A stretch of DNA of 64,000 bases from an uncultured Geobacteraceae bacterium (GTDB lineage: Bacteria > Desulfobacterota > Desulfuromonadia > Geobacterales > Pseudopelobacteraceae). The position numbers and the translations under genes were made by a program. Of this stretch, positions 1-64,000 are shown piece by piece (within the stretch, counting starts at the first letter, position 1; every line of letters begins with the position of its first letter). The stretch is from NCBI GenBank assembly GCA_903939115.1, contig CAJAFV010000058.1, positions 1-64,000 on the forward strand, read 5' to 3'. Below the pieces are notes generated by a model. That model was not told where the DNA came from. It searched no databases and saw only the letters and a list, made by a program, of their open reading frames with translations.

Positions 1-39
1 GGGATATGCCCTTCTTCATCTAGGCAAGGAAGTGATGGA

Positions 40-498
40 ATGACTACAGAGGAAACGAATAAATTTTTTTTAGATGCACTGAATTTTGCAATAAATCAGC
101 TCGTTACCGAAGGCTCAATTCCGGCAACAGCAGTGCTTATGACCACTGGTGGAGAATATGCCGGATGCACATTGCGATTTACTGATGCAAAAAGCAAGTC
201 TGAAGCAATATCTTCCTTTGTATCAGAGCTGAAAGATAAAAAACCGCCGTGTGCTGTGGTTGTTGTACCGATTTCTACGAGTGCTGGCAGGGGGCGTAAG
301 CAGAATACGTCCTTGTGTGTTGCGTTCCAGTCATTTCATAATAAATTTGTCAGCATTGTTAACTACGAAAAGACGAAAAATGGTGAGTTCGTTTTTGAAA
401 CGCCATATTTTTGTGACGATAACGAGATTATCTTATGCGGCCATGAATACTTCGGAGACGCTTTTGCTTTAGAAACAGATCCTCACTTCATCTCATAA
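40..498 (+). CDS. Hypothetical protein, 152 aa
   Basis: I do not recognise this protein. It has no signal peptide, membrane segment or clear catalytic motif and reads as a soluble alpha/beta protein. The ATG is preceded by a GGAAG ribosome-binding site and an in-frame stop lies just upstream, so the gene is complete. It ends before a convergent aldehyde dehydrogenase gene. No function is proposed. Confidence 0.65.
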   Translation: MTTEETNKFFLDALNFAINQLVTEGSIPATAVLMTTGGEYAGCTLRFTDAKSKSEAISSFVSELKDKKPPCAVVVVPISTSAGRGRKQNTSLCVAFQSFHNKFVSIVNYEKTKNGEFVFETPYFCDDNEIILCGHEYFGDAFALETDPHFIS

Positions 499-575
499 GG
501 TTTCAAGCAAAGGTTCTACGCTAAAGACCAGATTAATCCCTCTTCCTAAGCTCTCAACTCCTGCCACCAAGCCCC

Positions 576-1946
576 CTAGTCTCCCCACACTTCCTGACTC
601 GTCGGTTTAATAGCACCTATAATCGGCATACCGATACGGGAGATATTGATCAGATGCATATAGTTCAGATTTTCAGAAAGGATATTGTTGCCCCAAGTGC
701 CGCAGCCTAAGGTGGTGGTCGGAGAAAAGCCATTGTTATAAGCACCACCGGCGCTGATGGAAGACGGCTGATTTACGACGAGCCTGCTTACGGTGAGCTT
801 AATTCCGGCATATTCGATATGCCCTCTGTCATTTGAGTGAATTGCCGCTGTATGCCCCTGCCCTTCGTATTCAAGATTCGCTTGGGCCATTTCAACGGCT
901 TCTTCAAAGGTTTTATATTTCATGGATATCATCACCGGACAGATTTTTTCCTTGCAGAGCACGTCGGCTCTGCCATATCCGGACGGTTCAAGCATGATGA
1001 TACGGTAACCTTCCGGCACGTCGACTCCGGCCAGTTTGCCGATAGTTTGAGGTGATTGTCCCACGACGTCTTTATTGATTACCCCGTCTTCATCGAAGAG
1101 AACTTTTCTGAACCTATCGGCATTGTCGACTCCTCTGGCAACAAAAACATTGTTTGCATCAAATATTTTCAAGGCTTCTTCATAGCTTTCTTCAGGAATT
1201 ATAACGGATTGTTCGCCAGAGCATATTATGCCATTGTCGAATTTTCCTCCTTTCGCGATATCGGAAACTGCCTGGGAAAGGTCATAATTGCGGTCGATAA
1301 TGACCTGCACATTTCCGGCACCTACTCCATAGGACGGTGTCCCGCTCGAATACGCGGCCTTGACCATTTCCATCCCACCCGTTGCCACAACCAGATCCAC
1401 AGACTTCATCAGTAAATTTGTCAACTCCAGGGAAGGCTCGTCTATGACTTGGATCAGATTATCCGGCGCACCAAGTTTCTTGATAGCATCATTAAATACA
1501 TCAACGATGTATCGGGCACTTTTCTTGCCACGAGGGTGCGGGGCGATAATAGCCGAATTCCGGCCTTTGAGGGCAAACATCAGATTACACATCGGTGTTA
1601 CCACCGGATTTGTGCACGGAATTACCATTCCTATTATACCAATAGGCTTTGCAAGCAGGATTAAACCATTTTCTTTGTCTTCCCCGATAATATCTACTGA
1701 TTTCTTACCCTTGAGGCTATTCCAAATATTGGTGGATTTACCAATGCACTTGGATATTTTATCCTGGTAATTTCCCATTCCAGATTCTTCTATTGCCATG
1801 TGTGCCAATTCTTCTGCTCTCGAAAAGACTGCTTTTCCGATAGCTTTTACAATCGCATCAACTTCTTTTTGCTTGAACACTGAATATTCTTTTTGCGCTA
1901 CCCTTGATTTTTGAATTAAATCATTGATAATAAGCTGTGCTTTCAT
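576..1946 (-). CDS. CoA-acylating aldehyde dehydrogenase (acetaldehyde / succinate-semialdehyde type)
   Basis: Predicted to interconvert an aldehyde and its acyl-CoA with NAD(P) in the cytoplasm. At 456 aa it has the size of the stand-alone acylating dehydrogenases (SucD, EutE, PduP) and of the N-terminal half of AdhE. The catalytic cysteine is Cys242 in the NGIICSGEQ motif. The conserved CTNPVVTPMCN and KGRNSAIIAPHPRGKK stretches sit near residues 111-142 and resemble SucD/AdhE more than EutE. An ATG 51 bases further upstream is open, but the start used here has an AGGGGTG ribosome-binding site, and the longer start would fall at the predicted transcription start. The substrate cannot be read from sequence. 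No partner alcohol dehydrogenase or microcompartment shell gene is adjacent. Confidence 0.85.
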   Translation of the reverse strand: MKAQLIINDLIQKSRVAQKEYSVFKQKEVDAIVKAIGKAVFSRAEELAHMAIEESGMGNYQDKISKCIGKSTNIWNSLKGKKSVDIIGEDKENGLILLAKPIGIIGMVIPCTNPVVTPMCNLMFALKGRNSAIIAPHPRGKKSARYIVDVFNDAIKKLGAPDNLIQVIDEPSLELTNLLMKSVDLVVATGGMEMVKAAYSSGTPSYGVGAGNVQVIIDRNYDLSQAVSDIAKGGKFDNGIICSGEQSVIIPEESYEEALKIFDANNVFVARGVDNADRFRKVLFDEDGVINKDVVGQSPQTIGKLAGVDVPEGYRIIMLEPSGYGRADVLCKEKICPVMISMKYKTFEEAVEMAQANLEYEGQGHTAAIHSNDRGHIEYAGIKLTVSRLVVNQPSSISAGGAYNNGFSPTTTLGCGTWGNNILSENLNYMHLINISRIGMPIIGAIKPTSQEVWGD

Positions 1947-1999
1947 GTTTTCACCCCTAACCCTTTTATGGTTATGTTTTACTCTTAACACTGCCATTC

Positions 2000-2038
2000 A
2001 GTGTACCATGTACGGGGCATATGTCAAACGAACGTTTG
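2000..2038 (-). promoter_or_regulatory. Promoter with overlapping palindrome (possible TetR-type operator) for the aldehyde dehydrogenase
   Basis: On the minus strand TTGACA (2027-2022) and TACACT (2005-2000) are 16 bases apart. The inverted repeat CAAACG-AA-CGTTTG (2025-2038) overlaps the -35 box. Palindromes of this form are typical of TetR-family operators; no TetR gene lies in the window. Regulation is inferred. Confidence 0.5.
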
Positions 2039-2173
2039 TATTTAACCGATTTACCGCAATTCAAAAAGCTCAAGCGGGTCAAACAGGATGCCGATGATAA
2101 TCAAAACCGGATTCAAGTCATAATAAATGATTTATCTATAAAACCGTGTATAATCCCCACAGTGTTATTGGGG

Positions 2174-2214
2174 TATCTTTATTGGAAGATACTTTGATAT
2201 GAACAATAAAGATA
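2174..2214 (+). promoter_or_regulatory. Perfect 11-base inverted repeat in the leader of the PocR kinase gene
   Basis: TATCTTTATTG (2174-2184) and CAATAAAGATA (2204-2214) are perfect inverted copies with a 19-base spacer, 27 bases before the kinase ATG. The left arm can also pair as GTATCT (2173-2178) with AGATAC (2187-2192), a competing hairpin. It could be an operator or an RNA switch. The structure is seen; the function is inferred. Confidence 0.4.
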
Positions 2215-2241
2215 ACCGGTTTTGATTCATTGAGGGTCGCC

Positions 2242-4329
2242 ATGAAATTTTCCGAAATCGTCAATATCGAAGAACTGCGGGAACTCTGCGAGAGCTATAC
2301 CGCCATTACCGGCGCCGTAACCGCCCTGCTTGAACTCGATGGTGATATCCTTGTTGCTACCGGATGGCAGGACATCTGCACCCGTTTTCACCGGGTTAAT
2401 GATGCGACTGCCTGCCGCTGCCGGGAGAGCGATACCATCCTCGCCGGTGGATTAAAAAAAGGGGTACAGTATAACGTCTACAAATGCAAAAACGGCCTGG
2501 TCGATGTTGCCGTACCCATAATGATTCGCGGTGAACATGTTGCCAATTTTTTTACCGGCCAGTTCTTTTCCGAGCCTCCGGACAGGGACTATTTTATCCG
2601 TCAGGCGGAAGAGTTCGGGTTTGATAAAGATTCCTACCTTGAGGCGCTGCAACGGGTTCCAATTTTTTCTGAAGAGACCGTCGAAAAAATGATGATTTTC
2701 TTCACCCGACTGGCTCGGCTGATCGGTGAGATGGGTCTTGCCCGGAATGAGTTGGAGGAAGGCAATCAGAAGCTGCTCAAGAGTGAAGAACGGCTCCATT
2801 TAGCGGTGAAAGCAGCCACTATCGGAATCTTTGACTGGGATATCACGAACAATGAGCTGACCTGGAATGACTGCATGTATTCGCTCTACGGCATTCGTAA
2901 AGAGGATTTCAGTGGTGCCTATTCTGCCTGGTCCAGCATGCTCCATCCGGAGGACCGGCAGCATACTGAAGCCGAAATACAATCTGCCTTGCGTGGCGAA
3001 CGCGAGTATACCCATGAGTTTCGAATTACCCGTCCAGATGGAACTGTTCGATTCATCAAAGCCGCCTCGCAAACATATTTCGATGGCAACGGCAAGCCGC
3101 TTCGCATGGTCGGCACCAATATTGACATTACCGACCGCAAAAAGGCCGAAGAGGAGAAGCGGCTATTTGAGCAGCAGATACAGCAGACCCAAAAGCTTGA
3201 GAGTCTCGGCGTTCTGGCGGGCGGTATAGCTCACGACTTTAATAATATCCTTGCAGTCATCATCGGGAATTGCTCTCTGGCAGAGATGAATTACGAAACA
3301 GCCAGAAACTACATCCCCGTGATTGAAAAAGCTGCTGAACGTGCTGCCGGCCTCTGTCGCCAGATGATGACTTATGCCGGAAAGGCCCCTTCCACCCCGG
3401 CTCTGGTCATCATGTGGCTACTGGTGGATGATGTTGTCAATATGCTGAAAACAACCATCAGCCAGAATGTTACGATCAAAACAAGTTATTTGCCCGATAT
3501 TCCGACCATCACTGGCGATGCAAGCCAGCTCAGACAGATCATCATGAATCTGATAATCAACGCCTCCGAAGCGATCGGTGACATGCAGGGTGAAGTCTGC
3601 GTGTCGTTGTCAAAATCAGAGATCAGAGCGGGGCAATCGGTTAAGGATCATCTCGGCACGGCTATTCCCGCAGGTATATATCTCTGCCTGGAGATAACAG
3701 ATAACGGTTGTGGTATGGATGAGGAAACCAAGCGGAGAATCTTCGAACCGTTCTATACCACGAAATTCCCCGGTCGCGGTCTCGGGATGTCAGCGGTGCT
3801 CGGCATACTTAAGGCGCATAATGGAGCGCTGCAGCTCTCCAGCCAACCTGGGGAGGGAGCAGCCTTCAAGGTGTATCTTCCTGTTTCTAAAGGCGTCGCG
3901 GCCAAAGAGGAATCGCTACAGCAGGCTGTTCCTGCATTGTGGCAGGGGAATGGCACAATACTGCTGGTAGAGGATGAAGTAGAGGTCATCTCCATAGCAA
4001 GTGCCATGATGAAGGAAATGGGATTCACGGTTATTGAAGCAGTAAACGGCAAGGAAGCCCTGGAGATGTATCAGCAAGGCGCCGCTGACATAACCCTGGT
4101 AGTAACTGACATCGGGATGCCTGTCATGAATGGCTATGAGCTGTTTCGTGAACTGAAAACAATTGACCCGAAACTCCCGATTATTATTTCCAGCGGTTTT
4201 GGTGACATGGACATTAAATCAAACCTTCCAGTTGAGGAAATAGCCGGGTTAGTAAGTAAGCCGTACAACTTCAGTCAGTTGCGGAAAGTTCTGCAAGATG
4301 TAGTAGAGGGTGCGTCCTTGAGGTTGTAA
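2242..4329 (+). CDS. PocR-PAS hybrid sensor histidine kinase/response regulator
   Basis: A 695-aa cytoplasmic hybrid kinase with no membrane segment. The order is PocR ligand-binding domain (about 5-165), PAS (about 180-300, ending in NIDITDRKKAE), HisKA with phosphoacceptor His331 in GGIAHDFNN, HATPase with DNGCGMD and GRGLGM boxes, and a C-terminal receiver with phosphoacceptor Asp623 in VVTDIGMP. PocR domains sense small molecules, and this one has several cysteines (CRCRES, YKCKNG) that could bind a metal or react to redox; that is inference. The start used has a GAGGG ribosome-binding site; a TTG 12 bases upstream is less likely. No output regulator is adjacent. The kinase and receiver halves closely resemble those of the hybrid kinase at 25968-28544. 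Confidence 0.9.
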   Translation: MKFSEIVNIEELRELCESYTAITGAVTALLELDGDILVATGWQDICTRFHRVNDATACRCRESDTILAGGLKKGVQYNVYKCKNGLVDVAVPIMIRGEHVANFFTGQFFSEPPDRDYFIRQAEEFGFDKDSYLEALQRVPIFSEETVEKMMIFFTRLARLIGEMGLARNELEEGNQKLLKSEERLHLAVKAATIGIFDWDITNNELTWNDCMYSLYGIRKEDFSGAYSAWSSMLHPEDRQHTEAEIQSALRGEREYTHEFRITRPDGTVRFIKAASQTYFDGNGKPLRMVGTNIDITDRKKAEEEKRLFEQQIQQTQKLESLGVLAGGIAHDFNNILAVIIGNCSLAEMNYETARNYIPVIEKAAERAAGLCRQMMTYAGKAPSTPALVIMWLLVDDVVNMLKTTISQNVTIKTSYLPDIPTITGDASQLRQIIMNLIINASEAIGDMQGEVCVSLSKSEIRAGQSVKDHLGTAIPAGIYLCLEITDNGCGMDEETKRRIFEPFYTTKFPGRGLGMSAVLGILKAHNGALQLSSQPGEGAAFKVYLPVSKGVAAKEESLQQAVPALWQGNGTILLVEDEVEVISIASAMMKEMGFTVIEAVNGKEALEMYQQGAADITLVVTDIGMPVMNGYELFRELKTIDPKLPIIISSGFGDMDIKSNLPVEEIAGLVSKPYNFSQLRKVLQDVVEGASLRL

Positions 4330-4636
4330 AGAATTTTGTGTAGCATCCCACATCGCAAAAGAATGTTCGCTCTATGAGCCTGGGACACTCACCTGAAAAC
4401 AGTCTATTTTACCATCCTACCGCAGTTGCTGTAACCCCATAGGCAATCTCCTTTTATAGCAAAATGATTGGACTGTAATTTCCTGCTGTGATAGAAACCT
4501 TTTTCTGATTTCGAATGACTGGGGCCTCTCACTCAAAGAGAAGATGATCACGTCGATACAAACAGAGAACACACCTGCACTCTTCGGCCAAAGCAGATTG
4601 CAACGTTATTAAAACGAGAAAGGAGAGGTCAATCTT
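4330..4636. other. Intergenic stretch without a recognised gene
   Basis: No coding remnant, strong hairpin or repeat was recognised on either strand. It ends with the AAAGGAGAGG ribosome-binding site of the next gene. Confidence 0.5.
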
Positions 4637-4936
4637 ATGGACAAATGGAAATCACAGCAGACCTTTCGGATAAGCGAATGGGTAGCAGACCCCAATTCCG
4701 GCTATGCCGACAAGCAATATTCAGGCGACAATGCAGTTGCGATTACACTGCTTCCTATCTTATCCGAACGGGGGTTTCAATACACCCTAGAAAGTTCGGA
4801 CAAAGGGAATAGTGGCTATTCGTTCCAGATCAGCAAAGGGAGTTACCACGCTTTTACGCAGCAGGCAACCATTGGAGAAGCGATCAGTCAAGCTACGTTG
4901 AAGCTGATTGCCGACATGGCCGAGGGAGTACTATGA
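4637..4936 (+). CDS. Small hypothetical protein, 99 aa
   Basis: It has a clear AAAGGAGAGG ribosome-binding site. The composition suggests a small soluble alpha/beta fold. The C-terminal half (a residue run near GYSFQISKGSYHAF followed by an amphipathic helix) faintly recalls phage ABA-sandwich proteins of the BC1872 type, but no neighbouring phage gene supports this. Function unknown. Confidence 0.6.
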   Translation: MDKWKSQQTFRISEWVADPNSGYADKQYSGDNAVAITLLPILSERGFQYTLESSDKGNSGYSFQISKGSYHAFTQQATIGEAISQATLKLIADMAEGVL

Positions 4937-5073
4937 GCGCCGAAGGCACACCAGTAATAACGGTGGACAGAGTAATTCCAAGCTTGGCAGCCTGATTCTT
5001 GCTGTTGCGGAACAGTAAAATATGTGCTTAACTACTGTACATTCCCGCGTCACCACTTATTTGAAAGAGCTCC

Positions 5074-5664
5074 CTAGCGATACACAACTCCACCGAACAC
5101 TGCTGCTCCAAATATGACAAATGCCGGATTGATCTTTGTCAGCGTTAGCAGACCAAAAGCAACAAGTACAAAGAAAACCTTATCCCACCCGACCATTACT
5201 GAACCGGCAAATCCCAACTTGTTGACCCCAAAGACATTATAGGCCATATCATACGCAGTCCAGAGCAGAAGACCTACCACAACAGGTCGAACGGCACGCA
5301 ACATTGATTGAATCAGGATGCTGTCTTTTATTTTGAAAAAATATACGATCAGAACCAGCATCAGTATTGTTGTCGGCAGTACTGTTCCGGCTGCAGCAGC
5401 AACGGCACCGGGCACACCGGCCATCTTGTATCCCACATAGGCAGAAACCTGCGGAGCAACCGGTCCGGGCAGGGCATTACCAAGCGCGACCGCATCGGAG
5501 AACTCCAATGCTGTAACCCAGGGTACTGCTTCTATCGAACCGGGCGGAACCCAGAGTGCAGCTGTAGATTCACGTTGCATAAGCGCAAGCGAAGCAGGAC
5601 CTCCACCCCATGAAAACAAAGCGACACGAGTGTAAAGAACGAATATTTTCCAGAGTAGTAACAT
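5074..5664 (-). CDS. Half-size chromate transporter (CHR family)
   Basis: A 196-aa integral membrane protein with about five or six hydrophobic segments. It carries the family signature FSWGGGPASLALMQRE near the N-terminus and EFSDAVALGNALPGPVAPQ, the repeated CHR half-domain seen in chromate and sulfate-linked transporters. Single-domain members usually occur as adjacent gene pairs that form the two halves. Here there is only one, and the gene upstream is unrelated. The start used has a GGGAGG ribosome-binding site directly before it; seven further codons upstream are open. The transported ion is not certain. Confidence 0.8.
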   Translation of the reverse strand: MLLLWKIFVLYTRVALFSWGGGPASLALMQRESTAALWVPPGSIEAVPWVTALEFSDAVALGNALPGPVAPQVSAYVGYKMAGVPGAVAAAAGTVLPTTILMLVLIVYFFKIKDSILIQSMLRAVRPVVVGLLLWTAYDMAYNVFGVNKLGFAGSVMVGWDKVFFVLVAFGLLTLTKINPAFVIFGAAVFGGVVYR

Positions 5665-5698
5665 ACGACCTCCCAAGATGAGCAATATACTCTTTCAC

Positions 5699-5995
5699 TC
5701 AATGAAGCGGTTCTTCATATTCTCCATTTCCAAGGATTATTGACCGCACTTCGCTTGGCAGCGTCTTACCTTGGATGATATCCATGATCTCGCCATATGG
5801 CATAATCCGGATTTCGTGAGTAAGGTTTGTGCAGACCGGATGCGACTCAATGAATTCTCTGGCAGGGATGTAATACATTTTTGCTGGCTCAAGGTCGGGT
5901 GACTGAACGTGGAAGTGATATTTTACCCCCTCGCGACACAATATATGATAGTGGCCAGACAGGAAAAATACGATGCCATACAACGCGTCTTCCAT
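5699..5995 (-). CDS. Hypothetical protein, 98 aa
   Basis: Not recognised. The ATG has a GGAGG site eight bases upstream. The protein is rich in His, Tyr and Ile with an N-terminal hydrophobic patch but no clear membrane anchor. It ends 34 bases before the chromate-transporter half gene on the same strand, so the two may be co-transcribed. Confidence 0.6.
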   Translation of the reverse strand: MEDALYGIVFFLSGHYHILCREGVKYHFHVQSPDLEPAKMYYIPAREFIESHPVCTNLTHEIRIMPYGEIMDIIQGKTLPSEVRSIILGNGEYEEPLH

Positions 5996-6269
5996 AATGT
6001 GTTCCTCCACAGTGATTGATCATTCTAAGTGTCTGTATAGCAGGCTCGATTACCTTTTCAACTGTTCTCATGCGAATTGTCAAGGATAACATTCATTACT
6101 CCCCCAAGTGTTGAGCAGTCACATGGTTGCGGCGCCATATTAGCATAATGCACATTGATAAAAAAGAAAGCTGATAAATGGCTTGAATTTGGTCAGTTAT
6201 CAGAGTAGAAACCCAAAGCATCCCGAAACTACAAGTCTGGATCGTTATAAATTGACAGGAGTAATAACT

Positions 6270-6485
6270 ATGGAAATAGATCTGAGTAAGCTGCACAACT
6301 TGTTAAGTAAGCGAAGGGATGAGATCGAAAGAGCTGTCAAAGGAACCGGTTTTCTGCCACGTACTGTCATCGGTGTCGGTACTTTTTTACTTGATAACGA
6401 AGGAGACGTCGATCTGCTGTCTGCAAAACAACTGGCAACCTTTGAAAAATTCCTCAAACCGCTCCTGGAAAGACCTTCCCAATAA
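6270..6485 (+). CDS. Small hypothetical protein, 71 aa
   Basis: The ATG follows a CAGGAG ribosome-binding site. The N-terminal half is a charged helix (KLHNLLSKRRDEIERAVKG), then a short hydrophobic strand (TVIGVGTFLL). It has no recognised family. Upstream codons in the same frame lack a ribosome-binding site and were left out. Confidence 0.55.
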   Translation: MEIDLSKLHNLLSKRRDEIERAVKGTGFLPRTVIGVGTFLLDNEGDVDLLSAKQLATFEKFLKPLLERPSQ

Positions 6486-6677
6486 CCGGAGAGAGCTGAA
6501 CTGAGTGGGCAAGGTAGGATCATATCACAGCGCAAAGAACGGCATCGAACGAACTTCCCACAGGATTGCCTAAAAGCCTTTGAACTGGGAGCCAGAGTTG
6601 TATCAAGCAATGAAGTGTAGCTATGTGTGCCGCATTAGCGCGCTTCACGTCCATACGTTAGCCATGGGAGATGCCGA

Positions 6678-7916
6678 TTGAAGGAAACAAAACACATCTT
6701 CTCTCCATATGAAAAATTCGTTATCGCAATACTGGCGCTCCTGCAATTCACCGTTGTCCTTGATTTTATGGTTCTGTCACCTCTTGGTGCTATCCTTATG
6801 CCAGGGCTAGGCATTTCGACGTCACAATTCGGCCTGGTTGTTTCCGCATATGCATTCAGCGCAGGGGCTTCGGGGTTATGTGCCGCTGGATTTGCTGATA
6901 AGTTTGACCGGAAGAAAATGCTATTGTTCTTTTACGTTGGCTTTGTCTGTGGCACTCTTTTCTGCGGTATCGTCAATAGCTATCTGCTGCTGCTCTACGC
7001 CAGGGTTATCACCGGAATATTTGGCGGAGTCATCGGATCAATTTCTTTTGCCATAATAACCGATATGTTCTCGATGCAGGTACGTGGCCGAGTAATGGGG
7101 GTCGTGCAAATGGCATTTGCCGCCAGTCAGATCCTCGGCATCCCTGTAGGACTTTATCTGGCAACGCATTTCAACTGGCATGCTCCGTTCCTGATGATTG
7201 CGGCGTTTGCACTACTTATCGGGACTGTCATAGCTCTCAGGCTAAAGCCGGTTACAGGGCATCTCCAGGGCAAACAGGACAAGAATGCGTTTATCCACCT
7301 GTGGCACACCGCATCAAATCCTTTCTATCTGAGGGGTTTTGCAGCGACAATACTGCTTGCCACGGGCGGCTTCATGATTATGCCTTTTAGCACCGCATTT
7401 CTGGTGAATAACATCCTCATCCCGGAAGCCCATCTCTCAGAAATCTTCTTCATAACCGGTTTAGCCTCGATAGTTACCGGCCCTTACCTCGGAAAACAGG
7501 CTGATAAATATGGCAAATACCGGCTGTTTATCTTTGGCAGCATCATTTCGATGATTATGGTCATGATCTTCACGCATCTTGGACCTAATCCGGTTTGGGT
7601 TGTCATATTGACCAACATCATTTTGTACACGGGGATTTCATCACGAATGATTTCATCATCCGCACTAATCTCGGGAGTACCAGAGATGCAAGACCGTGGA
7701 GCATATATGGGTATAAACTCTTCTATTCAGCAGGTGTCGGGCGGTGTAGCAGCGTTTGTGTCCGGCCTGATTGTGTATCAGCCCGCAAAGAACGCACCGC
7801 TGCAGCATTTCGATACTGTTGGCTATGTCACCGCCGGCACAATGCTCGTTACTCTTGGCATGATGTATTTCATCGACCGGCAGGTGTCGAAAAAGCTGCA
7901 TGTCGTTCATGCCTGA
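6678..7916 (+). CDS. Major facilitator superfamily transporter (AraJ/YdhP-like drug or sugar efflux)
   Basis: A 412-aa permease with 12 predicted membrane segments. The loop-2 signature is present as GFADKFDRKKML, and a C-terminal counterpart as GKQADKYGKYRL. The overall pattern is that of the DHA1 arabinose-efflux-like group. The start is TTG preceded by GGGAG; the nearby ATGs are out of frame. The substrate is unknown. The next gene on the same strand begins 85 bases downstream. Confidence 0.85.
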   Translation: MKETKHIFSPYEKFVIAILALLQFTVVLDFMVLSPLGAILMPGLGISTSQFGLVVSAYAFSAGASGLCAAGFADKFDRKKMLLFFYVGFVCGTLFCGIVNSYLLLLYARVITGIFGGVIGSISFAIITDMFSMQVRGRVMGVVQMAFAASQILGIPVGLYLATHFNWHAPFLMIAAFALLIGTVIALRLKPVTGHLQGKQDKNAFIHLWHTASNPFYLRGFAATILLATGGFMIMPFSTAFLVNNILIPEAHLSEIFFITGLASIVTGPYLGKQADKYGKYRLFIFGSIISMIMVMIFTHLGPNPVWVVILTNIILYTGISSRMISSSALISGVPEMQDRGAYMGINSSIQQVSGGVAAFVSGLIVYQPAKNAPLQHFDTVGYVTAGTMLVTLGMMYFIDRQVSKKLHVVHA

Positions 7917-8001
7917 CTTGTATCAGGCATCATCTGGTTGATTTTTGCTCCCATCGTTATTACTTTTACAGCAGCAACCAAATACTCAAGGAGTTAGTGA
8001 T

Positions 8002-8685
8002 ATGTCTGTTCCTTCATCGCCACGTAGCACTTCGTACGCCCGTCAAATTGTAGCAACACAAAGTAATTCTATGGGGGCAGTTTATGGCTGGATGGCTGCC
8101 GGTCTCTGCCTGACAGCTTTTGTCTCTATGGTCGTCGTAAGCTCTCCCGCACTGTTCAATATGCTTTACGCCAACAGAATGCTTTTTTTCGGCCTTATCA
8201 TTGCTGAATTCGCTCTGGTCTTTGCCATCGGCGGTTTCGCCATCCGCATGGGTACCGCGACAGCAGCTCCCCTGTTTCTGCTCTACTCGGCACTCAACGG
8301 GGTGACCCTTTCAGGGATATTCCTGGTCTATACCGGCCAGTCGATATCTTCCGCCTTTTTCACCACGGCTGGCACCTTTGGTGCCATGAGCGTATACGGG
8401 CTCGTTACTAAACGCGACCTGACCTCATTAGGTTCCTTCTGCTTTATGGGACTAATAGGCATTGTCATTGCCTCCGTCGTTAACATCTTCCTCCATTCCA
8501 ACATGATTCAGTTTATGGTCAGCGGCATCGGCCTAATGGTCTTTATCGGCCTTACCGCCTACGACACCCAAAAACTCAAAGGAGTAAGAGGAGGTGCGGC
8601 GGTAGCCGGAGCTCTGGCGTTGTATCTTGATTTTATCAACATATTCCTCATGATCCTCCAACTCTTCGGCGACAGGAGAGACTGA
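8002..8685 (+). CDS. Bax inhibitor-1/YccA family membrane protein
   Basis: A 227-aa inner-membrane protein with about seven hydrophobic segments and the family signature GLTAYDTQKLK near the C-terminus. Family members act as pH-sensitive calcium leak channels or as FtsH protease modulators. The ATG has an AAGGAG ribosome-binding site; a longer frame starting 57 bases upstream lacks one. It is followed by a strong hairpin shared with the convergent phoU gene. Confidence 0.85.
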   Translation: MSVPSSPRSTSYARQIVATQSNSMGAVYGWMAAGLCLTAFVSMVVVSSPALFNMLYANRMLFFGLIIAEFALVFAIGGFAIRMGTATAAPLFLLYSALNGVTLSGIFLVYTGQSISSAFFTTAGTFGAMSVYGLVTKRDLTSLGSFCFMGLIGIVIASVVNIFLHSNMIQFMVSGIGLMVFIGLTAYDTQKLKGVRGGAAVAGALALYLDFINIFLMILQLFGDRRD

Positions 8686-8748
8686 TCCGTTCGCTTAGCA
8701 CGTTGAGGGGCTATCGATGAAGCCAACAACGTCATCGTTTGATAAAAG

Positions 8749-8785
8749 AATAGGCAGAACGCCCCATACAGGCGTTCTGCCTATT
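8749..8785. terminator. Bidirectional hairpin terminator between the Bax inhibitor-1 gene and phoU
   Basis: A perfect 15-base stem (8749-8763 with 8771-8785) and 7-base loop lies between convergent genes. On the minus strand it is followed by TTCTTTTAT, a reasonable intrinsic terminator for the pst-phoU operon. The T-run on the plus side is poorer. Confidence 0.8.
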
Positions 8786-8887
8786 CCTGCATATTTCATC
8801 TCTTTACAATTTGCCTACCGGTTCAAATTCGGATTACGGATTTGAATTGAGGTACTACATCGTGAAAAATACTCCTTCGTCCTATGC

Positions 8888-9559
8888 TTACGCAATCGTA
8901 TGCCGAATATCCTTCCCTTTGACCATAAAAATGACCATCTCAGCGACGTTGGTTGCGTGATCGGAAACACGCTCCAGTGACTTTGAAATGTAGTTGAGTT
9001 TCATGGCGCGTGAAATCGTAGAGGGGTCTTCAATCATATAGGTCAGCAGTTCTCTTTGTATCTGAATATTCAGGTCGTCGACAAAACTGTCATCTTTACA
9101 TACCTTGACGGCCAGATCGGCATCGCCACGCACAAAAGCATCCAGCGCTTCCTTGACCATGATCTCGGCCCAGTGAGCCATACGCGGAATGTCGATATAC
9201 GGCTTGAGCGGCGGCTCTTCATTTAATTCACGGGCGCGCTTGGCTATATTGGCACATTGATCACCGATCCGTTCCAGATCGGTAACAATTTTAAGGGCAA
9301 TCGTGATGAAACGGAGATCACGGGCGGCCGGCTGGCGCAGTGCCAACAGCTCCAGGCAGCGCTCATCAATTGAGACCTCAGCATTATTTACTTCATGATC
9401 CAGTGCAATCGTGCGCTCGGCCAGCGCGGTATCCCTCTCGACAAGCGACTTAACGGAGTTGGCAATCATCAACTCCACCTTGCCCCCCATGATCAGGATG
9501 CTCTGTCGTAAATCGTCTAACTCAATGTCAAATATCGTACTTATGTGTTCACGAACCAT
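8888..9559 (-). CDS. phoU: Phosphate transport system regulator PhoU
   Basis: A 223-aa all-helical protein with two PhoU repeats. It couples the Pst transporter to PhoR and holds the Pho response off when phosphate is plentiful. The repeats carry the metal-binding signatures LKIVTDLERIGDQCANI (first) and ISKSLERVSDHATNVAEM (second). The start has an AGGAG site. It is the last gene of the pst operon, nine bases after pstB. A second PhoU gene lies at 53551-54315, with a very similar C-terminus (MVIFMVKGKDIRH in both). Confidence 0.97.
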   Translation of the reverse strand: MVREHISTIFDIELDDLRQSILIMGGKVELMIANSVKSLVERDTALAERTIALDHEVNNAEVSIDERCLELLALRQPAARDLRFITIALKIVTDLERIGDQCANIAKRARELNEEPPLKPYIDIPRMAHWAEIMVKEALDAFVRGDADLAVKVCKDDSFVDDLNIQIQRELLTYMIEDPSTISRAMKLNYISKSLERVSDHATNVAEMVIFMVKGKDIRHTIA

Positions 9560-9568
9560 TTATTTCTC

Positions 9569-10351
9569 CTAGCCGAATCTTCCGGTGATGTAGTCTTCAG
9601 TCTGTTTTTTCTCCGGGTTGGTAAAAATCTTACGTGTCCCTCCGGCTTCAATCAATTCTCCCAGATAGAAGAATGCGGTTACGTCAGACACCCGTGCAGC
9701 CTGCTGCATATTGTGGGTAACAATGACGATAGTATACTTGCTTTTCAGCTCTTCGATCAACTCTTCGATTTTGAGCGTCGAGATCGGATCGAGAGCCGAG
9801 CAGGGCTCATCCATCAGGATAATCTCCGGATTAACCGCAATAGCCCGGGCGATACAGATGCGCTGGGCCTGACCACCGGATAGCCCGAGGGCCGAATCAT
9901 GGAGCCGGTCCTTGACTTCGTTCCAGATAGCGGCGTTTTTCAGGCTCCGTTCAACCGCTTCATCCAGTGTTGCCCTGTCATTGACGCCGGCAATTCTCAA
10001 CCCGTAGACGATGTTCTCATAGATCGACTTGGGGAACGGATTCGACTGCTGGAAGACCATGCCGATGCGGCGCCGCAGTGAGATTACGTCGGTCGCTGAA
10101 TCGTTAACCTCTTCACCATTAAAGCGGATGCTGCCATCAATCCGGGCACTCTCCACCAGATCGTTCATCCGGTTGAAGCAGCGCAGCAGAGTAGACTTGC
10201 CGCAGCCGGACGGGCCGATAAAGGCGGTCACCTGGTGGCGAATCATATCAAGATTGACATTTTTCAAGGCGTGCGCCTGACCATAGTGGAGGTTCAGGTT
10301 GGAAACGGAAAGAATGGGTGCGGTACCAGATTTTTCCTGGGTTAGTGGCAT
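9569..10351 (-). CDS. pstB: Phosphate ABC transporter ATP-binding protein PstB
   Basis: A 260-aa ABC ATPase that powers phosphate import through PstCA. Walker A is GPSGCGKST, the signature is LSGGQAQR and Walker B is IILMDEP. The Q-loop region [17 protein letters not shown] is typical of PstB. An AAGGG site precedes the ATG used; seven upstream codons are open. It sits between pstA and phoU. Confidence 0.97.
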
Positions 10352-10381
10352 AAATATCCCTTGATATTGCATAGTCTAAAA

Positions 10382-10505
10382 AGAGTCACAGAGAGCACAG
10401 AAGCCAAAACTTCCGTTTTTTGTAAATAGAAAAGAGGCTCTCCGTTTTGTCCTCTGTGCTCTCTGTGCTCTCTGTGCTCTCTGTGCTCTCTGTGACTCTG
10501 TGGTG
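10382..10505. repeat. Palindromic CACAGAG/CTCTGTG repeat element between pstA and pstB
   Basis: Arms at 10382-10401 and 10480-10499 pair perfectly over 20 bases. The right arm lies in a tandem array of the 9-mer CTCTGTGCT: four exact copies from 10452 to 10487, then two degenerate ones to 10505. Transcribed from pstA into pstB it would form a long stem-loop. The same CACAGAG family recurs at 12133-12246. Confidence 0.85.
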
Positions 10506-10523
10506 AGATTTCTTTTGTGATAA

Positions 10524-12119
10524 TTAAAACGTCGAAGTCGTGTATTTGCTGCGCATCCGGTTACGCAGGTAAATTGCGGTACTGCTGGCGATGACGACTA
10601 TGGCCAGCAGCAGCATGGTCGTGACGTACACCATCGGTTTGGCCGCCTCTACGTTAGGGGACTGAAAACCGACATCGTAGATATGAAAGCCGAGATGCAT
10701 GAATTTCCGATCCATATGAAAGAATGGGAAATTCGTATCAAAGGGGAGCGTCGGCGCCAGCTTGACAACGCCGACAATCATCAGCGGGGCGACCTCCCCT
10801 GCCGCTCGTGCCATGGAGAGGATCAGTCCGGTCATAATGCCGGGAGTCGCCATCGGGAGCAAAATTTTGGTCAAAGTCTGAAACTTGGTCGCACCGAGCG
10901 CCAGTGACCCCTCGCGGATCCCTTTCGGAATTGATGCCAGTGATTCCTCCGTGGCGACGATCACCACCGGTACCGTCAGGAGTGCCAGGGTCAGGCTTGA
11001 CCAGAGAATGCCGCCAGTACCGAAGGTCGGAGTAGGGAGCCGTTCCGGGAAGAACAGGCTGTCGATACTGCCGCCGATGCCGTAGACAAAGAAACCGAGA
11101 CCGAATACGCCGTAGACGATCGACGGTACACCGGCCAAATTATTGACCGCAATCCGTACCATACGGGTCATCAAGCCGTCTTTGGCGTATTCGCGCAGAT
11201 AGATGGCAGCGATCACTCCGAACGGAAGCGAGAAGACACTCATCAGCAGCACCATCATAACAGTGCCGAAGATAGCCGGGAAGAGTCCCCCCTCGGTATT
11301 TGATTCGCGTGGGTCATCGAGCAGCAGTTCTCGGACGCGCTCGAGATATGCAACGCTCTTAGCGAAGAACGACATACTGTTGGGGCGCTGCAGAGCGATG
11401 ATCTCAGTCAGGGAGATATCTTTGCTGCCGCCGGCGGCATCGGTCATCTGGGCGGTGATTTTTCCGATTTCAGCCAGAGTCGCGGTGGCCTGTTCGTTCA
11501 GTCGGGTGAATTCGGCCATCTTTTTTTCACGGGCAGCGGTCAGTTCAGCGATTGCGGCAGCATTTTTTTCCGCACCGCCATAGTCAAGTTTCTGCAGTTT
11601 CAGCCTGAGGCCTTCAGCGGCATGGTTCAGATCAGACATCTGTTTCTTGATTTTACTGGTGTCATCAATCTTGCCGGCCACCAGTTTCCGGGCCTGTTGC
11701 AGCTTGTCATATGGCGTTGCAGCGGTGATGGTGATCCCTTCTGCGGTAACATCCTTGAGCATACCGAAATAGTTGCCATGCTCGCGGCGCTCAAGCAGCA
11801 CCGCATCGGCGGGAAGAGAGCGGGTGGTGATTTCTTTCTCGTCGATCCAGCGGAAATCCTGACCGAAGATATCCCGGTTGCCGACTTTAAGCTGCAGGCG
11901 TTTCTCGCCGCTGAGCGGATTTTTCTCCTGCTGCATAATCTGTCCGAGAGCAGAAGAGCCGTCCTTCAGTTCGAACTTGACGAGCGCCCGCGGCCAGAAA
12001 TAGCCAAGGCCGTTGGTCATGACGGTCCCGATCAGCGTGAGGCTCATGACCAGTATGATCGCCAGGGCAGCGCCGGTGGCCAGTACGTAGGGTTCGCCTG
12101 TTTTCCAGAATAATTTCAT
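10524..12119 (-). CDS. pstA: Phosphate ABC transporter permease PstA (long form)
   Basis: One of two permease subunits of the high-affinity phosphate importer. At 531 aa it is much longer than the roughly 290-aa E. coli protein. After the first membrane segment (about 16-36) comes a periplasmic insert of more than 200 residues with a coiled-coil portion (about 130-230). The permease core is C-terminal, with the EAA-type loop REGSLALGATKFQTLTKILL. Long PstA proteins with such inserts are known from Pseudomonas, so this is a known family variant. The start has an AAGGTG site; an upstream GTG is less likely. Confidence 0.93.
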   Translation of the reverse strand: MKLFWKTGEPYVLATGAALAIILVMSLTLIGTVMTNGLGYFWPRALVKFELKDGSSALGQIMQQEKNPLSGEKRLQLKVGNRDIFGQDFRWIDEKEITTRSLPADAVLLERREHGNYFGMLKDVTAEGITITAATPYDKLQQARKLVAGKIDDTSKIKKQMSDLNHAAEGLRLKLQKLDYGGAEKNAAAIAELTAAREKKMAEFTRLNEQATATLAEIGKITAQMTDAAGGSKDISLTEIIALQRPNSMSFFAKSVAYLERVRELLLDDPRESNTEGGLFPAIFGTVMMVLLMSVFSLPFGVIAAIYLREYAKDGLMTRMVRIAVNNLAGVPSIVYGVFGLGFFVYGIGGSIDSLFFPERLPTPTFGTGGILWSSLTLALLTVPVVIVATEESLASIPKGIREGSLALGATKFQTLTKILLPMATPGIMTGLILSMARAAGEVAPLMIVGVVKLAPTLPFDTNFPFFHMDRKFMHLGFHIYDVGFQSPNVEAAKPMVYVTTMLLLAIVVIASSTAIYLRNRMRSKYTTSTF

Positions 12120-12132
12120 GCAATAACACCTT

Positions 12133-12246
12133 ACCACAGAGACACAGAGTACACAGAGAACATCAAAAACAAACGATTAATGGTTTAACCCAAAGGCTTT
12201 AAGCTTTTAATCTTGGTTCTCTCTGTGCTCTCTGTGCCTCTGTGGT
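12133..12246. repeat. Imperfect palindromic repeat element between pstC and pstA
   Basis: The left arm 12133-12161 (ACCACAGAGACACAGAG...) and right arm 12216-12246 (...GTGCCTCTGTGGT) are imperfect inverted copies of about 30 bases. It is the same family as the element at 10382-10505. It fills the intergenic space and would fold into a stem-loop in the operon transcript. Confidence 0.8.
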
Positions 12247-12251
12247 GGATT

Positions 12252-14477
12252 TTAATACCGTCCGTACTTCTTTCTGAACCGTTGTCTTAGTGCTTCTGCA
12301 CCGGTGTTGATGATAAAGGTGAAGATGAACAGCAGCACCGCCGAGAGGAACAGCACTCGGTAGAGTGAACTGTTGAGTGGTGCTTCCGGAATCTCGACCG
12401 CGATGTTGGCCGACAGGGAGCGGAGGCCGTTAAACAGGCTCCAGCTCAGGATCGGTGTATTGCCGGTGGCCATCAGCACGATCATCGTTTCACCGATAGC
12501 GCGGCCAAAGCCGATCATCACCGCTGAAAAAACACCCGGCAGCGCCGAAGGGAGCACTACCCGCCACGCGGTCTGCCAGCGACTGGCACCAAGCGCCAGC
12601 GAGGCGGCGGTCAGATTGCGCGGCACGTTGGAGATGGCATCCTCGGCAATGGTGAAGATAATCGGTATTACCGCAAAGCCGAGCGCGATGGCGATGATGA
12701 TGCTGTTGCGCTGGTCGTAACGGATACCGAGGGTGCTGAATAGCCACTGCTTGAAGTCGCCGGCAAACAGGGTTACTTCAGCCACGCCGCTGAGAAGAAA
12801 GGCGAGGTAGATGCCGAGGATAACCACCGGGATCATGGCGATGAATTCAAGACCGCGGGATGCCCTTTGGAGCGGCGAAGCGGTTTTGATCCGTTTCCAG
12901 AAGAAGATGGTTAACATGAGCACCAGCGGCACGATGACGATACTCAAAAATATCGTCAGAATACTTTTATCGATCAACGGTGCCAGCCAGAGACCGGCCA
13001 GAAAGCCGATGACCACGGAAGGAATGGCGGCCATGATTTCTACGACCGGCTTAACGCGTCCTTTAAGCTTCGGCGACATGAACTGGCTGGTATAGAGTGC
13101 CGCCAGGAGTGCCAGCGGTATCGCGAAGAGCATGGCAAACAGCGTTGCCTTGATCGTGCCGAACACCAGTGGTACCAGGCTCATCTTAGGTTCGAAGTCG
13201 TCATTAGCTGCCGACGATTGCCAAGCGTATTCCGGCTTGTCATACCCTTCATACCAGACCTTGCCGAACAGGGTGCCGCATGAAATTTCGGGGTGCGGGA
13301 TATCCATCTTCCAAACCGTGAACATGCCTGCTCTGTCCAGAACAGCCAGGGTGTTGCCTTTGGGGGAAAGTGCGGCATGCGTGACCGGCGCGGACGGCTT
13401 GATGGTCAGCAGGTTGCGCTCTGAGGTCATATGGTCGACATGAATTGTGCCGGCGCCGCCTGAATACAAGGTTTTGTCACGCGGTGACGCAATGATGAAG
13501 GCGGTTGTGCCGACGTTGGCGCGCAGGGTGTGGATGCGGGTCAGGCGTCGGTCGTCACCGCTGCCGGCAACTTTGATCGGGAACCAGGTTGTCAGGGCAC
13601 CATCGGCATCGCCAACGGCAACCGAGACGTCACCGAGTACCAGGGCAAGTGATGTGATCGCCTTATGATTTTCTGAGGCGGGGGTGCTTTCCAGCAGATT
13701 GATTTTTCCCGGTTCGGAGATATCCCAGCGCAGCAACATACCGGTGTCGGTGCCGCCATAGAGATAATGTCCCTTTGAATCGACTGTGACAACAGAGAGG
13801 CGTCCCGGTAACGGGTCGGTAAGGTCGGCGCTGGTGGTACTCCGCTTTTCGGTGCCGAGCAAATCTTTTTCCACCAGCTGATGAGTTACCCGCAGGCGGT
13901 CACCGGAGAGGCGGTCGATCCGTACGACCCCCTTGCCTTCGATCGGCCGGGCAAACGATTGCACGATGCCGCCTGTGGCCGCAAACGCGATGTCCTCTTT
14001 TGCAGAAATGTCGTGGGTGAGGGTTACCGTGCCGTCTTTCGCTTTGGCAGAGGCAAGTGCAATGGCCACCGAGGTTATGGCGCCATTGTCCCACAAGAGA
14101 TTGTAGGCTGATTTGCCGATATACTCCGCAGAGGCAACACGAACGGCTCCAACCGGGATAGTCGGGGTTTTGACGCTGGCAGAGAGATAACCATCAGTTA
14201 CCTTGAAAAAATGAAAGGTGCCGCTACCGTCAAGGATGAACGCCCCCTGCTGATTTTCTTCTGAACCGACCGCCAGAACCGTGCCGGATGAGATGGTTGC
14301 AGGCAGTTTCACTGTGGCGGCGATTTTGGCAGTTGGCGGATAGAAGAGCGGCAGTGCCACTTGGGAGATCATCACCAGGATCCATACAACCGAAACGATG
14401 ACGAAAACACCACCGATGCGGATAATGACTTCGGCAAGGCGGTCGTTGCGCCGGGATTTGTCAGTAAAATTTTTCAT
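12252..14477 (-). CDS. pstC: Phosphate ABC transporter permease PstC (long form)
   Basis: Partner permease of PstA. The protein has 741 residues against about 320 in E. coli. One membrane segment near 20-42 is followed by a periplasmic domain of about 370 residues with WD/beta-propeller-like strands (LYGGTDTGMLLRWDISEPG, LYSGGAGTIHVDH). The permease core follows from about residue 425, with the EAA loop AASLALGASRWQTAWRVVL. Enlarged PstC is known in Pseudomonas. The ribosome-binding site is weak, consistent with lower expression than pstS. Confidence 0.93.
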   Translation of the reverse strand: MKNFTDKSRRNDRLAEVIIRIGGVFVIVSVVWILVMISQVALPLFYPPTAKIAATVKLPATISSGTVLAVGSEENQQGAFILDGSGTFHFFKVTDGYLSASVKTPTIPVGAVRVASAEYIGKSAYNLLWDNGAITSVAIALASAKAKDGTVTLTHDISAKEDIAFAATGGIVQSFARPIEGKGVVRIDRLSGDRLRVTHQLVEKDLLGTEKRSTTSADLTDPLPGRLSVVTVDSKGHYLYGGTDTGMLLRWDISEPGKINLLESTPASENHKAITSLALVLGDVSVAVGDADGALTTWFPIKVAGSGDDRRLTRIHTLRANVGTTAFIIASPRDKTLYSGGAGTIHVDHMTSERNLLTIKPSAPVTHAALSPKGNTLAVLDRAGMFTVWKMDIPHPEISCGTLFGKVWYEGYDKPEYAWQSSAANDDFEPKMSLVPLVFGTIKATLFAMLFAIPLALLAALYTSQFMSPKLKGRVKPVVEIMAAIPSVVIGFLAGLWLAPLIDKSILTIFLSIVIVPLVLMLTIFFWKRIKTASPLQRASRGLEFIAMIPVVILGIYLAFLLSGVAEVTLFAGDFKQWLFSTLGIRYDQRNSIIIAIALGFAVIPIIFTIAEDAISNVPRNLTAASLALGASRWQTAWRVVLPSALPGVFSAVMIGFGRAIGETMIVLMATGNTPILSWSLFNGLRSLSANIAVEIPEAPLNSSLYRVLFLSAVLLFIFTFIINTGAEALRQRFRKKYGRY

Positions 14478-14526
14478 AGTTTTAACAACCGGAATGTCCG
14501 TAAATATTCAAGAGCCGAAATTCAAA

Positions 14527-14643
14527 GGCAATAGAACGCGGATAACATCTGATTTAGCGGATTAGCGCCGATAAAGCCAAACCTGAAATAGTTTTTAAAT
14601 CAGCGTGAATCAGTCCAATCCGCGTCATCCGCGTTCTATTGCC
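14527..14643. repeat. Palindromic repeat element between pstS and pstC
   Basis: GGCAATAGAACGCGGAT (14527-14543) and its exact complement (14627-14643) form a 17-base perfect stem. The inner sequence continues as imperfect copies around GCGGATTAGCG and AATCCGCGTCATCC. It begins eight bases after the pstS stop. It is a different family from the CACAGAG elements further down the operon. Confidence 0.85.
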
Positions 14644-14650
14644 GCTTCAT

Positions 14651-15616
14651 CTACTTCAGTGCTTTCAACTGATCATCAACAAGTTTGGCGGTCAGTGGAT
14701 CATAGCCATCTTTTACGACAATTTCCTGCCCTTCTTTGGAAAGAGCATAGCGCAGGAACTCTTCTACCACCTTCGGCAACGGCTGCCCCGGCTTCTTGGC
14801 AACATAGATATAGAGCACGCGGCTCATCGGATAGGAACCGTTCAGCACGTTGGCATAGGTAGCTTCGGCAACTTTGCCCCCTTCTTTATCAGAAAGCGGT
14901 ACAGCGCGCACACCGGACGTGGCATAGCCGATACCGGAGTAGCCGATGGCACCGATATCTTTGGCAACACCTTCAACAACGGAAGCTGATCCTGGCTGCT
15001 CCTTGACACTGTTTTTGAAGTCGCCTTTGCTCAGGGCGTGCTCTTTGAAATAACCGTAGGTGCCGGATGCGGAGTTACGGCCATAAATGCTGATCGGCAT
15101 GGCCGCCAGTTTGCCGGTTACGCCGAGCTGTCCCCAGGTAGTAACATCGGTAGCACCACGCTTGTGGGTTTTGGAGAAAATGGCATCAACTTTGTCGAGA
15201 GAGAGGCTTTTGATCGGGTTGTCCTTGTTGACGAATACAGCTAGTGAGTCGAGCGCCACACCGATTTTGGTCGGTTTGAAGCCGTGCTTCTTTTCAAACT
15301 CTTCGATCTCGGAGCTCTTCATTTCGCGGGACATCGGCCCAAGCTGAGCAGTGCCGGCGATCAGGGCTGGGGGAGCGGTGCTGGAGCCCTTGCCTTCGAT
15401 CTGAATGTTGACATTGGGGTATTTCTTTTTGAACCCTTCTGCCCAGTAGGTCATCAGGTTATTGAGGCTGTCTGATCCGATGCTGCCGAGGTTGCCGGCT
15501 ACACCGGCGGCCGGGGTGTATTTCAGGATTTTAGCGTCTACGGTAACTTTTTCAGCGTGAGCTGCTACGACGGTGACCATCAACAGTGCGGCGGTCAGGA
15601 TTGACTTCTTGTACAT
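14651..15616 (-). CDS. pstS: Phosphate-binding periplasmic protein PstS
   Basis: A 321-aa periplasmic protein that captures phosphate and delivers it to PstCA. A signal peptide covers about 1-21 with a cleavage site after AHA. Phosphate-binding loops are visible as GKGSST, GRNSASGT and the IGYSGIGYA stretch. It has the strongest ribosome-binding site of the operon (AAGGAGG). Expression probably starts from the Pho box at 15672-15689. The repeat just after its stop may favour accumulation of the pstS portion of the message. Confidence 0.95.
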   Translation of the reverse strand: MYKKSILTAALLMVTVVAAHAEKVTVDAKILKYTPAAGVAGNLGSIGSDSLNNLMTYWAEGFKKKYPNVNIQIEGKGSSTAPPALIAGTAQLGPMSREMKSSEIEEFEKKHGFKPTKIGVALDSLAVFVNKDNPIKSLSLDKVDAIFSKTHKRGATDVTTWGQLGVTGKLAAMPISIYGRNSASGTYGYFKEHALSKGDFKNSVKEQPGSASVVEGVAKDIGAIGYSGIGYATSGVRAVPLSDKEGGKVAEATYANVLNGSYPMSRVLYIYVAKKPGQPLPKVVEEFLRYALSKEGQEIVVKDGYDPLTAKLVDDQLKALK

Positions 15617-15656
15617 TGAATGTACCTCCTTGAATGGTTGTTGTTAATATTTAAGT

Positions 15657-15689
15657 ACAATAGCAGATCATTGTTACAGCAGTGTTACA
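15657..15689 (-). promoter_or_regulatory. Pho box and -10 element of pstS
   Basis: On the minus strand TGTAACA-CTGC-TGTAACA (15689-15672) gives two identical 7-base repeats 11 bases apart, the PhoB-binding geometry. Nine bases on is the -10-like TATTGT (15662-15657). No -35 box is needed at PhoB-activated promoters. Confidence 0.8.
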
Positions 15690-15719
15690 ATCGGGAAAAC
15701 AGTCTGTTAATTCTTCATG

Positions 15720-17483
15720 TCATGACGACATTTTCTTAATTGTGAACGAAAACTGCGAGCCTTTTCCCGGTTCACTTGTTACAGAAACAATGCCGCCGTG
15801 TAGATGAATAATATGCTTTACGATAGCAAGACCAAGGCCGGTTCCTCCCTGTTCACGGGTTCTTGCCTCATCTACCCGGTAAAAGCGCTCAAATATTCGA
15901 GGTAAATCCTTAAAGGGGATTCCGATGCCGGTATCAGCTATAGAGACCTTGACACATTCGCCAGCGTCCTCGGTAAAGATACGGACGGTGCCTCCATCTG
16001 GAGTGTATTTGATGGCGTTCTCCAACAAATTAACCACAACCTGTTCAAGTCGCCCCTGATCTGCCATCACTCGTGGCGGCCCGCCAGCGGCAGTTTCGTT
16101 TATAATTGCAATATTTTTATGCCCGGCACGTTCCTGGAGCAGCATACAAGCTTTGGTCACCGTACTTGAAACATCAAGCGGGTTAAGTTCAAGAAGCGCA
16201 TCTCTTGTTTCAAGGCTTGAAAGTGTGAGAATATCATTGATCAGGTTCGTCAGGCGCTCTGAGTGGTTGGCGATGATCTTGACGAAGCGAACGGCGCTAA
16301 TTGGATCAGATTCGAGAGTGCCGTCCAGAAGGGTCTCAGCATATCCTTTGATAATCGTCACCGGTGTCCGCAATTCGTGAGAGACATTTGCGACAAAATC
16401 CCGACGCATGTTTTCAACCTTTTTCAGATCGCTGATATCATGAAATACTGCTACAATCCCCTGCCTGACACCATCGACTTTTAGCGGTACCCAGTGCGTG
16501 AAAAGGGTTGTATTGCCCGGTTGAATAAAAATCTCTCTCACCAGTTCATTCACATCTGGCTTGCAAAGGTCGTTGAAGGCCTCCTGCAGGTCGGGATGCC
16601 GTGAAATTTCTACCAGTTTATTGCCCTCTACCACGCCGGAAATCGAAAAAAGTCTGCGGAAAGCCGGGTTGACCATGGTTATGACACCATCAGGAGCAGT
16701 CACCATGACTCCCTCTCCCATACTGCGCAGAATGGTGTCCAGACGTTGCTTTTCGGCTGAAAGTCTCTGTACCTGGTCTTCAATCCTTTCCGACATGTCA
16801 TTAAGTACGGTTGCCAACTTACCAATCTCATCATTCGATACTACCGGAATTTTAGCTTTACTTCCCCCGGAACCAATATGAGCGGCGGCATCAGCCATAT
16901 CTCTCAACGGCTTTGATGTGATATTGGAGAGAGCATAACTGAATAGAAGCGCGATCAATATTGTCACAACGGTGGCCCCACCAATCAGGCCGCGAAGAGT
17001 ATTCCTTGCAGAAGAGAGGTACTCCAAAGGCATCGCAAGCCGGATGATACCGTCAGATTTGCCAACACCATACGTCACGGCAGTGTAGAGCATGGAGGTT
17101 TGCAGGGTGTCTGAATAGCGCAGGGAGCTGCCGCTGCCATTTTTGAGTGCCTCTTGTACCTCAGGGCGTTGGAGATGGTTCTCAAGTTGTGCCAAGTGAG
17201 CCTGGCCAACATCCGAATCACCGACGACTGCGCCATCAGGTACAATTATGGTGACTCTGGCTTTTATGGCAGCCCCGATCAAAGCGGCAAGCTGCTGTGG
17301 TGGCGTCACCTGCTTATCACTCATCACTAGCAGGCGAGCCAATTGAATCTGGCTGGTTAGATTGGCACGACTCTCCTCGATCATTTCTTTTTGCAGGGAA
17401 TAACTGAAGTAGGAATAAAAACTACCTGTAATCAACACAATCAGTATGATGTAGGAGAGTACCAGTTTGGTTCGAAATCCCAT
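15720..17483 (-). CDS. phoR: Phosphate regulon sensor histidine kinase PhoR
   Basis: A 587-aa inner-membrane kinase that phosphorylates PhoB when phosphate is limiting. Membrane segments lie near 9-29 and 166-186 and flank a periplasmic domain of about 135 residues. Then come HAMP (about 187-240), PAS (about 245-355), HisKA with phosphoacceptor His369 in VSHELRTP, and HATPase with DTGIGIP and GGTGLGLAI boxes. The large periplasmic sensor makes it unlike the short E. coli PhoR and closer to the PhoR/PnpS type of Firmicutes and Deltaproteobacteria. The start has a GAGGAG site and lies two bases after the phoB stop. Confidence 0.93.
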   Translation of the reverse strand: MGFRTKLVLSYIILIVLITGSFYSYFSYSLQKEMIEESRANLTSQIQLARLLVMSDKQVTPPQQLAALIGAAIKARVTIIVPDGAVVGDSDVGQAHLAQLENHLQRPEVQEALKNGSGSSLRYSDTLQTSMLYTAVTYGVGKSDGIIRLAMPLEYLSSARNTLRGLIGGATVVTILIALLFSYALSNITSKPLRDMADAAAHIGSGGSKAKIPVVSNDEIGKLATVLNDMSERIEDQVQRLSAEKQRLDTILRSMGEGVMVTAPDGVITMVNPAFRRLFSISGVVEGNKLVEISRHPDLQEAFNDLCKPDVNELVREIFIQPGNTTLFTHWVPLKVDGVRQGIVAVFHDISDLKKVENMRRDFVANVSHELRTPVTIIKGYAETLLDGTLESDPISAVRFVKIIANHSERLTNLINDILTLSSLETRDALLELNPLDVSSTVTKACMLLQERAGHKNIAIINETAAGGPPRVMADQGRLEQVVVNLLENAIKYTPDGGTVRIFTEDAGECVKVSIADTGIGIPFKDLPRIFERFYRVDEARTREQGGTGLGLAIVKHIIHLHGGIVSVTSEPGKGSQFSFTIKKMSS

Positions 17484-17485
17484 AA

Positions 17486-18169
17486 TTACTCCTCTATCTT
17501 GTAGCCGAAACCTCGGACGGTCTTGATAATGTCGCCGGGTGCTCCCAGTTTTCCGCGTAAGCGGGTGACGTGGGTATCGACTGTTCTGGTGTCGCCACTG
17601 TTATTATAACCCCAAACGTTCTGTAAAAGTTGTTCGCGGCTCTGAACGCATTCCTTTTTCTCTGCCAGGAAGAGCAACAGCTTGAACTCAGTGCTGGTCA
17701 AATCAACTTCACCGCCGGCACTCAAAACAGTATGGCGTTGCTTATCAATGACTATGTTGCCGATCGAAAAAAGTGCGGGTGTCTGAATGTCCGCTTCATT
17801 TTCAAAGCGTCTCATAACAGCTTTTACCCGCAATGAGACTTCCCGCATTGAAAATGGCTTGACGATATAGTCATCTGCGCCAACTTCAAAACCGACGACA
17901 CGGTCTATTTCATCACCTTTCGCTGTTATCATGATAATTGGAATTTGAGCTGTTTGCTTCTCCTTTCGAAGCGCCTTGCAGATTTCCGTCCCCAATAACC
18001 CCGGCAACATAAGGTCTAGAAGGATCAGGTCTGGCAAGTCTGTACTGGCTCTCTCAAGTCCAAGCTTACCATCATGGACACAGGTTGCGGCGTATCCCTC
18101 TTTCTCGAGATTGAAAGCCAGAAGCTCCGCCAGATCTTTTTCGTCCTCGATAATCAGCACTCTCTTCAT
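17486..18169 (-). CDS. phoB: Phosphate regulon response regulator PhoB
   Basis: A 227-aa OmpR-family regulator. The receiver has phosphoacceptor Asp52 in LLDLMLPG and the lysine of YIVKPFS. The C-terminal winged helix ends with TRTVDTHVTRLRGKLG and VRGFGYKIEE. The ATG used has a CAGGAG site; fourteen upstream codons are open but overlap the leader. It lies first in the cluster and probably regulates itself through the upstream Pho box. It is the likely activator of the other Pho boxes listed. Confidence 0.95.
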   Translation of the reverse strand: MKRVLIIEDEKDLAELLAFNLEKEGYAATCVHDGKLGLERASTDLPDLILLDLMLPGLLGTEICKALRKEKQTAQIPIIMITAKGDEIDRVVGFEVGADDYIVKPFSMREVSLRVKAVMRRFENEADIQTPALFSIGNIVIDKQRHTVLSAGGEVDLTSTEFKLLLFLAEKKECVQSREQLLQNVWGYNNSGDTRTVDTHVTRLRGKLGAPGDIIKTVRGFGYKIEE

Positions 18170-18226
18170 ATCACTCTCCTGCTCTCGAATTACGGTAATT
18201 TGAGAGACCATTTATCACTGTGAACC

Positions 18227-18260
18227 TGTTGTAGCATACAATTGTTACAGTCATGTTGCA
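18227..18260 (-). promoter_or_regulatory. Pho box of phoB
   Basis: On the minus strand TGCAACA-TGAC-TGTAACA (18260-18243) has the 11-base period and is followed after 10 bases by TACAAC as a -10 candidate. It implies PhoB autoactivation. Confidence 0.7.
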
Positions 18261-18394
18261 GGCGTATAAAGATTGTGTAGAAATTATATCCGGCCAATAA
18301 TAATCGAAAAATTCACAAAGAGTTTATCTGAACTCCACATGTTTGTAATATTTGTCGTGTATGATGAAAGAAAAACGAGAGGAGGAAAATGAAG

Positions 18395-18577
18395 ATGAAA
18401 ATACGACTAAATGAAGATTATTACTTCTGGTGCTGCGACTGGTGTGACTCGGAAAATCTGGTACTCTGGACAAAACTGCAGGACGGTACAACCTGCGGTG
18501 CCTGCCACCGTCCGATGGTTCTGTCAGACATGGATGGAGTCGTCACCCACACCACCATCGCTGCAGGGCTTTGCTAG
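18395..18577 (+). CDS. Small cysteine-rich zinc-ribbon-like protein, 60 aa
   Basis: Two cysteine pairs (CDWC and CGAC) about 20 residues apart suggest a zinc ribbon. The GGAGG site is nine bases before this ATG; an ATG two codons earlier is too close to it. It diverges from phoB. Function unknown. Confidence 0.6.
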   Translation: MKIRLNEDYYFWCCDWCDSENLVLWTKLQDGTTCGACHRPMVLSDMDGVVTHTTIAAGLC

Positions 18578-18783
18578 GTATGCTCGAGTGGGCTAAATCA
18601 CTGAGCAAATACTGGCGACTGCCTGCTATGGGCAGGTTAGCAGAATTAGATCAGCAGATCATTAAATTACGCCAACGTAAAGGGCCATATGCTAACAACG
18701 CTGGTTCCTCCTACGCCGATTGGCGTAAGACGGGCCTACCCAGATATGCGGAGAGCAACGAGTACGTCGTAGCTACGCCCCCC

Positions 18784-19593
18784 TTACGGTTTCCAGATAT
18801 AAAGAACTATTTCAATGGCAATCAGGACGATAATGATCCATTCAAGGCGGGCAGAGCGACGGGCGTGGGAGAGACTGGTAAAGACATCGGTCATATCCAG
18901 CAGGGTCTCGGATTTATGTTTGATTTCCAGATAGCGCTGGCTCAGTTCGAACAGACTGGCCATGGTTGTATAGAGGCGGTCAGCCTCAGAATTGTCCCAG
19001 GTGATGTCAGGTTTATCCAGCACCATAATATGTGCAATTGAGGTGAATTTAAAGCTCAGTATAGATGATGCCAGACGAGCCATGTCCCGATCCGGTAACT
19101 CCAACTTACCCTTACCCAGATTGGCAATTAACCCTTCAACTTCATCAAAGACCATATCGACACGCTCCTCGATTCGCTCCAGAGCAACCGACTTGGCTAT
19201 CACAAAACAGATAATATCCAGAAAAGCCAAATTATAACGCGGCATGACAGCGCGGTCATTGACAATCGCCGGCTCGCGTGCCGGATCGATTTCAAGTCGA
19301 TATTCTTCTCTGTAGGGCAATTGAATCTGCCCTTTCAGGGACTCGGCGTATTGCGGAATGCTGTCAAGGAAGCGGGCAATGAGATCACCAGAACAGTTGA
19401 GGAAAACCACGCCTCCGAAATAGTACAGATAGACCCGTTCCTCATCATTACCGGTCGCAAGTGCAAAAGTCACCGGATTAAGCTTCATCGGCTCTTCCCA
19501 ACGATATTTTCGGGAAAGACCCAGCTTGACGGCAAGGCGGTTCAAATCGAGTTCTCCGCCGAAGGCAAATGCTTTAAAAGTAAATAGTTCCAT
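18784..19593 (-). CDS. RMD1/YagE (DUF155) family protein
   Basis: A 269-aa protein of the RMD1/Sif2/YagE family, first described in yeast as needed for meiotic division. Bacterial members have no settled function. The family pattern is visible: an N-terminal alpha/beta part (YLYYFGGVVFLN), a central LERIEERVD helix and one C-terminal membrane segment (about 248-266), which would anchor it with the bulk in the cytoplasm. The ribosome-binding site is poor, and the start lies five bases after the upstream small gene, so translation is probably coupled. Confidence 0.8.
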   Translation of the reverse strand: MELFTFKAFAFGGELDLNRLAVKLGLSRKYRWEEPMKLNPVTFALATGNDEERVYLYYFGGVVFLNCSGDLIARFLDSIPQYAESLKGQIQLPYREEYRLEIDPAREPAIVNDRAVMPRYNLAFLDIICFVIAKSVALERIEERVDMVFDEVEGLIANLGKGKLELPDRDMARLASSILSFKFTSIAHIMVLDKPDITWDNSEADRLYTTMASLFELSQRYLEIKHKSETLLDMTDVFTSLSHARRSARLEWIIIVLIAIEIVLYIWKP

Positions 19594-19598
19594 CTATG

Positions 19599-19811
19599 TT
19601 AAAACTTATTGAATACAGGACAGTGGGGACACAACCGCTGCAGGATTCCCAACTCGCGAATTCCTATTGCACGCAATCCATCATCATGTGAGACACACAT
19701 TTTTTCCACAAGTTCATCCCATTCGTGGCTGGAATCAGATCTCAGTACCGGTATTGCCCTCATTCTACGGCCAATTTCAGCATAAATTGTGTTTTTACTT
19801 TGTGTTGCCAT
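19599..19811 (-). CDS. Small hypothetical protein, 70 aa
   Basis: Not recognised. The ATG follows AAAGGGG. A C-terminal CPHC motif could bind a metal. It lies 21 bases after the 74-aa gene and five bases before the RMD1-family gene, so the three form an operon. Confidence 0.6.
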   Translation of the reverse strand: MATQSKNTIYAEIGRRMRAIPVLRSDSSHEWDELVEKMCVSHDDGLRAIGIRELGILQRLCPHCPVFNKF

Positions 19812-19832
19812 GGGGTTGCCCCTTTCGTTGAC

Positions 19833-20057
19833 TTAAATTGCTGCGCAATACTCGCTTGGGTCAAGGTCGCTATCGTTTTCAGAAATCTTATCATTGTCAT
19901 ATAGCTTTACAAGATCATGATGTAACTGGATGACTGCCCTGGATGCAGTAAAGATAGACTCCTTCACTGTCTTGTCGCCGCATCCTTCGTAGGCATTTCT
20001 CAAGGCTACAATGGCAGTATTCGTAAGAATGTTCGTATTCAGGAGCGAAATATTCAT
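19833..20057 (-). CDS. Small hypothetical protein, 74 aa
   Basis: Not recognised; predicted helical and acidic at the C-terminus. The start has a strong AAAGGAG site. It is the first gene of the small-gene/RMD1 operon, downstream of a candidate Pho box, which hints at induction by phosphate limitation. Confidence 0.65.
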   Translation of the reverse strand: MNISLLNTNILTNTAIVALRNAYEGCGDKTVKESIFTASRAVIQLHHDLVKLYDNDKISENDSDLDPSEYCAAI

Positions 20058-20096
20058 GAGGGACTCCTTTTGCTTTCGTATTGAGGATTACTGCAC

Positions 20097-20130
20097 ACTA
20101 TAACAAACCCAAGGTTACAACAGTGTGCCA
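20097..20130 (-). promoter_or_regulatory. Candidate Pho box of the small-gene/RMD1 operon
   Basis: On the minus strand TGGCACA-CTGT-TGTAACC (20130-20113) matches the 11-base period (5 and 6 of 7 positions). Ten bases later is TATAGT (20102-20097), a good -10. It sits inside the decayed dehydrogenase fragment. Confidence 0.5.
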
Positions 20131-20366
20131 TATTGTCAAATTGTTTGTGACGTATGTACTGTTGCAGATACTAACTACAGCTCCGGCCATTATCGGCATC
20201 AACCTGCGCTGTTTGATACTGTTGTTCAACTGGGCTGCTATGATGTCATACTTGGGTCTGGTACGCGAAGCCAGGGTTATTTCACTGAAGATGTCGCGCC
20301 GCTGAACGCATTTGTGGGTAACAACGTCGCGATGCCACCGGCTCCGATAATTAGGACTCTGCTCAT
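20098..20366 (-). pseudogene. Remnant of saccharopine dehydrogenase-family (carboxynorspermidine dehydrogenase-like) gene
   Basis: An ATG with a GAGGAA site starts MSRVLIIGAGG, the NAD-binding N-terminus of this family. After a one-base shift the frame continues VVTHKC and IFSEITLASRTRPK, and after a second shift AQVDADN. The intact enzyme is about 400 residues; only about the first 75 survive, in three frames. These enzymes make carboxynorspermidine or homospermidine-type polyamines downstream of arginine decarboxylase (an intact speA lies at 58125-60053). The family match is from memory. Confidence 0.6.
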
Positions 20367-20461
20367 AGTATTTCCTCACTCAAGAAGGGATCTATTCAAA
20401 CTTTTTGTTTCCGATTAGGCTTGACTGGTGATCAAACGTCCAGTAACCGCAAAAACAATAA

Positions 20462-20499
20462 AATTGTGCAGGAACCCGGCCATTGGTCCCTGCACAATT
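20462..20499 (-). terminator. Intrinsic terminator after the metallophosphoesterase gene
   Basis: AATTGTGCAGG (20462-20472) pairs with CCTGCACAATT (20489-20499). On the minus strand the stem is followed by TTTATTGTTTTTG. It lies about 60 bases after the stop of the metallophosphoesterase gene. Confidence 0.8.
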
Positions 20500-20556
20500 A
20501 CATATAACTTACCGTAAAAATGGCACAAATAATCTGTCGTTTAGTAATACAGATAA

Positions 20557-21819
20557 TTAAAGCGCACGCGGTGCCAGTGATACGGTAATGGTGTTGCCCC
20601 AGACTTTCGAATTCCAGCGATATTCACGCACTGTCATTTTCTTGGCATCGTTGTCGATGGACACTACCTGGAAAGACAGTCTCGTCGGGTCAGTTGCCGA
20701 GAAATTGCCCTTCATCGGAGAGTCAACGCGGAATATATTTAACCTGATGTCGTTGTCTGGACCGGTGTAGGTATAGTACTCATTGGCGTTATCATTGCCA
20801 TGAAAGTAAGCCACGATGTTCTTGTGTGTCTTAAGCCAGGCGACAAAAGCTCTCTGCTCTATGTCTGTAGAAAGTGCAATCTTACCGGCAGCGTCAGAAA
20901 ATGGAGTACTGAGTGGCGTTGTCTCGGCAAATACGTCTGAAAGCAGATTCTCAAACTTGTTTGTAGCGTTGATTGCCGTGGCACCCGTGTCAAGCGGGTT
21001 GGTGAAATGCTTAGACTCACTCGTCGGTTGGTCGTGGGTGAATAGAATGACAGGAAGTGTCGGAGCTTTTGCAATTTCGGCGTCGATCAGTGGGCGGGAA
21101 ATTGAATCGGGCCACATACCGACAAACACGAAATTTACACCGTTTACAACCTTCGATGTCACAACCCTTTTGCTAGCGTAACTTGCAGCAGCAGTGACTC
21201 TAGCTGGTGAGGCACCAATGAATCCAGTATTAGTAAGGGCAGTCGCGGGTGACATCATGAGATTGTAAATCGCCACATACGACGTTGCGTCAAGGTAGGA
21301 AGTTGTATCGGTTGGTGTCTTGTGGTATCCGATTGCAGCAGAAACATCATGGTTACCCGGTGTCATCCACAGTGGTGCTTTTGTATTGGCGGCGGTCTTA
21401 AGGTTTAGCTTGGTGAAATAATCGGCATGAAACTGGGGCCAGGTATCTGTAGCATTAGCATATAGGTATGGAGTTGTGGTCCCATCCGGACGATTTATAG
21501 CATCGCCGGTCTCAACAACAAAGTCCACTGCAGTCAGAGTCTGACCGGCGTTAATGCCGGCATCGCTCGGTAGTGCAACCTTTGCAGTCTGTAGCCGATT
21601 CATTTCATCAATCATTGCACCATTAACCTGCTGCGCACTGCTCAAACCAGAAAACACAGCCCGCTTGATGCCATAGTGAGCATCTGATGTGTACACAAAT
21701 GTTGTTACCGGAGTGGCTGCCGCCGGGCTATCACTGCTGCCGCAACCACTCATCAATCCAGATAGTGCCACCACTGATGCCAACGAGGCATATATGAGCC
21801 TTCTCTTCATTACATCCAT
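20557..21819 (-). CDS. Lipoprotein metallophosphoesterase (calcineurin-like)
   Basis: A 420-aa secreted lipoprotein: basic N-terminus, hydrophobic segment, then lipobox LMSGC at about residue 26. Metallophosphatase motifs occur in order: SDAHYG, ETGDAI, TPGNHD, FTHDQP and FHGNDN. The last replaces the usual GHxH, so the second metal site may be altered. It is likely a periplasmic phosphomonoesterase or phosphodiesterase that releases phosphate from organic compounds; the substrate is unknown. The ATG follows AAAGGGG. A weak Pho-like sequence lies upstream but was not annotated. Confidence 0.8.
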   Translation of the reverse strand: MDVMKRRLIYASLASVVALSGLMSGCGSSDSPAAATPVTTFVYTSDAHYGIKRAVFSGLSSAQQVNGAMIDEMNRLQTAKVALPSDAGINAGQTLTAVDFVVETGDAINRPDGTTTPYLYANATDTWPQFHADYFTKLNLKTAANTKAPLWMTPGNHDVSAAIGYHKTPTDTTSYLDATSYVAIYNLMMSPATALTNTGFIGASPARVTAAASYASKRVVTSKVVNGVNFVFVGMWPDSISRPLIDAEIAKAPTLPVILFTHDQPTSESKHFTNPLDTGATAINATNKFENLLSDVFAETTPLSTPFSDAAGKIALSTDIEQRAFVAWLKTHKNIVAYFHGNDNANEYYTYTGPDNDIRLNIFRVDSPMKGNFSATDPTRLSFQVVSIDNDAKKMTVREYRWNSKVWGNTITVSLAPRAL

Positions 21820-21973
21820 TTCTGTCCCCTTTCGTCAACCAAGTTTAAATTGCAATGAATGCTTTCTATCACAATGGATATGACGATTGTGTGCCAACTC
21901 GGAAAACTCTTCGTAACCATAACGTTTCAGAATTGCTACAAAAAGCCATAAATTCTTCTGGTATGATGTGGAT

Positions 21974-24166
21974 ATGTTGAGGATACACACTCAAATGACG
22001 GTGATTATCCGTATGCTCGTCTTGATCACTCTTATAGTTGGCCTGAATGCCGAATATTCGCTGGCGCATCTTCTCACGATCTCGATCTGCGCCCCGGAAC
22101 GTTTATATCGTAATCCGGCTGCATATCTTGCGATTGCTGACTCTGCAGAATTGCTGGAAAGGTCATTTCCTGCAGCGCAGATCACGCATAATGCCCGCTC
22201 CAGCCAGGTTCGCATTGTGTTGCCCGATGTTTCCGCAAACAGGGATCACTGTATCCCGGGCCCCTCAGCACGTCCCTACTTTTGCACGACGGTACCTGAC
22301 CCTTCATATCACTGGCTGTCAACAAAACGAGACGGGATTATAACGTTGAAATTGGATGCCGTTTCTCCGGAAGGGGTTGCGGCCGGATTGTACGCCCTAC
22401 TGCAGGAAAAACTCGGTTTCAGATTTTATCACCCCCGTGAAAGTATTGTTCCGTTTCTCACCAGTTGGCCGCTTCCCAATAGGTTCTCGTTCACCGGTGA
22501 TCCCCGTTTTGAAAAGCGGGGCTTTCATCTCCACACTCAACATCCAATAGAGTTGACGGAACAGCTCATGAATCCATTGGCGCCAGACGCCTTTGAAGAG
22601 GTAAAAACCTATATCGACTGGCTGGCTCGTAATGGGCAGAATACCTTCCAGTTTTTCCTGCTGCGTGAAGTAGATCGTAAGACGTGGCCTCCCCACGCCA
22701 GGCGGATTGTTGAATATGCGCAGAAGCGCGGAATCCGTTGCGGCATCCAGATTTCACTGTCCATGATCCAGCAGCAGGCGTTTCAGACGATCACACTGTT
22801 ACGGCCGTACCCGTCGTATCTGCGGCAGGTGGATAATTCGCTGGCCTGGCTATTTCAAGCACCATGGGACTACGTAAGCCTGGACGTCACTCTCGGCGAG
22901 CACCTGCCGTTTCTGGACAAACTGCTGCCCGACGTTCAGATGCATATCGAGCAGCAGGTAGAGAAACGTTACGGGGCGCGCCTTATGTACGCAACCCACG
23001 TGATCTGTTCCAAAGACGGCGAAAAGGTACGTCGCCCCAAACTCCCCAACAGCGGCATCATGATCCACACCGTCATGTGCTATTCAGCCTCGGAGGCTAG
23101 CGCGCCGGTGTACGGCAATAAAAACCAGACGTTCATGCTTGACGCTGCAATAGCTGAAAGTAAGCGCCGCGAAACCTGGTACTGGCCCGAATCTTCATAT
23201 TGGGTCGGTTTTGACTCTTCTGTGCCTCTGCTGCTTTTACCCTATCTGGACACCCGCTGGACCGATATTGCAACCATGGCTAAGCTCGGTGTGAGTGGAC
23301 ATCTTACGTTCTCGTCCGGATGGGAATGGGGATATTGGCTGGTTGATTGGAGTATTGCCCGCTGGTCGTGGCAGCTAAAAGACAACGGCAAAGTGAGGCT
23401 GACAGCACCGCTATCGCGGTTTGCGGAATTGTGCAATGACCTGGAGTTGCAGAAGCTTATGGAGAAAGCGCTTGCGCTTCAAAACAGCTTCCTGAAGGAG
23501 AAAGAACTACTGCAATTCATGTCAGCCCTAACCCCGTTTTCGGAGTTGCCTCACCCCTTCGACAGGCCGTTTCAACCGGAACCGGGGTTCAGCTACGGAT
23601 GGCTGCTTAATGAAGCCTCACCGACCGAGGCCTCACAGTCGCTGATTCGTCCTATTGCCGATCTTGAAAAATATGCGACGCAGATGGGTGGCGTAGTGAG
23701 TCTGCTGGAGAAGAGAATTGGATGTTTACGCGAGTTGAAACAGATCGGAGATCTGCAGTTCAGCCTGTTGATGGAGTTTGAGCGAGGCCTGCGAGTGACC
23801 GCCTTAAGAGCAAGCCACAGAGCTTTGACCTTACGATCGATATTTGCCAAACGACAAGAGCATGCAGGCAAAACGAATCATTCCACCGTTTCGGAGCCAT
23901 TACTTGCAAAGGCGCGACAGATACGCCGGCAGGCCCAAACCATAGTCCAGTGTCAGGAAGGTATATACCGATACCCTGTGGACCAGGTTGCGCGACGGCG
24001 GCAAAGCATGACCGCCTATCCTTTCGGTTACCTTTACCCTGCATCAAATCTATACTTCTGGGAGCGTGAAGAGGAACAGGTGCGGCATGAGCGTTTCGAT
24101 GCCCTGTTTATGAATCTCTGGGATATGCGAAGAACGTTGGGACTGGAAAGTCTGTTTTTTAATTGA
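21974..24166 (+). CDS. Secreted glycoside-hydrolase-like protein (GH20/GH67-type N-terminal domain)
   Basis: A roughly 730-aa exported protein with an N-terminal signal segment (about 8-33). Residues about 60-165 look like the small alpha/beta domain in front of GH20/GH67 catalytic barrels (VAAGLYALLQEKLGFRFYHP). A TIM-barrel-like region follows (IDWLARNGQNTFQFF), then a helical C-terminal part rich in Arg and Glu. The family is recognised only by pattern; DUF4838-type proteins are the closest idea. The expected catalytic acid pair could not be assigned with confidence. The start lacks a strong ribosome-binding site, and a GTG lies two codons upstream. Confidence 0.55.
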   Translation: MLRIHTQMTVIIRMLVLITLIVGLNAEYSLAHLLTISICAPERLYRNPAAYLAIADSAELLERSFPAAQITHNARSSQVRIVLPDVSANRDHCIPGPSARPYFCTTVPDPSYHWLSTKRDGIITLKLDAVSPEGVAAGLYALLQEKLGFRFYHPRESIVPFLTSWPLPNRFSFTGDPRFEKRGFHLHTQHPIELTEQLMNPLAPDAFEEVKTYIDWLARNGQNTFQFFLLREVDRKTWPPHARRIVEYAQKRGIRCGIQISLSMIQQQAFQTITLLRPYPSYLRQVDNSLAWLFQAPWDYVSLDVTLGEHLPFLDKLLPDVQMHIEQQVEKRYGARLMYATHVICSKDGEKVRRPKLPNSGIMIHTVMCYSASEASAPVYGNKNQTFMLDAAIAESKRRETWYWPESSYWVGFDSSVPLLLLPYLDTRWTDIATMAKLGVSGHLTFSSGWEWGYWLVDWSIARWSWQLKDNGKVRLTAPLSRFAELCNDLELQKLMEKALALQNSFLKEKELLQFMSALTPFSELPHPFDRPFQPEPGFSYGWLLNEASPTEASQSLIRPIADLEKYATQMGGVVSLLEKRIGCLRELKQIGDLQFSLLMEFERGLRVTALRASHRALTLRSIFAKRQEHAGKTNHSTVSEPLLAKARQIRRQAQTIVQCQEGIYRYPVDQVARRRQSMTAYPFGYLYPASNLYFWEREEEQVRHERFDALFMNLWDMRRTLGLESLFFN

Positions 24167-24184
24167 TTAACATGGAGGCGCCGC

Positions 24185-24490
24185 GTGAAAAAAGGCTATA
24201 AATGTCCGAAATGCGGAAACAACTACCCAGACAAGCTGGCAGTAATTATTCCTGAGAGCCGATCACTTTTGGTTCTGTTTACCCAGCAAAAAACGTTGAG
24301 CAGGGCGGATGTGCAGATTCGCTGTTCAAAGTGCAACCAGCAGGAGGAGGCGATCTTCTTTCGTACAAAAAGAGTCGCTGCCGTAAACCTGCTCCAGGAA
24401 GTTCAATGCATATCTGGAAACTCTTCCGGAACCGGCGCCGGAAGGACAAACCCGGCATCCAGTTCCAGCGGCAAAAGAATTATATTTTAG
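24185..24490 (+). CDS. Small zinc-ribbon protein, 101 aa
   Basis: Two CxxC knuckles (CPKC near residue 8, CSKC near residue 48) form a zinc ribbon, followed by a Ser/Gly-rich tail. The GTG start has a GGAGG site six bases upstream. It follows the hydrolase-like gene by 18 bases and overlaps the convergent lysine-rich gene by 11 bases. Function unknown. Confidence 0.6.
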   Translation: MKKGYKCPKCGNNYPDKLAVIIPESRSLLVLFTQQKTLSRADVQIRCSKCNQQEEAIFFRTKRVAAVNLLQEVQCISGNSSGTGAGRTNPASSSSGKRIIF

Positions 24491-24773
24491 CTATCTTTTT
24501 AACCTTTTTTGTCTCACCCCCTGCTTTTGGCACCTTGACTTCTTTTGCCGCCGGAGTTTCTTTTGTTTTTACTGAAGCTGCGCCCTCTTCCTTTTTAAAG
24601 CCCAAATGCTTCTCAAGGCCAGGAATTGCCGCACCATCGTTTTTCCGGTACTTTTGATATGCTGCCGTAATCTCTTTGTGCACTTTAATAAAGGATTCCA
24701 GCTTGGGAACCAACGCTATCACAGCCTGAAAATCATCTGTCAATGCACAACCTTTTTTTTCCTTTTTGCCCAT
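24480..24773 (-). CDS. Small lysine-rich protein with basic tail, 97 aa
   Basis: Not a recognised enzyme. A globular N-terminal half (about 1-62, helical) is followed by a Lys/Ala/Pro/Val tail ending KKVKKIAKI. The tail resembles histone-H1-like bacterial proteins and that of the lysine-rich protein at 57560-57910. It could bind DNA or polyphosphate; this is inference. The start has a GAGGAG site; 26 upstream codons are open but lie over the promoter. Confidence 0.65.
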   Translation of the reverse strand: MGKKEKKGCALTDDFQAVIALVPKLESFIKVHKEITAAYQKYRKNDGAAIPGLEKHLGFKKEEGAASVKTKETPAAKEVKVPKAGGETKKVKKIAKI

Positions 24774-24801
24774 TTCAGTCTCCTCAAAGTAAAGTTTTTC
24801 C

Positions 24802-24861
24802 ACTATACCAGTGGCTTGAAAAGTTTCAAGAACTTTAGGTGATTGTGACATGATTGTAACA
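24802..24861 (-). promoter_or_regulatory. Sigma-70-like promoter and Pho-box-like repeat of the lysine-rich gene
   Basis: TTGAAA (24829-24824), 16 bases, TATAGT (24807-24802) is a good housekeeping promoter on the minus strand. Upstream, 24844-24861 reads TGTGACA-TGAT-TGTAACA on the plus strand, an 11-base repeat like the Pho boxes. Because the repeat is nearly palindromic its orientation is uncertain. Confidence 0.45.
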
Positions 24862-25084
24862 AATTATGCCGTAACTAGGGGGTATACAGGTGATGATGGT
24901 GGAATTACAAAACATTTTGGAGAACTTAGGGATGTTGTTACTGGAGCCGTTGTGGTTGTTCCTGATTGTCCATTCTGAGGTATGTCTGTTTTAGTTAGGA
25001 GCATAAAACTTCAGACACCAGAACCATAAAAAACAGAACCCCCGTATCTAGTGTAAGGCGTCAAAGTGAGTAAAAATGGTCGTT

Positions 25085-25309
25085 TTACGCTTTTTTTCGT
25101 GCTGTTTCTGAAGCCTTTTCAGCCCCACTTTCCTTAACCTCTTGTGCCTGAGTATCACCATCAGACGCAAGCTTTTGAGCAAGATTGGAAATATTAACTT
25201 GATCTTTCTTCGCTACAACTGATGCTTTAGTCTCGGTTTGTGCTGAAGAACTATGTGCTACTGCGGCTGTTGAATTCTGTGATGCGGTGCTTGATACTGG
25301 AGCTACCAT
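25085..25309 (-). CDS. Small hydrophilic protein, 74 aa
   Basis: Ser/Ala/Gln/Lys-rich and probably disordered, with one ordered-looking motif (KDQVNISNLAQKLAS). A strong GGAGG site precedes the ATG. It is reminiscent of small FlgM-like or flagellum-linked Geobacter proteins, but the similarity is too weak for a claim. Confidence 0.55.
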   Translation of the reverse strand: MVAPVSSTASQNSTAAVAHSSSAQTETKASVVAKKDQVNISNLAQKLASDGDTQAQEVKESGAEKASETARKKA

Positions 25310-25412
25310 GGCATCCTCCGTTATAATTGCGTTCTTAAATACCTTATAGGTTTAATTCGCAACAAATAAAGGATTATTTTAGTCTTCTTTGATATATTTT
25401 GAACAAGTAGTG

Positions 25413-25820
25413 TTAACGGTGGGTAAGTTTATCTATAAAACGCTTGTATTCCATGTCTTTAGTTCTTATATGACTGATAAACCAGTGTAACAAAAAATCT
25501 TTTATTTTTGAGGACATCGGGGTGTCAAGCAATTCGCACTGCCTCCTAATGTACTGTACCTTTTCAATAAAAGTATCGTGCTCAGCTTCATGGTCAACTC
25601 TGTCGGGGTACTCGTATTGGGCAAAGATATCGGATTCAACTTTAAAATGGATATGAGCGTATTCATTTAATCTATCGACCAAAGGTAGCAAATCGGAGTT
25701 AGGTTGACTGTATTCAACAGCGATGGTTAACTCGTTAATAATGCCAATCAACTGCTTATGTTGGGTATCTACGTTGCCTAAGCCTATCTCAAGCTCTTTA
25801 TTCCACTGTAATAACTGCAT
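25413..25820 (-). CDS. Bacteriohemerythrin
   Basis: A 135-aa four-helix di-iron protein that binds oxygen, used in microaerobic or anaerobic bacteria for oxygen storage, delivery or sensing. Ligand motifs are visible in order: DTQHKQL, HIHFKVESDIF, DHEAEHDTF and HWFISHIRTKDMEY. This is full length for the single-domain family. TGGAG precedes the ATG. It lies downstream of the multi-PAS hybrid kinase on the same strand. Confidence 0.93.
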   Translation of the reverse strand: MQLLQWNKELEIGLGNVDTQHKQLIGIINELTIAVEYSQPNSDLLPLVDRLNEYAHIHFKVESDIFAQYEYPDRVDHEAEHDTFIEKVQYIRRQCELLDTPMSSKIKDFLLHWFISHIRTKDMEYKRFIDKLTHR

Positions 25821-25949
25821 TTATATTGCTCCAGAGTGTGACGCAATCTCTGTCAGTATTGCACCGATATTTTGAATGTCATCATCAGCAATGTTTGATT
25901 CGGTTAGTAATTTGTAGATGGCAAACGCAACTGGCGCATGAGTTGACTG
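25821..25949 (-). other. Coding-like remnant without a start codon
   Basis: On the minus strand a frame bounded by two stops encodes about 43 residues (..FAIYKLLTESNIADDD..IGAILTEIASHS..). It has a protein-like composition but no start codon and lies between the hybrid kinase and the hemerythrin gene. It may be the end of a lost gene. No family is assigned. Confidence 0.25.
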
Positions 25950-25967
25950 CTTATGCTAGATTAGCTT

Positions 25968-28544
25968 TCAAAGTGTATGATTAGTCAACATCATGTCATC
26001 AAAAACGCTTTTCAGTACTTTTTGCAACTGGTCAAATCTATAAGGTTTACTTATTAGTCCCGCTATATCCTCCTGAGCAATCCTTGAGGTGACAACTGTA
26101 TCACCAAAGCCGCTGGATATTATAATTGGGATAGCAGGATTAAGCCTTTTAAGTTCATTGATCAAAGCGTACCCATCCATAACAGGCATGCCAATGTCAG
26201 TCACAACAAGAGTTATTTCATTAGCTTTGTGTTGATATAAATCCAACGCTTCTTTGCCGTTATTTGCTTTGATTACATTAAAACCAAGTTCCTCAAGCAT
26301 TGCTTCTGCAACACATATAAGCTGTTCCTCATCCTCTACAAGCAGAATCGTACTGTTACCTTTCCATGATTCTGATGAGACAGGTTTCAGTGAAGTTTGT
26401 TCCCCTAAGGTATCAGCCGTCTGAATGGGCAGGTAAACTTTAAATGTTGTCCCTTGTCCCAACTTGCTGAAGAGTTGCATTGCCCCTTTATGCGCTTTGA
26501 TTATACCAAGTACGGCTGACATCCCCAATCCACGTCCAGTAAATTTGGTCGTGAAAAACGGCTCAAAGATTCTTTGTCTTGTTTCATCGTCCATTCCAAT
26601 GCCGTTGTCAGTGACTTCTAGACATGCATAAAAGCCGGCTGGAATGATTATGCCAAGATGGTCTATTTCATGCTGATCGGATATGACTGTTTTATTTGTA
26701 AGTGAGACTCTGACTTCGCCTTGTGACTCACCAATAGCTTCTGATGCATTAATGATCAGGTTCATAGCTATTTGCCTAATCTGGCTGGCATCGGCTAAAA
26801 TCGGTGGTATATTGGATGCAAGATCACTGATAATATGCACACTCTTAACAATGGTGGATCTGGACATTTTTACCATCTCATCCACCAGTTCACCAAGGTG
26901 TATCTGGGACTTTGTAACTTTGGCTTTTCCTGCATATGCCAGCATCTGTTGACAGAGTTCAGCGGCACGTTCAGCCGCTGTTTCTATTGACTGAATGTTA
27001 TCAATAGCTGTTATCGGTCTGATTTTTGCCAGAGAGCAACGACCAATGATGACCGCAAGAAGGTTGTTGAAGTCGTGAGCAATCCCTCCAGCCAACACTC
27101 CAAGACTCTCCAGTTTCTGCGCTTGAATGAGTTGATCTTGAAGGATAGTTCGCTCATCCTCAACACGTTTACTCTCTGTGATATCCTGAATGGTTCCAAT
27201 CAAAGACAACATATTGCCATTGCCATCAAATTGAGCTTCGCCTAAACCTTTTACCCACCTTGTCTCACCATCGTTTTTACGAACTATCCTATATTCCTTT
27301 GAAAAAGGTGTTTTTCTAGTCATGACCTCTTCTCTCAGATATTGATCCATCATATTTCTGTCATCAGGATGAACAATATCTATCCAGCCCTTAACGCTAC
27401 AGTCATAATTATCATCAATTCCGAAAATAGTACTTAACACTTCAGATGGTTTCCAATGGTTTGCGGTAAAATCCGCCTTGTAAGAGCCGATAAATGCTGA
27501 GCGTTGAGACTCTTTGAAAAAATATTCGCTTTCTTTTACGGCATCCTCTGCCATTTTGCGCTCTGTAATATCCATTATGAAACTAACGCAACATTGATTA
27601 CCTGCAATTTCAACAACCTCACAAGAAACCAGAAAATCTCTTTCCTCCATATTTTTCATCCGATATCTGACTTCATAGTTTTTCGCAGAACCGTTCTTAG
27701 AGAGGTTCACAAAAAAACGTTGTCTATCGTCAATATCCATCCAGAAGGCTAATTCTTCGGAGGTATGCCCAATTACCTCGTGTCTTTCGTATCCAGTTAG
27801 CTCAAGAAACGAATCATTTACTTCAATGTATGTACCATCATCCATAGAAGTAATTGAAAAAGCTTCTGGACTTGTATTAAACGCCTTGGAAAATTTCTCC
27901 TCACTCTTTTTTAACATCTCTTCTATTTGTTTACTCTCAGAAATATCGTTTATTATTACTTGCAGATACGGTTTTGAGTTGAGGTTGACCGTATCAGCAG
28001 AATACAACACATCAAACACCAAACCGTTTTTTCGTCTAAGTTTAATTGGTTGGTTAACTATCTTGCCATGCGCTTTTATAATGCTGACAATTTCGTTGCG
28101 ATCTTCACAGTTGACATAAAGTGACAGTTCCGTTGTAGTACGACCAATAACCTCGTCTCGTTCATATCCGAACATATTTAACCAAGAATCATTCACCTCA
28201 ATCATTTGACCACTGTGGATATCGCCTACTCCAATAGCAATTGGTGCGTTATCATAAAGGTTCTTGAAACGAATTTCGCTTTCACTGAGTTCTTGTGCAA
28301 TCCGCTTCTGAGGAGTGATATCTCTGACAAATGAGAAAAATAATCTACCATGCAAGGTGGAATAATTGGCAATGACCTCGACATCTATGACTGACCCGTT
28401 CTTGTGAAGTTGTTTGGTCTCAAATCGGAGTGAACCATGCATAATTATATTTTCAGAACGTATAGCCACAGCTTCGGCAGTATCAATTGCATCAACTTCT
28501 GATATATGCATGTTGAGAAGTTCATTGCATGAATATCCTAACAT
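25968..28544 (-). CDS. Multi-PAS hybrid sensor histidine kinase/response regulator
   Basis: At least 858 residues: four or five PAS domains in tandem, each ending in a D-I-T/S-E-like PAC motif (VRDITPQKR, INDISESKQ, MDITERKMA, IQDITESKR). HisKA follows with GGIAHDFNN, then HATPase (DNGIGMD, GRGLGM) and a C-terminal receiver with VVTDIGMP. It has no membrane segments. The first ATG falls inside the first PAS domain. The same frame stays open for about 67 codons further upstream and encodes the missing PAS start (SSVDGFALVNADGYI), but has no ATG, GTG or TTG there. An ATT at 28673 behind GAGG is a candidate start; otherwise the 5' end is broken. It resembles the kinase at 2242-4329. Confidence 0.85.
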   Translation of the reverse strand: MLGYSCNELLNMHISEVDAIDTAEAVAIRSENIIMHGSLRFETKQLHKNGSVIDVEVIANYSTLHGRLFFSFVRDITPQKRIAQELSESEIRFKNLYDNAPIAIGVGDIHSGQMIEVNDSWLNMFGYERDEVIGRTTTELSLYVNCEDRNEIVSIIKAHGKIVNQPIKLRRKNGLVFDVLYSADTVNLNSKPYLQVIINDISESKQIEEMLKKSEEKFSKAFNTSPEAFSITSMDDGTYIEVNDSFLELTGYERHEVIGHTSEELAFWMDIDDRQRFFVNLSKNGSAKNYEVRYRMKNMEERDFLVSCEVVEIAGNQCCVSFIMDITERKMAEDAVKESEYFFKESQRSAFIGSYKADFTANHWKPSEVLSTIFGIDDNYDCSVKGWIDIVHPDDRNMMDQYLREEVMTRKTPFSKEYRIVRKNDGETRWVKGLGEAQFDGNGNMLSLIGTIQDITESKRVEDERTILQDQLIQAQKLESLGVLAGGIAHDFNNLLAVIIGRCSLAKIRPITAIDNIQSIETAAERAAELCQQMLAYAGKAKVTKSQIHLGELVDEMVKMSRSTIVKSVHIISDLASNIPPILADASQIRQIAMNLIINASEAIGESQGEVRVSLTNKTVISDQHEIDHLGIIIPAGFYACLEVTDNGIGMDDETRQRIFEPFFTTKFTGRGLGMSAVLGIIKAHKGAMQLFSKLGQGTTFKVYLPIQTADTLGEQTSLKPVSSESWKGNSTILLVEDEEQLICVAEAMLEELGFNVIKANNGKEALDLYQHKANEITLVVTDIGMPVMDGYALINELKRLNPAIPIIISSGFGDTVVTSRIAQEDIAGLISKPYRFDQLQKVLKSVFDDMMLTNHTL

Positions 28545-28737
28545 CTGGCAATAACTGTCATTAGCGTCAATTATGTAACCATCAGCGTTGACAAGCGCAA
28601 AACCATCTACTGATGAGGCAATTATGGATCGGAACTCATCAGAAGCTATGGAACTCTTATCTTTGGAATTAATAGTGACCTCGCTTATAAATGGAACGGT
28701 TACTCCATTATGACATAAAGGGTTGCATGTATTATAA

Positions 28738-28884
28738 AATGCTAACTATCCAGTGGTTGTGGATGTAAAATCAATCTGGTGTGCTTGGTATAGACTGCGA
28801 GATATTACCAAAAACCCTGATGACTATCCATATTTAATACGGCACATAAAAAAAGATCAGCCACATGATCTGACTAATCTTTAG
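28738..28884 (+). other. Coding-like remnant of unknown gene
   Basis: A 48-codon frame ending in TAG reads like protein (VDVKSIWCAWYRLRDI, DDYPYLIRHIKKDQ) but has a stop just upstream and no good start. I see it as the 3' end of a lost gene; the family is not recognised. Confidence 0.25.
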
Positions 28885-28910
28885 TTTCTTCTGTTTTTTC
28901 AAATCTTTAC

Positions 28911-29006
28911 TCAAGCGAGGTCATGGCGCGGCATGACCTGGTTGTTGACCATCGTTTCAACAAGCCTGTGTTTCGCCAATAGATCCTGAACGGTTTTTAG
29001 TGGCAT
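28911..29006 (-). pseudogene. Possible remnant of the 5' end of an mgtE-type magnesium transporter gene
   Basis: A 31-codon frame starts MPLKTVQDLLAKHRLVE and ends VMPRHDLA before a stop. The MPRHDL motif and preceding helix recall the cytoplasmic N-terminus of MgtE proteins, which continue for over 400 residues. No later part is present. The match is from memory and tentative. Confidence 0.3.
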
Positions 29007-29037
29007 GGGTCATTACTTGCGATAAATTAAAAATTGA

Positions 29038-30105
29038 TTATAGATCCCTCACCTTTTCCACTATATGACGAATCGCAGCGACAACGCATAGTGCATATTC
29101 GCGTCGGGTTACAAGCGTCACATGGTCAGCCCCCCTGACGGCAAAATGAACGCTGTCTTCCGACAGGGAAGCGAGCTCTCGTTGCAGTTCAGGATGACCG
29201 GGCAAGACTCCCTTGGCCGCAGTCACTACAGCCAAGGGGATATTCAATTGTTTCTTCAACCCGCGAACTTCGGCACAGATGGTTTCCCAAGCGCGTGATT
29301 CGTCACGAGTTGTCTTGAGGTGCCGGTAGGCAGAGAGAAATGCCCGTGCCTCCGCAGCCTGCTGTTCAGGCAAACCCTCCGCCCAGACGTTAAAGATCCC
29401 GGCAAGGCGGACATAGCCCAATCGTGTCAACAGGGGAATGGCTTCAAGAAAACGAAACCCGGTGCTCATATGGGTACTAATAGCGGCGCTACGCAGATGC
29501 TGATCTGGATGGACGGCATCGAGCAGCACCATTCCGATTACCTCGTCAGGATAGAGATCAGCAAATACCCTGATAAAGAGACCACCCATTGAGTGACCGA
29601 CAAGTACGTACGGTGCTGGTATATCAGAGCGGAGAAGAATTGAATGAAGACGCTGCGCTGCCAGAAGCGCAGACTTTGGCGCACTGTCCGGCCCGCTCCA
29701 GCCAAGACCACCCCGGTCATATGAAACAACACGACAGAATTGAGCCGTTTCCGGCTGAATCCACCCCCACGCCGTCGACATCCCGCCAAGCCCTGTTTCC
29801 AGAACGACCGTGGGTCCACCTGTTCCAGCGGTCTGCAGATGCAACCGACAGCCATCGCAATCAATAAGCCTACCGGGAGGTCGATGGTGGCGCTGTTCAT
29901 ACACCGTGGCAACAGCTTGATAGAGGGAACCGATACCGGTAGCAGTTGGAATGATTGCCGCGAGTAGTCTAGAATTTCCTCGAAGCCCGGGCGTAAAGCG
30001 ATGATTGTGGCGATATGCGTAGAGGTGATCGCTGTCGTATTCAAGAGCTGGCGGTTCAATTATCGGCATGCGTCTCTTCTCTGAAGGTACGATAGTTTTT
30101 TTCAA
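29038..30105 (-). CDS. Alpha/beta hydrolase
   Basis: A 355-aa alpha/beta hydrolase fold protein. The nucleophile elbow is GHSMGG near residue 170, the oxyanion region is TGLGGMSTAWGW, and the catalytic His is probably in RGADHVTL near residue 329. There is no signal peptide. The substrate is unknown; an esterase or lipase role is likely. The TTG start overlaps the stop of the upstream peptidase gene by four bases (TTGA), which suggests translational coupling. An ATG 12 codons later, behind GAGAAGAG, is an alternative start. Confidence 0.8.
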   Translation of the reverse strand: MKKTIVPSEKRRMPIIEPPALEYDSDHLYAYRHNHRFTPGLRGNSRLLAAIIPTATGIGSLYQAVATVYEQRHHRPPGRLIDCDGCRLHLQTAGTGGPTVVLETGLGGMSTAWGWIQPETAQFCRVVSYDRGGLGWSGPDSAPKSALLAAQRLHSILLRSDIPAPYVLVGHSMGGLFIRVFADLYPDEVIGMVLLDAVHPDQHLRSAAISTHMSTGFRFLEAIPLLTRLGYVRLAGIFNVWAEGLPEQQAAEARAFLSAYRHLKTTRDESRAWETICAEVRGLKKQLNIPLAVVTAAKGVLPGHPELQRELASLSEDSVHFAVRGADHVTLVTRREYALCVVAAIRHIVEKVRDL

Positions 30106-31034
30106 AGCGTAAACCGAGCCAGATCAAGTGTTAATCCAGCGCTGACACAACATACTTTAGCGGCAAATTCCAGATTCAAGGTTTCCAGCGTATCAGTTGG
30201 GCGGTGATAATGAGGAGAGCGGAAATTGGTGGTATCGGTCAGCATAATCGCTTTGAACCCTTCGTCCCAAAAGGAGGCATGATCAGAACGACGGCTGTCC
30301 GGCAGCATTTCGCCATTGCCGGGCAGTGCCAACTCAGCAAAAGGGAGATCGACCCCATACCGCTCCACTGCCAGAGCAAAGCCGTCTATCAGCCCCTTTG
30401 ATAGCTCGTTCCCCACCACCGCGATAAAGTTGCCTACTTCAGGTATGAGCACCGGTAGCCCGGCAGGTTTGGTCTGTACGACGGTATCTCCTGCGTAGGC
30501 TACCGATTCAAGTACCAGCACGCCTGCGATGTTCCAGTCGTTTTCACGAGCATGGGCTGCCAGAGCTCTGCTTCCTCGTGTTCCGGAACAGGGTTTGCTG
30601 TCGTGTTCATTTTCCTCGAGGCTTACGCCGATAAAATGGATTGTCCTCTCAAATGTGAAACGTGCCAGCACCCGGGCGATTTCCAACATAACAGCAACCC
30701 CGCTGGCATTATCATCAGCCCCCGGCGATCCGGCAACAGTATCGTAGTGGGCAAGGACGACTACCCGTTCGTGAGGGCGGTTAATTCCGGGACGAGTGGC
30801 AATAATATTGCGAAAGGGGCGGCCATTGTCACTGAAGCGGTGTTCTGACATTTCGTAGTCAAGGGAGTGGAGCGAATCTGTTATGTAGTCGGCGGCCCGC
30901 TCCAGCGCATCCGGAGCTGCCACCGGATGCCGCACCCCTTCCAATGCCTTGATGTGGCTGCGGATATGATCGCTGGACACCTCTTCCTTGAAGACCTTCC
31001 CAAATCCATACACTTCACGCTCATACCGTTTCAT
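30102..31034 (-). CDS. M28-family zinc aminopeptidase
   Basis: A 310-aa metallopeptidase. Zinc ligands and catalytic residues of family M28 are visible: His96 in AHYDTV, Asp107 in GADDNASG, Glu140-Glu141 in SLEEN, the DSRRSDHASFW segment and His in FRSPHYHRPTD. No signal peptide is evident, so it is probably cytoplasmic. The start has an AAGGAG site. It forms a two-gene operon with the alpha/beta hydrolase. Confidence 0.88.
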   Translation of the reverse strand: MKRYEREVYGFGKVFKEEVSSDHIRSHIKALEGVRHPVAAPDALERAADYITDSLHSLDYEMSEHRFSDNGRPFRNIIATRPGINRPHERVVVLAHYDTVAGSPGADDNASGVAVMLEIARVLARFTFERTIHFIGVSLEENEHDSKPCSGTRGSRALAAHARENDWNIAGVLVLESVAYAGDTVVQTKPAGLPVLIPEVGNFIAVVGNELSKGLIDGFALAVERYGVDLPFAELALPGNGEMLPDSRRSDHASFWDEGFKAIMLTDTTNFRSPHYHRPTDTLETLNLEFAAKVCCVSAGLTLDLARFTL

Positions 31035-31159
31035 ACGTCTCCTTCAGCCCTCCTGAGAGAACTATTTCAAAATATCAGAAATCAGTTAAATCAGGCTTCG
31101 ATCATAATCATAAATTATTACAGGTAAGTGTGTATTGTGTAAAAGTTGCGTTACGTCTT

Positions 31160-31351
31160 ATGAACATGGCGATAAATGGGAGAGAACGTGATTACTCTGG
31201 TCAACTGAATTCAGTGAACGTCACTTGCAATATCAAGAATATTGAGTGCTTAGCAATTGAATTGACACCTGATAGTTACACAATGTTCACTTGTGTATTA
31301 AGCAGATACATGTTTTCATCAACGTTAGGATCAAAAGAATTTAAATTATAA
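31160..31351 (+). CDS. Possible small protein, 63 aa
   Basis: An open frame ahead of, and on the same strand as, the better supported gene at 31362. It has no clear ribosome-binding site and the start is arbitrary. The rest of the 31035-31361 gap shows nothing else recognisable. Confidence 0.3.
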   Translation: MNMAINGRERDYSGQLNSVNVTCNIKNIECLAIELTPDSYTMFTCVLSRYMFSSTLGSKEFKL

Positions 31352-31361
31352 GGGAGGATGT

Positions 31362-31574
31362 ATGTTCAACTTATTTAATGGAGTAATTTCAGTGTCTACA
31401 AAAAGCTTGGGAATATTGATGGAGTTAATGACTGAAGTACAGGATAACATCGTTACCATGTACCAGAATGGAGCTGACTTGTATTTCTTCGAAGTGTCCA
31501 GGCTAAATGAGGTACAGTTGAGTTATCTGAGGAAACATTTCGAGATCAATGTGGTCACGAATGTGAACTATTAA
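31362..31574 (+). CDS. Small hypothetical protein, 70 aa
   Basis: The ATG follows a strong GGGAGG site. The protein is predicted helical with a mild hydrophobic core. Family not recognised. Confidence 0.6.
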   Translation: MFNLFNGVISVSTKSLGILMELMTEVQDNIVTMYQNGADLYFFEVSRLNEVQLSYLRKHFEINVVTNVNY

Positions 31575-31602
31575 TTTCGCCGAAGACACACCACTGGAAT
31601 TA

Positions 31603-32367
31603 TTATTTAATCACTGATGTAGCCCGTACTGAATACGAGCTATTTTCTCCCATGCCATCCTGACGGTACATCACCACCGCCGAACCATCCCAGTTGATCC
31701 AGCGTCTTGCCTTTTTGTTCTGGTCCGAGAAATCAATGATCCGGCAGGGAAAATCCCGTTCTCCGATCGTATACTGCGTGTTTTTTACCAGACGGTATTC
31801 TCGCTTGACCACGGCCAGTTTCTCCACATCCAGAACTCTCAGCGTGACCTTCGGAGCGACCGAAAAATCCAGCAGCGCTTCCGGACATTCCATGGTGGTG
31901 TTATCATAGCTGCTGCGTGGGATAACGATTGAGCGGGTCGCCCCCCGCTCGCGCACATCAAAGCGGAAAAATGAGTTTTCAAGCCGTCCTTCAATATCGA
32001 TCTCGACCCCGTTTTCACTCCCCTTACGGGCATAGTTGACCAGACTTCCTTTCAGCAGCGTTCCCTTCTCCACAGTCTCCTGTTGGTATCCCATCCACAA
32101 AAACGATGCTTTGACCGCCGTTTTAGTTTCGAAGCGAATTGTAGTAAGCCCCCCATCTTCAGAAGTTCGCTGGGTAGTGGTTACATCACCGATTGAAAAA
32201 CCTTTGGAGGAAACCTTGTAGTGGGTAATTGTACTGGCAGACGCACCGGCAATCGAAGCCGACAGCGTAAACAAAAGCAGGAATAACAATACCGTTGTAA
32301 GCTGGATACCGCCATTTACTGAATATGTGCGTCCTTTCGTGAGGGGGGTAACAGTTTTTATATTCAT
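31603..32367 (-). CDS. Secreted DUF6134/DUF3108-like protein
   Basis: A 254-aa protein with an N-terminal signal segment (about 22-44) followed by a beta-rich domain. Patterns such as HYKVSSKGFSIGDVT, a WMGYQQETVEKGTLLKGSL strand pair and INWDGSAVVMYRQDG fit the family of periplasmic proteins annotated DUF6134 or DUF3108. The function is unknown; a periplasmic or outer-membrane role is likely. Confidence 0.65.
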   Translation of the reverse strand: MNIKTVTPLTKGRTYSVNGGIQLTTVLLFLLLFTLSASIAGASASTITHYKVSSKGFSIGDVTTTQRTSEDGGLTTIRFETKTAVKASFLWMGYQQETVEKGTLLKGSLVNYARKGSENGVEIDIEGRLENSFFRFDVRERGATRSIVIPRSSYDNTTMECPEALLDFSVAPKVTLRVLDVEKLAVVKREYRLVKNTQYTIGERDFPCRIIDFSDQNKKARRWINWDGSAVVMYRQDGMGENSSYSVRATSVIK

Positions 32368-32511
32368 GTCAACGGATCCACCAAATGTTTGGTCTCAAGA
32401 ACTCATATCCGAAAAACGGGTTGAGGTGTACCGGTAGAGAAAGAAGAAAAGAAGTCTTACTCTTCTGAAACCGTCTGGTAGTCGATTTCCTGTATTGGTA
32501 ACAAATAGCAG

Positions 32512-33411
32512 CTATACCTTCGGAAGTTCTTTCTGGGCCAGTGATACGAGATAGTACACGACACCCAGAATCAACAGGGTACCGGCAAGAAATGCCTGGG
32601 TGGTGAGGTCGTCTTTGCGTAACGTGGAGATGAGGATCTCGCGGATCATGGCGACAATAATTACTCCTATGAATACCAGTATGTTGAATTTACCCCCCTT
32701 CAGGTTCTTTATTTCATTGTCCATCAACTCAATCATCATCCATAAAATCAGTAATGATCCAAGTGCCGACAAAATTCCCTTTTCCACATTTCCGTGCAGA
32801 ATATGCGCGAGATCCCATACAAAAAGGAAGACAACTGAGATGGAGACACCGACCAGAGCCAGCACCAGCGCCAGGTTCAGGCCATACGTAAAGCGTTCAG
32901 TGGCTTTGATCAGGAATGATTCAATCTTGCGTGATACGAAAACCTTTTTCATTTCCTCTTCCCTGTAGGAAGAGGTCAATACATCCAGGTTCATATCAAG
33001 AATTTTTTCAACCGCATCCCGCAGGGCGCGCCGCTCATCACGTTCTGCAAAATGGTAATCAATCAGGTCCAGCAGGAAGTGACGGATCTGATTCATGGCC
33101 GCATTAACAAAATGGATACTGAGGCCGACCTTGACATGGGCATGACCTATGCGGGTCAGGTGGTTCATGTAATGGTTGTCGTAGATTCCGGAAAAAAGGG
33201 TCATAAACCAACTATTGTGCATTTCTCTCAGATGCGGTCGGTTGATGTTGTTAAGAATCAACGCCGTTTCAGGAATGCTGTAGAGGTAATCATAAAACTC
33301 AAGCGAAAACCGTTCCAGATTCTCTTCTGCCAGAGATTGCAACGAAAGTAGTTGTTCAGAATCCTGATCCGTAAAACGATAATGGTCTCGTAATTCCTGC
33401 ATCTTATACAT
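32512..33411 (-). CDS. Globin-sensor (protoglobin) domain fused to a PsiE-like membrane domain
   Basis: A 299-aa protein in two parts. Residues about 1-160 match the globin-coupled sensor/protoglobin fold, with a candidate haem-binding His in HLTRIGHAHVKVGLSIHF. Residues about 175-295 contain four hydrophobic segments with the LKGGKFNILVFIGVIIVAMI pattern of the phosphate-starvation-inducible PsiE family. A sensor that perceives O2, NO or redox through haem and acts through a membrane domain is inferred. TGGAG precedes the ATG. The fusion partner is unusual, since globin sensors are usually coupled to GGDEF, kinase or chemotaxis domains. Confidence 0.75.
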   Translation of the reverse strand: MYKMQELRDHYRFTDQDSEQLLSLQSLAEENLERFSLEFYDYLYSIPETALILNNINRPHLREMHNSWFMTLFSGIYDNHYMNHLTRIGHAHVKVGLSIHFVNAAMNQIRHFLLDLIDYHFAERDERRALRDAVEKILDMNLDVLTSSYREEEMKKVFVSRKIESFLIKATERFTYGLNLALVLALVGVSISVVFLFVWDLAHILHGNVEKGILSALGSLLILWMMIELMDNEIKNLKGGKFNILVFIGVIIVAMIREILISTLRKDDLTTQAFLAGTLLILGVVYYLVSLAQKELPKV

Positions 33412-33565
33412 TGTGATATCTCCAGTAGAGGATTGAAATACGTTTGCAGACCCGGATTACGAGCGTTGGACTGCACCTCCTTCTTTATGCCAGAAATGTT
33501 ATTTTTTCGGAACGTTTTATATCTAATACTTTTTGAGAGTCTAATCCGGATTGAACAGCACGTAC

Positions 33566-35143
33566 TCAGGGATGACCATGAAAGCCGCACAGGCTGGCAA
33601 TCATCGACGAATCTGGGGTAGGATCAATGTGCGGTATCTTGGTTTGGCCACCCAGTTTGCCGCGTTCAGCCTGAGACCATTGATAAATCCCATCTTCCGG
33701 TACCAGGAGCACTCCGGGGGCGTTGATGCGCCCCTGCACTCTGAAGGCGGCATAGTCGGCATTCAATTGACAGAGGGAGGCATCGAGTTTTCGAGTGGCA
33801 TCACTGACATCGGGGCTGTCCTGCACCGCGAGAACCCACTGATGTTTCCTGTTCGATATGTCTGCACCGACCATGAATTCACGTACATTCCAGTCGCCGC
33901 TCTGGTTCAGGGTGGCGATGGCCTGTTCCACCTCTCCCTGAGTTACCTTTTCTTCAAGCTTATCAAGAAAGCGGTCTCGACCGGTAAACTCAATGAAGTG
34001 TGGAGTCGTGGATGTAAAGCGGATCGTGTCACCAATGTGGTAGCGCCATAACCCGGAACAGGTACTGAGAATAACCGCATAGCGCTGTCCGACTTCAACC
34101 TGTTCCAACGGGACGGCATCTGCGTACGGTGACGGTTTACCATTCCCGTCCAGATCTTCAAAACGGACAAATTCAAAGAACACCCCGTAGTATGGCGTCA
34201 GGCGCATCATCTCTTCCCCGGAGTGCTGGAACGCCATGAAAGCCTCGGAAGAGGGAAGTAGCTCAAGCAGGTTGGGAAGATCTCCTTCGAACAGCGTCTC
34301 AAATTCATGCTGATAGGGCTTCATGCTGGTGCCGCCATGAATAATAAGCTCAAGATTCGGTAGTAGCTGACGGAGTGGTACGCCTCCGATATCCATGCAG
34401 CGCTTTAGTAATAGAATGATCCAGGGTGGCACACCGGAGATGGCACGAATATTTTTATCGCGCAGCAACAATTCTGCCATGGCCTGAAGTTTTTCCTCCC
34501 AGGGAAGCGCCGATATTTCCGGCGGCGGCTCTACAAACGGATTCAGGTACCAGGGACGAAAGCGGAGTGTCAGGGCACTCATGTCACCCGACCAGATACC
34601 ACGCCTGACGTTGGTCAAATGAGTAGATCCGGACATATACAGCACTTTGCCGTTTAATAACTCTGATTCGGGATTGGCAGCCAGATAGCACGCCATCATG
34701 TCGAGTGCGGCAGAGCGGTTTTCGGCAAACATACGTGCTGAAAACGGGATGTATTTGGTTGGTGCCGTGGTTCCTGATGTTTCGCAATACATCTTGATGG
34801 TACCCGGCCAGGTCACGTTCTGCAGGTCCGGTGCACTCCGCCCGTCAGATGAGACCGGCTCTGTGCGATAAAAATAATCCGCCATGAATTCCTGATATGA
34901 TCGAATCGGTACATGACTTTTAAAATAGCGGTAGGCGTCGTTAAACGGTGTATCTGTTAACCGGGCAAAGTCGTTGTCCCGGCCAAACTGAGTGAGTGCC
35001 GCCGTAGCCAGCAATTCCTGAAATAGTTGTCGCTGTACTGCCAGTGGGTCGCGCAGATTACACCTGGCTGCCCTTTTTACTGCCTGCGCTTGAATACGAC
35101 TCCGTACAAACCCGATTTTTTGAATCCCTGCGAGCATGCTCAT
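33566..35143 (-). CDS. GH3-family acyl-adenylate/amide synthetase-like protein
   Basis: A 525-aa member of the GH3 superfamily (ANL adenylating fold; plant members conjugate auxin or jasmonate to amino acids). Motifs are TSGTTAPTKYIPF (ATP binding, about 125), LLPSSEAFMAF, SGLWRYHIGDTIRF and FTGRDRFLDKLEEKVT. Bacterial members are uncharacterised and probably activate a carboxylic acid. It begins one base after the stop of the upstream hydrolase gene, so the two are an operon driven by a Pho-box promoter. A role in fatty-acid or lipid handling is inferred. Confidence 0.85.
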   Translation of the reverse strand: MSMLAGIQKIGFVRSRIQAQAVKRAARCNLRDPLAVQRQLFQELLATAALTQFGRDNDFARLTDTPFNDAYRYFKSHVPIRSYQEFMADYFYRTEPVSSDGRSAPDLQNVTWPGTIKMYCETSGTTAPTKYIPFSARMFAENRSAALDMMACYLAANPESELLNGKVLYMSGSTHLTNVRRGIWSGDMSALTLRFRPWYLNPFVEPPPEISALPWEEKLQAMAELLLRDKNIRAISGVPPWIILLLKRCMDIGGVPLRQLLPNLELIIHGGTSMKPYQHEFETLFEGDLPNLLELLPSSEAFMAFQHSGEEMMRLTPYYGVFFEFVRFEDLDGNGKPSPYADAVPLEQVEVGQRYAVILSTCSGLWRYHIGDTIRFTSTTPHFIEFTGRDRFLDKLEEKVTQGEVEQAIATLNQSGDWNVREFMVGADISNRKHQWVLAVQDSPDVSDATRKLDASLCQLNADYAAFRVQGRINAPGVLLVPEDGIYQWSQAERGKLGGQTKIPHIDPTPDSSMIASLCGFHGHP

Positions 35144-35144
35144 C

Positions 35145-36221
35145 CTATACCGCCAATTTCAGGCGCGGGTAGAGAAGTTTGCCATACCAGTTGTCGAGCA
35201 CTGAATTATATGCTTCCTGATGAAAGATGAGTGAGGCGTGGGCAACTCCGTCTCCTGCAATGTAGGATTTTACCGTCTTGACCCGGCAGTCAGGAAAAAC
35301 TCTGTTGAAGAGCGAAGGTTCGCTGAACATTTTCAAGGTCGGTGACGACGGCACCAATATATCAGCTTCATTTTCGGCAAGAAGCGCCAGCACTGGACCG
35401 GGAAAGAGTGAGCTGGAAAAGTAAGGAAACCTGAAGCCGCGCAGCGCAGTGACCCGTTCAAAGCCACCTCGCGCGGTGGTGAATTCGATGACATCGTTGA
35501 TTTTCTTTTGAATGGCAAGGTGACGCACACCGAGGGTTCTATTGCCTGCTCCGGCATTGAAAAGAGCCTGAAAACAGCGTCGTGACCGTTCTATCTGTTT
35601 TGCAATATCAACGTCATCAGCAGGGTCAGCGGCGACAATTTTTTTGAGAGTGCTCTCGAGGATCCGTATGCCATCACGTTTTTGCTCCGGTGGCCTGATC
35701 AGGTCGTCGGTAGTGATGACGGGACTGACCAGAACAAGTCCCCGGATACTTTCGAGCAGCCGTTCATTGGCCGATTTCAGAAAATTGGTGAGCAGACCAC
35801 AGCCAAAGCTGATGGCCATAATCAGTGGTTTTTGTCCTTTACACTCAAGATCTTCTAACAGATCAGTCAACTGGGCGGAAAACATCTCCTGACAAAAACC
35901 GGTGCGTGCATAGTTCACGTAGTAGATTGAACCATGCTGGCGGAGCAGGGCACGCTGGAATTCAACCGTTTCAGTTGCATCAGGGACAAAACCACCAAGG
36001 ACTATTGTCGGCACATTTCCGGCACCCTTTTCTCTGAAAATCTGACAACGACTGCGGTGGGAGTCAGTGGCCTGTTCAAGCAGCGTAAATTCACGACGAC
36101 GCACTTTAGGAGTGTAGCGTTTTATGGCGATGCCCCGCATGAAACCGGCTGCTGCAGTAAATGCAGTGACCACCGAACGTTTGTTCTTTACCACCTGAAG
36201 TTTTGCCGCCTTCTCGCTCAT
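35145..36221 (-). CDS. Alpha/beta hydrolase-fold protein of the Pho-linked GH3 operon
   Basis: A 358-aa protein with an alpha/beta-hydrolase pattern. The probable nucleophile lies in MAISFGCGLL near residue 136 (A-x-S-x-G rather than G-x-S-x-G). A strand precedes it (YYVNYARTGF), and a C-terminal His follows in GDGVAHASLIFH. No signal peptide. CAGGAGG precedes the ATG. A lipase or acyltransferase role would fit its promoter, which is shared in sequence with that of the MGDG-synthase-like gene at 46572-47714. Substrate unknown. Confidence 0.7.
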   Translation of the reverse strand: MSEKAAKLQVVKNKRSVVTAFTAAAGFMRGIAIKRYTPKVRRREFTLLEQATDSHRSRCQIFREKGAGNVPTIVLGGFVPDATETVEFQRALLRQHGSIYYVNYARTGFCQEMFSAQLTDLLEDLECKGQKPLIMAISFGCGLLTNFLKSANERLLESIRGLVLVSPVITTDDLIRPPEQKRDGIRILESTLKKIVAADPADDVDIAKQIERSRRCFQALFNAGAGNRTLGVRHLAIQKKINDVIEFTTARGGFERVTALRGFRFPYFSSSLFPGPVLALLAENEADILVPSSPTLKMFSEPSLFNRVFPDCRVKTVKSYIAGDGVAHASLIFHQEAYNSVLDNWYGKLLYPRLKLAV

Positions 36222-36250
36222 ACGTCCTCCTGTTTATTGAATTGGAGGAC

Positions 36251-36283
36251 ATGCTAGCATTGTCAGGTTACATACACATGGCA
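36251..36283 (-). promoter_or_regulatory. Pho box of the hydrolase/GH3 operon
   Basis: On the minus strand TGCCATG-TGTA-TGTAACC (36283-36266) is followed after nine bases by TAGCAT (36256-36251). The first repeat is weak, but the whole 50-base block is conserved with the promoter at 47755-47787, which argues that it is functional. Confidence 0.6.
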
Positions 36284-36369
36284 GGTGGGTAAATGTTGTG
36301 AAAATTTTTGCCAGGCCTGGCGGGTAGTGCGAACATACGGATAAAGATTCTACAAAACAATTACACAAC

Positions 36370-36402
36370 CGAAACATAGCTGTAACATTGGCATGATATA
36401 CC
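36370..36402 (+). promoter_or_regulatory. Pho box of the PHP-glycosyltransferase/ppk operon
   Basis: CGAAACA-TAGC-TGTAACA (36370-36387), nine bases, then TATACC (36397-36402). The predicted transcript would start only a few bases before the ATG at 36411, so the message may be almost leaderless; no ribosome-binding site is visible there. It is divergent from the Pho box at 36266-36283. Confidence 0.65.
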
Positions 36403-36410
36403 TTCGTGCT

Positions 36411-38861
36411 ATGAACCCATATAAAGCTGACTTACATGTCCATTCAAGCCACTCCAACAAGCCAACCTACTGGGCCATGCGTAAATTCAGTGTCCCGGAG
36501 AGCTATACTTCTCCCAAACATCTGTACCGGGTTGCACGTGAACGGGGCATGGATTTCGTTACCATCACCGACCATAACGCCATCAGCGGAGCTTTAGAAA
36601 TAGCCCATCTTGAGAATACCTTCGTCAGTTCCGAAATTACCGCCCATTTTCCGGAGAACGGCTGCAAAGTTCACGTTGTAGTGCTGCATATCTCAGAAAT
36701 CCAGTTTCAATCGATAATGATCCTGCGTAAAAATATCTACGAGTTGGTGGCCTACCTTCATTCTGAGAAAATAGTCCATTTCCTGGCACATCCTCTCTAC
36801 GCCCAGAATGAAAAACTGAACTGTGAGATTATTGAACGGTCGCTGCTTCTTTTTACCACCTTTGAAATCAAAAACGGCTGCCGGGCTCACCGTTTCAACG
36901 GGTTCACCAAACGTCTGGTTTCATCCCTGAGCGAAGCGGTCATTGATCGACTGGCAGATAAATATGATCTGCAACCGTATGGTGCCACTCCCTGGTTAAA
37001 AAGTGTTGTCGGGGGGTCAGACGATCACGGCGGCTTGTTCATCGCACGGGCCCACACCACAGTATATGACACCCCGACTATCGAAGGCTTTATTGATGGC
37101 ATCAGGAACGGCGATAGTTGGGCCGATGGTGAAGATGGCGGCCCTTTGACCATGGCGCACAGCCTGTACGGCATTGCCCACAGTTTCTACCGGGAACGGT
37201 TGGGGCAGCGGCGACGTGGTGCCACTCCCTTCGTCAGTGCTCTCCTCGACCGCTTTTTCAACATTGGTGAAGACAAGGGCTCTTTCATTGACAAGATCCG
37301 CCTCTTCATTCTTAAAAATCTGCCGGCTTCGAGCAATCATACAGGTAAAAGTTTTGAAGAGATCCTCGATTCAGAAGCCAGGTTGCTGCTGAGTGACAAC
37401 CGGTTTATGGCCGGTATCACTAACGCTGACAGCAATCGTAAAATATTTGCTGTGACGAGTCGCCTGGCGAATCGCCTGATTTTCCACTACACGAAACGCC
37501 TCATGACGTTGCCGATTAACGCCGGATTCTTCGACTATCTCAACACGGCCGGTACCATCGGATTGGTACATACTCTCATTTCGCCCTACTACCTGGCTTT
37601 TCACCACCAGCACAAGGGTAAGGAACTGATCCGGGATATCACAAAAGCACTGCCGGAAATGCATTACAAGGATACCCCTGAAAAAATTGCCCTGTTCACC
37701 GACACTCTGGACGAAATCAACGGTGTTGCTATTACAATAAAGCGCCTGATCAGTACTGCACAGAACCGGGGAGTAGAGTTGACGGTCATCACAACAGGTG
37801 ATGATGGAGCGGACGCCGTTGACGGGGTGAAGAAGTTCCAGTCAGTTGGCGATTTTGTGCTACCCGAATATCCGGAGCTGAAACTTAATTTTCCGCCGAT
37901 TCTCGATGTGATGGATTTTATCGAGCGTGAAGGTTTTACCCGAATCCATATCAGCACCCCAGGGACTGTGGGGCTTCTCGGTCTTCTGATTGCCCGCATA
38001 ATGAATATACCGGTGGCCGGCACCTATCATACCGATATCCCCCAATATGTTCGTAGTCTGACCGACGATGAGTTTCTTGAAAAGGCCGCATGGAGCTACA
38101 TGATCTGGTTTTACAGCCAGATGGAAGAGGTCATGGTGCCTTCTGTCGGCACCCGGAAACAATTGGCTGCGCGCGGGTTGCCTTCAGAGCGAATGAAACC
38201 GCTGCCACGCTGGGTGGATACAGAGACCTACACGCCGGAAATGCGTAACCCGAGTTTCTGGAAAAGTCGCGGCATCGGATTGGGCCGCATCGTCCTGCTC
38301 TACGTGGGGCGCGTCTCCCGCGAGAAAGGGTTGGCAATGCTGGTAGATGCATTCAGGGAGTTGGTAGACAGCGGGGCATCAATTGCACTTGCCGTCATTG
38401 GTGACGGACCGTATCGGGAGGAAATGGAAACGTCCCTTGTCGGGTATCCAGCGCTGTTTACCGGTTATCTGGCGGGAGAACAACTGCAGCGGGGGTATGC
38501 CTCGGCTGACCTCTTTGTGTTCCCAAGCGCCACCGATACCTTTGGCAATGTGGTTCTTGAAGCGCAGGCTTCGGGTTTGCCGGCAATTGTATCCGATGAG
38601 GGGGGACCGTGTGAACTGATGATCGATGGCGAAACCGGGCTGGTATTCCGCGCCGGCAGCAAAAACGCGCTTGCCACAGCTATCAGATTGATGGTCTCCG
38701 ATCCTGAGCGGATGGCTCGTATGAGTCTGAATGCGCGATCCTTCACGCTGACAAACGCACCTGACAGCAGCCAGACCTACAGCACCATACTACACCTTGA
38801 TTCTCCTCCGTTTGCCGATATACATGACTCAAATCCCGAATTCACCTCTGTTGGAGTGTAA
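36411..38861 (+). CDS. PHP-domain phosphoesterase fused to GT4 glycosyltransferase
   Basis: A two-part protein of 816 aa. The N-terminal part (to about 260) is a PHP metal-dependent phosphoesterase with DLHVHSSHS, FVTITDHNAI and VVGGSDDHGG motifs. The C-terminal part (from about 425) is a GT-B glycosyltransferase of family 4, with ALFTDTLDEINGV, TYHTDIPQYV, LYVGRVSREKGL and the donor-binding EAQASGLPAIVSDEGGPCE. The TDIPQY motif recalls diacylglycerol glycosyl/glucuronosyl transferases that replace phospholipids when phosphate is scarce. An ATG 18 bases upstream also exists but overlaps the -10 element. It is followed after three bases by ppk. Confidence 0.88.
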   Translation: MNPYKADLHVHSSHSNKPTYWAMRKFSVPESYTSPKHLYRVARERGMDFVTITDHNAISGALEIAHLENTFVSSEITAHFPENGCKVHVVVLHISEIQFQSIMILRKNIYELVAYLHSEKIVHFLAHPLYAQNEKLNCEIIERSLLLFTTFEIKNGCRAHRFNGFTKRLVSSLSEAVIDRLADKYDLQPYGATPWLKSVVGGSDDHGGLFIARAHTTVYDTPTIEGFIDGIRNGDSWADGEDGGPLTMAHSLYGIAHSFYRERLGQRRRGATPFVSALLDRFFNIGEDKGSFIDKIRLFILKNLPASSNHTGKSFEEILDSEARLLLSDNRFMAGITNADSNRKIFAVTSRLANRLIFHYTKRLMTLPINAGFFDYLNTAGTIGLVHTLISPYYLAFHHQHKGKELIRDITKALPEMHYKDTPEKIALFTDTLDEINGVAITIKRLISTAQNRGVELTVITTGDDGADAVDGVKKFQSVGDFVLPEYPELKLNFPPILDVMDFIEREGFTRIHISTPGTVGLLGLLIARIMNIPVAGTYHTDIPQYVRSLTDDEFLEKAAWSYMIWFYSQMEEVMVPSVGTRKQLAARGLPSERMKPLPRWVDTETYTPEMRNPSFWKSRGIGLGRIVLLYVGRVSREKGLAMLVDAFRELVDSGASIALAVIGDGPYREEMETSLVGYPALFTGYLAGEQLQRGYASADLFVFPSATDTFGNVVLEAQASGLPAIVSDEGGPCELMIDGETGLVFRAGSKNALATAIRLMVSDPERMARMSLNARSFTLTNAPDSSQTYSTILHLDSPPFADIHDSNPEFTSVGV

Positions 38862-38864
38862 CTA

Positions 38865-41042
38865 ATGTCGACTGTTGCACCACCTAAAACACGCCGAATA
38901 AAAAAAACAGACAGCGAAATCAATCTTTCCGACCCTTCCTGGTACCTTAACCGCGAATTAACCTGGCTGGAGTTCAATCGACGTGTGCTGCATGAAGCCG
39001 AAGACGAGCGCACTCCGCTGCTGGAGCGCCTCAAATTCATTGCCATAGTCAGTGCCAATCTTGATGAATTTTTCATGAAACGTATTGGCGGACTAAAACA
39101 ACTGGTCGCTGCTGAATTACGCGACGTAAGCCTTGATGGGCTTACGCCACTCCAGCAGATTCAGGAATGCTATAATTTTATTCGAATTCTGGAGGGTAGA
39201 AAATACGAGCTGTTGCATCAGGTTTTAGGGTTACTCAAGGAGCAGGGAATTGTTATTTCCAGGGTGAAAGATCTGACGCCACGCGAGAGGAAAAAACTCC
39301 GAAACCATTTCACAACCAATATTTACCCGTTACTGACTCCCCAGTCTATCGATCCGGCGCATCCGTTCCCCTTTATCTCAAACCTGTCAATCAACCTGCT
39401 GCTTACCTTGAACAGTGCTTCAGGTCCTGACATGCAGTTTGCCCGCGTCAAGGTTCCGGTAGGAGTAAGTACATCACGGTTCATACCTGTTCCCGGCAGA
39501 CCAGATGGTTTCGTCCGACTCGAAGACCTGCTCTGCTGTAATTTGGACATGCTTTTCCCTGGTATGGAGATTGTGCGCTGTGACCTCTTTCGTGTTACCC
39601 GCAATGCCAACACTGAACTGGACGAAGAGGAAGCGGACGATCTTGTTGAAATGATCGAAACCGAATTAAAAGAACGCCGCTTTGCACCTATTGTGAGAAT
39701 GCAGGTGCTTGAAGGCATGCCGGCATTTCAACGGGGCAGACTGGCTGCGGAACTGAATATCAATGAAAATGACGATGTTTTTGTTGTTCCGGAAATGTTG
39801 GCCATGCGCGACCTGTTCGAGTTGTCGAAGCTTGACTATCCACATCTGCACGACCCGACGCATCATCCGGTTGTACATCCGCTACTGGAAACAGAGCGTA
39901 ATATTTTTCATATTATCCGTGATGCCGGCTCAATACTGCTTCAGCACCCCTATGAATCATTTTCATCTTCTGTCGAGCGTTTTTTGCGTGATGCCGCAGC
40001 AGATCCCAAGGTTCACGGCATCAAAATGACGCTCTATCGCACATCAAGCCAGAGTCGCATCATAGACGCACTTCTGCTGGCGGCTCAAAACGGGAAACAG
40101 GTGGCGGTAGTAGTTGAACTAAAAGCACGTTTCGACGAGGCCACCAACCTCCGTCTGGCTGAACTGATGGAGCGGGCAGGTATTCACGTAACCTACGGGG
40201 TGGTTGGACTAAAGACCCATTGCAAGGTGATCATGATTGTTCGCCAGGACTTCAATGCTCTGAGACGATATGTCCATATAGGTACGGGTAATTATCACGC
40301 CGATACTGCCCGTATCTATACCGATATCGGCCTGTTAAGCTGCAGTGAGGCTCTCGGCCATGATGTGACAGAACTGTTCAATTACCTGACGACCGGATTC
40401 AAGCCACGAAGGAAATATACTCGACTGTTGACCGCCCCACGATTCCTCAAACAGGCGCTGTTAGCTAAAATCGAACGAGAGGCTAAACTACACTCTGTGC
40501 ATGGTGGTGGCCTGATTCAATTCAAAATAAATGCCCTGGAAGACGGGGATATTGTCAAGGCACTTTACCTGGCGTCCCAGGCAGGGGTTACGATTGATCT
40601 TATAGTGCGCGATACCTGCCGTCTTCGTCCCGGCATACGCGGAGTATCAGAGACAATCCGCGTAATCAGTATTGTCGGGCGTTTTCTCGAGCATTCCCGA
40701 ATTTACTACTTCAGGAACAGCGGAGAAGAAGAATATTTTATCTCCTCTGCTGACGCGATGAAGCGTAATCTTGAAGCACGCGTTGAGGTGCTCTGCCCGG
40801 TAGAGACTCCCGCACTGGCCAGTGAAATTCGAGCCATCCTTGATGTTCATTTGCGAGATGCCCGCTCCGCCTGGGATATGCATCCGGACGGGAGTTATGT
40901 CCAGCGAATACCTGGAGAAACTGAAGTTTCAGGTGGCAGTCATTGTCAATTGAGCGAGTATGCGGAAAGACGTGTTGAATTGTACCGGAAACGAAGGAAA
41001 AAAAATAAACAGCTACGTCTGGATCGGTCTGATTCCGAGTAG
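38865..41042 (+). CDS. ppk: Polyphosphate kinase 1
   Basis: A 725-aa PPK1 that reversibly polymerises the ATP gamma-phosphate into polyphosphate. The N-terminal signature is WYLNRELTWLEFNRRVLHEA. The two catalytic histidines lie in YVHIGTGNYH and FLEHSRIYYF. Other family blocks are SIDPAHPFPFISNLS and QHPYESFSSSVERFLR. Its ribosome-binding site (GGAG) lies in the 3' end of the preceding gene. It is co-transcribed with the PHP-glycosyltransferase from a Pho-box promoter. A second full-length paralogue lies at 60078-62309. Confidence 0.97.
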   Translation: MSTVAPPKTRRIKKTDSEINLSDPSWYLNRELTWLEFNRRVLHEAEDERTPLLERLKFIAIVSANLDEFFMKRIGGLKQLVAAELRDVSLDGLTPLQQIQECYNFIRILEGRKYELLHQVLGLLKEQGIVISRVKDLTPRERKKLRNHFTTNIYPLLTPQSIDPAHPFPFISNLSINLLLTLNSASGPDMQFARVKVPVGVSTSRFIPVPGRPDGFVRLEDLLCCNLDMLFPGMEIVRCDLFRVTRNANTELDEEEADDLVEMIETELKERRFAPIVRMQVLEGMPAFQRGRLAAELNINENDDVFVVPEMLAMRDLFELSKLDYPHLHDPTHHPVVHPLLETERNIFHIIRDAGSILLQHPYESFSSSVERFLRDAAADPKVHGIKMTLYRTSSQSRIIDALLLAAQNGKQVAVVVELKARFDEATNLRLAELMERAGIHVTYGVVGLKTHCKVIMIVRQDFNALRRYVHIGTGNYHADTARIYTDIGLLSCSEALGHDVTELFNYLTTGFKPRRKYTRLLTAPRFLKQALLAKIEREAKLHSVHGGGLIQFKINALEDGDIVKALYLASQAGVTIDLIVRDTCRLRPGIRGVSETIRVISIVGRFLEHSRIYYFRNSGEEEYFISSADAMKRNLEARVEVLCPVETPALASEIRAILDVHLRDARSAWDMHPDGSYVQRIPGETEVSGGSHCQLSEYAERRVELYRKRRKKNKQLRLDRSDSE

Positions 41043-41069
41043 AAATTCATAAAAAAACAGGGGGGCAGT

Positions 41070-41249
41070 ATGAAGCTTGAAGAAATTAAAGAGATTGCAC
41101 AACGGTTCAACATCAAGACAGGTAAGCTTAAAAAGGCTGAGTTGGTAAGGGCTATCCAGAATGCTGAAGGTAATGAACTCTGTTTTGAAACAGGCACCGC
41201 AGATGGTTGCGGACAGAATACCTGCTTGTGGCGTGAAGCCTGCGCATAA
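41070..41249 (+). CDS. Small SAP/Rho-N-like cysteine-containing protein, 59 aa
   Basis: The first 30 residues (MKLEEIKEIAQRFNIKTGKL, then KAELVRAIQ) form the helix-extended-helix of SAP/Rho N-terminal domains, which bind nucleic acid. A C-terminal Cys motif follows (CFETG..CGQNTCLWREACA, four Cys). Such short proteins are common in Geobacter-like genomes. It has a G-rich ribosome-binding site (GGGGGCAGT). It ends 41 bases before a terminator, so it is probably the last gene of the ppk operon. Confidence 0.75.
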   Translation: MKLEEIKEIAQRFNIKTGKLKKAELVRAIQNAEGNELCFETGTADGCGQNTCLWREACA

Positions 41250-41290
41250 CCTGATTAGACAGTTTGATGCAACTCTGCTGATGATGTTAC

Positions 41291-41327
41291 AAAAAGCCGG
41301 ATTCCTGTTACGGGTATCCGGCTTTTT
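41291..41327 (+). terminator. Intrinsic terminator of the ppk operon
   Basis: AAAAAGCCGGAT (41291-41302) pairs perfectly with ATCCGGCTTTTT (41316-41327), a 12-base stem with a 13-base loop and a T-run on either strand. Confidence 0.9.
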
Positions 41328-41355
41328 ATTTACTCGAAACCTGTTTCATCGTTGA

Positions 41356-41523
41356 ATTTTCACCGGTGATCCGTCACAGATCGACAATCCATACCTTGAT
41401 GCTTCCTCTAACGGACTCACCTATCTGGTTGAGAGATTCAAAGATGAGGCGATTGCCGGGCATGTAACGTTGACTCATGGTGAAAGGTCAGAACTAGCGG
41501 AGATTGCGTCTAACATTCTATGA
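41356..41523 (+). pseudogene. C-terminal remnant of a NYN/PhoH-type ATPase gene
   Basis: A 55-codon frame with a stop directly before it reads [20 protein letters not shown] then [20 protein letters not shown] and [14 protein letters not shown]. That is the conserved C-terminus of PhoH-like proteins of the YlaK group ([20 protein letters not shown]). The intact proteins are above 400 residues; everything before this is missing. The terminator of the ppk operon lies just upstream. Confidence 0.65.
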
Positions 41524-41563
41524 TTTTGATGAAGCAGAGAAACTGCAGAGTGCTCGACATAAC

Positions 41564-44263
41564 TCAATCCGCGTGAACAATTTGCCACGGCTCCTCAATT
41601 TCTCTGCGATTAATTACCACTGTTGAGCCAGGCAGTTTTTTAGCGGCTTTTTTGACCTCCGTGGAAATAGAGGCAAGTTGGGCGTATGAGCTAACCGGCG
41701 TTAGTCGCGTGTTAACGATGCCAATAGAAATGGAGAGCAGGCCGAACGTCTCATGTTCACCCTTGCGGTTTGCTGTACTGTAGCAGCCGGCAGAAAAATC
41801 CAGGTCACCATGAAATAGCGGCAAAGACTCTTCCACAGCTTTGATTACCTGTGATGAGATGTCCTCTGCATGGTGAGCTCCGGCTATGACAATGAAATCA
41901 TCCCCGCCAATATGACCGCAAAAGCACGAATTAGCTGTAGCCGACGATCGTACTACCCCGGAAATGATTTCGCCTATGGATTTAATAACGACATCACCCT
42001 GCTGAAAACCATAATAATCGTTGTACGGTTTAAAGTTATCGATATCAATGTAGGCGATATCGAAACCGTCACCGGACTGGAGACGCCCGTTTATCTCTCG
42101 TTGAATACTCTCATTGCCCGGAAGTCCGGTCAGCGGGTTGGCGCCTTTGGCCAGAGTCAGGTTAATGTCGGTAATGGAGCTGATGAAGCGGTTAACATCC
42201 ACAATCCCGTGATACATCCCGTAGTGGGAAACGCAGATATGATCCACCCGAACATCCATCTTTTGCAATTGGATTGCCTGTGCAGCATCTCTTATGCTGA
42301 TATCTGCTTCAAGTTCTAACTTGATCGGAACCATGAGGTCGCGCATTTTTCTGGAGTGATTGATGTGGAAGCCATAGCCGTTCTTGCCGATGATGTGATC
42401 TTCCAGAAAGGTCGAACGGTTTATCATCCCGACGGCGCGTCCGCCATCGACCACCGGCAACACAAGCAGGGAAGGATTACCCTGGAACCGTTTAAGAATT
42501 GTAGAGAGGTTGTCGCCGGGATTTGCGGGCACTACCTGAACGGAAATGTCGCCGATAAGTTCTGCTACGACAGTCTCAGCCGGCGGGACGTCATTTAAAT
42601 CGGTTTGAAGAACTATTCCCTGATGGGGTAGCGCCACTACGCTGTCCGGACCAGGAGACACGTCAGGTGTGGAAATTATTACGTCACTTGTCGACATACC
42701 TTGAACGACAAAGGCTTCAAACTGCTGCGGGTCGAGCGGGCGGGCGAAATAATACCCCTGCACTTGATGGCAGTTACGCTGCTGCAGAAAATCAAGTTGC
42801 GCACGGGTCTCCACTCCCTCGGCAATTACGTTAAGTTTGAGCGAGTGTGTCATGGCAACAATTGCATCCACAATCGCCGCGTCGTCGGCGTCATTAACGA
42901 TATCACGGATGAATGAACGATCAATCTTGATAGTGTCAATCGGCAGATGCTTGAGGTATGAGAGGGAAGAGTAGCCGGTGCCAAAATCATCGATAGAGAT
43001 GCTGATTCCCAACTCTTTCAGGCGGAGAAGCTTATAGACCGTATCGCTGGAATCACCCATCAAGACACTCTCTGTCAGCTCCAACTCGAGATAGTTCGGA
43101 TCCATTCCTGTCTCTGCAAGAATCTGCATGACAAGCGGCACAAAACCGTTATCACGAAGCTGGCGAGCAGAGAGATTGACGGCGACTCTGAGTTTCGGCA
43201 TTCCGGCATCCTGCCAGGCTCTGTTCTGCCGACACGCCTCTTGTAACACCCATGTCCCGAGCCGTACTATCAGGCCGTTCTCCTCTGCAACCGGTATAAA
43301 CTTATCCGGTGGAATGATGCCATAGCCCGGGCGTTGCCAGCGTACGAGAGCCTCCATGCCGTGGATGTCTGTGCCGTTTATGTCCATCTTGGGTTGATAG
43401 CAGAGGAAAAATTCACCCTCTTCCAAAGCTCTCAGCAGCCCGGTTTCAATATAGAGCCGGTCAACAGCTTTCTGATTGAGGTCTTCGGAATAATACTGGA
43501 ATGCCACATCATTTTGCCGCGCCTGATTCATCGCGACATGGGCATGTTGAAGAAGCAATTCACTGGTTGCACCGTCTGCCGGAAAGCAGGCTATACCAAA
43601 ACAGGCAGGAATAAATGTTTCATCCGCTCCCAGGAGAAGCGGTGCAGAGAATACCGCCTGAAGCTTGTTCAGGATCATGGCAACATCCTCTTCCAGCACG
43701 GTCCCTCCCAGCACCAGTACGAATTCGTCGCGATGGATACGGGCGACCGTATCATATTGTCGTACCGCAGAAACCATACGCTCTGCTATGGCGCACACCA
43801 CTTCACTCCCGCCACTGTGGCCGTGTGCGTCTACAATGGCCTTGAAGCCGGTCAGGCTGATATAAATAACCGCACTGTTATTACGTTTGCGGTAGTTGTA
43901 AGCAATTACCTGGTTCAGTCGATCCAGTAACAGGTTGTGGTTCGGCAGTCCGGTCTCCTGGTCGTAATAAGACAGTTTTTTTACCTCTTGTGCAGCAAGA
44001 AGAAATGTTTCCTGAGATGCGCGAAGTTGTTTAGCATAGTTACGGATCAGCAGATAGAGTAAGCCCGCAGTTACGATGATGAACAAAATTCCCTTAAATA
44101 CCCCAATACGACTGAACTGGCTGACATCCTTCACGAAGTATGCGACTAATGTGTCTGAAAAAACTATCCAGGCAATTGCAAAGAATGAATAGAGCAGAAC
44201 GATTTTGGCCGGTGAGAAATTTTGATCAGATGAAGACACATCAATGCGGGCTTTTTCAATCAT
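41564..44263 (-). CDS. Membrane GGDEF-EAL-CBS-GGDEF cyclic-di-GMP protein
   Basis: An 899-aa protein: two membrane segments (about 25-45 and 58-76), a first GGDEF-like domain whose signature is degenerate (HRDEF near 178), an EAL domain with EALVRW (about 305), ELTESVLM and IDDFGTGYSSL, a CBS-like pair (about 560-690), and a C-terminal GGDEF domain with intact GGDDF (about 783). The EAL domain should be an active phosphodiesterase, and the last domain may be a cyclase. The order matches the YP_-type CBS/GGDEF/EAL proteins of Proteobacteria. Its upstream region has a possible Pho-box triplet. Confidence 0.9.
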   Translation of the reverse strand: MIEKARIDVSSSDQNFSPAKIVLLYSFFAIAWIVFSDTLVAYFVKDVSQFSRIGVFKGILFIIVTAGLLYLLIRNYAKQLRASQETFLLAAQEVKKLSYYDQETGLPNHNLLLDRLNQVIAYNYRKRNNSAVIYISLTGFKAIVDAHGHSGGSEVVCAIAERMVSAVRQYDTVARIHRDEFVLVLGGTVLEEDVAMILNKLQAVFSAPLLLGADETFIPACFGIACFPADGATSELLLQHAHVAMNQARQNDVAFQYYSEDLNQKAVDRLYIETGLLRALEEGEFFLCYQPKMDINGTDIHGMEALVRWQRPGYGIIPPDKFIPVAEENGLIVRLGTWVLQEACRQNRAWQDAGMPKLRVAVNLSARQLRDNGFVPLVMQILAETGMDPNYLELELTESVLMGDSSDTVYKLLRLKELGISISIDDFGTGYSSLSYLKHLPIDTIKIDRSFIRDIVNDADDAAIVDAIVAMTHSLKLNVIAEGVETRAQLDFLQQRNCHQVQGYYFARPLDPQQFEAFVVQGMSTSDVIISTPDVSPGPDSVVALPHQGIVLQTDLNDVPPAETVVAELIGDISVQVVPANPGDNLSTILKRFQGNPSLLVLPVVDGGRAVGMINRSTFLEDHIIGKNGYGFHINHSRKMRDLMVPIKLELEADISIRDAAQAIQLQKMDVRVDHICVSHYGMYHGIVDVNRFISSITDINLTLAKGANPLTGLPGNESIQREINGRLQSGDGFDIAYIDIDNFKPYNDYYGFQQGDVVIKSIGEIISGVVRSSATANSCFCGHIGGDDFIVIAGAHHAEDISSQVIKAVEESLPLFHGDLDFSAGCYSTANRKGEHETFGLLSISIGIVNTRLTPVSSYAQLASISTEVKKAAKKLPGSTVVINRREIEEPWQIVHAD

Positions 44264-44344
44264 ATCTTAGTAAACCCTCCCTCGGTATCGCCGTAAGCGT
44301 GTATGTATTTACGGAAAAACGATTTAAAGTTTAATTTTACTCTA

Positions 44345-44389
44345 ATTAGAAGAGGGAACGCGTTACAATTAGGTAAATTGATTGTTACG
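44345..44389 (-). promoter_or_regulatory. Possible Pho-box triplet before the GGDEF/EAL gene
   Basis: On the minus strand CGTAACA, ATTTACC and TGTAACG are spaced by 11 bases (44389-44361). Ten bases later is TCTAAT (44350-44345). The middle repeat is poor, so this is weaker than the other Pho boxes. Confidence 0.35.
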
Positions 44390-44432
44390 ATTTGATGGCG
44401 GGGCAACAAAAAGACAACTGTATCGGCCATGC

Positions 44433-45962
44433 TCAAGAAGTAGTAAACACAGCCACACAGCCGAACGTTTTTTCAAAAAGGTCCTTCTTGGCATTGGCAC
44501 CGAAAATCTCCACCGAAACGTCTTCCGCAGCAACCAGGTTGATCGTAACAGTTGTGCCGCCAAACTGACAGTCAGTACTCTGAACTAAGCCATTCCTGCG
44601 CCGGTCGAGTCCGTCAGCCAGGCGCAGAATGCCGCCAAGACGGGCAACTGTCACCTGATCCTTTTCCTTCAGGCTCTGGAAAGCGATATGTTTTCGTTTG
44701 GGGATCGACTTGCGATGGTAACGGGCAATCTGTGCGATCAGTTCTCTCTCGCGCGGGGAAAAGCCAAACAGGTCGGCATGACGGATGAGGTGATACGAAT
44801 GTTTATGGTGACTGTTATAGCTTATGAAATAGCCGCTGTCGTGGAGAATGGCTGCCGCCTCAAGAAGTTTTCTCTCTATCGGCTTTAAACTGAATGGTAA
44901 AACCAGGGCATCAAAAATAGTCAGAGCCGTACCGGCAACGTGCGTAGCATGCTGAACATCAACGTGGCATGAGAGTGCAAACTCAATTATGGCATCCCGC
45001 CACGAAGGTGGGGTGCTAGCTTCCGTCGTAAGCCCAAGCCGCTTCATTGCCCTGATGAGGAGGCCCTCGCGGATTCCCCGTTCGTTAATAAGCACTCGGT
45101 TGGCTTCAAAAAAGCGCATCAGTTCATCAATCATAACCACGCCGGCCACAATGATATCGGCACGGTCCTGATTAAGTCCCGGAACACTGCAGCGCCCTTT
45201 CAAATCCCTGTGGATCAGCATGGCCAGCAGATGAACAACTTCAGCATGAAGTACTTCTGACCCATGTATGGACACGTAGTTTTCCTTGCGCATCTGCATG
45301 GCCATGCAACCAAGGGCTGTTAATGTCCCACCGGAGCCAATCAGGGAATCAACGGATATTTTCTTGCCGGTGAAGGTGTTTTTGAGGCTTCCCCGGATAT
45401 AACCCCGGAGTTTTCGTAGCTCTCCCTCTGAAATCGGATCGTTTTTTAGAAAACGATCCGTCATGACAACAGCACCCAGGTCGAGGGAATAATATTCTTC
45501 CACATGGTTTCCATACGCCGTGACGATTTCGACGCTCCCTCCGCCGATATCAATCATGGCATAGCGTTTTCCATACATGTCGAAGTTTGCCAGCGAAGAG
45601 GCCGCCGTCAATTCAGCTTCTTCTTCTCCGGAAATGATTCTGATCTCATGTCCGAGCTCTTTTGAGAGTGTTGCAATAAGCTCTTTACCATTGGCTGCTG
45701 TTCTAACAGCGCTGGTGGCAACAGCTTCGACCGCCTCAACATTAAGGCCGTACAGTAGTTTTTGAAAACGCCGTATCGCCTCAATGGCGCGGTTCGACGC
45801 TTCCTCGGAGATTACTCCGGTCATCGCTAACCGCTCCCCAAGGCGCACGGTGGCCTTCTCATCATCCAGTATCTTGAACTTGCCGTCTTTTGAGGCTTCG
45901 GCAATGATACAGCGAATGGAATTGGAACCAATATCAATAGCGGCGATGCGTGATTTCTTCAT
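44433..45962 (-). CDS. Exopolyphosphatase/pppGpp phosphatase (Ppx/GppA) with C-terminal HD domain
   Basis: A 509-aa enzyme that releases phosphate from the ends of polyphosphate, or hydrolyses pppGpp. The ASKHA phosphatase part has AAIDIGSNSIRCII at the N-terminus and MIDIGGGSVEIV near 135. The C-terminal HD-type domain has AAILHDSGYF and SYNSHHKHSYHLI near 375. The ATG used follows AAGAGGG; 19 further upstream codons are open but overlap the preceding gene. It is the third gene of an operon with an MGDG-synthase-like transferase and a membrane protein. Polyphosphatase versus guanosine phosphatase activity cannot be told from sequence, but the setting favours polyphosphate. Confidence 0.9.
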   Translation of the reverse strand: MKKSRIAAIDIGSNSIRCIIAEASKDGKFKILDDEKATVRLGERLAMTGVISEEASNRAIEAIRRFQKLLYGLNVEAVEAVATSAVRTAANGKELIATLSKELGHEIRIISGEEEAELTAASSLANFDMYGKRYAMIDIGGGSVEIVTAYGNHVEEYYSLDLGAVVMTDRFLKNDPISEGELRKLRGYIRGSLKNTFTGKKISVDSLIGSGGTLTALGCMAMQMRKENYVSIHGSEVLHAEVVHLLAMLIHRDLKGRCSVPGLNQDRADIIVAGVVMIDELMRFFEANRVLINERGIREGLLIRAMKRLGLTTEASTPPSWRDAIIEFALSCHVDVQHATHVAGTALTIFDALVLPFSLKPIERKLLEAAAILHDSGYFISYNSHHKHSYHLIRHADLFGFSPRERELIAQIARYHRKSIPKRKHIAFQSLKEKDQVTVARLGGILRLADGLDRRRNGLVQSTDCQFGGTTVTINLVAAEDVSVEIFGANAKKDLFEKTFGCVAVFTTS

Positions 45963-45985
45963 GTACCCTCTTATATCAGGAATGT

Positions 45986-46558
45986 TTAGTTGTTTGAACG
46001 CGTACCCATAAAAGACCATACCAACAGCAAGCCACCCATTATCATATATGTCAGATAATCTGTCGGTACTCCCAAAAGCCAGTGTTTATGCCAGGGGATA
46101 TGGCTCTGGGAGAAGCGGGTAAGGCCGAATGCAGGATTGAGGACGAACCAGAGGAAGTCCTCTGCAATCCAGAAGACCATTAATGCAGCAATGCAGCGGG
46201 CTTCCGTTCGCCATGAGAATCTGCCCTGGACAACATGGGGCAGGTGGAAGACCAGAAACATAAATGAAAATACCCAGGCATGGTACCCTGTCATGGCACG
46301 TCCTCCCCAAAAAATATCCAGAAGCAGGTGCTTTTCAATTCTCCATGTGGGCAGAGAAGCAGCCCAACCGTTTGCCCCCTCGATCTGGATTTCTGTTTCG
46401 GCAAAAAACATACTCAGCAGCAGCACCCAAAGCAGCAGTATAATTACATGCAGCAGCCGTCTCATAAGCACATTGGAATTTGTCTGCTGCGCTTTTCTGG
46501 GGGGATATAACTTCGTTAATCCACTTATCCCGTTGATCGGGGTGAAAACGGCTTTCAT
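45986..46558 (-). CDS. Integral membrane protein of the glycosyltransferase/Ppx operon
   Basis: A 190-aa protein with about four hydrophobic segments. His and Trp residues cluster in the loops (YHAWVFSFMFLVFHLPH, SHIPWHKHWLLG). The ATG has a strong GCGGAGG site. It lies 13 bases after the transferase gene and 23 bases before ppx. Family not recognised. A membrane function linked to lipid modification is inferred from context only. Confidence 0.65.
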   Translation of the reverse strand: MKAVFTPINGISGLTKLYPPRKAQQTNSNVLMRRLLHVIILLLWVLLLSMFFAETEIQIEGANGWAASLPTWRIEKHLLLDIFWGGRAMTGYHAWVFSFMFLVFHLPHVVQGRFSWRTEARCIAALMVFWIAEDFLWFVLNPAFGLTRFSQSHIPWHKHWLLGVPTDYLTYMIMGGLLLVWSFMGTRSNN

Positions 46559-46571
46559 TAATTACCTCCGC

Positions 46572-47714
46572 TCAAGTTCGGCCAAGTACGTGATCAAGAA
46601 CCTTCCGAGCCGAATCAGGCCGACCGATGAGCCGGGCTTCTTCTCTCATCTTTGTCAATCGCTCCGGTTCGTTGAGCAACAAATCCACTCTCCACGCTAA
46701 AGCATTCGTGTCACAGGCCTTGAGGGCAACGCCATGCTCAAGAAGGAAATCGGAGTTACGCTCTTCTTGACCGGGAATAGGCGATACAATAATCATCGGC
46801 AAACCCATAGCCAGGCATTCAGACGTAGTCAGTCCGCCAGGCTTTGTGATGACAAGATCGCTGGCAGCCATAACCCGCTCTATCGTGTTAATAAACCCCA
46901 TCGGAAATAAACGCATGGGATATCGTTCCGCCAGAGAATTCAGTTTTTTAAGCTGTTTATCATTATTGCCTGCGACAGCTACAATCTGAAAATCTCCATC
47001 CATTGCGAGCAAATGCTCTGCGAGCTTCACGCTATTACCAACTCCCGTACCACCGGCCATTAACAACAGAGTTTTTCGTGTCGGATCCAGCCCGAACTCT
47101 TGAGTACATTCCGTTCGTGACAAAAGCCCGGTAAATACCGGCATGATAGGAATACCGGTTACGAGGATGTTTTCCGCAGGTATACCGCGTTGTGACATGC
47201 GCCAGGCCAATTCGTCGTGTGCCGCAAAGTATCCGCTCATTCCTTTATGAATCCAAAGAGCATGAACATCAAAATCAGTTACCTGAACCCACACCGGTTT
47301 ATCGAATTTCCCTTTCCTGATCCGGCGCGAAAGGAGTTGGGCAGGCAGGAAATGTGTGCAGATGACATGATCAGGAGCAATGTCATTCAATGCATTTTTC
47401 AGCTTTCGGGTGTTTAGATTTTCTATGGCTCTGCGTAGTCGAGAGAGAGATGAATCGATTTTATCGCCGTCTGTCTTGTCGTAAAGATAGCCCCACAGGG
47501 CAGGATGCTGCTCGATTATCTTTACATAGGTTTCACTATAGATGGTACGAAACAGCTTTGGAACCAGTTCCATGAGATCAATGTGTACGACCTCTACATC
47601 CGGATACCATGAGTTAGCGGCGGCCTGGAGCGCTTGGGCCGCCCTGACATGCCCGGAACCTGCGGATACGCTTAAAATAACGATTCGTTCGATTTTCCCG
47701 AAGCATTTAGTCAT
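46572..47714 (-). CDS. MGDG-synthase-type glycosyltransferase (GT28 family)
   Basis: A 380-aa GT-B transferase of the monogalactosyldiacylglycerol synthase/processive diacylglycerol glucosyltransferase group. The N-terminal lipid-binding signature is SVSAGSGHVRAAQAL (about 15-29). The C-terminal UDP-sugar site is ASDLVITKPGGLTTSECLAMG (shown in part) near 285, followed by SPIPGQEERN. It is predicted to add a hexose to diacylglycerol at the inner membrane. Such enzymes are used to replace phospholipids under phosphate limitation, which fits the Pho box upstream and the Ppx gene downstream. AGGCAG precedes the ATG. Confidence 0.88.
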   Translation of the reverse strand: MTKCFGKIERIVILSVSAGSGHVRAAQALQAAANSWYPDVEVVHIDLMELVPKLFRTIYSETYVKIIEQHPALWGYLYDKTDGDKIDSSLSRLRRAIENLNTRKLKNALNDIAPDHVICTHFLPAQLLSRRIRKGKFDKPVWVQVTDFDVHALWIHKGMSGYFAAHDELAWRMSQRGIPAENILVTGIPIMPVFTGLLSRTECTQEFGLDPTRKTLLLMAGGTGVGNSVKLAEHLLAMDGDFQIVAVAGNNDKQLKKLNSLAERYPMRLFPMGFINTIERVMAASDLVITKPGGLTTSECLAMGLPMIIVSPIPGQEERNSDFLLEHGVALKACDTNALAWRVDLLLNEPERLTKMREEARLIGRPDSARKVLDHVLGRT

Positions 47715-47754
47715 CAGTTTGTCTGCCTGGACTGAATAAATTTATTTGGCAGCC

Positions 47755-47787
47755 ATCGTAGCACTGTCAGGTTACAAACATATTACA
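47755..47787 (-). promoter_or_regulatory. Pho box of the glycosyltransferase/Ppx operon
   Basis: On the minus strand TGTAATA-TGTT-TGTAACC (47787-47770), nine bases, then TACGAT (47760-47755). The surrounding 50 bases, including GGGTAAA-GTTGTGAAAATTT on the plus strand, are nearly the same as in front of the hydrolase/GH3 operon at 36.26 kb. Confidence 0.7.
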
Positions 47788-47897
47788 GGCGGGTAAAAGT
47801 TGTGAAAATTTATGATGTAGTTGTGGCTTCGAAACTTACAAAGAACGGGAGCTTAACCATAATTAGGGATGTCCGCTATTGACAGCTTACATCAGCG

Positions 47898-48153
47898 TCT
47901 GGAGGTCTTCTGGAAAAGATGTATCTGGATAAGCTCGATGGGGTTATCAGTTAAGAAGAATTTTCAAGATGAAGCAAAAAGTTCAGGAGCGATTTGACCG
48001 ATGTAACGTTTACTATTGGAAAAATGGTCGGAGAAAAAGATGACAGCATCGACAACGGCACGCGCGCACACGAACTCGACTTGGGCGGGTGGGATACTAA
48101 CTCCAAACTACAGAAAACCTTTTGATATGATTGCGGCTTCTAATAGCGAATAA
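47898..48153 (+). pseudogene. 3' remnant of a large serine recombinase gene
   Basis: Broken frames read EKMYLDKLDGVIS, then EEF, and at the end GILTPNYRKPFDMIAAS followed by a stop. These match the coiled-coil (xLYxDKLDGxI..EEF) and the C-terminal end (..YRKPFDLIA..) of large serine recombinases. Internal stops and a frame change make it nonfunctional. It marks an old integrated element. Confidence 0.55.
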
Positions 48154-48163
48154 CAAAAAAAAA

Positions 48164-48187
48164 GCCACTTTTCCGGAGAAAAGTGAC
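48164..48187 (-). terminator. Intrinsic terminator on the minus strand
   Basis: GCCACTTTTC (48164-48173) pairs with GAAAAGTGAC (48178-48187) with one G-T pair and a 4-base loop. On the minus strand it is followed by nine Ts. It serves the DUF2442-HTH remnant and probably the MFS gene upstream of it. Confidence 0.8.
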
Positions 48188-48229
48188 CTTTGGATATTTG
48201 GCGTCCCTTGGCAGACGCGCTTAGAACTT

Positions 48230-48640
48230 TTAACTGGCCTTTTTGGTGGCCTTAAAGTTGCGAATTATGCAGCATGCCTCATTATCCCCCTCGTCTTCAC
48301 CCTTGCATTTTTCCCATCCAAGGCAAGCCAGCCAGATGTGCCTTGGAATCGACTTCTCGCCGTTGCGGTAGTAAGCCAGCATACGCCGACTTATACCAAG
48401 TGCCTTGGATGCAGAATCAAGTGTCAATCCGTTTCGATGCATCCAGTTCCAGATCCGTTCGTGCGATATGCCACCACATTGTTCAACAGCCTCCGCCCTG
48501 AGATTATCCCCTGAAAGAGTCAGATCATCACCCCATGTAATATCATTCCCGGGTTCGCCTACTATCGCTTTGGTGAACAGAGTGGCATTATTCAAAGGTG
48601 ATAGGAAATTGGTTCGTAAGTGCTTGTTAAATGCGTAAGT
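48230..48640 (-). pseudogene. 5'-truncated DUF2442-HTH protein gene
   Basis: The frame ends with a Cro-like helix-turn-helix (LDSASKALGISRRMLAYYRN) preceded by GGISHERIWNWMHRNGL and NDITWGDDLTLSGDNL, the usual C-terminal two thirds of DUF2442-HTH proteins found near toxin-antitoxin loci. The open frame runs up to a stop at 48641 through FLSPLNNATLF, but the N-terminal strand pair and a proper start are missing; a TTG at 48595 is the only start-like codon. It may be dead, or may express a DNA-binding fragment. Confidence 0.55.
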
Positions 48641-48657
48641 CTACTCCTCTAAGGTTC

Positions 48658-49866
48658 CTACACTCCGACGTGTATTTTTTCCTCCCGGATCGGAAGATTA
48701 ACAAGTGCCGCTAAAGATGCCAGGATAATGTCTGCGTACCACATCCACAGGAAGTTGCCGTCATGCGCCATGGCAAGCCCGCCAAGCCACGCACCTAAAA
48801 ATCCACCGATCTGATGGGTAAGCAATGTGAGGCCAAAAAGCGTCGCCAAATACCGTATGCCAAATAGTTTCCCGACAAGACCGGCTGTTGGTGGCACCGT
48901 GGCTAGCCAAGTGAACCCGAGTGCCGCTGCAAAAATATAAAATGTCAAAACGGTTTTGGGGGCCAGCAGGTATATCCCGATCATCACGGCGCGGCTGCCG
49001 TACATGACGGCAAGTATATACTTCATACGGTAACGTGTGCCGAGTGAACCGGCAAACAAGCTGCCGGCGATATTGAACAGGCCGATGATGGCTATTGAGG
49101 CAGCGGATACATTTGCGGAATGCCCGCACAGGGCAACTTCCCCGGGCAGATGCGTCACCAGGAAGGCAATGTGAAAGCCGCAGGTAAAAAAGCCCGCATG
49201 CAGGCACAGGTAACTCCGGTCACGCATAGCCTGGCGCACCTGATGCCACAAACCCAATGAAGGCTGATCTATCGTAACCGACTTTTCAGCTGACTCTTTA
49301 CCGCACATCACCGAGGCAAGCGGGATTGTGAGCAGGGTTGTGGTCGCCATGGTAAACATGGCGGCAACCCATCCGAACCCGCTGATGATCGTCTGTAACA
49401 GCGGTGCAAAAATAAATTGCCCGAGCGACCCCCCTGCATTTATGAAACCGCCGGCAAAGGCTCGGCGCCCGGAAGGCAGTTTCTGCGATGTAGAGCCGAT
49501 CAATACGGAAAAGCTTCCCGCACCTGCTCCGGCAGCACTCAGTAGCCCCATTGTTGCGACCAGAGACCATTTTGAATTCACGAACGGCGTCAGAGCCAAT
49601 CCTGCCGCAAGTAGTAACGCCCCAGCCACCAGTACCCCGTAAGAGCCTTTCTTGTCTGCAATCGCCCCGAAAATAGGTTGGACTAAACCCCATATAAACT
49701 GCCCAACAGCAAGGGCAAAGCTGATTGAAACTATGCCTAATCCAGTTGACGCATTAATCGGCGAAACGAAAAGACCGACAGATTGCCTGGCTCCCATAGT
49801 GATAGCCAGAATTGCTGCAGCGCTCAGCATGATCACCCATGCAGCCCGAGTTTGTTTTTTATCCAT
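48658..49866 (-). CDS. Major facilitator superfamily transporter (OFA/YbfB-like)
   Basis: A 402-aa permease with 12 predicted membrane segments. The loop-2 motif is present as GAIADKKGSYGVL and the sixth-seventh loop is charged. The pattern SVGLFVSPINASTGLG near the N-terminus is typical of monocarboxylate or oxalate/formate-type MFS members. AAAGGAG precedes the ATG. Substrate unknown. Confidence 0.85.
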   Translation of the reverse strand: MDKKQTRAAWVIMLSAAAILAITMGARQSVGLFVSPINASTGLGIVSISFALAVGQFIWGLVQPIFGAIADKKGSYGVLVAGALLLAAGLALTPFVNSKWSLVATMGLLSAAGAGAGSFSVLIGSTSQKLPSGRRAFAGGFINAGGSLGQFIFAPLLQTIISGFGWVAAMFTMATTTLLTIPLASVMCGKESAEKSVTIDQPSLGLWHQVRQAMRDRSYLCLHAGFFTCGFHIAFLVTHLPGEVALCGHSANVSAASIAIIGLFNIAGSLFAGSLGTRYRMKYILAVMYGSRAVMIGIYLLAPKTVLTFYIFAAALGFTWLATVPPTAGLVGKLFGIRYLATLFGLTLLTHQIGGFLGAWLGGLAMAHDGNFLWMWYADIILASLAALVNLPIREEKIHVGV

Positions 49867-49931
49867 TCATCTCTCCTTTAGAAGTAAAAAGCTGTAGCAA
49901 ATACGAGTGATGAACGTCAATTACTTTTACC

Positions 49932-50053
49932 TGTGTTATAGCTATTACCAGGCGCTTGAAGGAGGCCGATGAGATCATGGGTTCAAGGTACTGGATCATA
50001 TCATTGTAGGTGACGGGGAGTACCTGAGTTTAGTGGAAAGGGGGCTGTTGTAG
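49932..50053 (+). pseudogene. C-terminal remnant of a radC-type gene
   Basis: One frame reads AITRRLKEADEIMG and, after a one-base shift, FKVLDHIIVGDGEYLSLVER then GLL and a stop. That is the end of RadC/JAB-domain proteins (TRRL..A..LG..LLDHIIVGDG). Only about 40 codons remain. RadC copies often lie on mobile elements. The rest of the 49867-50252 gap shows nothing recognisable. Confidence 0.6.
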
Positions 50054-50252
50054 GCCAAATGGCCGCTCTTGATAATATCAGAGGCGGTCTAAAAAACGAG
50101 CTACTGAGAAGAAACGACTTCGATCTACTGCAACCTATGTGCAACCTAGAAGGAAAAAGCACCCACAACAAAAGCCGTAGGAGCTTGTTTTTATTGATGT
50201 CACCTGGCATACGCACTTCGAACTATTTAACGGCATCGGTTCAAAGTCGGTT

Positions 50253-50567
50253 TTAAGCATGTTCAGGAACGAATCTAATTTCAAGATGGCAACCAACCGC
50301 ATGAGCGTATTTTTTAAGTGTCGTCACGGATGGGGCGTGCTTCCCAGCAGCTTCAAGCCGTGATATTGCACTTTTTGTGGTTCCCATCAGTTCAGCAACG
50401 GCTTCTTGTGAAAGTCCAACGCGTGAACGCGCGGCAAGCATCTCCCTCACGAGAACATATTCTTCTTCCAAATCTTCATACGCCTTCTTGAAGCCTTCCC
50501 GCCTCTTGGTTTTTTCAATAAAAGCGGTATGGTCGTGGAGTACTGGTTTAAATTTAAAATCAGCCAT
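50253..50567 (-). CDS. XRE-family antitoxin (HigA-like)
   Basis: A 104-aa protein with a C-terminal helix-turn-helix (LSQEAVAELMGTTKSAISRLE) and a GHAPSVTTLKKYAHAVG-like tail region, typical of antitoxins of HigBA/RelBE-like modules. It starts within the end of the toxin remnant (ATGGCTGA overlap, AAGGAGG site). Its toxin gene carries a large internal deletion, so it is an orphan. Confidence 0.8.
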   Translation of the reverse strand: MADFKFKPVLHDHTAFIEKTKRREGFKKAYEDLEEEYVLVREMLAARSRVGLSQEAVAELMGTTKSAISRLEAAGKHAPSVTTLKKYAHAVGCHLEIRFVPEHA

Positions 50568-50708
50568 TTTGCACCTCCTTAATGCGTTTTCGAGCTATTT
50601 TCAGTTCTGGCTCTGGTGTTGCGGATGTTTTCTTGATAAATACATGCAGAGTCAGGATTCAATTTCAGCTTGAACACGTGGATGGAAATATTCGATTGAG
50701 AAGTTCAT
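50560..50708 (-). pseudogene. HigB/Gp49-like toxin gene with internal deletion
   Basis: The gene starts MNFSIEYFHPRVQAEIES, hits a stop, then in another frame continues LHVFIKKTSATPEPELKIAR, KRIKEVQNG and a stop overlapping the antitoxin ATG. These are the two ends of a phage-derived Gp49/HigB-type toxin of about 110 residues; roughly 60 central codons, including the catalytic region, are gone. The gap from 50709 to 50945 upstream shows nothing recognised. Confidence 0.65.
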
Positions 50709-50949
50709 GGTTGAAAGGTTAGCAAATTTGATAACTCGCGTCAATTTATATATCAGGAGCTTTGACACTGGTTCAAAGTTCAAGCATGCCGGAATAAACA
50801 CTCCCCCTAATGAGGAGGGCGGCCCTAATAAACTTCCAGTAGAACAGGCAAGCAGCAATATTATTGGATGATTGCAGAGCAGTGGCGGTGTCTCTGGTAA
50901 AACTGGCTCCTCGAAACTAGGGTGTCACCAACAAACTCATAATAATTAC

Positions 50950-51056
50950 CCGTACGGTATAATATATCATTGATCCCTACACAAAACTAACAATAGTCCC
51001 GTACGGTAAAAAATACTTTACCCCTGTAATTAAATGGCGCTATATTTCCTGTACGG
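50950..51056 (+). promoter_or_regulatory. hipBA promoter with three CCGTACGG operators
   Basis: CCGTACGG occurs at 50950-50957 and 50999-51006, and CTGTACGG at 51049-51056, each followed by TA and spaced 49 and 50 bases. The promoter TTTACC (51017-51022), 18 bases, TATATT (51041-51046) lies between sites 2 and 3. The palindromes are probably HipB sites for autorepression, with looping between dimers possible. Confidence 0.65.
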
Positions 51057-51077
51057 TAAATATTAAGGAGAATAGCC

Positions 51078-51320
51078 ATGAATACCATTGCTCTTGGTAC
51101 TATCATCAGGGATCGGCGAAAAGAAAAGAAAATGACCTTGGCGGATCTTTCGACTCACTGCAACGTTGGGGTTCGGTTCCTCTCTGAGCTTGAGAACGGG
51201 AAACCGACAATCGAGTTGGGTAAGGCTTTAAAAGTGATGAGTCGGCTGAATATTGAACTCACGGTCTTGCCCACCAACGAAGTTCAGAAGAACAAATACA
51301 ACACCTCTTCCAAAGCATGA
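51078..51320 (+). CDS. hipB: HipB-like antitoxin
   Basis: An 80-aa XRE-type DNA-binding protein; the helix-turn-helix covers about 20-45 (LADLSTHCNVGVRFLSELEN). It represses its own operon and neutralises HipA. An AAGGAG site precedes the ATG. The stop overlaps the HipA start by four bases (ATGA). Confidence 0.88.
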   Translation: MNTIALGTIIRDRRKEKKMTLADLSTHCNVGVRFLSELENGKPTIELGKALKVMSRLNIELTVLPTNEVQKNKYNTSSKA

Positions 51321-52549
51321 ATGCACTTCTTAAAGTATATTTCAATGAGCAACATATCGCTAATTTGTGGCTGGAAGACAAGTATTACAACTTTCAGTAC
51401 CTGACCCAGGACACTCAGCCAATCTCCTTGTCTTTGCCCGTCAGGGTGGAACCATACATACGTGACTATGCAAAACCTTACTTCGCAAATCTCTTACCTG
51501 AAGGAGAAACCCGGACTTTAGTTGAGGCAAGACTTGGGATTAGCCGGGGAGATGATTTCGAGTTATTAAAAAGGATCGGAGGAGATTGTGCCGGAGCGAT
51601 CACGCTATTTCCGGAAGATCAGGTTCCGTTTGTAACTGCAGGCTATTCAGCCCTTTCAAACTCTGAGCTGATTACGATGATAAGAGAGTTGCCGCAGGCT
51701 CCTCTTTGCGCCGGCAGAAGCAAGAGTATTAGGCTGTCATTGCCTGGTGCACAGAACAAAACTACTCTGTTCATAAAAGACGGAGTGTACTATCTCCCTG
51801 AAAACGGGGCGGCGTCTTCGCATATTCTGAAGGTGCCAATTACCAACATAGCTGGTATTACTGATACCGTACAAAACGAAACTTTTGTCATGATGCTGGC
51901 AAAAGAAGTCGGGTTAAATGTTCCGAATGTCGAAATGGTTCAAATTGGTGCTGTACCGGTTTTCGTTATCGAGCGTTATGACAGGTATTTCGATGCAAAC
52001 CGGCATCTGAGGAGAATACTGCAGGAAGATTTTTGCCAGTTATTGATGCTTGAGCCAACGATGAAGTACCAAAACACGGGGGGAGTTGGACTTATTGATT
52101 GTATCCAGAAAATTCGAGAACACAGTAGTGATATCACAACTGATACAGAGCAATTACTCAAATGGGTGGCGTACAATGTGCTGGTGGGCAATGCCGATGC
52201 TCACGTGAAGAACCTGTCCATGATTTGGAGCAGTAAAGGAATCAGGCTGGCACCGTTTTATGATATTTTGTCGACAAAGGTATACGGAGGTCACGACGAC
52301 GCTTTTGCAATGAGTATTGGCAGAGAATACAATATTGACAGACTTACTCGCACGAACTGGAAACAGTTGGCTGAGTTTTTGGATATCAATATAAAGTTGA
52401 TTGACAAGATAAATTCGTGTCTGGTTGATACGATTGTACCAACAGTAAATAAGGTGTTAGACGTGTTCGAGTCCAAATACGGCACGAATGTTACAGTAGA
52501 AAAAATGGTCCGAGATATTGGAAGCCGGACAAACCTGTTGGTTAAGTAG
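51317..52549 (+). CDS. hipA: HipA-like serine/threonine kinase toxin
   Basis: A 410-aa HipA-family kinase. The best known member phosphorylates glutamyl-tRNA synthetase and causes persistence. The couple/N-terminal part is within residues 1-100. The self-phosphorylated loop is in RLSLPGAQNKTTL near 138. The catalytic loop is VGNADAHVKNLSM (Asp and Asn near 295) and the DFG-like metal site is APFYDI near 314. All key residues are present, so it should be active. It overlaps hipB. Confidence 0.92.
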   Translation: MNALLKVYFNEQHIANLWLEDKYYNFQYLTQDTQPISLSLPVRVEPYIRDYAKPYFANLLPEGETRTLVEARLGISRGDDFELLKRIGGDCAGAITLFPEDQVPFVTAGYSALSNSELITMIRELPQAPLCAGRSKSIRLSLPGAQNKTTLFIKDGVYYLPENGAASSHILKVPITNIAGITDTVQNETFVMMLAKEVGLNVPNVEMVQIGAVPVFVIERYDRYFDANRHLRRILQEDFCQLLMLEPTMKYQNTGGVGLIDCIQKIREHSSDITTDTEQLLKWVAYNVLVGNADAHVKNLSMIWSSKGIRLAPFYDILSTKVYGGHDDAFAMSIGREYNIDRLTRTNWKQLAEFLDINIKLIDKINSCLVDTIVPTVNKVLDVFESKYGTNVTVEKMVRDIGSRTNLLVK

Positions 52550-52628
52550 GTTTACCACTATCTTCAGCTCCTTTTCGATGACTTGATTGGTGATGATCCC
52601 AATAGCAATTTAAGGCCGACAAAAAATT

Positions 52629-52926
52629 CTATCGTTCTCTGACATCCACGCAGCATTTGTGTAAGCATGCTGTCAAGTGACGACGCAAAACGTTGCCGGC
52701 CAGCGGGATATCGGTGGTGATCACCAGGTCTTCTTGTGCGGCATGTTCGGCAATATAATCATCGGCAACATCAAAGCGACAACAATTAGTTCAATCAGAT
52801 TGGAGTTATGTTTGCTCAAGCTTTTGTTTGCCACAAGGAGAACAAACAGGTTCAGTCTTTCGGAGGCTCGAAAAATGATCTCTTTGATTACTTGTGGACA
52901 GGCTCGGCATCGATCAATACTTTCAT
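52629..52926 (-). pseudogene. Frameshifted and truncated yaiI/yqxD (UPF0178) gene
   Basis: The frame starts [20 protein letters not shown], the N-terminus of the UPF0178/DUF188 family. After a shift near 52778 it continues [20 protein letters not shown] then TDIPLAG, and ends about 50 residues short of the family length. Its ATG overlaps the ihfA stop (ATGA), so it was once translationally coupled to ihfA. It fills most of the 52550-52922 gap. Confidence 0.7.
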
Positions 52927-53210
52927 GGTAAAAGTTCTTTGTTAATCCGGTCCTTTAAAATGCCGCTCGGCTTGAATGTCAGTATCCGTCGGGCCTCGAT
53001 GGTGAGTGACTCACCGGTATGCGGATTGCGACCCCGACGGTCACCCTTCTGTTTGACTACGAAGTTACCGAATCCAGATATTTTCAGAGTCTCGCCAGAT
53101 TCAAGGGTAGACTTCATGAGAGCAAAAACGGCTTCAACCATCTCGGCGGATTCTTTTCTGGTGAAACCGAGACACTCCTGTACCTTTTCAAAGATGTCGA
53201 CTTTGGTCAT
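52923..53210 (-). CDS. ihfA: Integration host factor subunit alpha
   Basis: A 95-aa HU/IHF-family DNA-bending protein. The beta-arm has [10 protein letters not shown] with the intercalating Pro, and the N-terminal helix is typical of IHF alpha ([14 protein letters not shown]). The ATG used follows GGGGGG; eleven upstream codons are open but unlikely. IHF bends DNA at promoters and recombination sites. Confidence 0.85.
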
Positions 53211-53550
53211 TTTCCCCCCTACGTAATCAAGATAACGCCACACTACATTTTGAACGCACTTTTTTCAAGAATTTCCAGTGCACCCATCTGACTCTATTTA
53301 CGACGGAAGAGTCAATTCACTTCCGGCCCAATCGCTTCGAGTCTTGGTAGAGTTGTACTGAACTGTTCCCGACTGACATAAATAACAGTTTACTGTGCAC
53401 CTATGACTGGCCTGCCGACTGGATAACCATCAATTATGAAAGGAATATTGACTTCGTCTGTCAGAATGGTGAATCAGCATTTTGCTGTTGTTAATTAAAA
53501 GCATTTCCTGTAGCAATCTATCTATAAATGGGGCAAGGAGGCAATGGACT
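53211..53550. other. Intergenic region between divergent ihfA and the second phoU
   Basis: It should hold both promoters. A small palindrome ACAGTTTACTGT lies near 53386. TGTCAGA-ATGG-TGAATCA near 53459 is a poor Pho-like repeat. No coding remnant was recognised. Confidence 0.4.
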
Positions 53551-54315
53551 ATGCTGGGTGAACATATCACTAAAATATTCGACAAGGATTTAGACAAATT
53601 GCGGCAAAACATCCTTATCATGGGCGGCAACGTTGAGCAGATGATCTCAGATTCGATTAAAGCCTTAATTAACCGTGAATCTGATCTGGCTCGAAAGGTT
53701 ATTGCCAAGGATCATGAAGTTAATTATCTCGAGGTGATGATTGATGAGTTCTGCCTGGAAATGCTGGCCATGCGACAGCCCGTTGGTCGGGATTTGAGAT
53801 ATATAACACTCGCTCTCAAAATAGTGACCGACTTGGAGCGGATTGGCGACAAATGCGCCAACATTGCTAAACGAGCCTGTAAGCTAAATAAAGAACCGCC
53901 GTTGAATGTCAACGCGGACATCCCCCGACTGGCCGAAAATGCTTCAATAATGCTTAAGGAAGCGCTGGACTCTTATGTCAAACAGGACGCTGACTTAGCA
54001 AGTAAAGTATGTGCAGATGACCGTTATGTAGATGAGATTTACAATCTTATTCAGAAGGAACTATTGAATGTTATGCTGGAGGACTCAAAAGCGATTGAAC
54101 GCGTGCTGCTGCTTCAGTATGTAGCAAAGTCGCTGGAACGAATTGCAGACCATGCGACCAACATTGCAGAGATGGTGATATTCATGGTCAAAGGCAAGGA
54201 CATCAGGCACCTGAAGGCCCCTAATGGTGGACAAGACATAACAGGAAATTTTACGCACTCTAACGGCGATATAGTTACCGTTGACACGTTCACCGGTGGC
54301 ACGACCAACCCTTAG
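53551..54315 (+). CDS. PhoU-like protein, second copy with C-terminal tail
   Basis: A 254-aa PhoU paralogue with both metal-binding repeats (LKIVTDLERIGDKCANI and VAKSLERIADHATNIAEM). Unlike the copy at 8888-9559 it has a further 30-residue polar tail after MVIFMVKGKDIRH. It stands alone, away from the pst genes, next to the polyphosphate-related operon. AAGGAGG lies ten bases before the ATG. It may report phosphate status to a partner other than Pst, or link Pst to polyphosphate; this is inference. Confidence 0.92.
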   Translation: MLGEHITKIFDKDLDKLRQNILIMGGNVEQMISDSIKALINRESDLARKVIAKDHEVNYLEVMIDEFCLEMLAMRQPVGRDLRYITLALKIVTDLERIGDKCANIAKRACKLNKEPPLNVNADIPRLAENASIMLKEALDSYVKQDADLASKVCADDRYVDEIYNLIQKELLNVMLEDSKAIERVLLLQYVAKSLERIADHATNIAEMVIFMVKGKDIRHLKAPNGGQDITGNFTHSNGDIVTVDTFTGGTTNP

Positions 54316-54330
54316 GCGGCTGTCCAATTA

Positions 54331-55182
54331 TCAGACGAGCAGGCGTGATGCCAAGCGCCGGATACAGTCAGAGAGTTCCGGGTCGCTGATCATCTTCAGA
54401 GCTTTGTTAACGGGCAGCACTGCACGTTTCCGCCATTCCATCTCAGGCCACTTTTTCAGCACAGTCGTTACTTTAAGCGGATAAATATAAAGGGTCTTCT
54501 CACCTTTACGATGGCAGAACGCACGGAGACCGGGGGCGCAACTTCCGATGACTCCGGCCTCCTCCATAGCCTCCATTACGGCGACGTCCTGACGGGGCAT
54601 ATCCGGTTCCGGCTGCCCCTTGGGTATAATCCAGCGGGATTGGGCCGCATTAGTCACAATGACAAGATATAAACGTCCACCACGAAATAGATAAGGCAAC
54701 GCCCCAATCTGGTGCTCCTCTGCAGGCCCGTCAGGAATCCCGTGAAGTGCCAGGGAGAGATTTTTGTAGGCAGCCACGCCCGTAACTTCCTGTCCAAAGT
54801 AGTCCGGTATCTTAAAGCTCTCGCTCTCCTTCACTGAAGAAAACTCAACTTCTGCAACAAGTAGTGGTTCAAGGTCACCCAAATAGCGATCCACCTCAAT
54901 CTGGAATGCTCCATAATTGACCAGCGAACGGACCTTCTCCAGCCTCCGCCCATCTGTTGATGGCCATAGCGCGAGAAACTGCTGCGGTGAGATCTCGATT
55001 TCAGTCTCACGTCGTGTCAGGCCCGAACCTTCTTTAACAGTAAGAAAATGGTTATTGCCGTACTGGCGAATACGCACTTCCATATGCTCGTCATGAGCAA
55101 GGTACCCCTGCTGGATTAACGCCCCGCCTGGCAATTCAGCCGGAAGCGTCTTCACTAAAAACTTTCGTTCGATTTCAATCAT
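54331..55182 (-). CDS. CYTH domain fused to a NUDIX hydrolase domain
   Basis: A 283-aa fusion. Residues 1-150 are a CYTH triphosphate-tunnel domain with the ExExK motif (Glu3, Glu5, Lys7 in MIEIERKFL) and charged strand residues (EVRIRQYG, LTVKEGSGLTRRETEIEI). Residues about 160-283 are a NUDIX domain of DIPP type, with a box near 192-214 (GQPEPDMPRQ, then AMEEAGV) in which the usual Arg is Met. CYTH proteins bind tripolyphosphate and long polyphosphate, and some DIPP-type NUDIX enzymes cut polyphosphate internally. It overlaps the ParA-like gene by four bases. Confidence 0.85.
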   Translation of the reverse strand: MIEIERKFLVKTLPAELPGGALIQQGYLAHDEHMEVRIRQYGNNHFLTVKEGSGLTRRETEIEISPQQFLALWPSTDGRRLEKVRSLVNYGAFQIEVDRYLGDLEPLLVAEVEFSSVKESESFKIPDYFGQEVTGVAAYKNLSLALHGIPDGPAEEHQIGALPYLFRGGRLYLVIVTNAAQSRWIIPKGQPEPDMPRQDVAVMEAMEEAGVIGSCAPGLRAFCHRKGEKTLYIYPLKVTTVLKKWPEMEWRKRAVLPVNKALKMISDPELSDCIRRLASRLLV

Positions 55183-55931
55183 GGCTGTGGATTCAGCGTG
55201 GAGAAGATTTCGTCACAGAGAGCCCGATAGGCCCGAGCCGCCTCGCACGCGTGAGAATACGCCAGTAGCGGCATTCTGTGCAGGCCCATTTTTTCAACAT
55301 CGGCAGAAAACGGGATCACCGTTGTTAAAAAGCCTGGATATGATTCCGGAAGTTCGCCCATAATCTCCCGATGCATTTTATTCCTCTTCTGCACCATGGA
55401 GAAAAACGGGCGAAGCGCCTTGCATGGTAACTCTTCATCCTTGAAAAAACAGGTCAACTGCTCAAAAGTTCTCCGAGAAAGCACCGTCGGTACAACCGGC
55501 ACCAGGATAGCATCAGATGCCCGGAAAACGTTTTCCGAGAGGAGTGTTATGTTCGGCGGGCAATCCAGAATAATTACATCGTAATCGGGCCTGAATTCTT
55601 CTAATACCTTCCTGAACTGTTTTCGGCTCTTGGCCATGCCATCGAGCAGAATATCGAAATGCCGGTAGCCAAGGTTTGAGGGGATGATATCAAGTCCCGG
55701 AAAATCGGACTCCCGGATATTCCTGCGAAGTCCCTCAGCCATTGACCGGGCGTCACGCATCTTGAACTTTTCCGCGCTGCCTACGCGGAAATAAAAGGAA
55801 GCCGCCCCCTGCGGGTCCAGGTCGATAAGGAGGGTGCGGTGTCCGGCCTCACGAAACGCGAACGCCAGATTTACCGCAAGTGCCGTTTTTCCAACGCCAC
55901 CCTTGATGCTGTAGGAAGAGATGATTTTCAT
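55179..55931 (-). CDS. ParA/MinD-type partition ATPase
   Basis: A 250-aa ATPase with the deviant Walker A KGGVGKT (signature Lys10, Lys15), Walker A' LLIDLDPQG and Walker B VIILDCPP. ParA-type proteins form dimers on the nucleoid with ATP and position plasmids, chromosomes or cell organelles such as carboxysomes. No parB, origin or septum gene is nearby. Instead the gene lies between CHAD and CYTH-NUDIX genes in one tight operon, with a 12-base gap on one side and a 4-base overlap on the other. A role in distributing a polyphosphate body is my inference. Confidence 0.88.
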   Translation of the reverse strand: MKIISSYSIKGGVGKTALAVNLAFAFREAGHRTLLIDLDPQGAASFYFRVGSAEKFKMRDARSMAEGLRRNIRESDFPGLDIIPSNLGYRHFDILLDGMAKSRKQFRKVLEEFRPDYDVIILDCPPNITLLSENVFRASDAILVPVVPTVLSRRTFEQLTCFFKDEELPCKALRPFFSMVQKRNKMHREIMGELPESYPGFLTTVIPFSADVEKMGLHRMPLLAYSHACEAARAYRALCDEIFSTLNPQP

Positions 55932-55943
55932 AGTTTGGTCTGC

Positions 55944-57536
55944 CTATTGTGCACTCTTTGCTGAGACGGAATCCGAAAGTTTGAAGGTGTTCTTGAAGGC
56001 TGCAGCGGTTGAACCACCACAGAACTCTCCCAATGACTGCTTGATGAGACCACGCGTCTGCTGCTGCCGATGATACAGGATTGAGACGAGTCCTCCCACG
56101 CCCATGGCAACATCCGGGCCCGATTTCTTATGTTCCCAATAGTCCAGTAGCGATTTTTGCTGCACAGAAGCATCATTGAAATCGCCAAGTCGGCCCTGCA
56201 GCCGTCGAAGCATTTTTAGCATCTGCGCCCCTTCTTCCCCGGGAATGAGTTCACTGAAGAACTCCATGAGGTAGCGCAGTTTTTTGCACTCGATGCGGAG
56301 TTGGTGCACAACTTCATCAGGCGTCTCTGTCCCGATTCCCGCCGCGATCTCGCGGATCTTGCGATACCGTTTATAGATACACCGGAAAACCAGCGGTCCC
56401 ACGGGGATATCGGCTGAAGACGAAGGTTTGTGTGCTGTTTCCTCGGAAAAATAGACTGCCATCTTACGGAGTAGCTTGCGGTTTGAGTGTGCACGGATTT
56501 TTAATGTGGTGTCCTGTACCTCAATGTCTCTTTCTGCTGAAAAATCCTCAAACATCCCCTCCAGTGCCGGCCGCAATTCAGGAGGCAGCAATCCGAGGTA
56601 TTCGTCACGAGCCAAAAGATATACATCCAGGTCACGCAGCCGGTTGGTCTGCCGTGCGAGATCTCCGAGAATTTTCCGCATTCGCCCGGTTCCCTCCGCT
56701 GGGTATACGTCTTTAACCAGACTTAGTACCGAGCGAATCTTCCGGATACAAATCCGGTAATCATGGAGGAATTCCGTATCAAGGTCGTTCAGAATCCCCG
56801 GTATATTGCTAACGGCAATCTCCAGCATCGTGCGCACAATCCGCCCTATGGCTTCACGGGCAGGGGTTTCCTTAGTCAGGCCAAAAGAGGGGCGCAAGGT
56901 GTATTTCTGTGGTTCATTGTTCGCGTGTCGCAGCAAAACATCTACAGGGCCATCTCCGGAACTCTTGGCACCACGCTGCGTGAGGTACTCCACCACGCGT
57001 GCGGCTTCCGCTTCGTAGCCGCGCAAAGGCAGCACCTGACAGGTACGGAGCAGTTTTTCCTCACCCTCTCTCCCCGCTGAAACCGAAGACAACTCAAGGC
57101 GGCACACTATCTTTTCCGCCTCATTGCGCAACTCTCCCAGGCGCAGGTGGAATGTCCCCTCAACAACCATCGCAAGGCTTCTCAGTCCGAGTGTTCGCTC
57201 CAGTGCCGTCCGCATCGACACCGTCTCAAAATCTCCCCAGAACCTCCGTCTGTCCCCCGTTTCTTCTTCACATATTACCGCCCCTAACCAGCCCTCTTCG
57301 CGGGAGCAGAGGTGGTACACACCTCCATAACTGTACAGGACATACCCACCAAACCAGAGTCCCCATTCGAACGTGTCCCAAAATGCCAGCGTCCTTGATT
57401 CCTGCTCGTGAAATACCACGTGCCGCTCTTCTTGCAGGCTCGACACTTTGAGGTCATTAGGGAGTACCAAACGGATACCCTCATTTATTTTCAGCAAAGA
57501 TCCCACAGCGTAACCTCTGATTACGTTCTTATCCAA
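55944..57536 (-). CDS. CHAD-domain protein with degenerate CYTH-like N-terminus
   Basis: A protein of about 530 aa. The C-terminal CHAD domain (about 215-515) is a helical, Arg/His/Lys-rich polyphosphate-binding fold: HDYRICIRKIRSVL, VHQLRIECKKLRYLMEF and the RLQGRLGDFND helix. CHAD proteins bind the surface of polyphosphate granules in other bacteria. The N-terminal 200 residues are beta-rich and may be a degenerate CYTH domain (RLELSSV, then QVLPLRGYEAEAARV), but the ExExK motif is lost. The first start-like codon is a TTG without a ribosome-binding site; GTG at 57506, behind GAGG, is an alternative start. Confidence 0.85.
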   Translation of the reverse strand: MDKNVIRGYAVGSLLKINEGIRLVLPNDLKVSSLQEERHVVFHEQESRTLAFWDTFEWGLWFGGYVLYSYGGVYHLCSREEGWLGAVICEEETGDRRRFWGDFETVSMRTALERTLGLRSLAMVVEGTFHLRLGELRNEAEKIVCRLELSSVSAGREGEEKLLRTCQVLPLRGYEAEAARVVEYLTQRGAKSSGDGPVDVLLRHANNEPQKYTLRPSFGLTKETPAREAIGRIVRTMLEIAVSNIPGILNDLDTEFLHDYRICIRKIRSVLSLVKDVYPAEGTGRMRKILGDLARQTNRLRDLDVYLLARDEYLGLLPPELRPALEGMFEDFSAERDIEVQDTTLKIRAHSNRKLLRKMAVYFSEETAHKPSSSADIPVGPLVFRCIYKRYRKIREIAAGIGTETPDEVVHQLRIECKKLRYLMEFFSELIPGEEGAQMLKMLRRLQGRLGDFNDASVQQKSLLDYWEHKKSGPDVAMGVGGLVSILYHRQQQTRGLIKQSLGEFCGGSTAAAFKNTFKLSDSVSAKSAQ

Positions 57537-57559
57537 CTTCGTAGACCATATTGGCTCTG

Positions 57560-57910
57560 TTATTTTATTTCTTGTCTCAGTTTTTCCTCTACTGCCAGCA
57601 CAATATATTCATTCATGCTGACACCTGCCTCGGCGGCCTCTTTCTTGATACTCTTGCGCACAGACTTTTTTATGCTGACAAGAAACTTGGTCATCTTGTC
57701 CTCTTTCGGAGCCTTTTGAGGTTTCGGTTCGACCGCCTCCTTGACACTCTTTTCTGCTTTTACTTTTTTTGCTTTGGGCGCTGCAACAGGTGTCTCATCA
57801 ACCGGCTTTATTTTTTTTATTTTTTTCACGGCTGCTTTCTTTTCAACGGCCTGTTCGTTGACAGTTTCTTTCACTGCGTTTTCGCTGGGTTTTGCTTTTT
57901 CTTTCTTCAT
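57560..57910 (-). CDS. Lysine-rich protein with histone H1-like N-terminus and ribbon-helix-helix-like C-terminus
   Basis: A 116-aa protein. Residues 1-75 are a Lys/Ala/Pro/Glu-rich disordered arm (KKAAVKKIKKIKP, PKAKKVKAEK). Residues about 76-116 (LVSIKKSVRKSIKKEAAEAG, then VSMNEYIVLAVEEKL) look like the strand-helix-helix of MetJ/Arc-type DNA-binding proteins. Such a protein could bind the nucleoid and polyphosphate, like AlgP or PhaF-type granule proteins; this is inference. A strong AAAAGGAGAGG site precedes the ATG. It is the first gene of the CHAD/ParA/CYTH-NUDIX operon. Confidence 0.7.
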   Translation of the reverse strand: MKKEKAKPSENAVKETVNEQAVEKKAAVKKIKKIKPVDETPVAAPKAKKVKAEKSVKEAVEPKPQKAPKEDKMTKFLVSIKKSVRKSIKKEAAEAGVSMNEYIVLAVEEKLRQEIK

Positions 57911-58028
57911 AGCCCTCTCCTTTTGATCAGAATTGTTAGAGTTGGTAGTGCGTTAACAAACCCTTGTTTGCAGAAACCTCCCGATGAGTTCTGCAAAAAA
58001 AGTGCTCCGCAACCGGCTCTCTTAAAAT

Positions 58029-58075
58029 GTTATACTTATAATAACTATTATAGTCAATATAACTATAATAGTTAT
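58029..58075 (-). promoter_or_regulatory. Promoter of the polyphosphate operon with a 14-base palindrome over the -35 box
   Basis: TTGACT (58057-58052), 17 bases, TATAAC (58034-58029) is a strong sigma-70 promoter on the minus strand. ATAACTATTATAGT (58041-58054) and its perfect complement (58062-58075) flank a 7-base loop and cover the -35 box and spacer. The layout is that of a repressor operator; the ribbon-helix-helix-like first gene product is an obvious candidate. A further hairpin (57967-57975 with 57989-57997) lies in the leader. Confidence 0.6.
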
Positions 58076-58124
58076 AACATTATAACGTGATCAAACGAGA
58101 CATTACTTAATTTTATAACCAACG

Positions 58125-60053
58125 TTATTCAACAAGGTAGGTATATCCCATAAGCATCCTGTCCAATAGCTCTACGAAATGGCTACTTTCTTCAATGGTT
58201 ATCTTTTTACTGACAATATTTTTCTCCAAATTATCCCTAACATGCTTGAGAATCTCCGACCCCTTGTATTGTACGTATTTGAGGGTATCCTGAGTTGCGT
58301 CTCCATTTATCACTGTGTCAATCATGTACCCGGTCTTATTATCAAAAGTTATGTGTACGGCATTGGTGTCCCCAAACAGGTTATGCAGATCACCCAGAAT
58401 CTCCTGGTAGGCGCCTATCAGGAAAAAACCGATATAGTAGTCATCATCTTTACTGATTTTGTGCAGCGGTAGATACTTGGTACGACCATTCGTGCCGACA
58501 AAACTTGTGATCTCTCCATCAGAGTCGCACGTAATATCGGCTATTGACGCCATTACATCGGGTTTCTGATCGAGACGCTGAATAGGCATGATCGGGAAAA
58601 GCTGGTCGATTGCCCAGGAGTCCGGGATTGACTGAAACAGGGAAAAATTGGCAAAATATGTCTGGCGTAAATGCAGCTTGAAGTTCTGCATTTCTTCGGG
58701 AATCGGTTTAAACTTCTCCAGCAGGCCGTTGATCTTCACAATTATCTTGGCGTAGAGCCACTCAGCAATAGCGCGGTCCTTAAGAGTTAGGTACCCCAGA
58801 TTGAACAGACTGACCGCTTCGCTGATCAACTGCATTGTGTCGTGGTAATCCTCACGAAGCGAATATCGATCAATACTTTTGTAGATATCAAGCAGCTTTT
58901 TTACCGTAGGTGCCACCTTTTCAGATTGATTCAGCATTTCTTCGAAATCAGGCATCAGGCTTAGTGTATCGGTATTGAGAACATTGGTTACCATTACCGA
59001 GTAGTGGGCAACCGTAGCCCGGCCCGATTCTGAAATGATGTTGGGACACTGTACTCCGGCCTCATCGCAGATGCTCTTGATCTGGTAGATGACGTCATTG
59101 GCGTACTCTGCGATAGTGTAGTTGACGCTAGAGAAATAACTGGATTTGGAACCGTCATAGTCAACGCCCAGGCCGCCGCCGATATCGAGAAATTCTATGC
59201 CGACTCCCAACTTTCTCATCTCGGTGTAGACGCGGGCCGCTTCGATCAGAGCAGTTTTTATTTTGTCGATCTTGGTGATCTGGCTACCGATGTGCGAGTG
59301 CATCAGTTTGACGCACTCCACCATGCCCTGTTCCTCCAGCATGCGGATGGCGGCGATAATTTCGGACATACGCAGGCCGAACTTGGCATCCTCGCCGCCG
59401 GAGGTGGCCCATTTGCCGGTACCTTTGGAGGATAATTTTACACGGATCCCCAGTTTGGGCATGATGCCGGTTTTTTTAGACAACTCGATGATCTTTTCCA
59501 ACTCGAACAACTTTTCCACCACCAGCGTGATGTCATAGCCGATTTTAGTGGCGTAAAGCACTGTCTCAATATATTCGCTATCTTTATAACCGTTGCAGAT
59601 AATCGGCAGTCCCTTACCGGTAGAAAAGGAGATACCCGCGATAAGTTCAGGCTTTGATCCCACCTCGAGCCCGATATTATATCGTTTTCCGTAGCGTACG
59701 ATTGCTTCAACAACCTGACGTTGCTGGTTAACCTTAATCGGGTAAAATGTCTGATATTTTGCCGGGTAGTCATTTTCTGCTATTGCGTGTTTGAATACCT
59801 GGTAAATTGACGCTATACGCCGCTGCAGGACATCCATGAACCGTAGCAGAATTGGTGGCTTTATCTTGCGCTTGATCAGATCATCAACCAGAACACGCAA
59901 ATCGATTGATTGCTTGGCGTTTGAGGAGGGGTGGACGCACATGTTACCGTTCTTATTGATCGAAAAGAGATCATCGCCCCAATTATCGAGATTATATGTC
60001 CTGGCGGAATCTTTAATTGACCAGCGTTTGCTGGCCGGGCTCTGAAGGCTCAT
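58125..60053 (-). CDS. speA: Biosynthetic arginine decarboxylase
   Basis: A 642-aa PLP enzyme of alanine-racemase fold type III that turns arginine into agmatine, the first step of polyamine synthesis. The PLP lysine is in YPIKVNQQRQ near 103. Other motifs are EVGSKPEL, HIGSQ, GGGLGVDYDGSKSS and SESGRATVAHY. The length is right for SpeA. AAAGGAA precedes the ATG. It lies between the second ppk and the CHAD operon on the same strand, 24 bases after ppk. A downstream polyamine gene at 20.1-20.4 kb is broken. Confidence 0.95.
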   Translation of the reverse strand: MSLQSPASKRWSIKDSARTYNLDNWGDDLFSINKNGNMCVHPSSNAKQSIDLRVLVDDLIKRKIKPPILLRFMDVLQRRIASIYQVFKHAIAENDYPAKYQTFYPIKVNQQRQVVEAIVRYGKRYNIGLEVGSKPELIAGISFSTGKGLPIICNGYKDSEYIETVLYATKIGYDITLVVEKLFELEKIIELSKKTGIMPKLGIRVKLSSKGTGKWATSGGEDAKFGLRMSEIIAAIRMLEEQGMVECVKLMHSHIGSQITKIDKIKTALIEAARVYTEMRKLGVGIEFLDIGGGLGVDYDGSKSSYFSSVNYTIAEYANDVIYQIKSICDEAGVQCPNIISESGRATVAHYSVMVTNVLNTDTLSLMPDFEEMLNQSEKVAPTVKKLLDIYKSIDRYSLREDYHDTMQLISEAVSLFNLGYLTLKDRAIAEWLYAKIIVKINGLLEKFKPIPEEMQNFKLHLRQTYFANFSLFQSIPDSWAIDQLFPIMPIQRLDQKPDVMASIADITCDSDGEITSFVGTNGRTKYLPLHKISKDDDYYIGFFLIGAYQEILGDLHNLFGDTNAVHITFDNKTGYMIDTVINGDATQDTLKYVQYKGSEILKHVRDNLEKNIVSKKITIEESSHFVELLDRMLMGYTYLVE

Positions 60054-60077
60054 GGCTGTAATTCCTTTTTAAAAGTT

Positions 60078-62309
60078 TCACGCTTTATAGCGTGCTGAAT
60101 ATTTTTCCTTTGCTGCCGCCTTCTGTCGTTTTTCCGCTTGCTCTATCATCAACTGATGAGTACCGCATGGTTTTTCATCATTCGAGCATGAGCGTTGAAT
60201 ATAGCTGCCGTCAGACTTCATGTCCCAGGCTGCACAGCGGTCGTTGAGCTGTGTATTGAAAATCATACGCAACTCCTGCATAAGTTCAGGCGCCTCCACC
60301 GGGCAGAAGATCTCAACTCTCGCCTCCAGATTGCGCTTCATAGAATCCGCTGACGACAGATAATAGACTTCTTTGCCGCCGTTTCGGAAATAATATAACC
60401 GGGCATGTTCGAGGAACCGCCCGACAATGCTCACGACACGAATATTTCCTGAAAGCCCAGGAATACCAGGCCTGATCCGGCACGTATCACGAACTATCAA
60501 ATCGACTTTGACTCCAGCCTGTGATGCTCGATAAAGAGCACGAACAACATCACCGTCCTCAAGCGCATTCATCTTGAACTGGATCAGGCCGCCTCCACCA
60601 TTTTGCAAACTATGGGCAATTTCACGCTCAATGCCCTGAAGCAACGTATTTTTAAGGAGCCGGGGCGCCGGGGACAACTTTTTGAAATTGCGATTGTTCA
60701 TGAAGCCGGTAGTCAGGTAATTGAAGAGTTCACTGATATCCTGTCCGATGGCTTCATCGCACGTCAGCAGACCGATGTCGCTGTATATGCGGGCAGTTTC
60801 TGCGTTGTAGTTACCGGTGCCTATATGCAGATAACGCCTCAACCCGTTATAATCCTGGCGCACGACCATGATGACTTTACAGTGGGTTTTTAGACCGATC
60901 ACGCCGTAGGTGACATGAATACCAACCTGCTCCATCCGTTCGGCGAGCTGAATGTTAGCAGCCTCGTCAAACCTCGCTTTCAGCTCAATCACCACAGCAA
61001 CCTGTTTTCCTTTCTGGGCAGCAAGGATCAGATAATCGATAACACTGCTTTTACTCCCGGTACGATAAAGGGTCATCTTGATGCCGCGCACTTTGGGATC
61101 AGTTGCCGCTTCACGTAAAAACCGCTCGACCGAGGAGGTGAAGGATTCGTAGGGATGTTGCAACAGGATTGATCCTGTATCACGGATAATATGAAAAATG
61201 TTTCGCGGGGAGAGCAGGAGAGGATGATCAATGGGTGAATAATGCGGGTCATGCAGCCGTACGTAATCGAGAGCTGCCAGCTCGAACAGGTCGCGCATGG
61301 CCAGCATTCCGTTCACTTCAAAAACATCGTTGTCTTCATCCAACTCTAGTTCCGCAGCCAATCGTCCACGGTGGAGCGGAACCATTCCCTGGGCTATCTC
61401 CAACCGCACGATGGGAGCAAACTTGCGCTCTTTCAATTCAGACTCGATCATGGCCATCAAATCATCGGCCTGATCTTCGTCTTTCTCAGTATTGGAATTG
61501 CGGGTAACGCGAAACAATTCACAGGTAACAATGCTCATGCCGGGAAACAGTATATCCAGATTGTGTATAATCAACTCTTCTACCGGAATAAAATGATCTC
61601 CCTTGCCAACTCGTATGAAACGAGGTGTCCCCAAGCCGATAGGAACTTTTATACGTGCCACTGTAACGTCAATACTCTTGGGATATTTCAGGGTGACAAG
61701 CAGGTTGAGCGACAGGTTGGAGACAAATGGGAACGGGTGGGCCGGATCGATAGACTGTGGCGTTAACAGTGGAAAGACACTCGAATAGAAATATTCTCTC
61801 AGATATATCTTCTCTCGAGAGGTCAGAGTGGCATAGCTCTCGATAACGATACCCTTTTGGGACAGCAGTGCCAGAACATTTCCCAGCACCTCTTTTTTGT
61901 GAGTATTGATGTCACGTATGACTTGATGGCATTCGCGGACCTGCTGAAGTGGGGTCCTGCCGTCAAGCGTCAGTTCGCTCATCCCTGCACCTATCTGCTG
62001 TTTGAAGCCACCTATGCGTTTCATGAAGAATGAGTCCAGATTGGCACTAACAATGGCAATAAATTTGAGCCGCTCCAGAAGTGGAGTGCGAGTTTCTTCG
62101 GCTTCGTGCAGAATCCGGCGGTTGAACTCAAGCCAGGTCAATTCACGGTTGAGAAACCATTGGCAGTCGTCGAGATCAAGACTCGGAGTATTCAGAACTA
62201 ACGGCGGCTTATTGGCAGATTCTTCCTTGCCGACATCCTTACCTTGTCCGGAAGGAGTTTTGTTTTGTTTGATAGTGTTTATCCTACTGGAAACGGTTGA
62301 AGTGGTCAT
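60078..62309 (-). CDS. ppk: Polyphosphate kinase 1, second copy
   Basis: A 743-aa PPK1 paralogue of the enzyme at 38865-41042, collinear over its length (WFLNRELTWLEFNRRILHEA, SIDPAHPFPFVSNLS). Both catalytic histidines are present in YLHIGTGNYN and FLEHARLYYF. It differs in a 45-residue polar N-terminal extension and in its regulation: no convincing Pho box was found upstream. The ribosome-binding site is weak (GGAG). Having two copies suggests separate housekeeping and starvation roles. Confidence 0.96.
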   Translation of the reverse strand: MTTSTVSSRINTIKQNKTPSGQGKDVGKEESANKPPLVLNTPSLDLDDCQWFLNRELTWLEFNRRILHEAEETRTPLLERLKFIAIVSANLDSFFMKRIGGFKQQIGAGMSELTLDGRTPLQQVRECHQVIRDINTHKKEVLGNVLALLSQKGIVIESYATLTSREKIYLREYFYSSVFPLLTPQSIDPAHPFPFVSNLSLNLLVTLKYPKSIDVTVARIKVPIGLGTPRFIRVGKGDHFIPVEELIIHNLDILFPGMSIVTCELFRVTRNSNTEKDEDQADDLMAMIESELKERKFAPIVRLEIAQGMVPLHRGRLAAELELDEDNDVFEVNGMLAMRDLFELAALDYVRLHDPHYSPIDHPLLLSPRNIFHIIRDTGSILLQHPYESFTSSVERFLREAATDPKVRGIKMTLYRTGSKSSVIDYLILAAQKGKQVAVVIELKARFDEAANIQLAERMEQVGIHVTYGVIGLKTHCKVIMVVRQDYNGLRRYLHIGTGNYNAETARIYSDIGLLTCDEAIGQDISELFNYLTTGFMNNRNFKKLSPAPRLLKNTLLQGIEREIAHSLQNGGGGLIQFKMNALEDGDVVRALYRASQAGVKVDLIVRDTCRIRPGIPGLSGNIRVVSIVGRFLEHARLYYFRNGGKEVYYLSSADSMKRNLEARVEIFCPVEAPELMQELRMIFNTQLNDRCAAWDMKSDGSYIQRSCSNDEKPCGTHQLMIEQAEKRQKAAAKEKYSARYKA

Positions 62310-62577
62310 AGGTTCGGCTCCGGCACATCATGTGATTGATTGCACATAATATCGATGAAAATGAATTTCACAAGTGTTTTTAACGCGTTATCACGGCAAA
62401 TAATAATTTACAAATGTAACCAAACATTTACCTCTTCGCAACGTAACTTCAATAATTTACTGCTATATTGTTGTCGATTCAGATTGTACCGTTCACCCGC
62501 CATAGGAACTTGGTAATATCCGCTTATTAACAATCCAAAAATATTCTGAAATCTAAAAAAGACAGGGGGCCGTGAAA

Positions 62578-62799
62578 ATGAAGCTAAAGACCAAAATTGT
62601 TTCAGTAGACTGCAAAAGCTATCGCCCAGGAGATCCTGAATTTGATGCCTTAGCCAGTTTAGTCACGCCACTGCATAAGATCAGGTCTGAACCGAGTGGT
62701 AAACAAACATTATACCATGATGAAAATTTTAATTATGGTTGGAAACGGAATGAAAGCGTTAATGATTTATACGCTGGTATTCCATATTTGGCACTATGA
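62578..62799 (+). CDS. Small hypothetical protein, 73 aa
   Basis: Not recognised. AGGGGG lies eight bases before this ATG; a GTG two codons earlier is too close to it. The 62310-62577 region before it has an AT-rich promoter area with no other feature that I can support. Confidence 0.5.
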   Translation: MKLKTKIVSVDCKSYRPGDPEFDALASLVTPLHKIRSEPSGKQTLYHDENFNYGWKRNESVNDLYAGIPYLAL

Positions 62800-62826
62800 G
62801 TCACAAGCATAAACGGGAGATTTAAA

Positions 62827-63033
62827 ATGATTACTGGTTCCTTGCTTGATCATTCAAGCGACACTCATAAAATTGAAGCTTTATATAAAGCCCTTAGATT
62901 GATTGGTGAAATAGATGTTAAACCGGTACATGGTGAAAGCTGGTTTGATGACCTGTATGACGCTGATTACGGTTCGGAATATGAGATACAAAGTGATGAG
63001 AGTTGGATGGATGACCTGGATGAAGCTGCCTGA
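62827..63033 (+). CDS. Small acidic protein, 68 aa
   Basis: Not recognised. Asp/Glu-rich, with two related motifs, SWFDDLYDAD and SWMDDLDEA, a short internal repeat. A GGGAG site precedes the ATG. It follows the 73-aa gene by 27 bases. Confidence 0.55.
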   Translation: MITGSLLDHSSDTHKIEALYKALRLIGEIDVKPVHGESWFDDLYDADYGSEYEIQSDESWMDDLDEAA

Positions 63034-63088
63034 AATAGTGCTGGATCAACAACTACAATAATTTGACAATAAAATTGCGAGATACATT

Positions 63089-63283
63089 ATGAAACCAGAT
63101 AATGACTGTTCCGTTTCAAAGTTTGGCACAAATGAATATTATTTATGCAGATCCAAGAACCCTCACGGAGATAATTGTCCGTACATAAGAGACTATTTTC
63201 TTGATAATTTATTATGTTATCACCCTGATAAGCTTGATTTCCCTAAAGGGACCAGAAGAGAACTCAAAACATATGAAAGATGA
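63089..63283 (+). CDS. Small cysteine-containing protein, 64 aa
   Basis: Not recognised. It has four Cys (including GDNCPY and NLLCYH) that might bind a metal. The ribosome-binding site is weak. Confidence 0.45.
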   Translation: MKPDNDCSVSKFGTNEYYLCRSKNPHGDNCPYIRDYFLDNLLCYHPDKLDFPKGTRRELKTYER

Positions 63284-63424
63284 TGCCTGCCGGACAGTCG
63301 GGCAGACTATCAAGTTGATCCAACGCTTCAAGAAACGAAAATGAGATTTAGGGATAGTATGGCCAACTTTATCCGGTCACATAGCGGCATGACCGCTTTA
63401 CATATCAATTTTGAGGTACTGTGA

Positions 63425-63598
63425 ATGAAATGTCCGAATTGCGACAACAGGAATATAGATGTCTACAATGCACAAGGTTTTACGTCAGTGGAAAGCCCGA
63501 TAAAGGAGTGTGAATGCGGTCATGTTTGGCGCCTGGTACCTCTCCGCGGAGGCAAGCATAAAATAGACATAATTAAGCAATCTCTTGGCTTACCTTGA
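63425..63598 (+). CDS. Small zinc-ribbon protein, 57 aa
   Basis: Starts MKCPNC and has a second pair, CECG, near residue 29, giving a four-Cys zinc ribbon. A GAGG site lies eight bases before the ATG. It is convergent with the Sel1-repeat gene. Function unknown. Confidence 0.6.
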   Translation: MKCPNCDNRNIDVYNAQGFTSVESPIKECECGHVWRLVPLRGGKHKIDIIKQSLGLP

Positions 63599-63628
63599 AT
63601 ATGGGGTACATGTGCCTCTGTTTAAAAA

Positions 63629-64000
63629 TTATTTATACGCCGGTTCCTTGGCCGGTTTGGGGTGCCATTCCCGGGACATGGTCTGCCCTTCTGCAATCTG
63701 CGCCGGCGTCATTCTGAGTGACAGTTTATCGCGGGACGTTCTAGCTGTTTCGAAACCTCTGGCTACTGCAAGATTATACCAGAGATACCCCAACACAAAA
63801 TCCTGGTGGACTCCGATACCCTGATCATATAATCGACCGAGGCGATACTGGGCCTCAGGGTGCTCCTGCTCAGCAGCCTGTCGATACCAGTGAACGGCAG
63901 CGACAGGATCACTATTCACCCATTCACCCTTTTCGTAAAGTTCTCCCAGGCTGTATTGGGCGTCAGCGTCGCCCTCCTTTGCTGCCTGTTGATACAGTCT
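63629..64000 (-). CDS. Sel1-repeat (TPR-like) protein, N-terminus beyond the window
   Basis: The frame is open to the window edge and encodes Sel1 repeats: LYQQAAKEGDADAQYSLG (edge), then AVHWYRQAAEQEHPEAQYRL and LGYLWYNLAVARGFETA. Sel1 repeats form helical solenoids for protein binding. The start, and any signal peptide or other domain, lie outside the window. Confidence 0.85.
   Translation of the reverse strand, partial: RLYQQAAKEGDADAQYSLGELYEKGEWVNSDPVAAVHWYRQAAEQEHPEAQYRLGRLYDQGIGVHQDFVLGYLWYNLAVARGFETARTSRDKLSLRMTPAQIAEGQTMSREWHPKPAKEPAYK

Follow-up and report, generated by a model that had tools for sequence, protein, structure and literature searches.

A ParA-family ATPase paired with a long CHAD protein: a candidate positioning system for polyphosphate granules

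Why is a ParA-family ATPase encoded among proteins of polyphosphate (polyP) metabolism? The question is raised by an operon-like set of four minus-strand genes at positions 54331-57910 of the window, a 64,000-nucleotide stretch of a contig from an uncultured Geobacteraceae bacterium. The reading that we consider probable, from sequence comparison, is that these genes encode an ATP-driven system for positioning (or inheritance) of polyP granules, in which a CHAD protein would serve as the cargo adaptor.

The operon and its phosphate neighbourhood

Open reading frames and Pfam confirmed the four genes of the preliminary description. In order of transcription they encode KRHH, a small lysine-rich protein (57560-57910; assigned from Pfam HicB and Arc matches, composition and database relatives); a long CHAD protein of 520 aa from a GTG start (55944-57506; Pfam CHAD, solved chains, contact residues); a ParA-family ATPase of 250 aa (55179-55931; ParA-superfamily models, motif conservation); and a tripolyphosphatase-type CYTH domain fused to a DIPP-like NUDIX domain (54331-55182; Pfam, solved relatives). 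The close packing described earlier holds for the 4-base ParA/CYTH overlap and the 12-base CHAD/ParA gap, while the 23-base KRHH/CHAD gap exists only if CHAD begins at TTG 57536. GTG 57506, which leaves a gap of 53, is the better supported start, since it agrees with the alignment, has AGAGG in front and yields a protein with a 100% identical 520-aa database copy. The single strong promoter once placed before the operon does not stand out by consensus (five promoter-like sites in the region versus 3.6 expected).

The CYTH-NUDIX protein has a Pfam CYTH match and a NUDIX match below its cut-off; the nearest solved relatives of the NUDIX part are DIPP1 (best E 1.3e-9). The N-terminal ExExK motif of CYTH/TTM proteins reads EIERK in the window, as it does in 19 of 21 other aligned rows (some of them duplicates), the exceptions being L062, with EIERR, and L087, a NUDIX-type match without the motif. 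Three glutamates and the glycines of the Nudix box (GX5EX7REUXEEXGU) are kept in the window, with M replacing both the R and the first E. In Paracoccus, G169 and G212, CYTH and NUDIX are encoded by separate genes whose order is the same.

The operon sits in a phosphate/polyP island. The phoU gene said to flank it (53482-54315, plus strand; PhoU in Pfam, TIGR02135; true start probably further in) does lie just downstream and convergent, but the ppk gene on the other side, ppk1 (60078-62309, minus), is merely near, with the arginine decarboxylase gene speA (58125-60053, minus) intervening. Further off are a second ppk1 copy (38865-41042, plus), a Ppx/GppA exopolyphosphatase-type gene (44433-46019, minus), and pst-type phosphate-uptake genes (9569-15616, minus) named by arrangement and sequence, with ABC ATPase, permease and PBP_like_2 matches in a Pfam scan without the permease at 10524-12137.

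Pairing of ParA with CHAD across genomes

Loci were selected by ParA similarity alone, and protein database searches (best 120 rows each) served only as a source of lengths, names and domain labels. CHAD lies directly upstream of ParA on the same strand in 66 of 80 named loci, from nine phyla as labelled, and overlaps it by 4 bases in 34 of these 66. Thirteen of the remaining 14 genomes carry a long CHAD elsewhere; the other (L091) has ParA and no long CHAD. The commonest labelled neighbours of ParA are CHAD (65 loci), CYTH (40), PPK1 (13) and PPX (11); the third commonest neighbour cluster (20 loci, at scattered positions and on both strands) looks unrelated to polyP. In Paracoccus, pstAB-phoU-phoB is followed by three hypothetical genes and these by CHAD-ParA-CYTH-NUDIX-CYTH.

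A survey of 198 genomes of the phylum used profile A2 to find long CHAD, instead of the N-domain of one sequence, which as a query had found only five genomes. Long CHAD was present in nine genomes, this ParA in nine and both in eight, adjacent in all eight; the exceptions are G052 (long CHAD without this ParA) and G073 (the ParA without a CHAD match). None of the seven genomes with only short CHAD-domain matches has this ParA: the ATPase accompanies long CHADs, not short ones. Mapped over the tree, the pairing needs six label changes versus 25.9 in shuffles. Distances among the ParAs track those among the CHADs (r 0.86 for 58 pairs, with no species-tree correction), and 24 of 55 splits are common to both. 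Because adjacency is conserved and the genes co-occur across genomes, chance fails to explain the arrangement. A single 703-aa frame in G013 was rejected as a CHAD-ParA fusion since the frame spans a stretch of N that marks a scaffold gap.

Conservation of ParA beside CHAD and CYTH, as anticipated by the preliminary description, extends to the orthologues of this ParA but not to a second clade, group 2 (41-45% identical, ten proteins in nine relatives), which has no adjacent CHAD. In G008, G013, G019 and G020 a small lysine-tailed protein is encoded downstream of the group-2 ParA, with no match to KRHH (phmmer, E 1e-3). The proposed link of ParA, CHAD and CYTH is strongly supported by their conserved adjacency and by their presence together in genomes where they lie apart, while the lysine-rich gene was seen only in Geobacterales loci; the widespread pair is CHAD-ParA. 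An McdB-like adaptor gene was sought among recurring neighbour clusters (ORFs of at least 90 aa), where no small partner stood out; the candidate cargo adaptor for ParA is likely the long CHAD protein itself. Since the pairing of this ATPase with a polyP protein recurs in many distantly related bacteria, it may represent an undescribed machine for spacing polyP granules or dividing them between cells.

The ATPase, its putative adaptor and rival mechanisms

The ParA has a deviant Walker A motif with the signature lysine (KGGVGKT) and matches AAA_31 and other ParA-superfamily models of Pfam; its best solved matches are the ParA and Soj partition proteins. K10, K15, D37, D39 and D123 are intact in 91 of 91 members, and position 16 is T in 90 and S in one, so that KGGxGKT/S and the Walker A' and B aspartates of the ParA/MinD family are all present. 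E133, IPTxLSxRT, H187 and ExMGxxR are near-invariant in the subfamily. Of the classic DNA-binding surface only a part is conserved: the position that we take to be equivalent to Soj R189 is R in 66 of 91 members, and the presumed R218 equivalent is mostly D/E, not R. A phage origin was rejected (the six listed of 169 phage matches are 29-30% identical, and all 169 fall below 60%).

Partial conservation of the DNA-contact positions would also suit an ATPase that does not position anything and acts as an ATP switch, regulating PPK1, CYTH and NUDIX through CHAD, for example by loading these enzymes onto polyP as ATP supply dictates. The superfamily has non-positional members of the NifH and NUBPL/Mrp types (weaker matches here), and the commonest labelled neighbours are CHAD, CYTH, PPK1 and PPX. 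The signature-lysine Walker A of all 91 members and the best solved matches, both to partition proteins, argue against such a switch, which we regard as unlikely.

Less likely still is ParA/MinD-type positioning by capture of granules at a pole or membrane rather than on the nucleoid. BcsQ, which has a polar role, is a comparable superfamily match of this ParA. A short C-terminal tail (median 6, maximum 15 residues) follows residue 243, so there is no obvious MinD-like membrane helix. Polar polyP has been reported in Agrobacterium and Corynebacterium (PMC13052382), but the same review describes the nucleoid as the polyP scaffold in P. aeruginosa, and bacterial polyP granules are elsewhere placed in the nucleoid region (PMC6537752).

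The long CHAD protein consists of an N-terminal domain of ~220 aa and a CHAD domain (Pfam CHAD 6.1e-47). Its nearest solved chains are 3e0s and 6qv7 (E about 1.5e-51), the latter of which we infer, from construct limits and residue pattern, to be CtCHAD. Six CtCHAD residues identified by mutation as polyP-binding (H253, R256, R260, R296, R418 and Y419; PMC6537752) are invariant in 56 of 56 long CHAD members. In a secondary CtCHAD patch the positions of K386, K389, K390, R438 and K441 are mostly K/R, and the position of R385 holds a Y in the window and an R in just five of the 56. The protein thus resembles the CHAD phosins (CtCHAD, Ralstonia CHAD, YgiF) in its core polyP contacts, with CtCHAD the closest structure, and differs from them in its long form, its conserved N-terminal domain and its ParA partner; YgiF has a CYTH triphosphatase domain in place of the N-terminal domain.

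That the N-domain is itself a degenerate CYTH is only a guess. At full length, long CHAD aligns collinearly with CYTH-CHAD proteins through both domains, at 99.4-99.9% probability against a three-protein set and against each of two single proteins and at 1.5% against YgiF by itself. It is the CHAD half, however, that accounts for the score, and the N-domain profile alone matched none of 31 CYTH proteins (hhalign). No ExExK motif was found in the N-domain by eye. Nudix_N matches four of the 56 members (best E 3.4e-4), and CYTH was absent among the 25 listed of 54 Pfam families matching any member at E <= 1.

In the positioning mechanism that we favour, the CHAD domain would coat polyP and the extra N-terminal domain would be the likely docking face for ParA, which would put CHAD in the role of ParB or McdB. 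ParA with ATP would bind the nucleoid and granule-bound CHAD would stimulate its release; the granule would track the ParA gradient, which would keep granules apart and divide them between daughters. CYTH and NUDIX would trim the polymer. The tethering, spacing and trimming suggested by the preliminary description are retained as predictions. Whether the scheme extends to all ~nine phyla, as an ancient machine independent of AlgP in which a dedicated ParA subfamily moves polyP granules along the nucleoid, with long CHAD (perhaps a degenerate CYTH-CHAD fusion) as adaptor, seems to us evenly balanced.

The logic would be the Brownian ratchet of McdA-McdB, which positions carboxysomes and where a ParA-family ATPase is likewise linked genetically to a single organelle and to a proposed adaptor; here the cargo would be polyP and the adaptor a CHAD protein, and the signature lysine, absent from S. 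elongatus McdA (PMC6328274), is retained in this ParA. AlgP, which spaces polyP granules in Pseudomonas aeruginosa, and PhaF/PhaM likewise place polyP (or PHB) granules via the nucleoid; the passages on them name no ATPase and list ATP dependence as unknown (PMC13052382, PMC9239181). The 2025 review treats ATP expenditure on polyP granule placement as an open question, and its relevant sections name no spacing ATPase (PMC13052382). The statement that no ParA-based polyP system has been described needs amending: a folD-ppk-parA-CHAD cluster in Acidithiobacillus, with the same gene pairing, is published as highly conserved, with ParA read as plasmid/chromosome partition and copper or cAMP discussed (PMC10892726; PMC6416229). 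A granule-positioning proposal for CHAD-parA was not found there, in the parts concerned, or elsewhere in the literature searched. The pair supplies a named, testable candidate for a polyP-spacing ATPase, across phyla; culturable carriers include Paracoccus marcusii, Methylomonas lenta and Desulfobacter latus. It also yields a prediction of which CHAD proteins are partners of this ParA. Should the proposal hold, ParA-type ATPases would have polyP as a further cargo besides carboxysomes and plasmids, and the so far unexplained domain at the N-terminus of long CHAD proteins would have a role.

KRHH and the 9-bp repeat array

KRHH (116 aa) has a K/A/P-rich N-terminal arm, with lysine at 20 of the first 68 positions, and a C-terminal half that looks like a ribbon-helix-helix DNA-binding domain (HicB, E 1.1e-4, over the Pfam cut-off; Arc, 1.4e-3, below it). 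Upstream, at 58028-58081 on the minus strand, an array of 9-bp repeats (RYTATWATA), a candidate KRHH operator, overlies the KRHH promoter found by eye (TTGACT -35, TATAAC -10). Its four units give 34 of 36 matches, where 30 shuffles reach at most 26. The array is present at nine of nine distinct KRHH genes versus none of 56 upstream stretches of KRHH-less CHAD genes. KRHH is probably an autoregulator: in Geobacterales it would bind the repeats that overlie its promoter. The lysine-rich arm may, in addition, contact ParA, DNA or polyP; this arm and the CHAD N-domain are the two candidates for a partner that would stimulate the ParA ATPase.

ParF/ParG-type systems combine a ParA, a small ribbon-helix-helix protein whose arm is basic, and repeats at the promoter. 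KRHH, ParA and the array resemble such a type Ib cassette (TP228), and G024 has KRHH and ParA as an intact pair, with the array but no CHAD, as would be expected of a plasmid or chromosome partition cassette that merely adjoins polyP genes. We consider this very improbable. CHAD-ParA spans phyla without KRHH or array, both of which are confined to Geobacterales among 98 loci, and the array core (at most one mismatch) has no second copy in its own genome. The six best plasmid matches of ParA are all CHAD-adjacent ParAs of Paracoccus; the next three are 40-43% identical, one of them, in Marinobacter, with no CHAD annotated within 5 kb, another at its record's end and the third in an unannotated record. 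Unlike ParF-ParG, where a short ParA gene is followed directly by the ribbon-helix-helix gene, the order here is KRHH-CHAD-ParA, reversed and with CHAD between the two; the ParA has 250 aa versus 206 (4dzz), and the cargo genes are those of polyP.

The KRHH arm also recalls the lysine/alanine/proline-rich AlgP and PhaF/PhaM proteins; unlike them, KRHH carries a ribbon-helix-helix domain and lacks a KPAA repeat array. KRHH has 134 database relatives, and some of the best 120 are labelled HicB-family.

The operon and its surroundings

The four minus-strand genes of the preliminary description were found at 54331..57910, encoding KRHH (a 116-aa protein with a lysine-rich arm and a ribbon-helix-helix part), a long CHAD protein (an N-terminal domain of about 220 residues followed by the CHAD domain), a ParA-family ATPase and a CYTH-NUDIX protein. 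The tight spacing agrees with that description apart from the CHAD start, which is more likely the GTG at 57506, 53 bases after KRHH; the supposedly strong single promoter has only a weak consensus. Of the two genes said to flank the operon, phoU is convergent with it, but speA separates it from ppk1. The window is a phosphate/polyphosphate (polyP) island, to which pst-type genes, a sensor-kinase gene, another copy of ppk1 and a gene of the Ppx/GppA type belong. A glycosyltransferase family-4 gene immediately precedes the second ppk1 (36393-41042), and the same pair occurs near a ParA of a second clade (group 2) in locus L043. Inspection by eye suggests a HipB/HipA-like pair at 51078-52549, with an HTH protein of 80 aa and a kinase-like protein of 410 aa.

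Pairing of ParA and CHAD genes

Among 39 related genomes, nine have close ParA orthologues (the source genome and eight at 81-95% identity). CHAD adjoins the orthologue in eight of the nine, as does CYTH-NUDIX, with a scaffold gap of N intervening in G013. At one site the ninth genome, G024, keeps KRHH and ParA as an intact pair together with the repeat array, this ParA being 95% identical to the window's, and at another (L161:5161-7173) a CHAD-ParA-CYTH-NUDIX stretch whose ParA retains 60 residues after an in-frame internal deletion; the arrangement is possibly an artefact of the metagenome bin. Near the intact pair (L032:7737-8884) are phosphatidylserine-decarboxylase, Lgt-like and Zn-phospholipase-C-like genes.

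ParA homologues lying away from CHAD and CYTH had been named beforehand as evidence against the proposed system. The group-2 ParAs (41-45% identity; ten genes in nine genomes) have no adjacent CHAD and so are of this kind, while the orthologues are not. In G010 and G003 about 4 kb or less separates a group-2 gene from ppk; G003, G007, G019 and G031 have a CHAD gene on the contig of the group-2 gene, at a distance of ~7-18 kb. Among group-2 loci L041, L043, L045, L046, L048 and L049, four have a small lysine-tailed protein (95-137 aa) encoded downstream, and L043 and L045 have a CorA-type transporter upstream; several have a gene set that resembles the lipid-type set of L032 by gene lengths alone.

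The far survey was a ParA-profile scan of named genomes, from which the best 80 of 580 confirmed candidates, many from metagenome bins, were picked on ParA similarity alone. In 66 of these 80, CHAD is immediately upstream of ParA on the same strand, with a 4-base overlap in 34. By NCBI label, pairing within these best 80 was found in Thermodesulfobacteriota (22/22), Pseudomonadota (19/32), Verrucomicrobiota (7/7), Myxococcota (4/4, a doubtful label because all four are titled merely 'Deltaproteobacteria bacterium'), Calditrichota (3/3), Lentisphaerota (1/2), the single loci of Acidobacteriota, Planctomycetota and Chlorobiota, and all seven loci without a phylum, two of them KSB1. Twelve of the 14 unpaired loci are from Methylococcales. 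A long CHAD is encoded elsewhere in 13 of these 14 genomes, all but a Lentisphaeria bin; this search recovered the long CHADs of both CHAD-paired control genomes. CHAD-separated ParA genes of Methylococcales (L090, L093, L101, L111, L113, L119-L121, L128) have genes of glycogen-phosphorylase type or for MgtE magnesium transporters nearby, as assigned by clustering and by Pfam on one member of each; the CHAD-paired L108 also has a glycogen-phosphorylase-type gene. On plasmid pMAQU02 of Marinobacter nauticus (L178), a 40%-identical ParA and a gene for acetoacetyl-CoA reductase (PHB) are ~3.6 kb apart, perhaps indicating another cargo.

We also took 198 genomes of the phylum without selection by ParA. 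The long-CHAD profile (E <= 1e-5) matched 16 genomes: in nine the match has the long form (starting at model position <=26), and in seven it is confined to the CHAD domain. Nine genomes matched the ParA profile (E <= 1e-40). Long CHAD and ParA occur together in eight genomes, with adjacent coordinates in all eight, and ParA was found in none of the seven CHAD-domain-only genomes. The exceptions are G052, with long CHAD and no ParA, and G073, with ParA beside a PAS protein and no CHAD match. The order CHAD-ParA-CYTH-NUDIX recurs with CYTH and NUDIX as separate genes in G212, in G169 (after ppk, the NUDIX protein also carrying a histidine-phosphatase domain) and on an annotated plasmid of Paracoccus marcusii, where pstAB-phoU-phoB and then three hypothetical genes come first; the Geobacterales fusion is thus one version of a set that is more widely conserved. 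In all six Paracoccus plasmid matches CHAD is next to ParA by coordinates.

Clustering of 692 neighbouring ORFs (90 aa or longer) from the 80 survey loci gave CHAD at 65 loci, CYTH at 40, PPK1 at 13 and a PPX-type protein at 11 (one member confirmed by Pfam). The remaining clusters cover seven loci or fewer, save one at 20, in scattered positions on both strands and apparently without polyP connection. In five gammaproteobacterial loci (L065-L068, L074) a recurring protein, 386-390 aa in three and in shorter frames in two, is encoded two genes after ParA on the same strand, with CYTH in between; the single member tested (L066:5724-6884) matches the Pfam Card1-like endonuclease and Card1 CARF families, which would place an effector of CRISPR-ancillary type next to a polyP operon.

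A rapidly built tree of 97 ParAs sets the family apart from six Soj controls (ParA partition proteins) with 100% support; many of its inner branches are poorly supported. The label 'CHAD beside ParA' changes six times on the tree versus 25.9 in shuffles, and CHAD-less genes fall within branches containing paired ones. Uncorrected for the species tree, ParA distances are correlated with those of CHAD (r 0.86 over 58 pairs; none of 1000 permutations as high) and the two trees have 24 of 55 splits in common.

Protein parts and possible roles

The catalytic motifs are intact in all 91 ParAs. A family signature (E133, P148, L151, S152, T155, H187, E213, M215 and G216, each in at least 99% of the 91, and R219 in 85) is absent from the six Soj controls. 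Of the Soj DNA-contact positions, placed in the alignment by Soj residue numbering, one is kept in 66 of 91 and the other is not kept.

The nearest solved chains to the window CHAD are 3e0s and 6qv7, which from construct limits and residues we take to be the crystallised CtCHAD. Six core polyP contacts, tested by mutation according to the available text of PMC6537752, are invariant in 56 of 56 CHADs. The additional N-terminal residues, about 220, include conserved DTFDW, KTV and PLRGY stretches and have no common Pfam family among those listed (Nudix_N in 4/56). ParA goes with long and not short CHAD, which makes this domain the leading candidate for the ParA-docking site. The CYTH part carries ExExK and is nearest to NE1496; the NUDIX part is nearest to DIPP1, with a partly altered Nudix box.

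The evidence points to ParA and CHAD as a functional unit tied to polyP metabolism. Judged by the action of characterised ParA-type ATPases, the unit would have a positioning role, of which there may be a polar or membrane version; it may instead be a metabolic switch, and a plain partition cassette is an unlikely reading of the operon. In the available parts of PMC10892726 and PMC6416229, parA of Acidithiobacillus is beside CHAD and ppk and is given no granule role, and that of PMC13052382 leaves the energy need for polyP localisation an open question; AlgP is described in the accessible text of PMC9239181. No paper joining ParA and CHAD in granule positioning was found in full-text literature that mostly excludes subscription papers.

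KRHH and its repeat array

KRHH is present in 11 of 98 loci, all from Geobacterales by title or kinship, representing eight distinct genes, or nine with the window. All nine have 9-bp units (RYTATWATA) upstream. Over four units the array scores 30-35 of 36 in 10 of 12 KRHH rows (duplicates included), 30 dinucleotide shuffles per row reaching <=28; the consensus was derived from the same loci, so these scores show specificity rather than independent discovery. The upstream scores of L051 and L056 are just 21 and 18 because the predicted ORF start is too early; the array lies just inside it, scoring 33 and 29 (the shuffle control covered upstream stretches alone). None of 56 upstream stretches of CHAD genes without KRHH, a few of them duplicates, reaches 26, no further stretch in the 1,462,338 bases of the 98 loci scores 30 or more, and, when at most one mismatch is allowed, the core sequence was not found elsewhere in the source genome.

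Short repeats at their own promoters are common targets of ribbon-helix-helix proteins, and the plain reading is therefore that KRHH may autoregulate through the array. Speculatively, its arm might contact ParA, DNA or polyP. The few database relatives with organism names are from Desulfuromonadales or Deltaproteobacteria, with one labelled Pedobacter. By gene order the window KRHH has no HicA-type toxin beside it, its neighbours being speA and CHAD; some of its relatives are labelled HicB-family antitoxin or HicB RNase-H-like in source databases.
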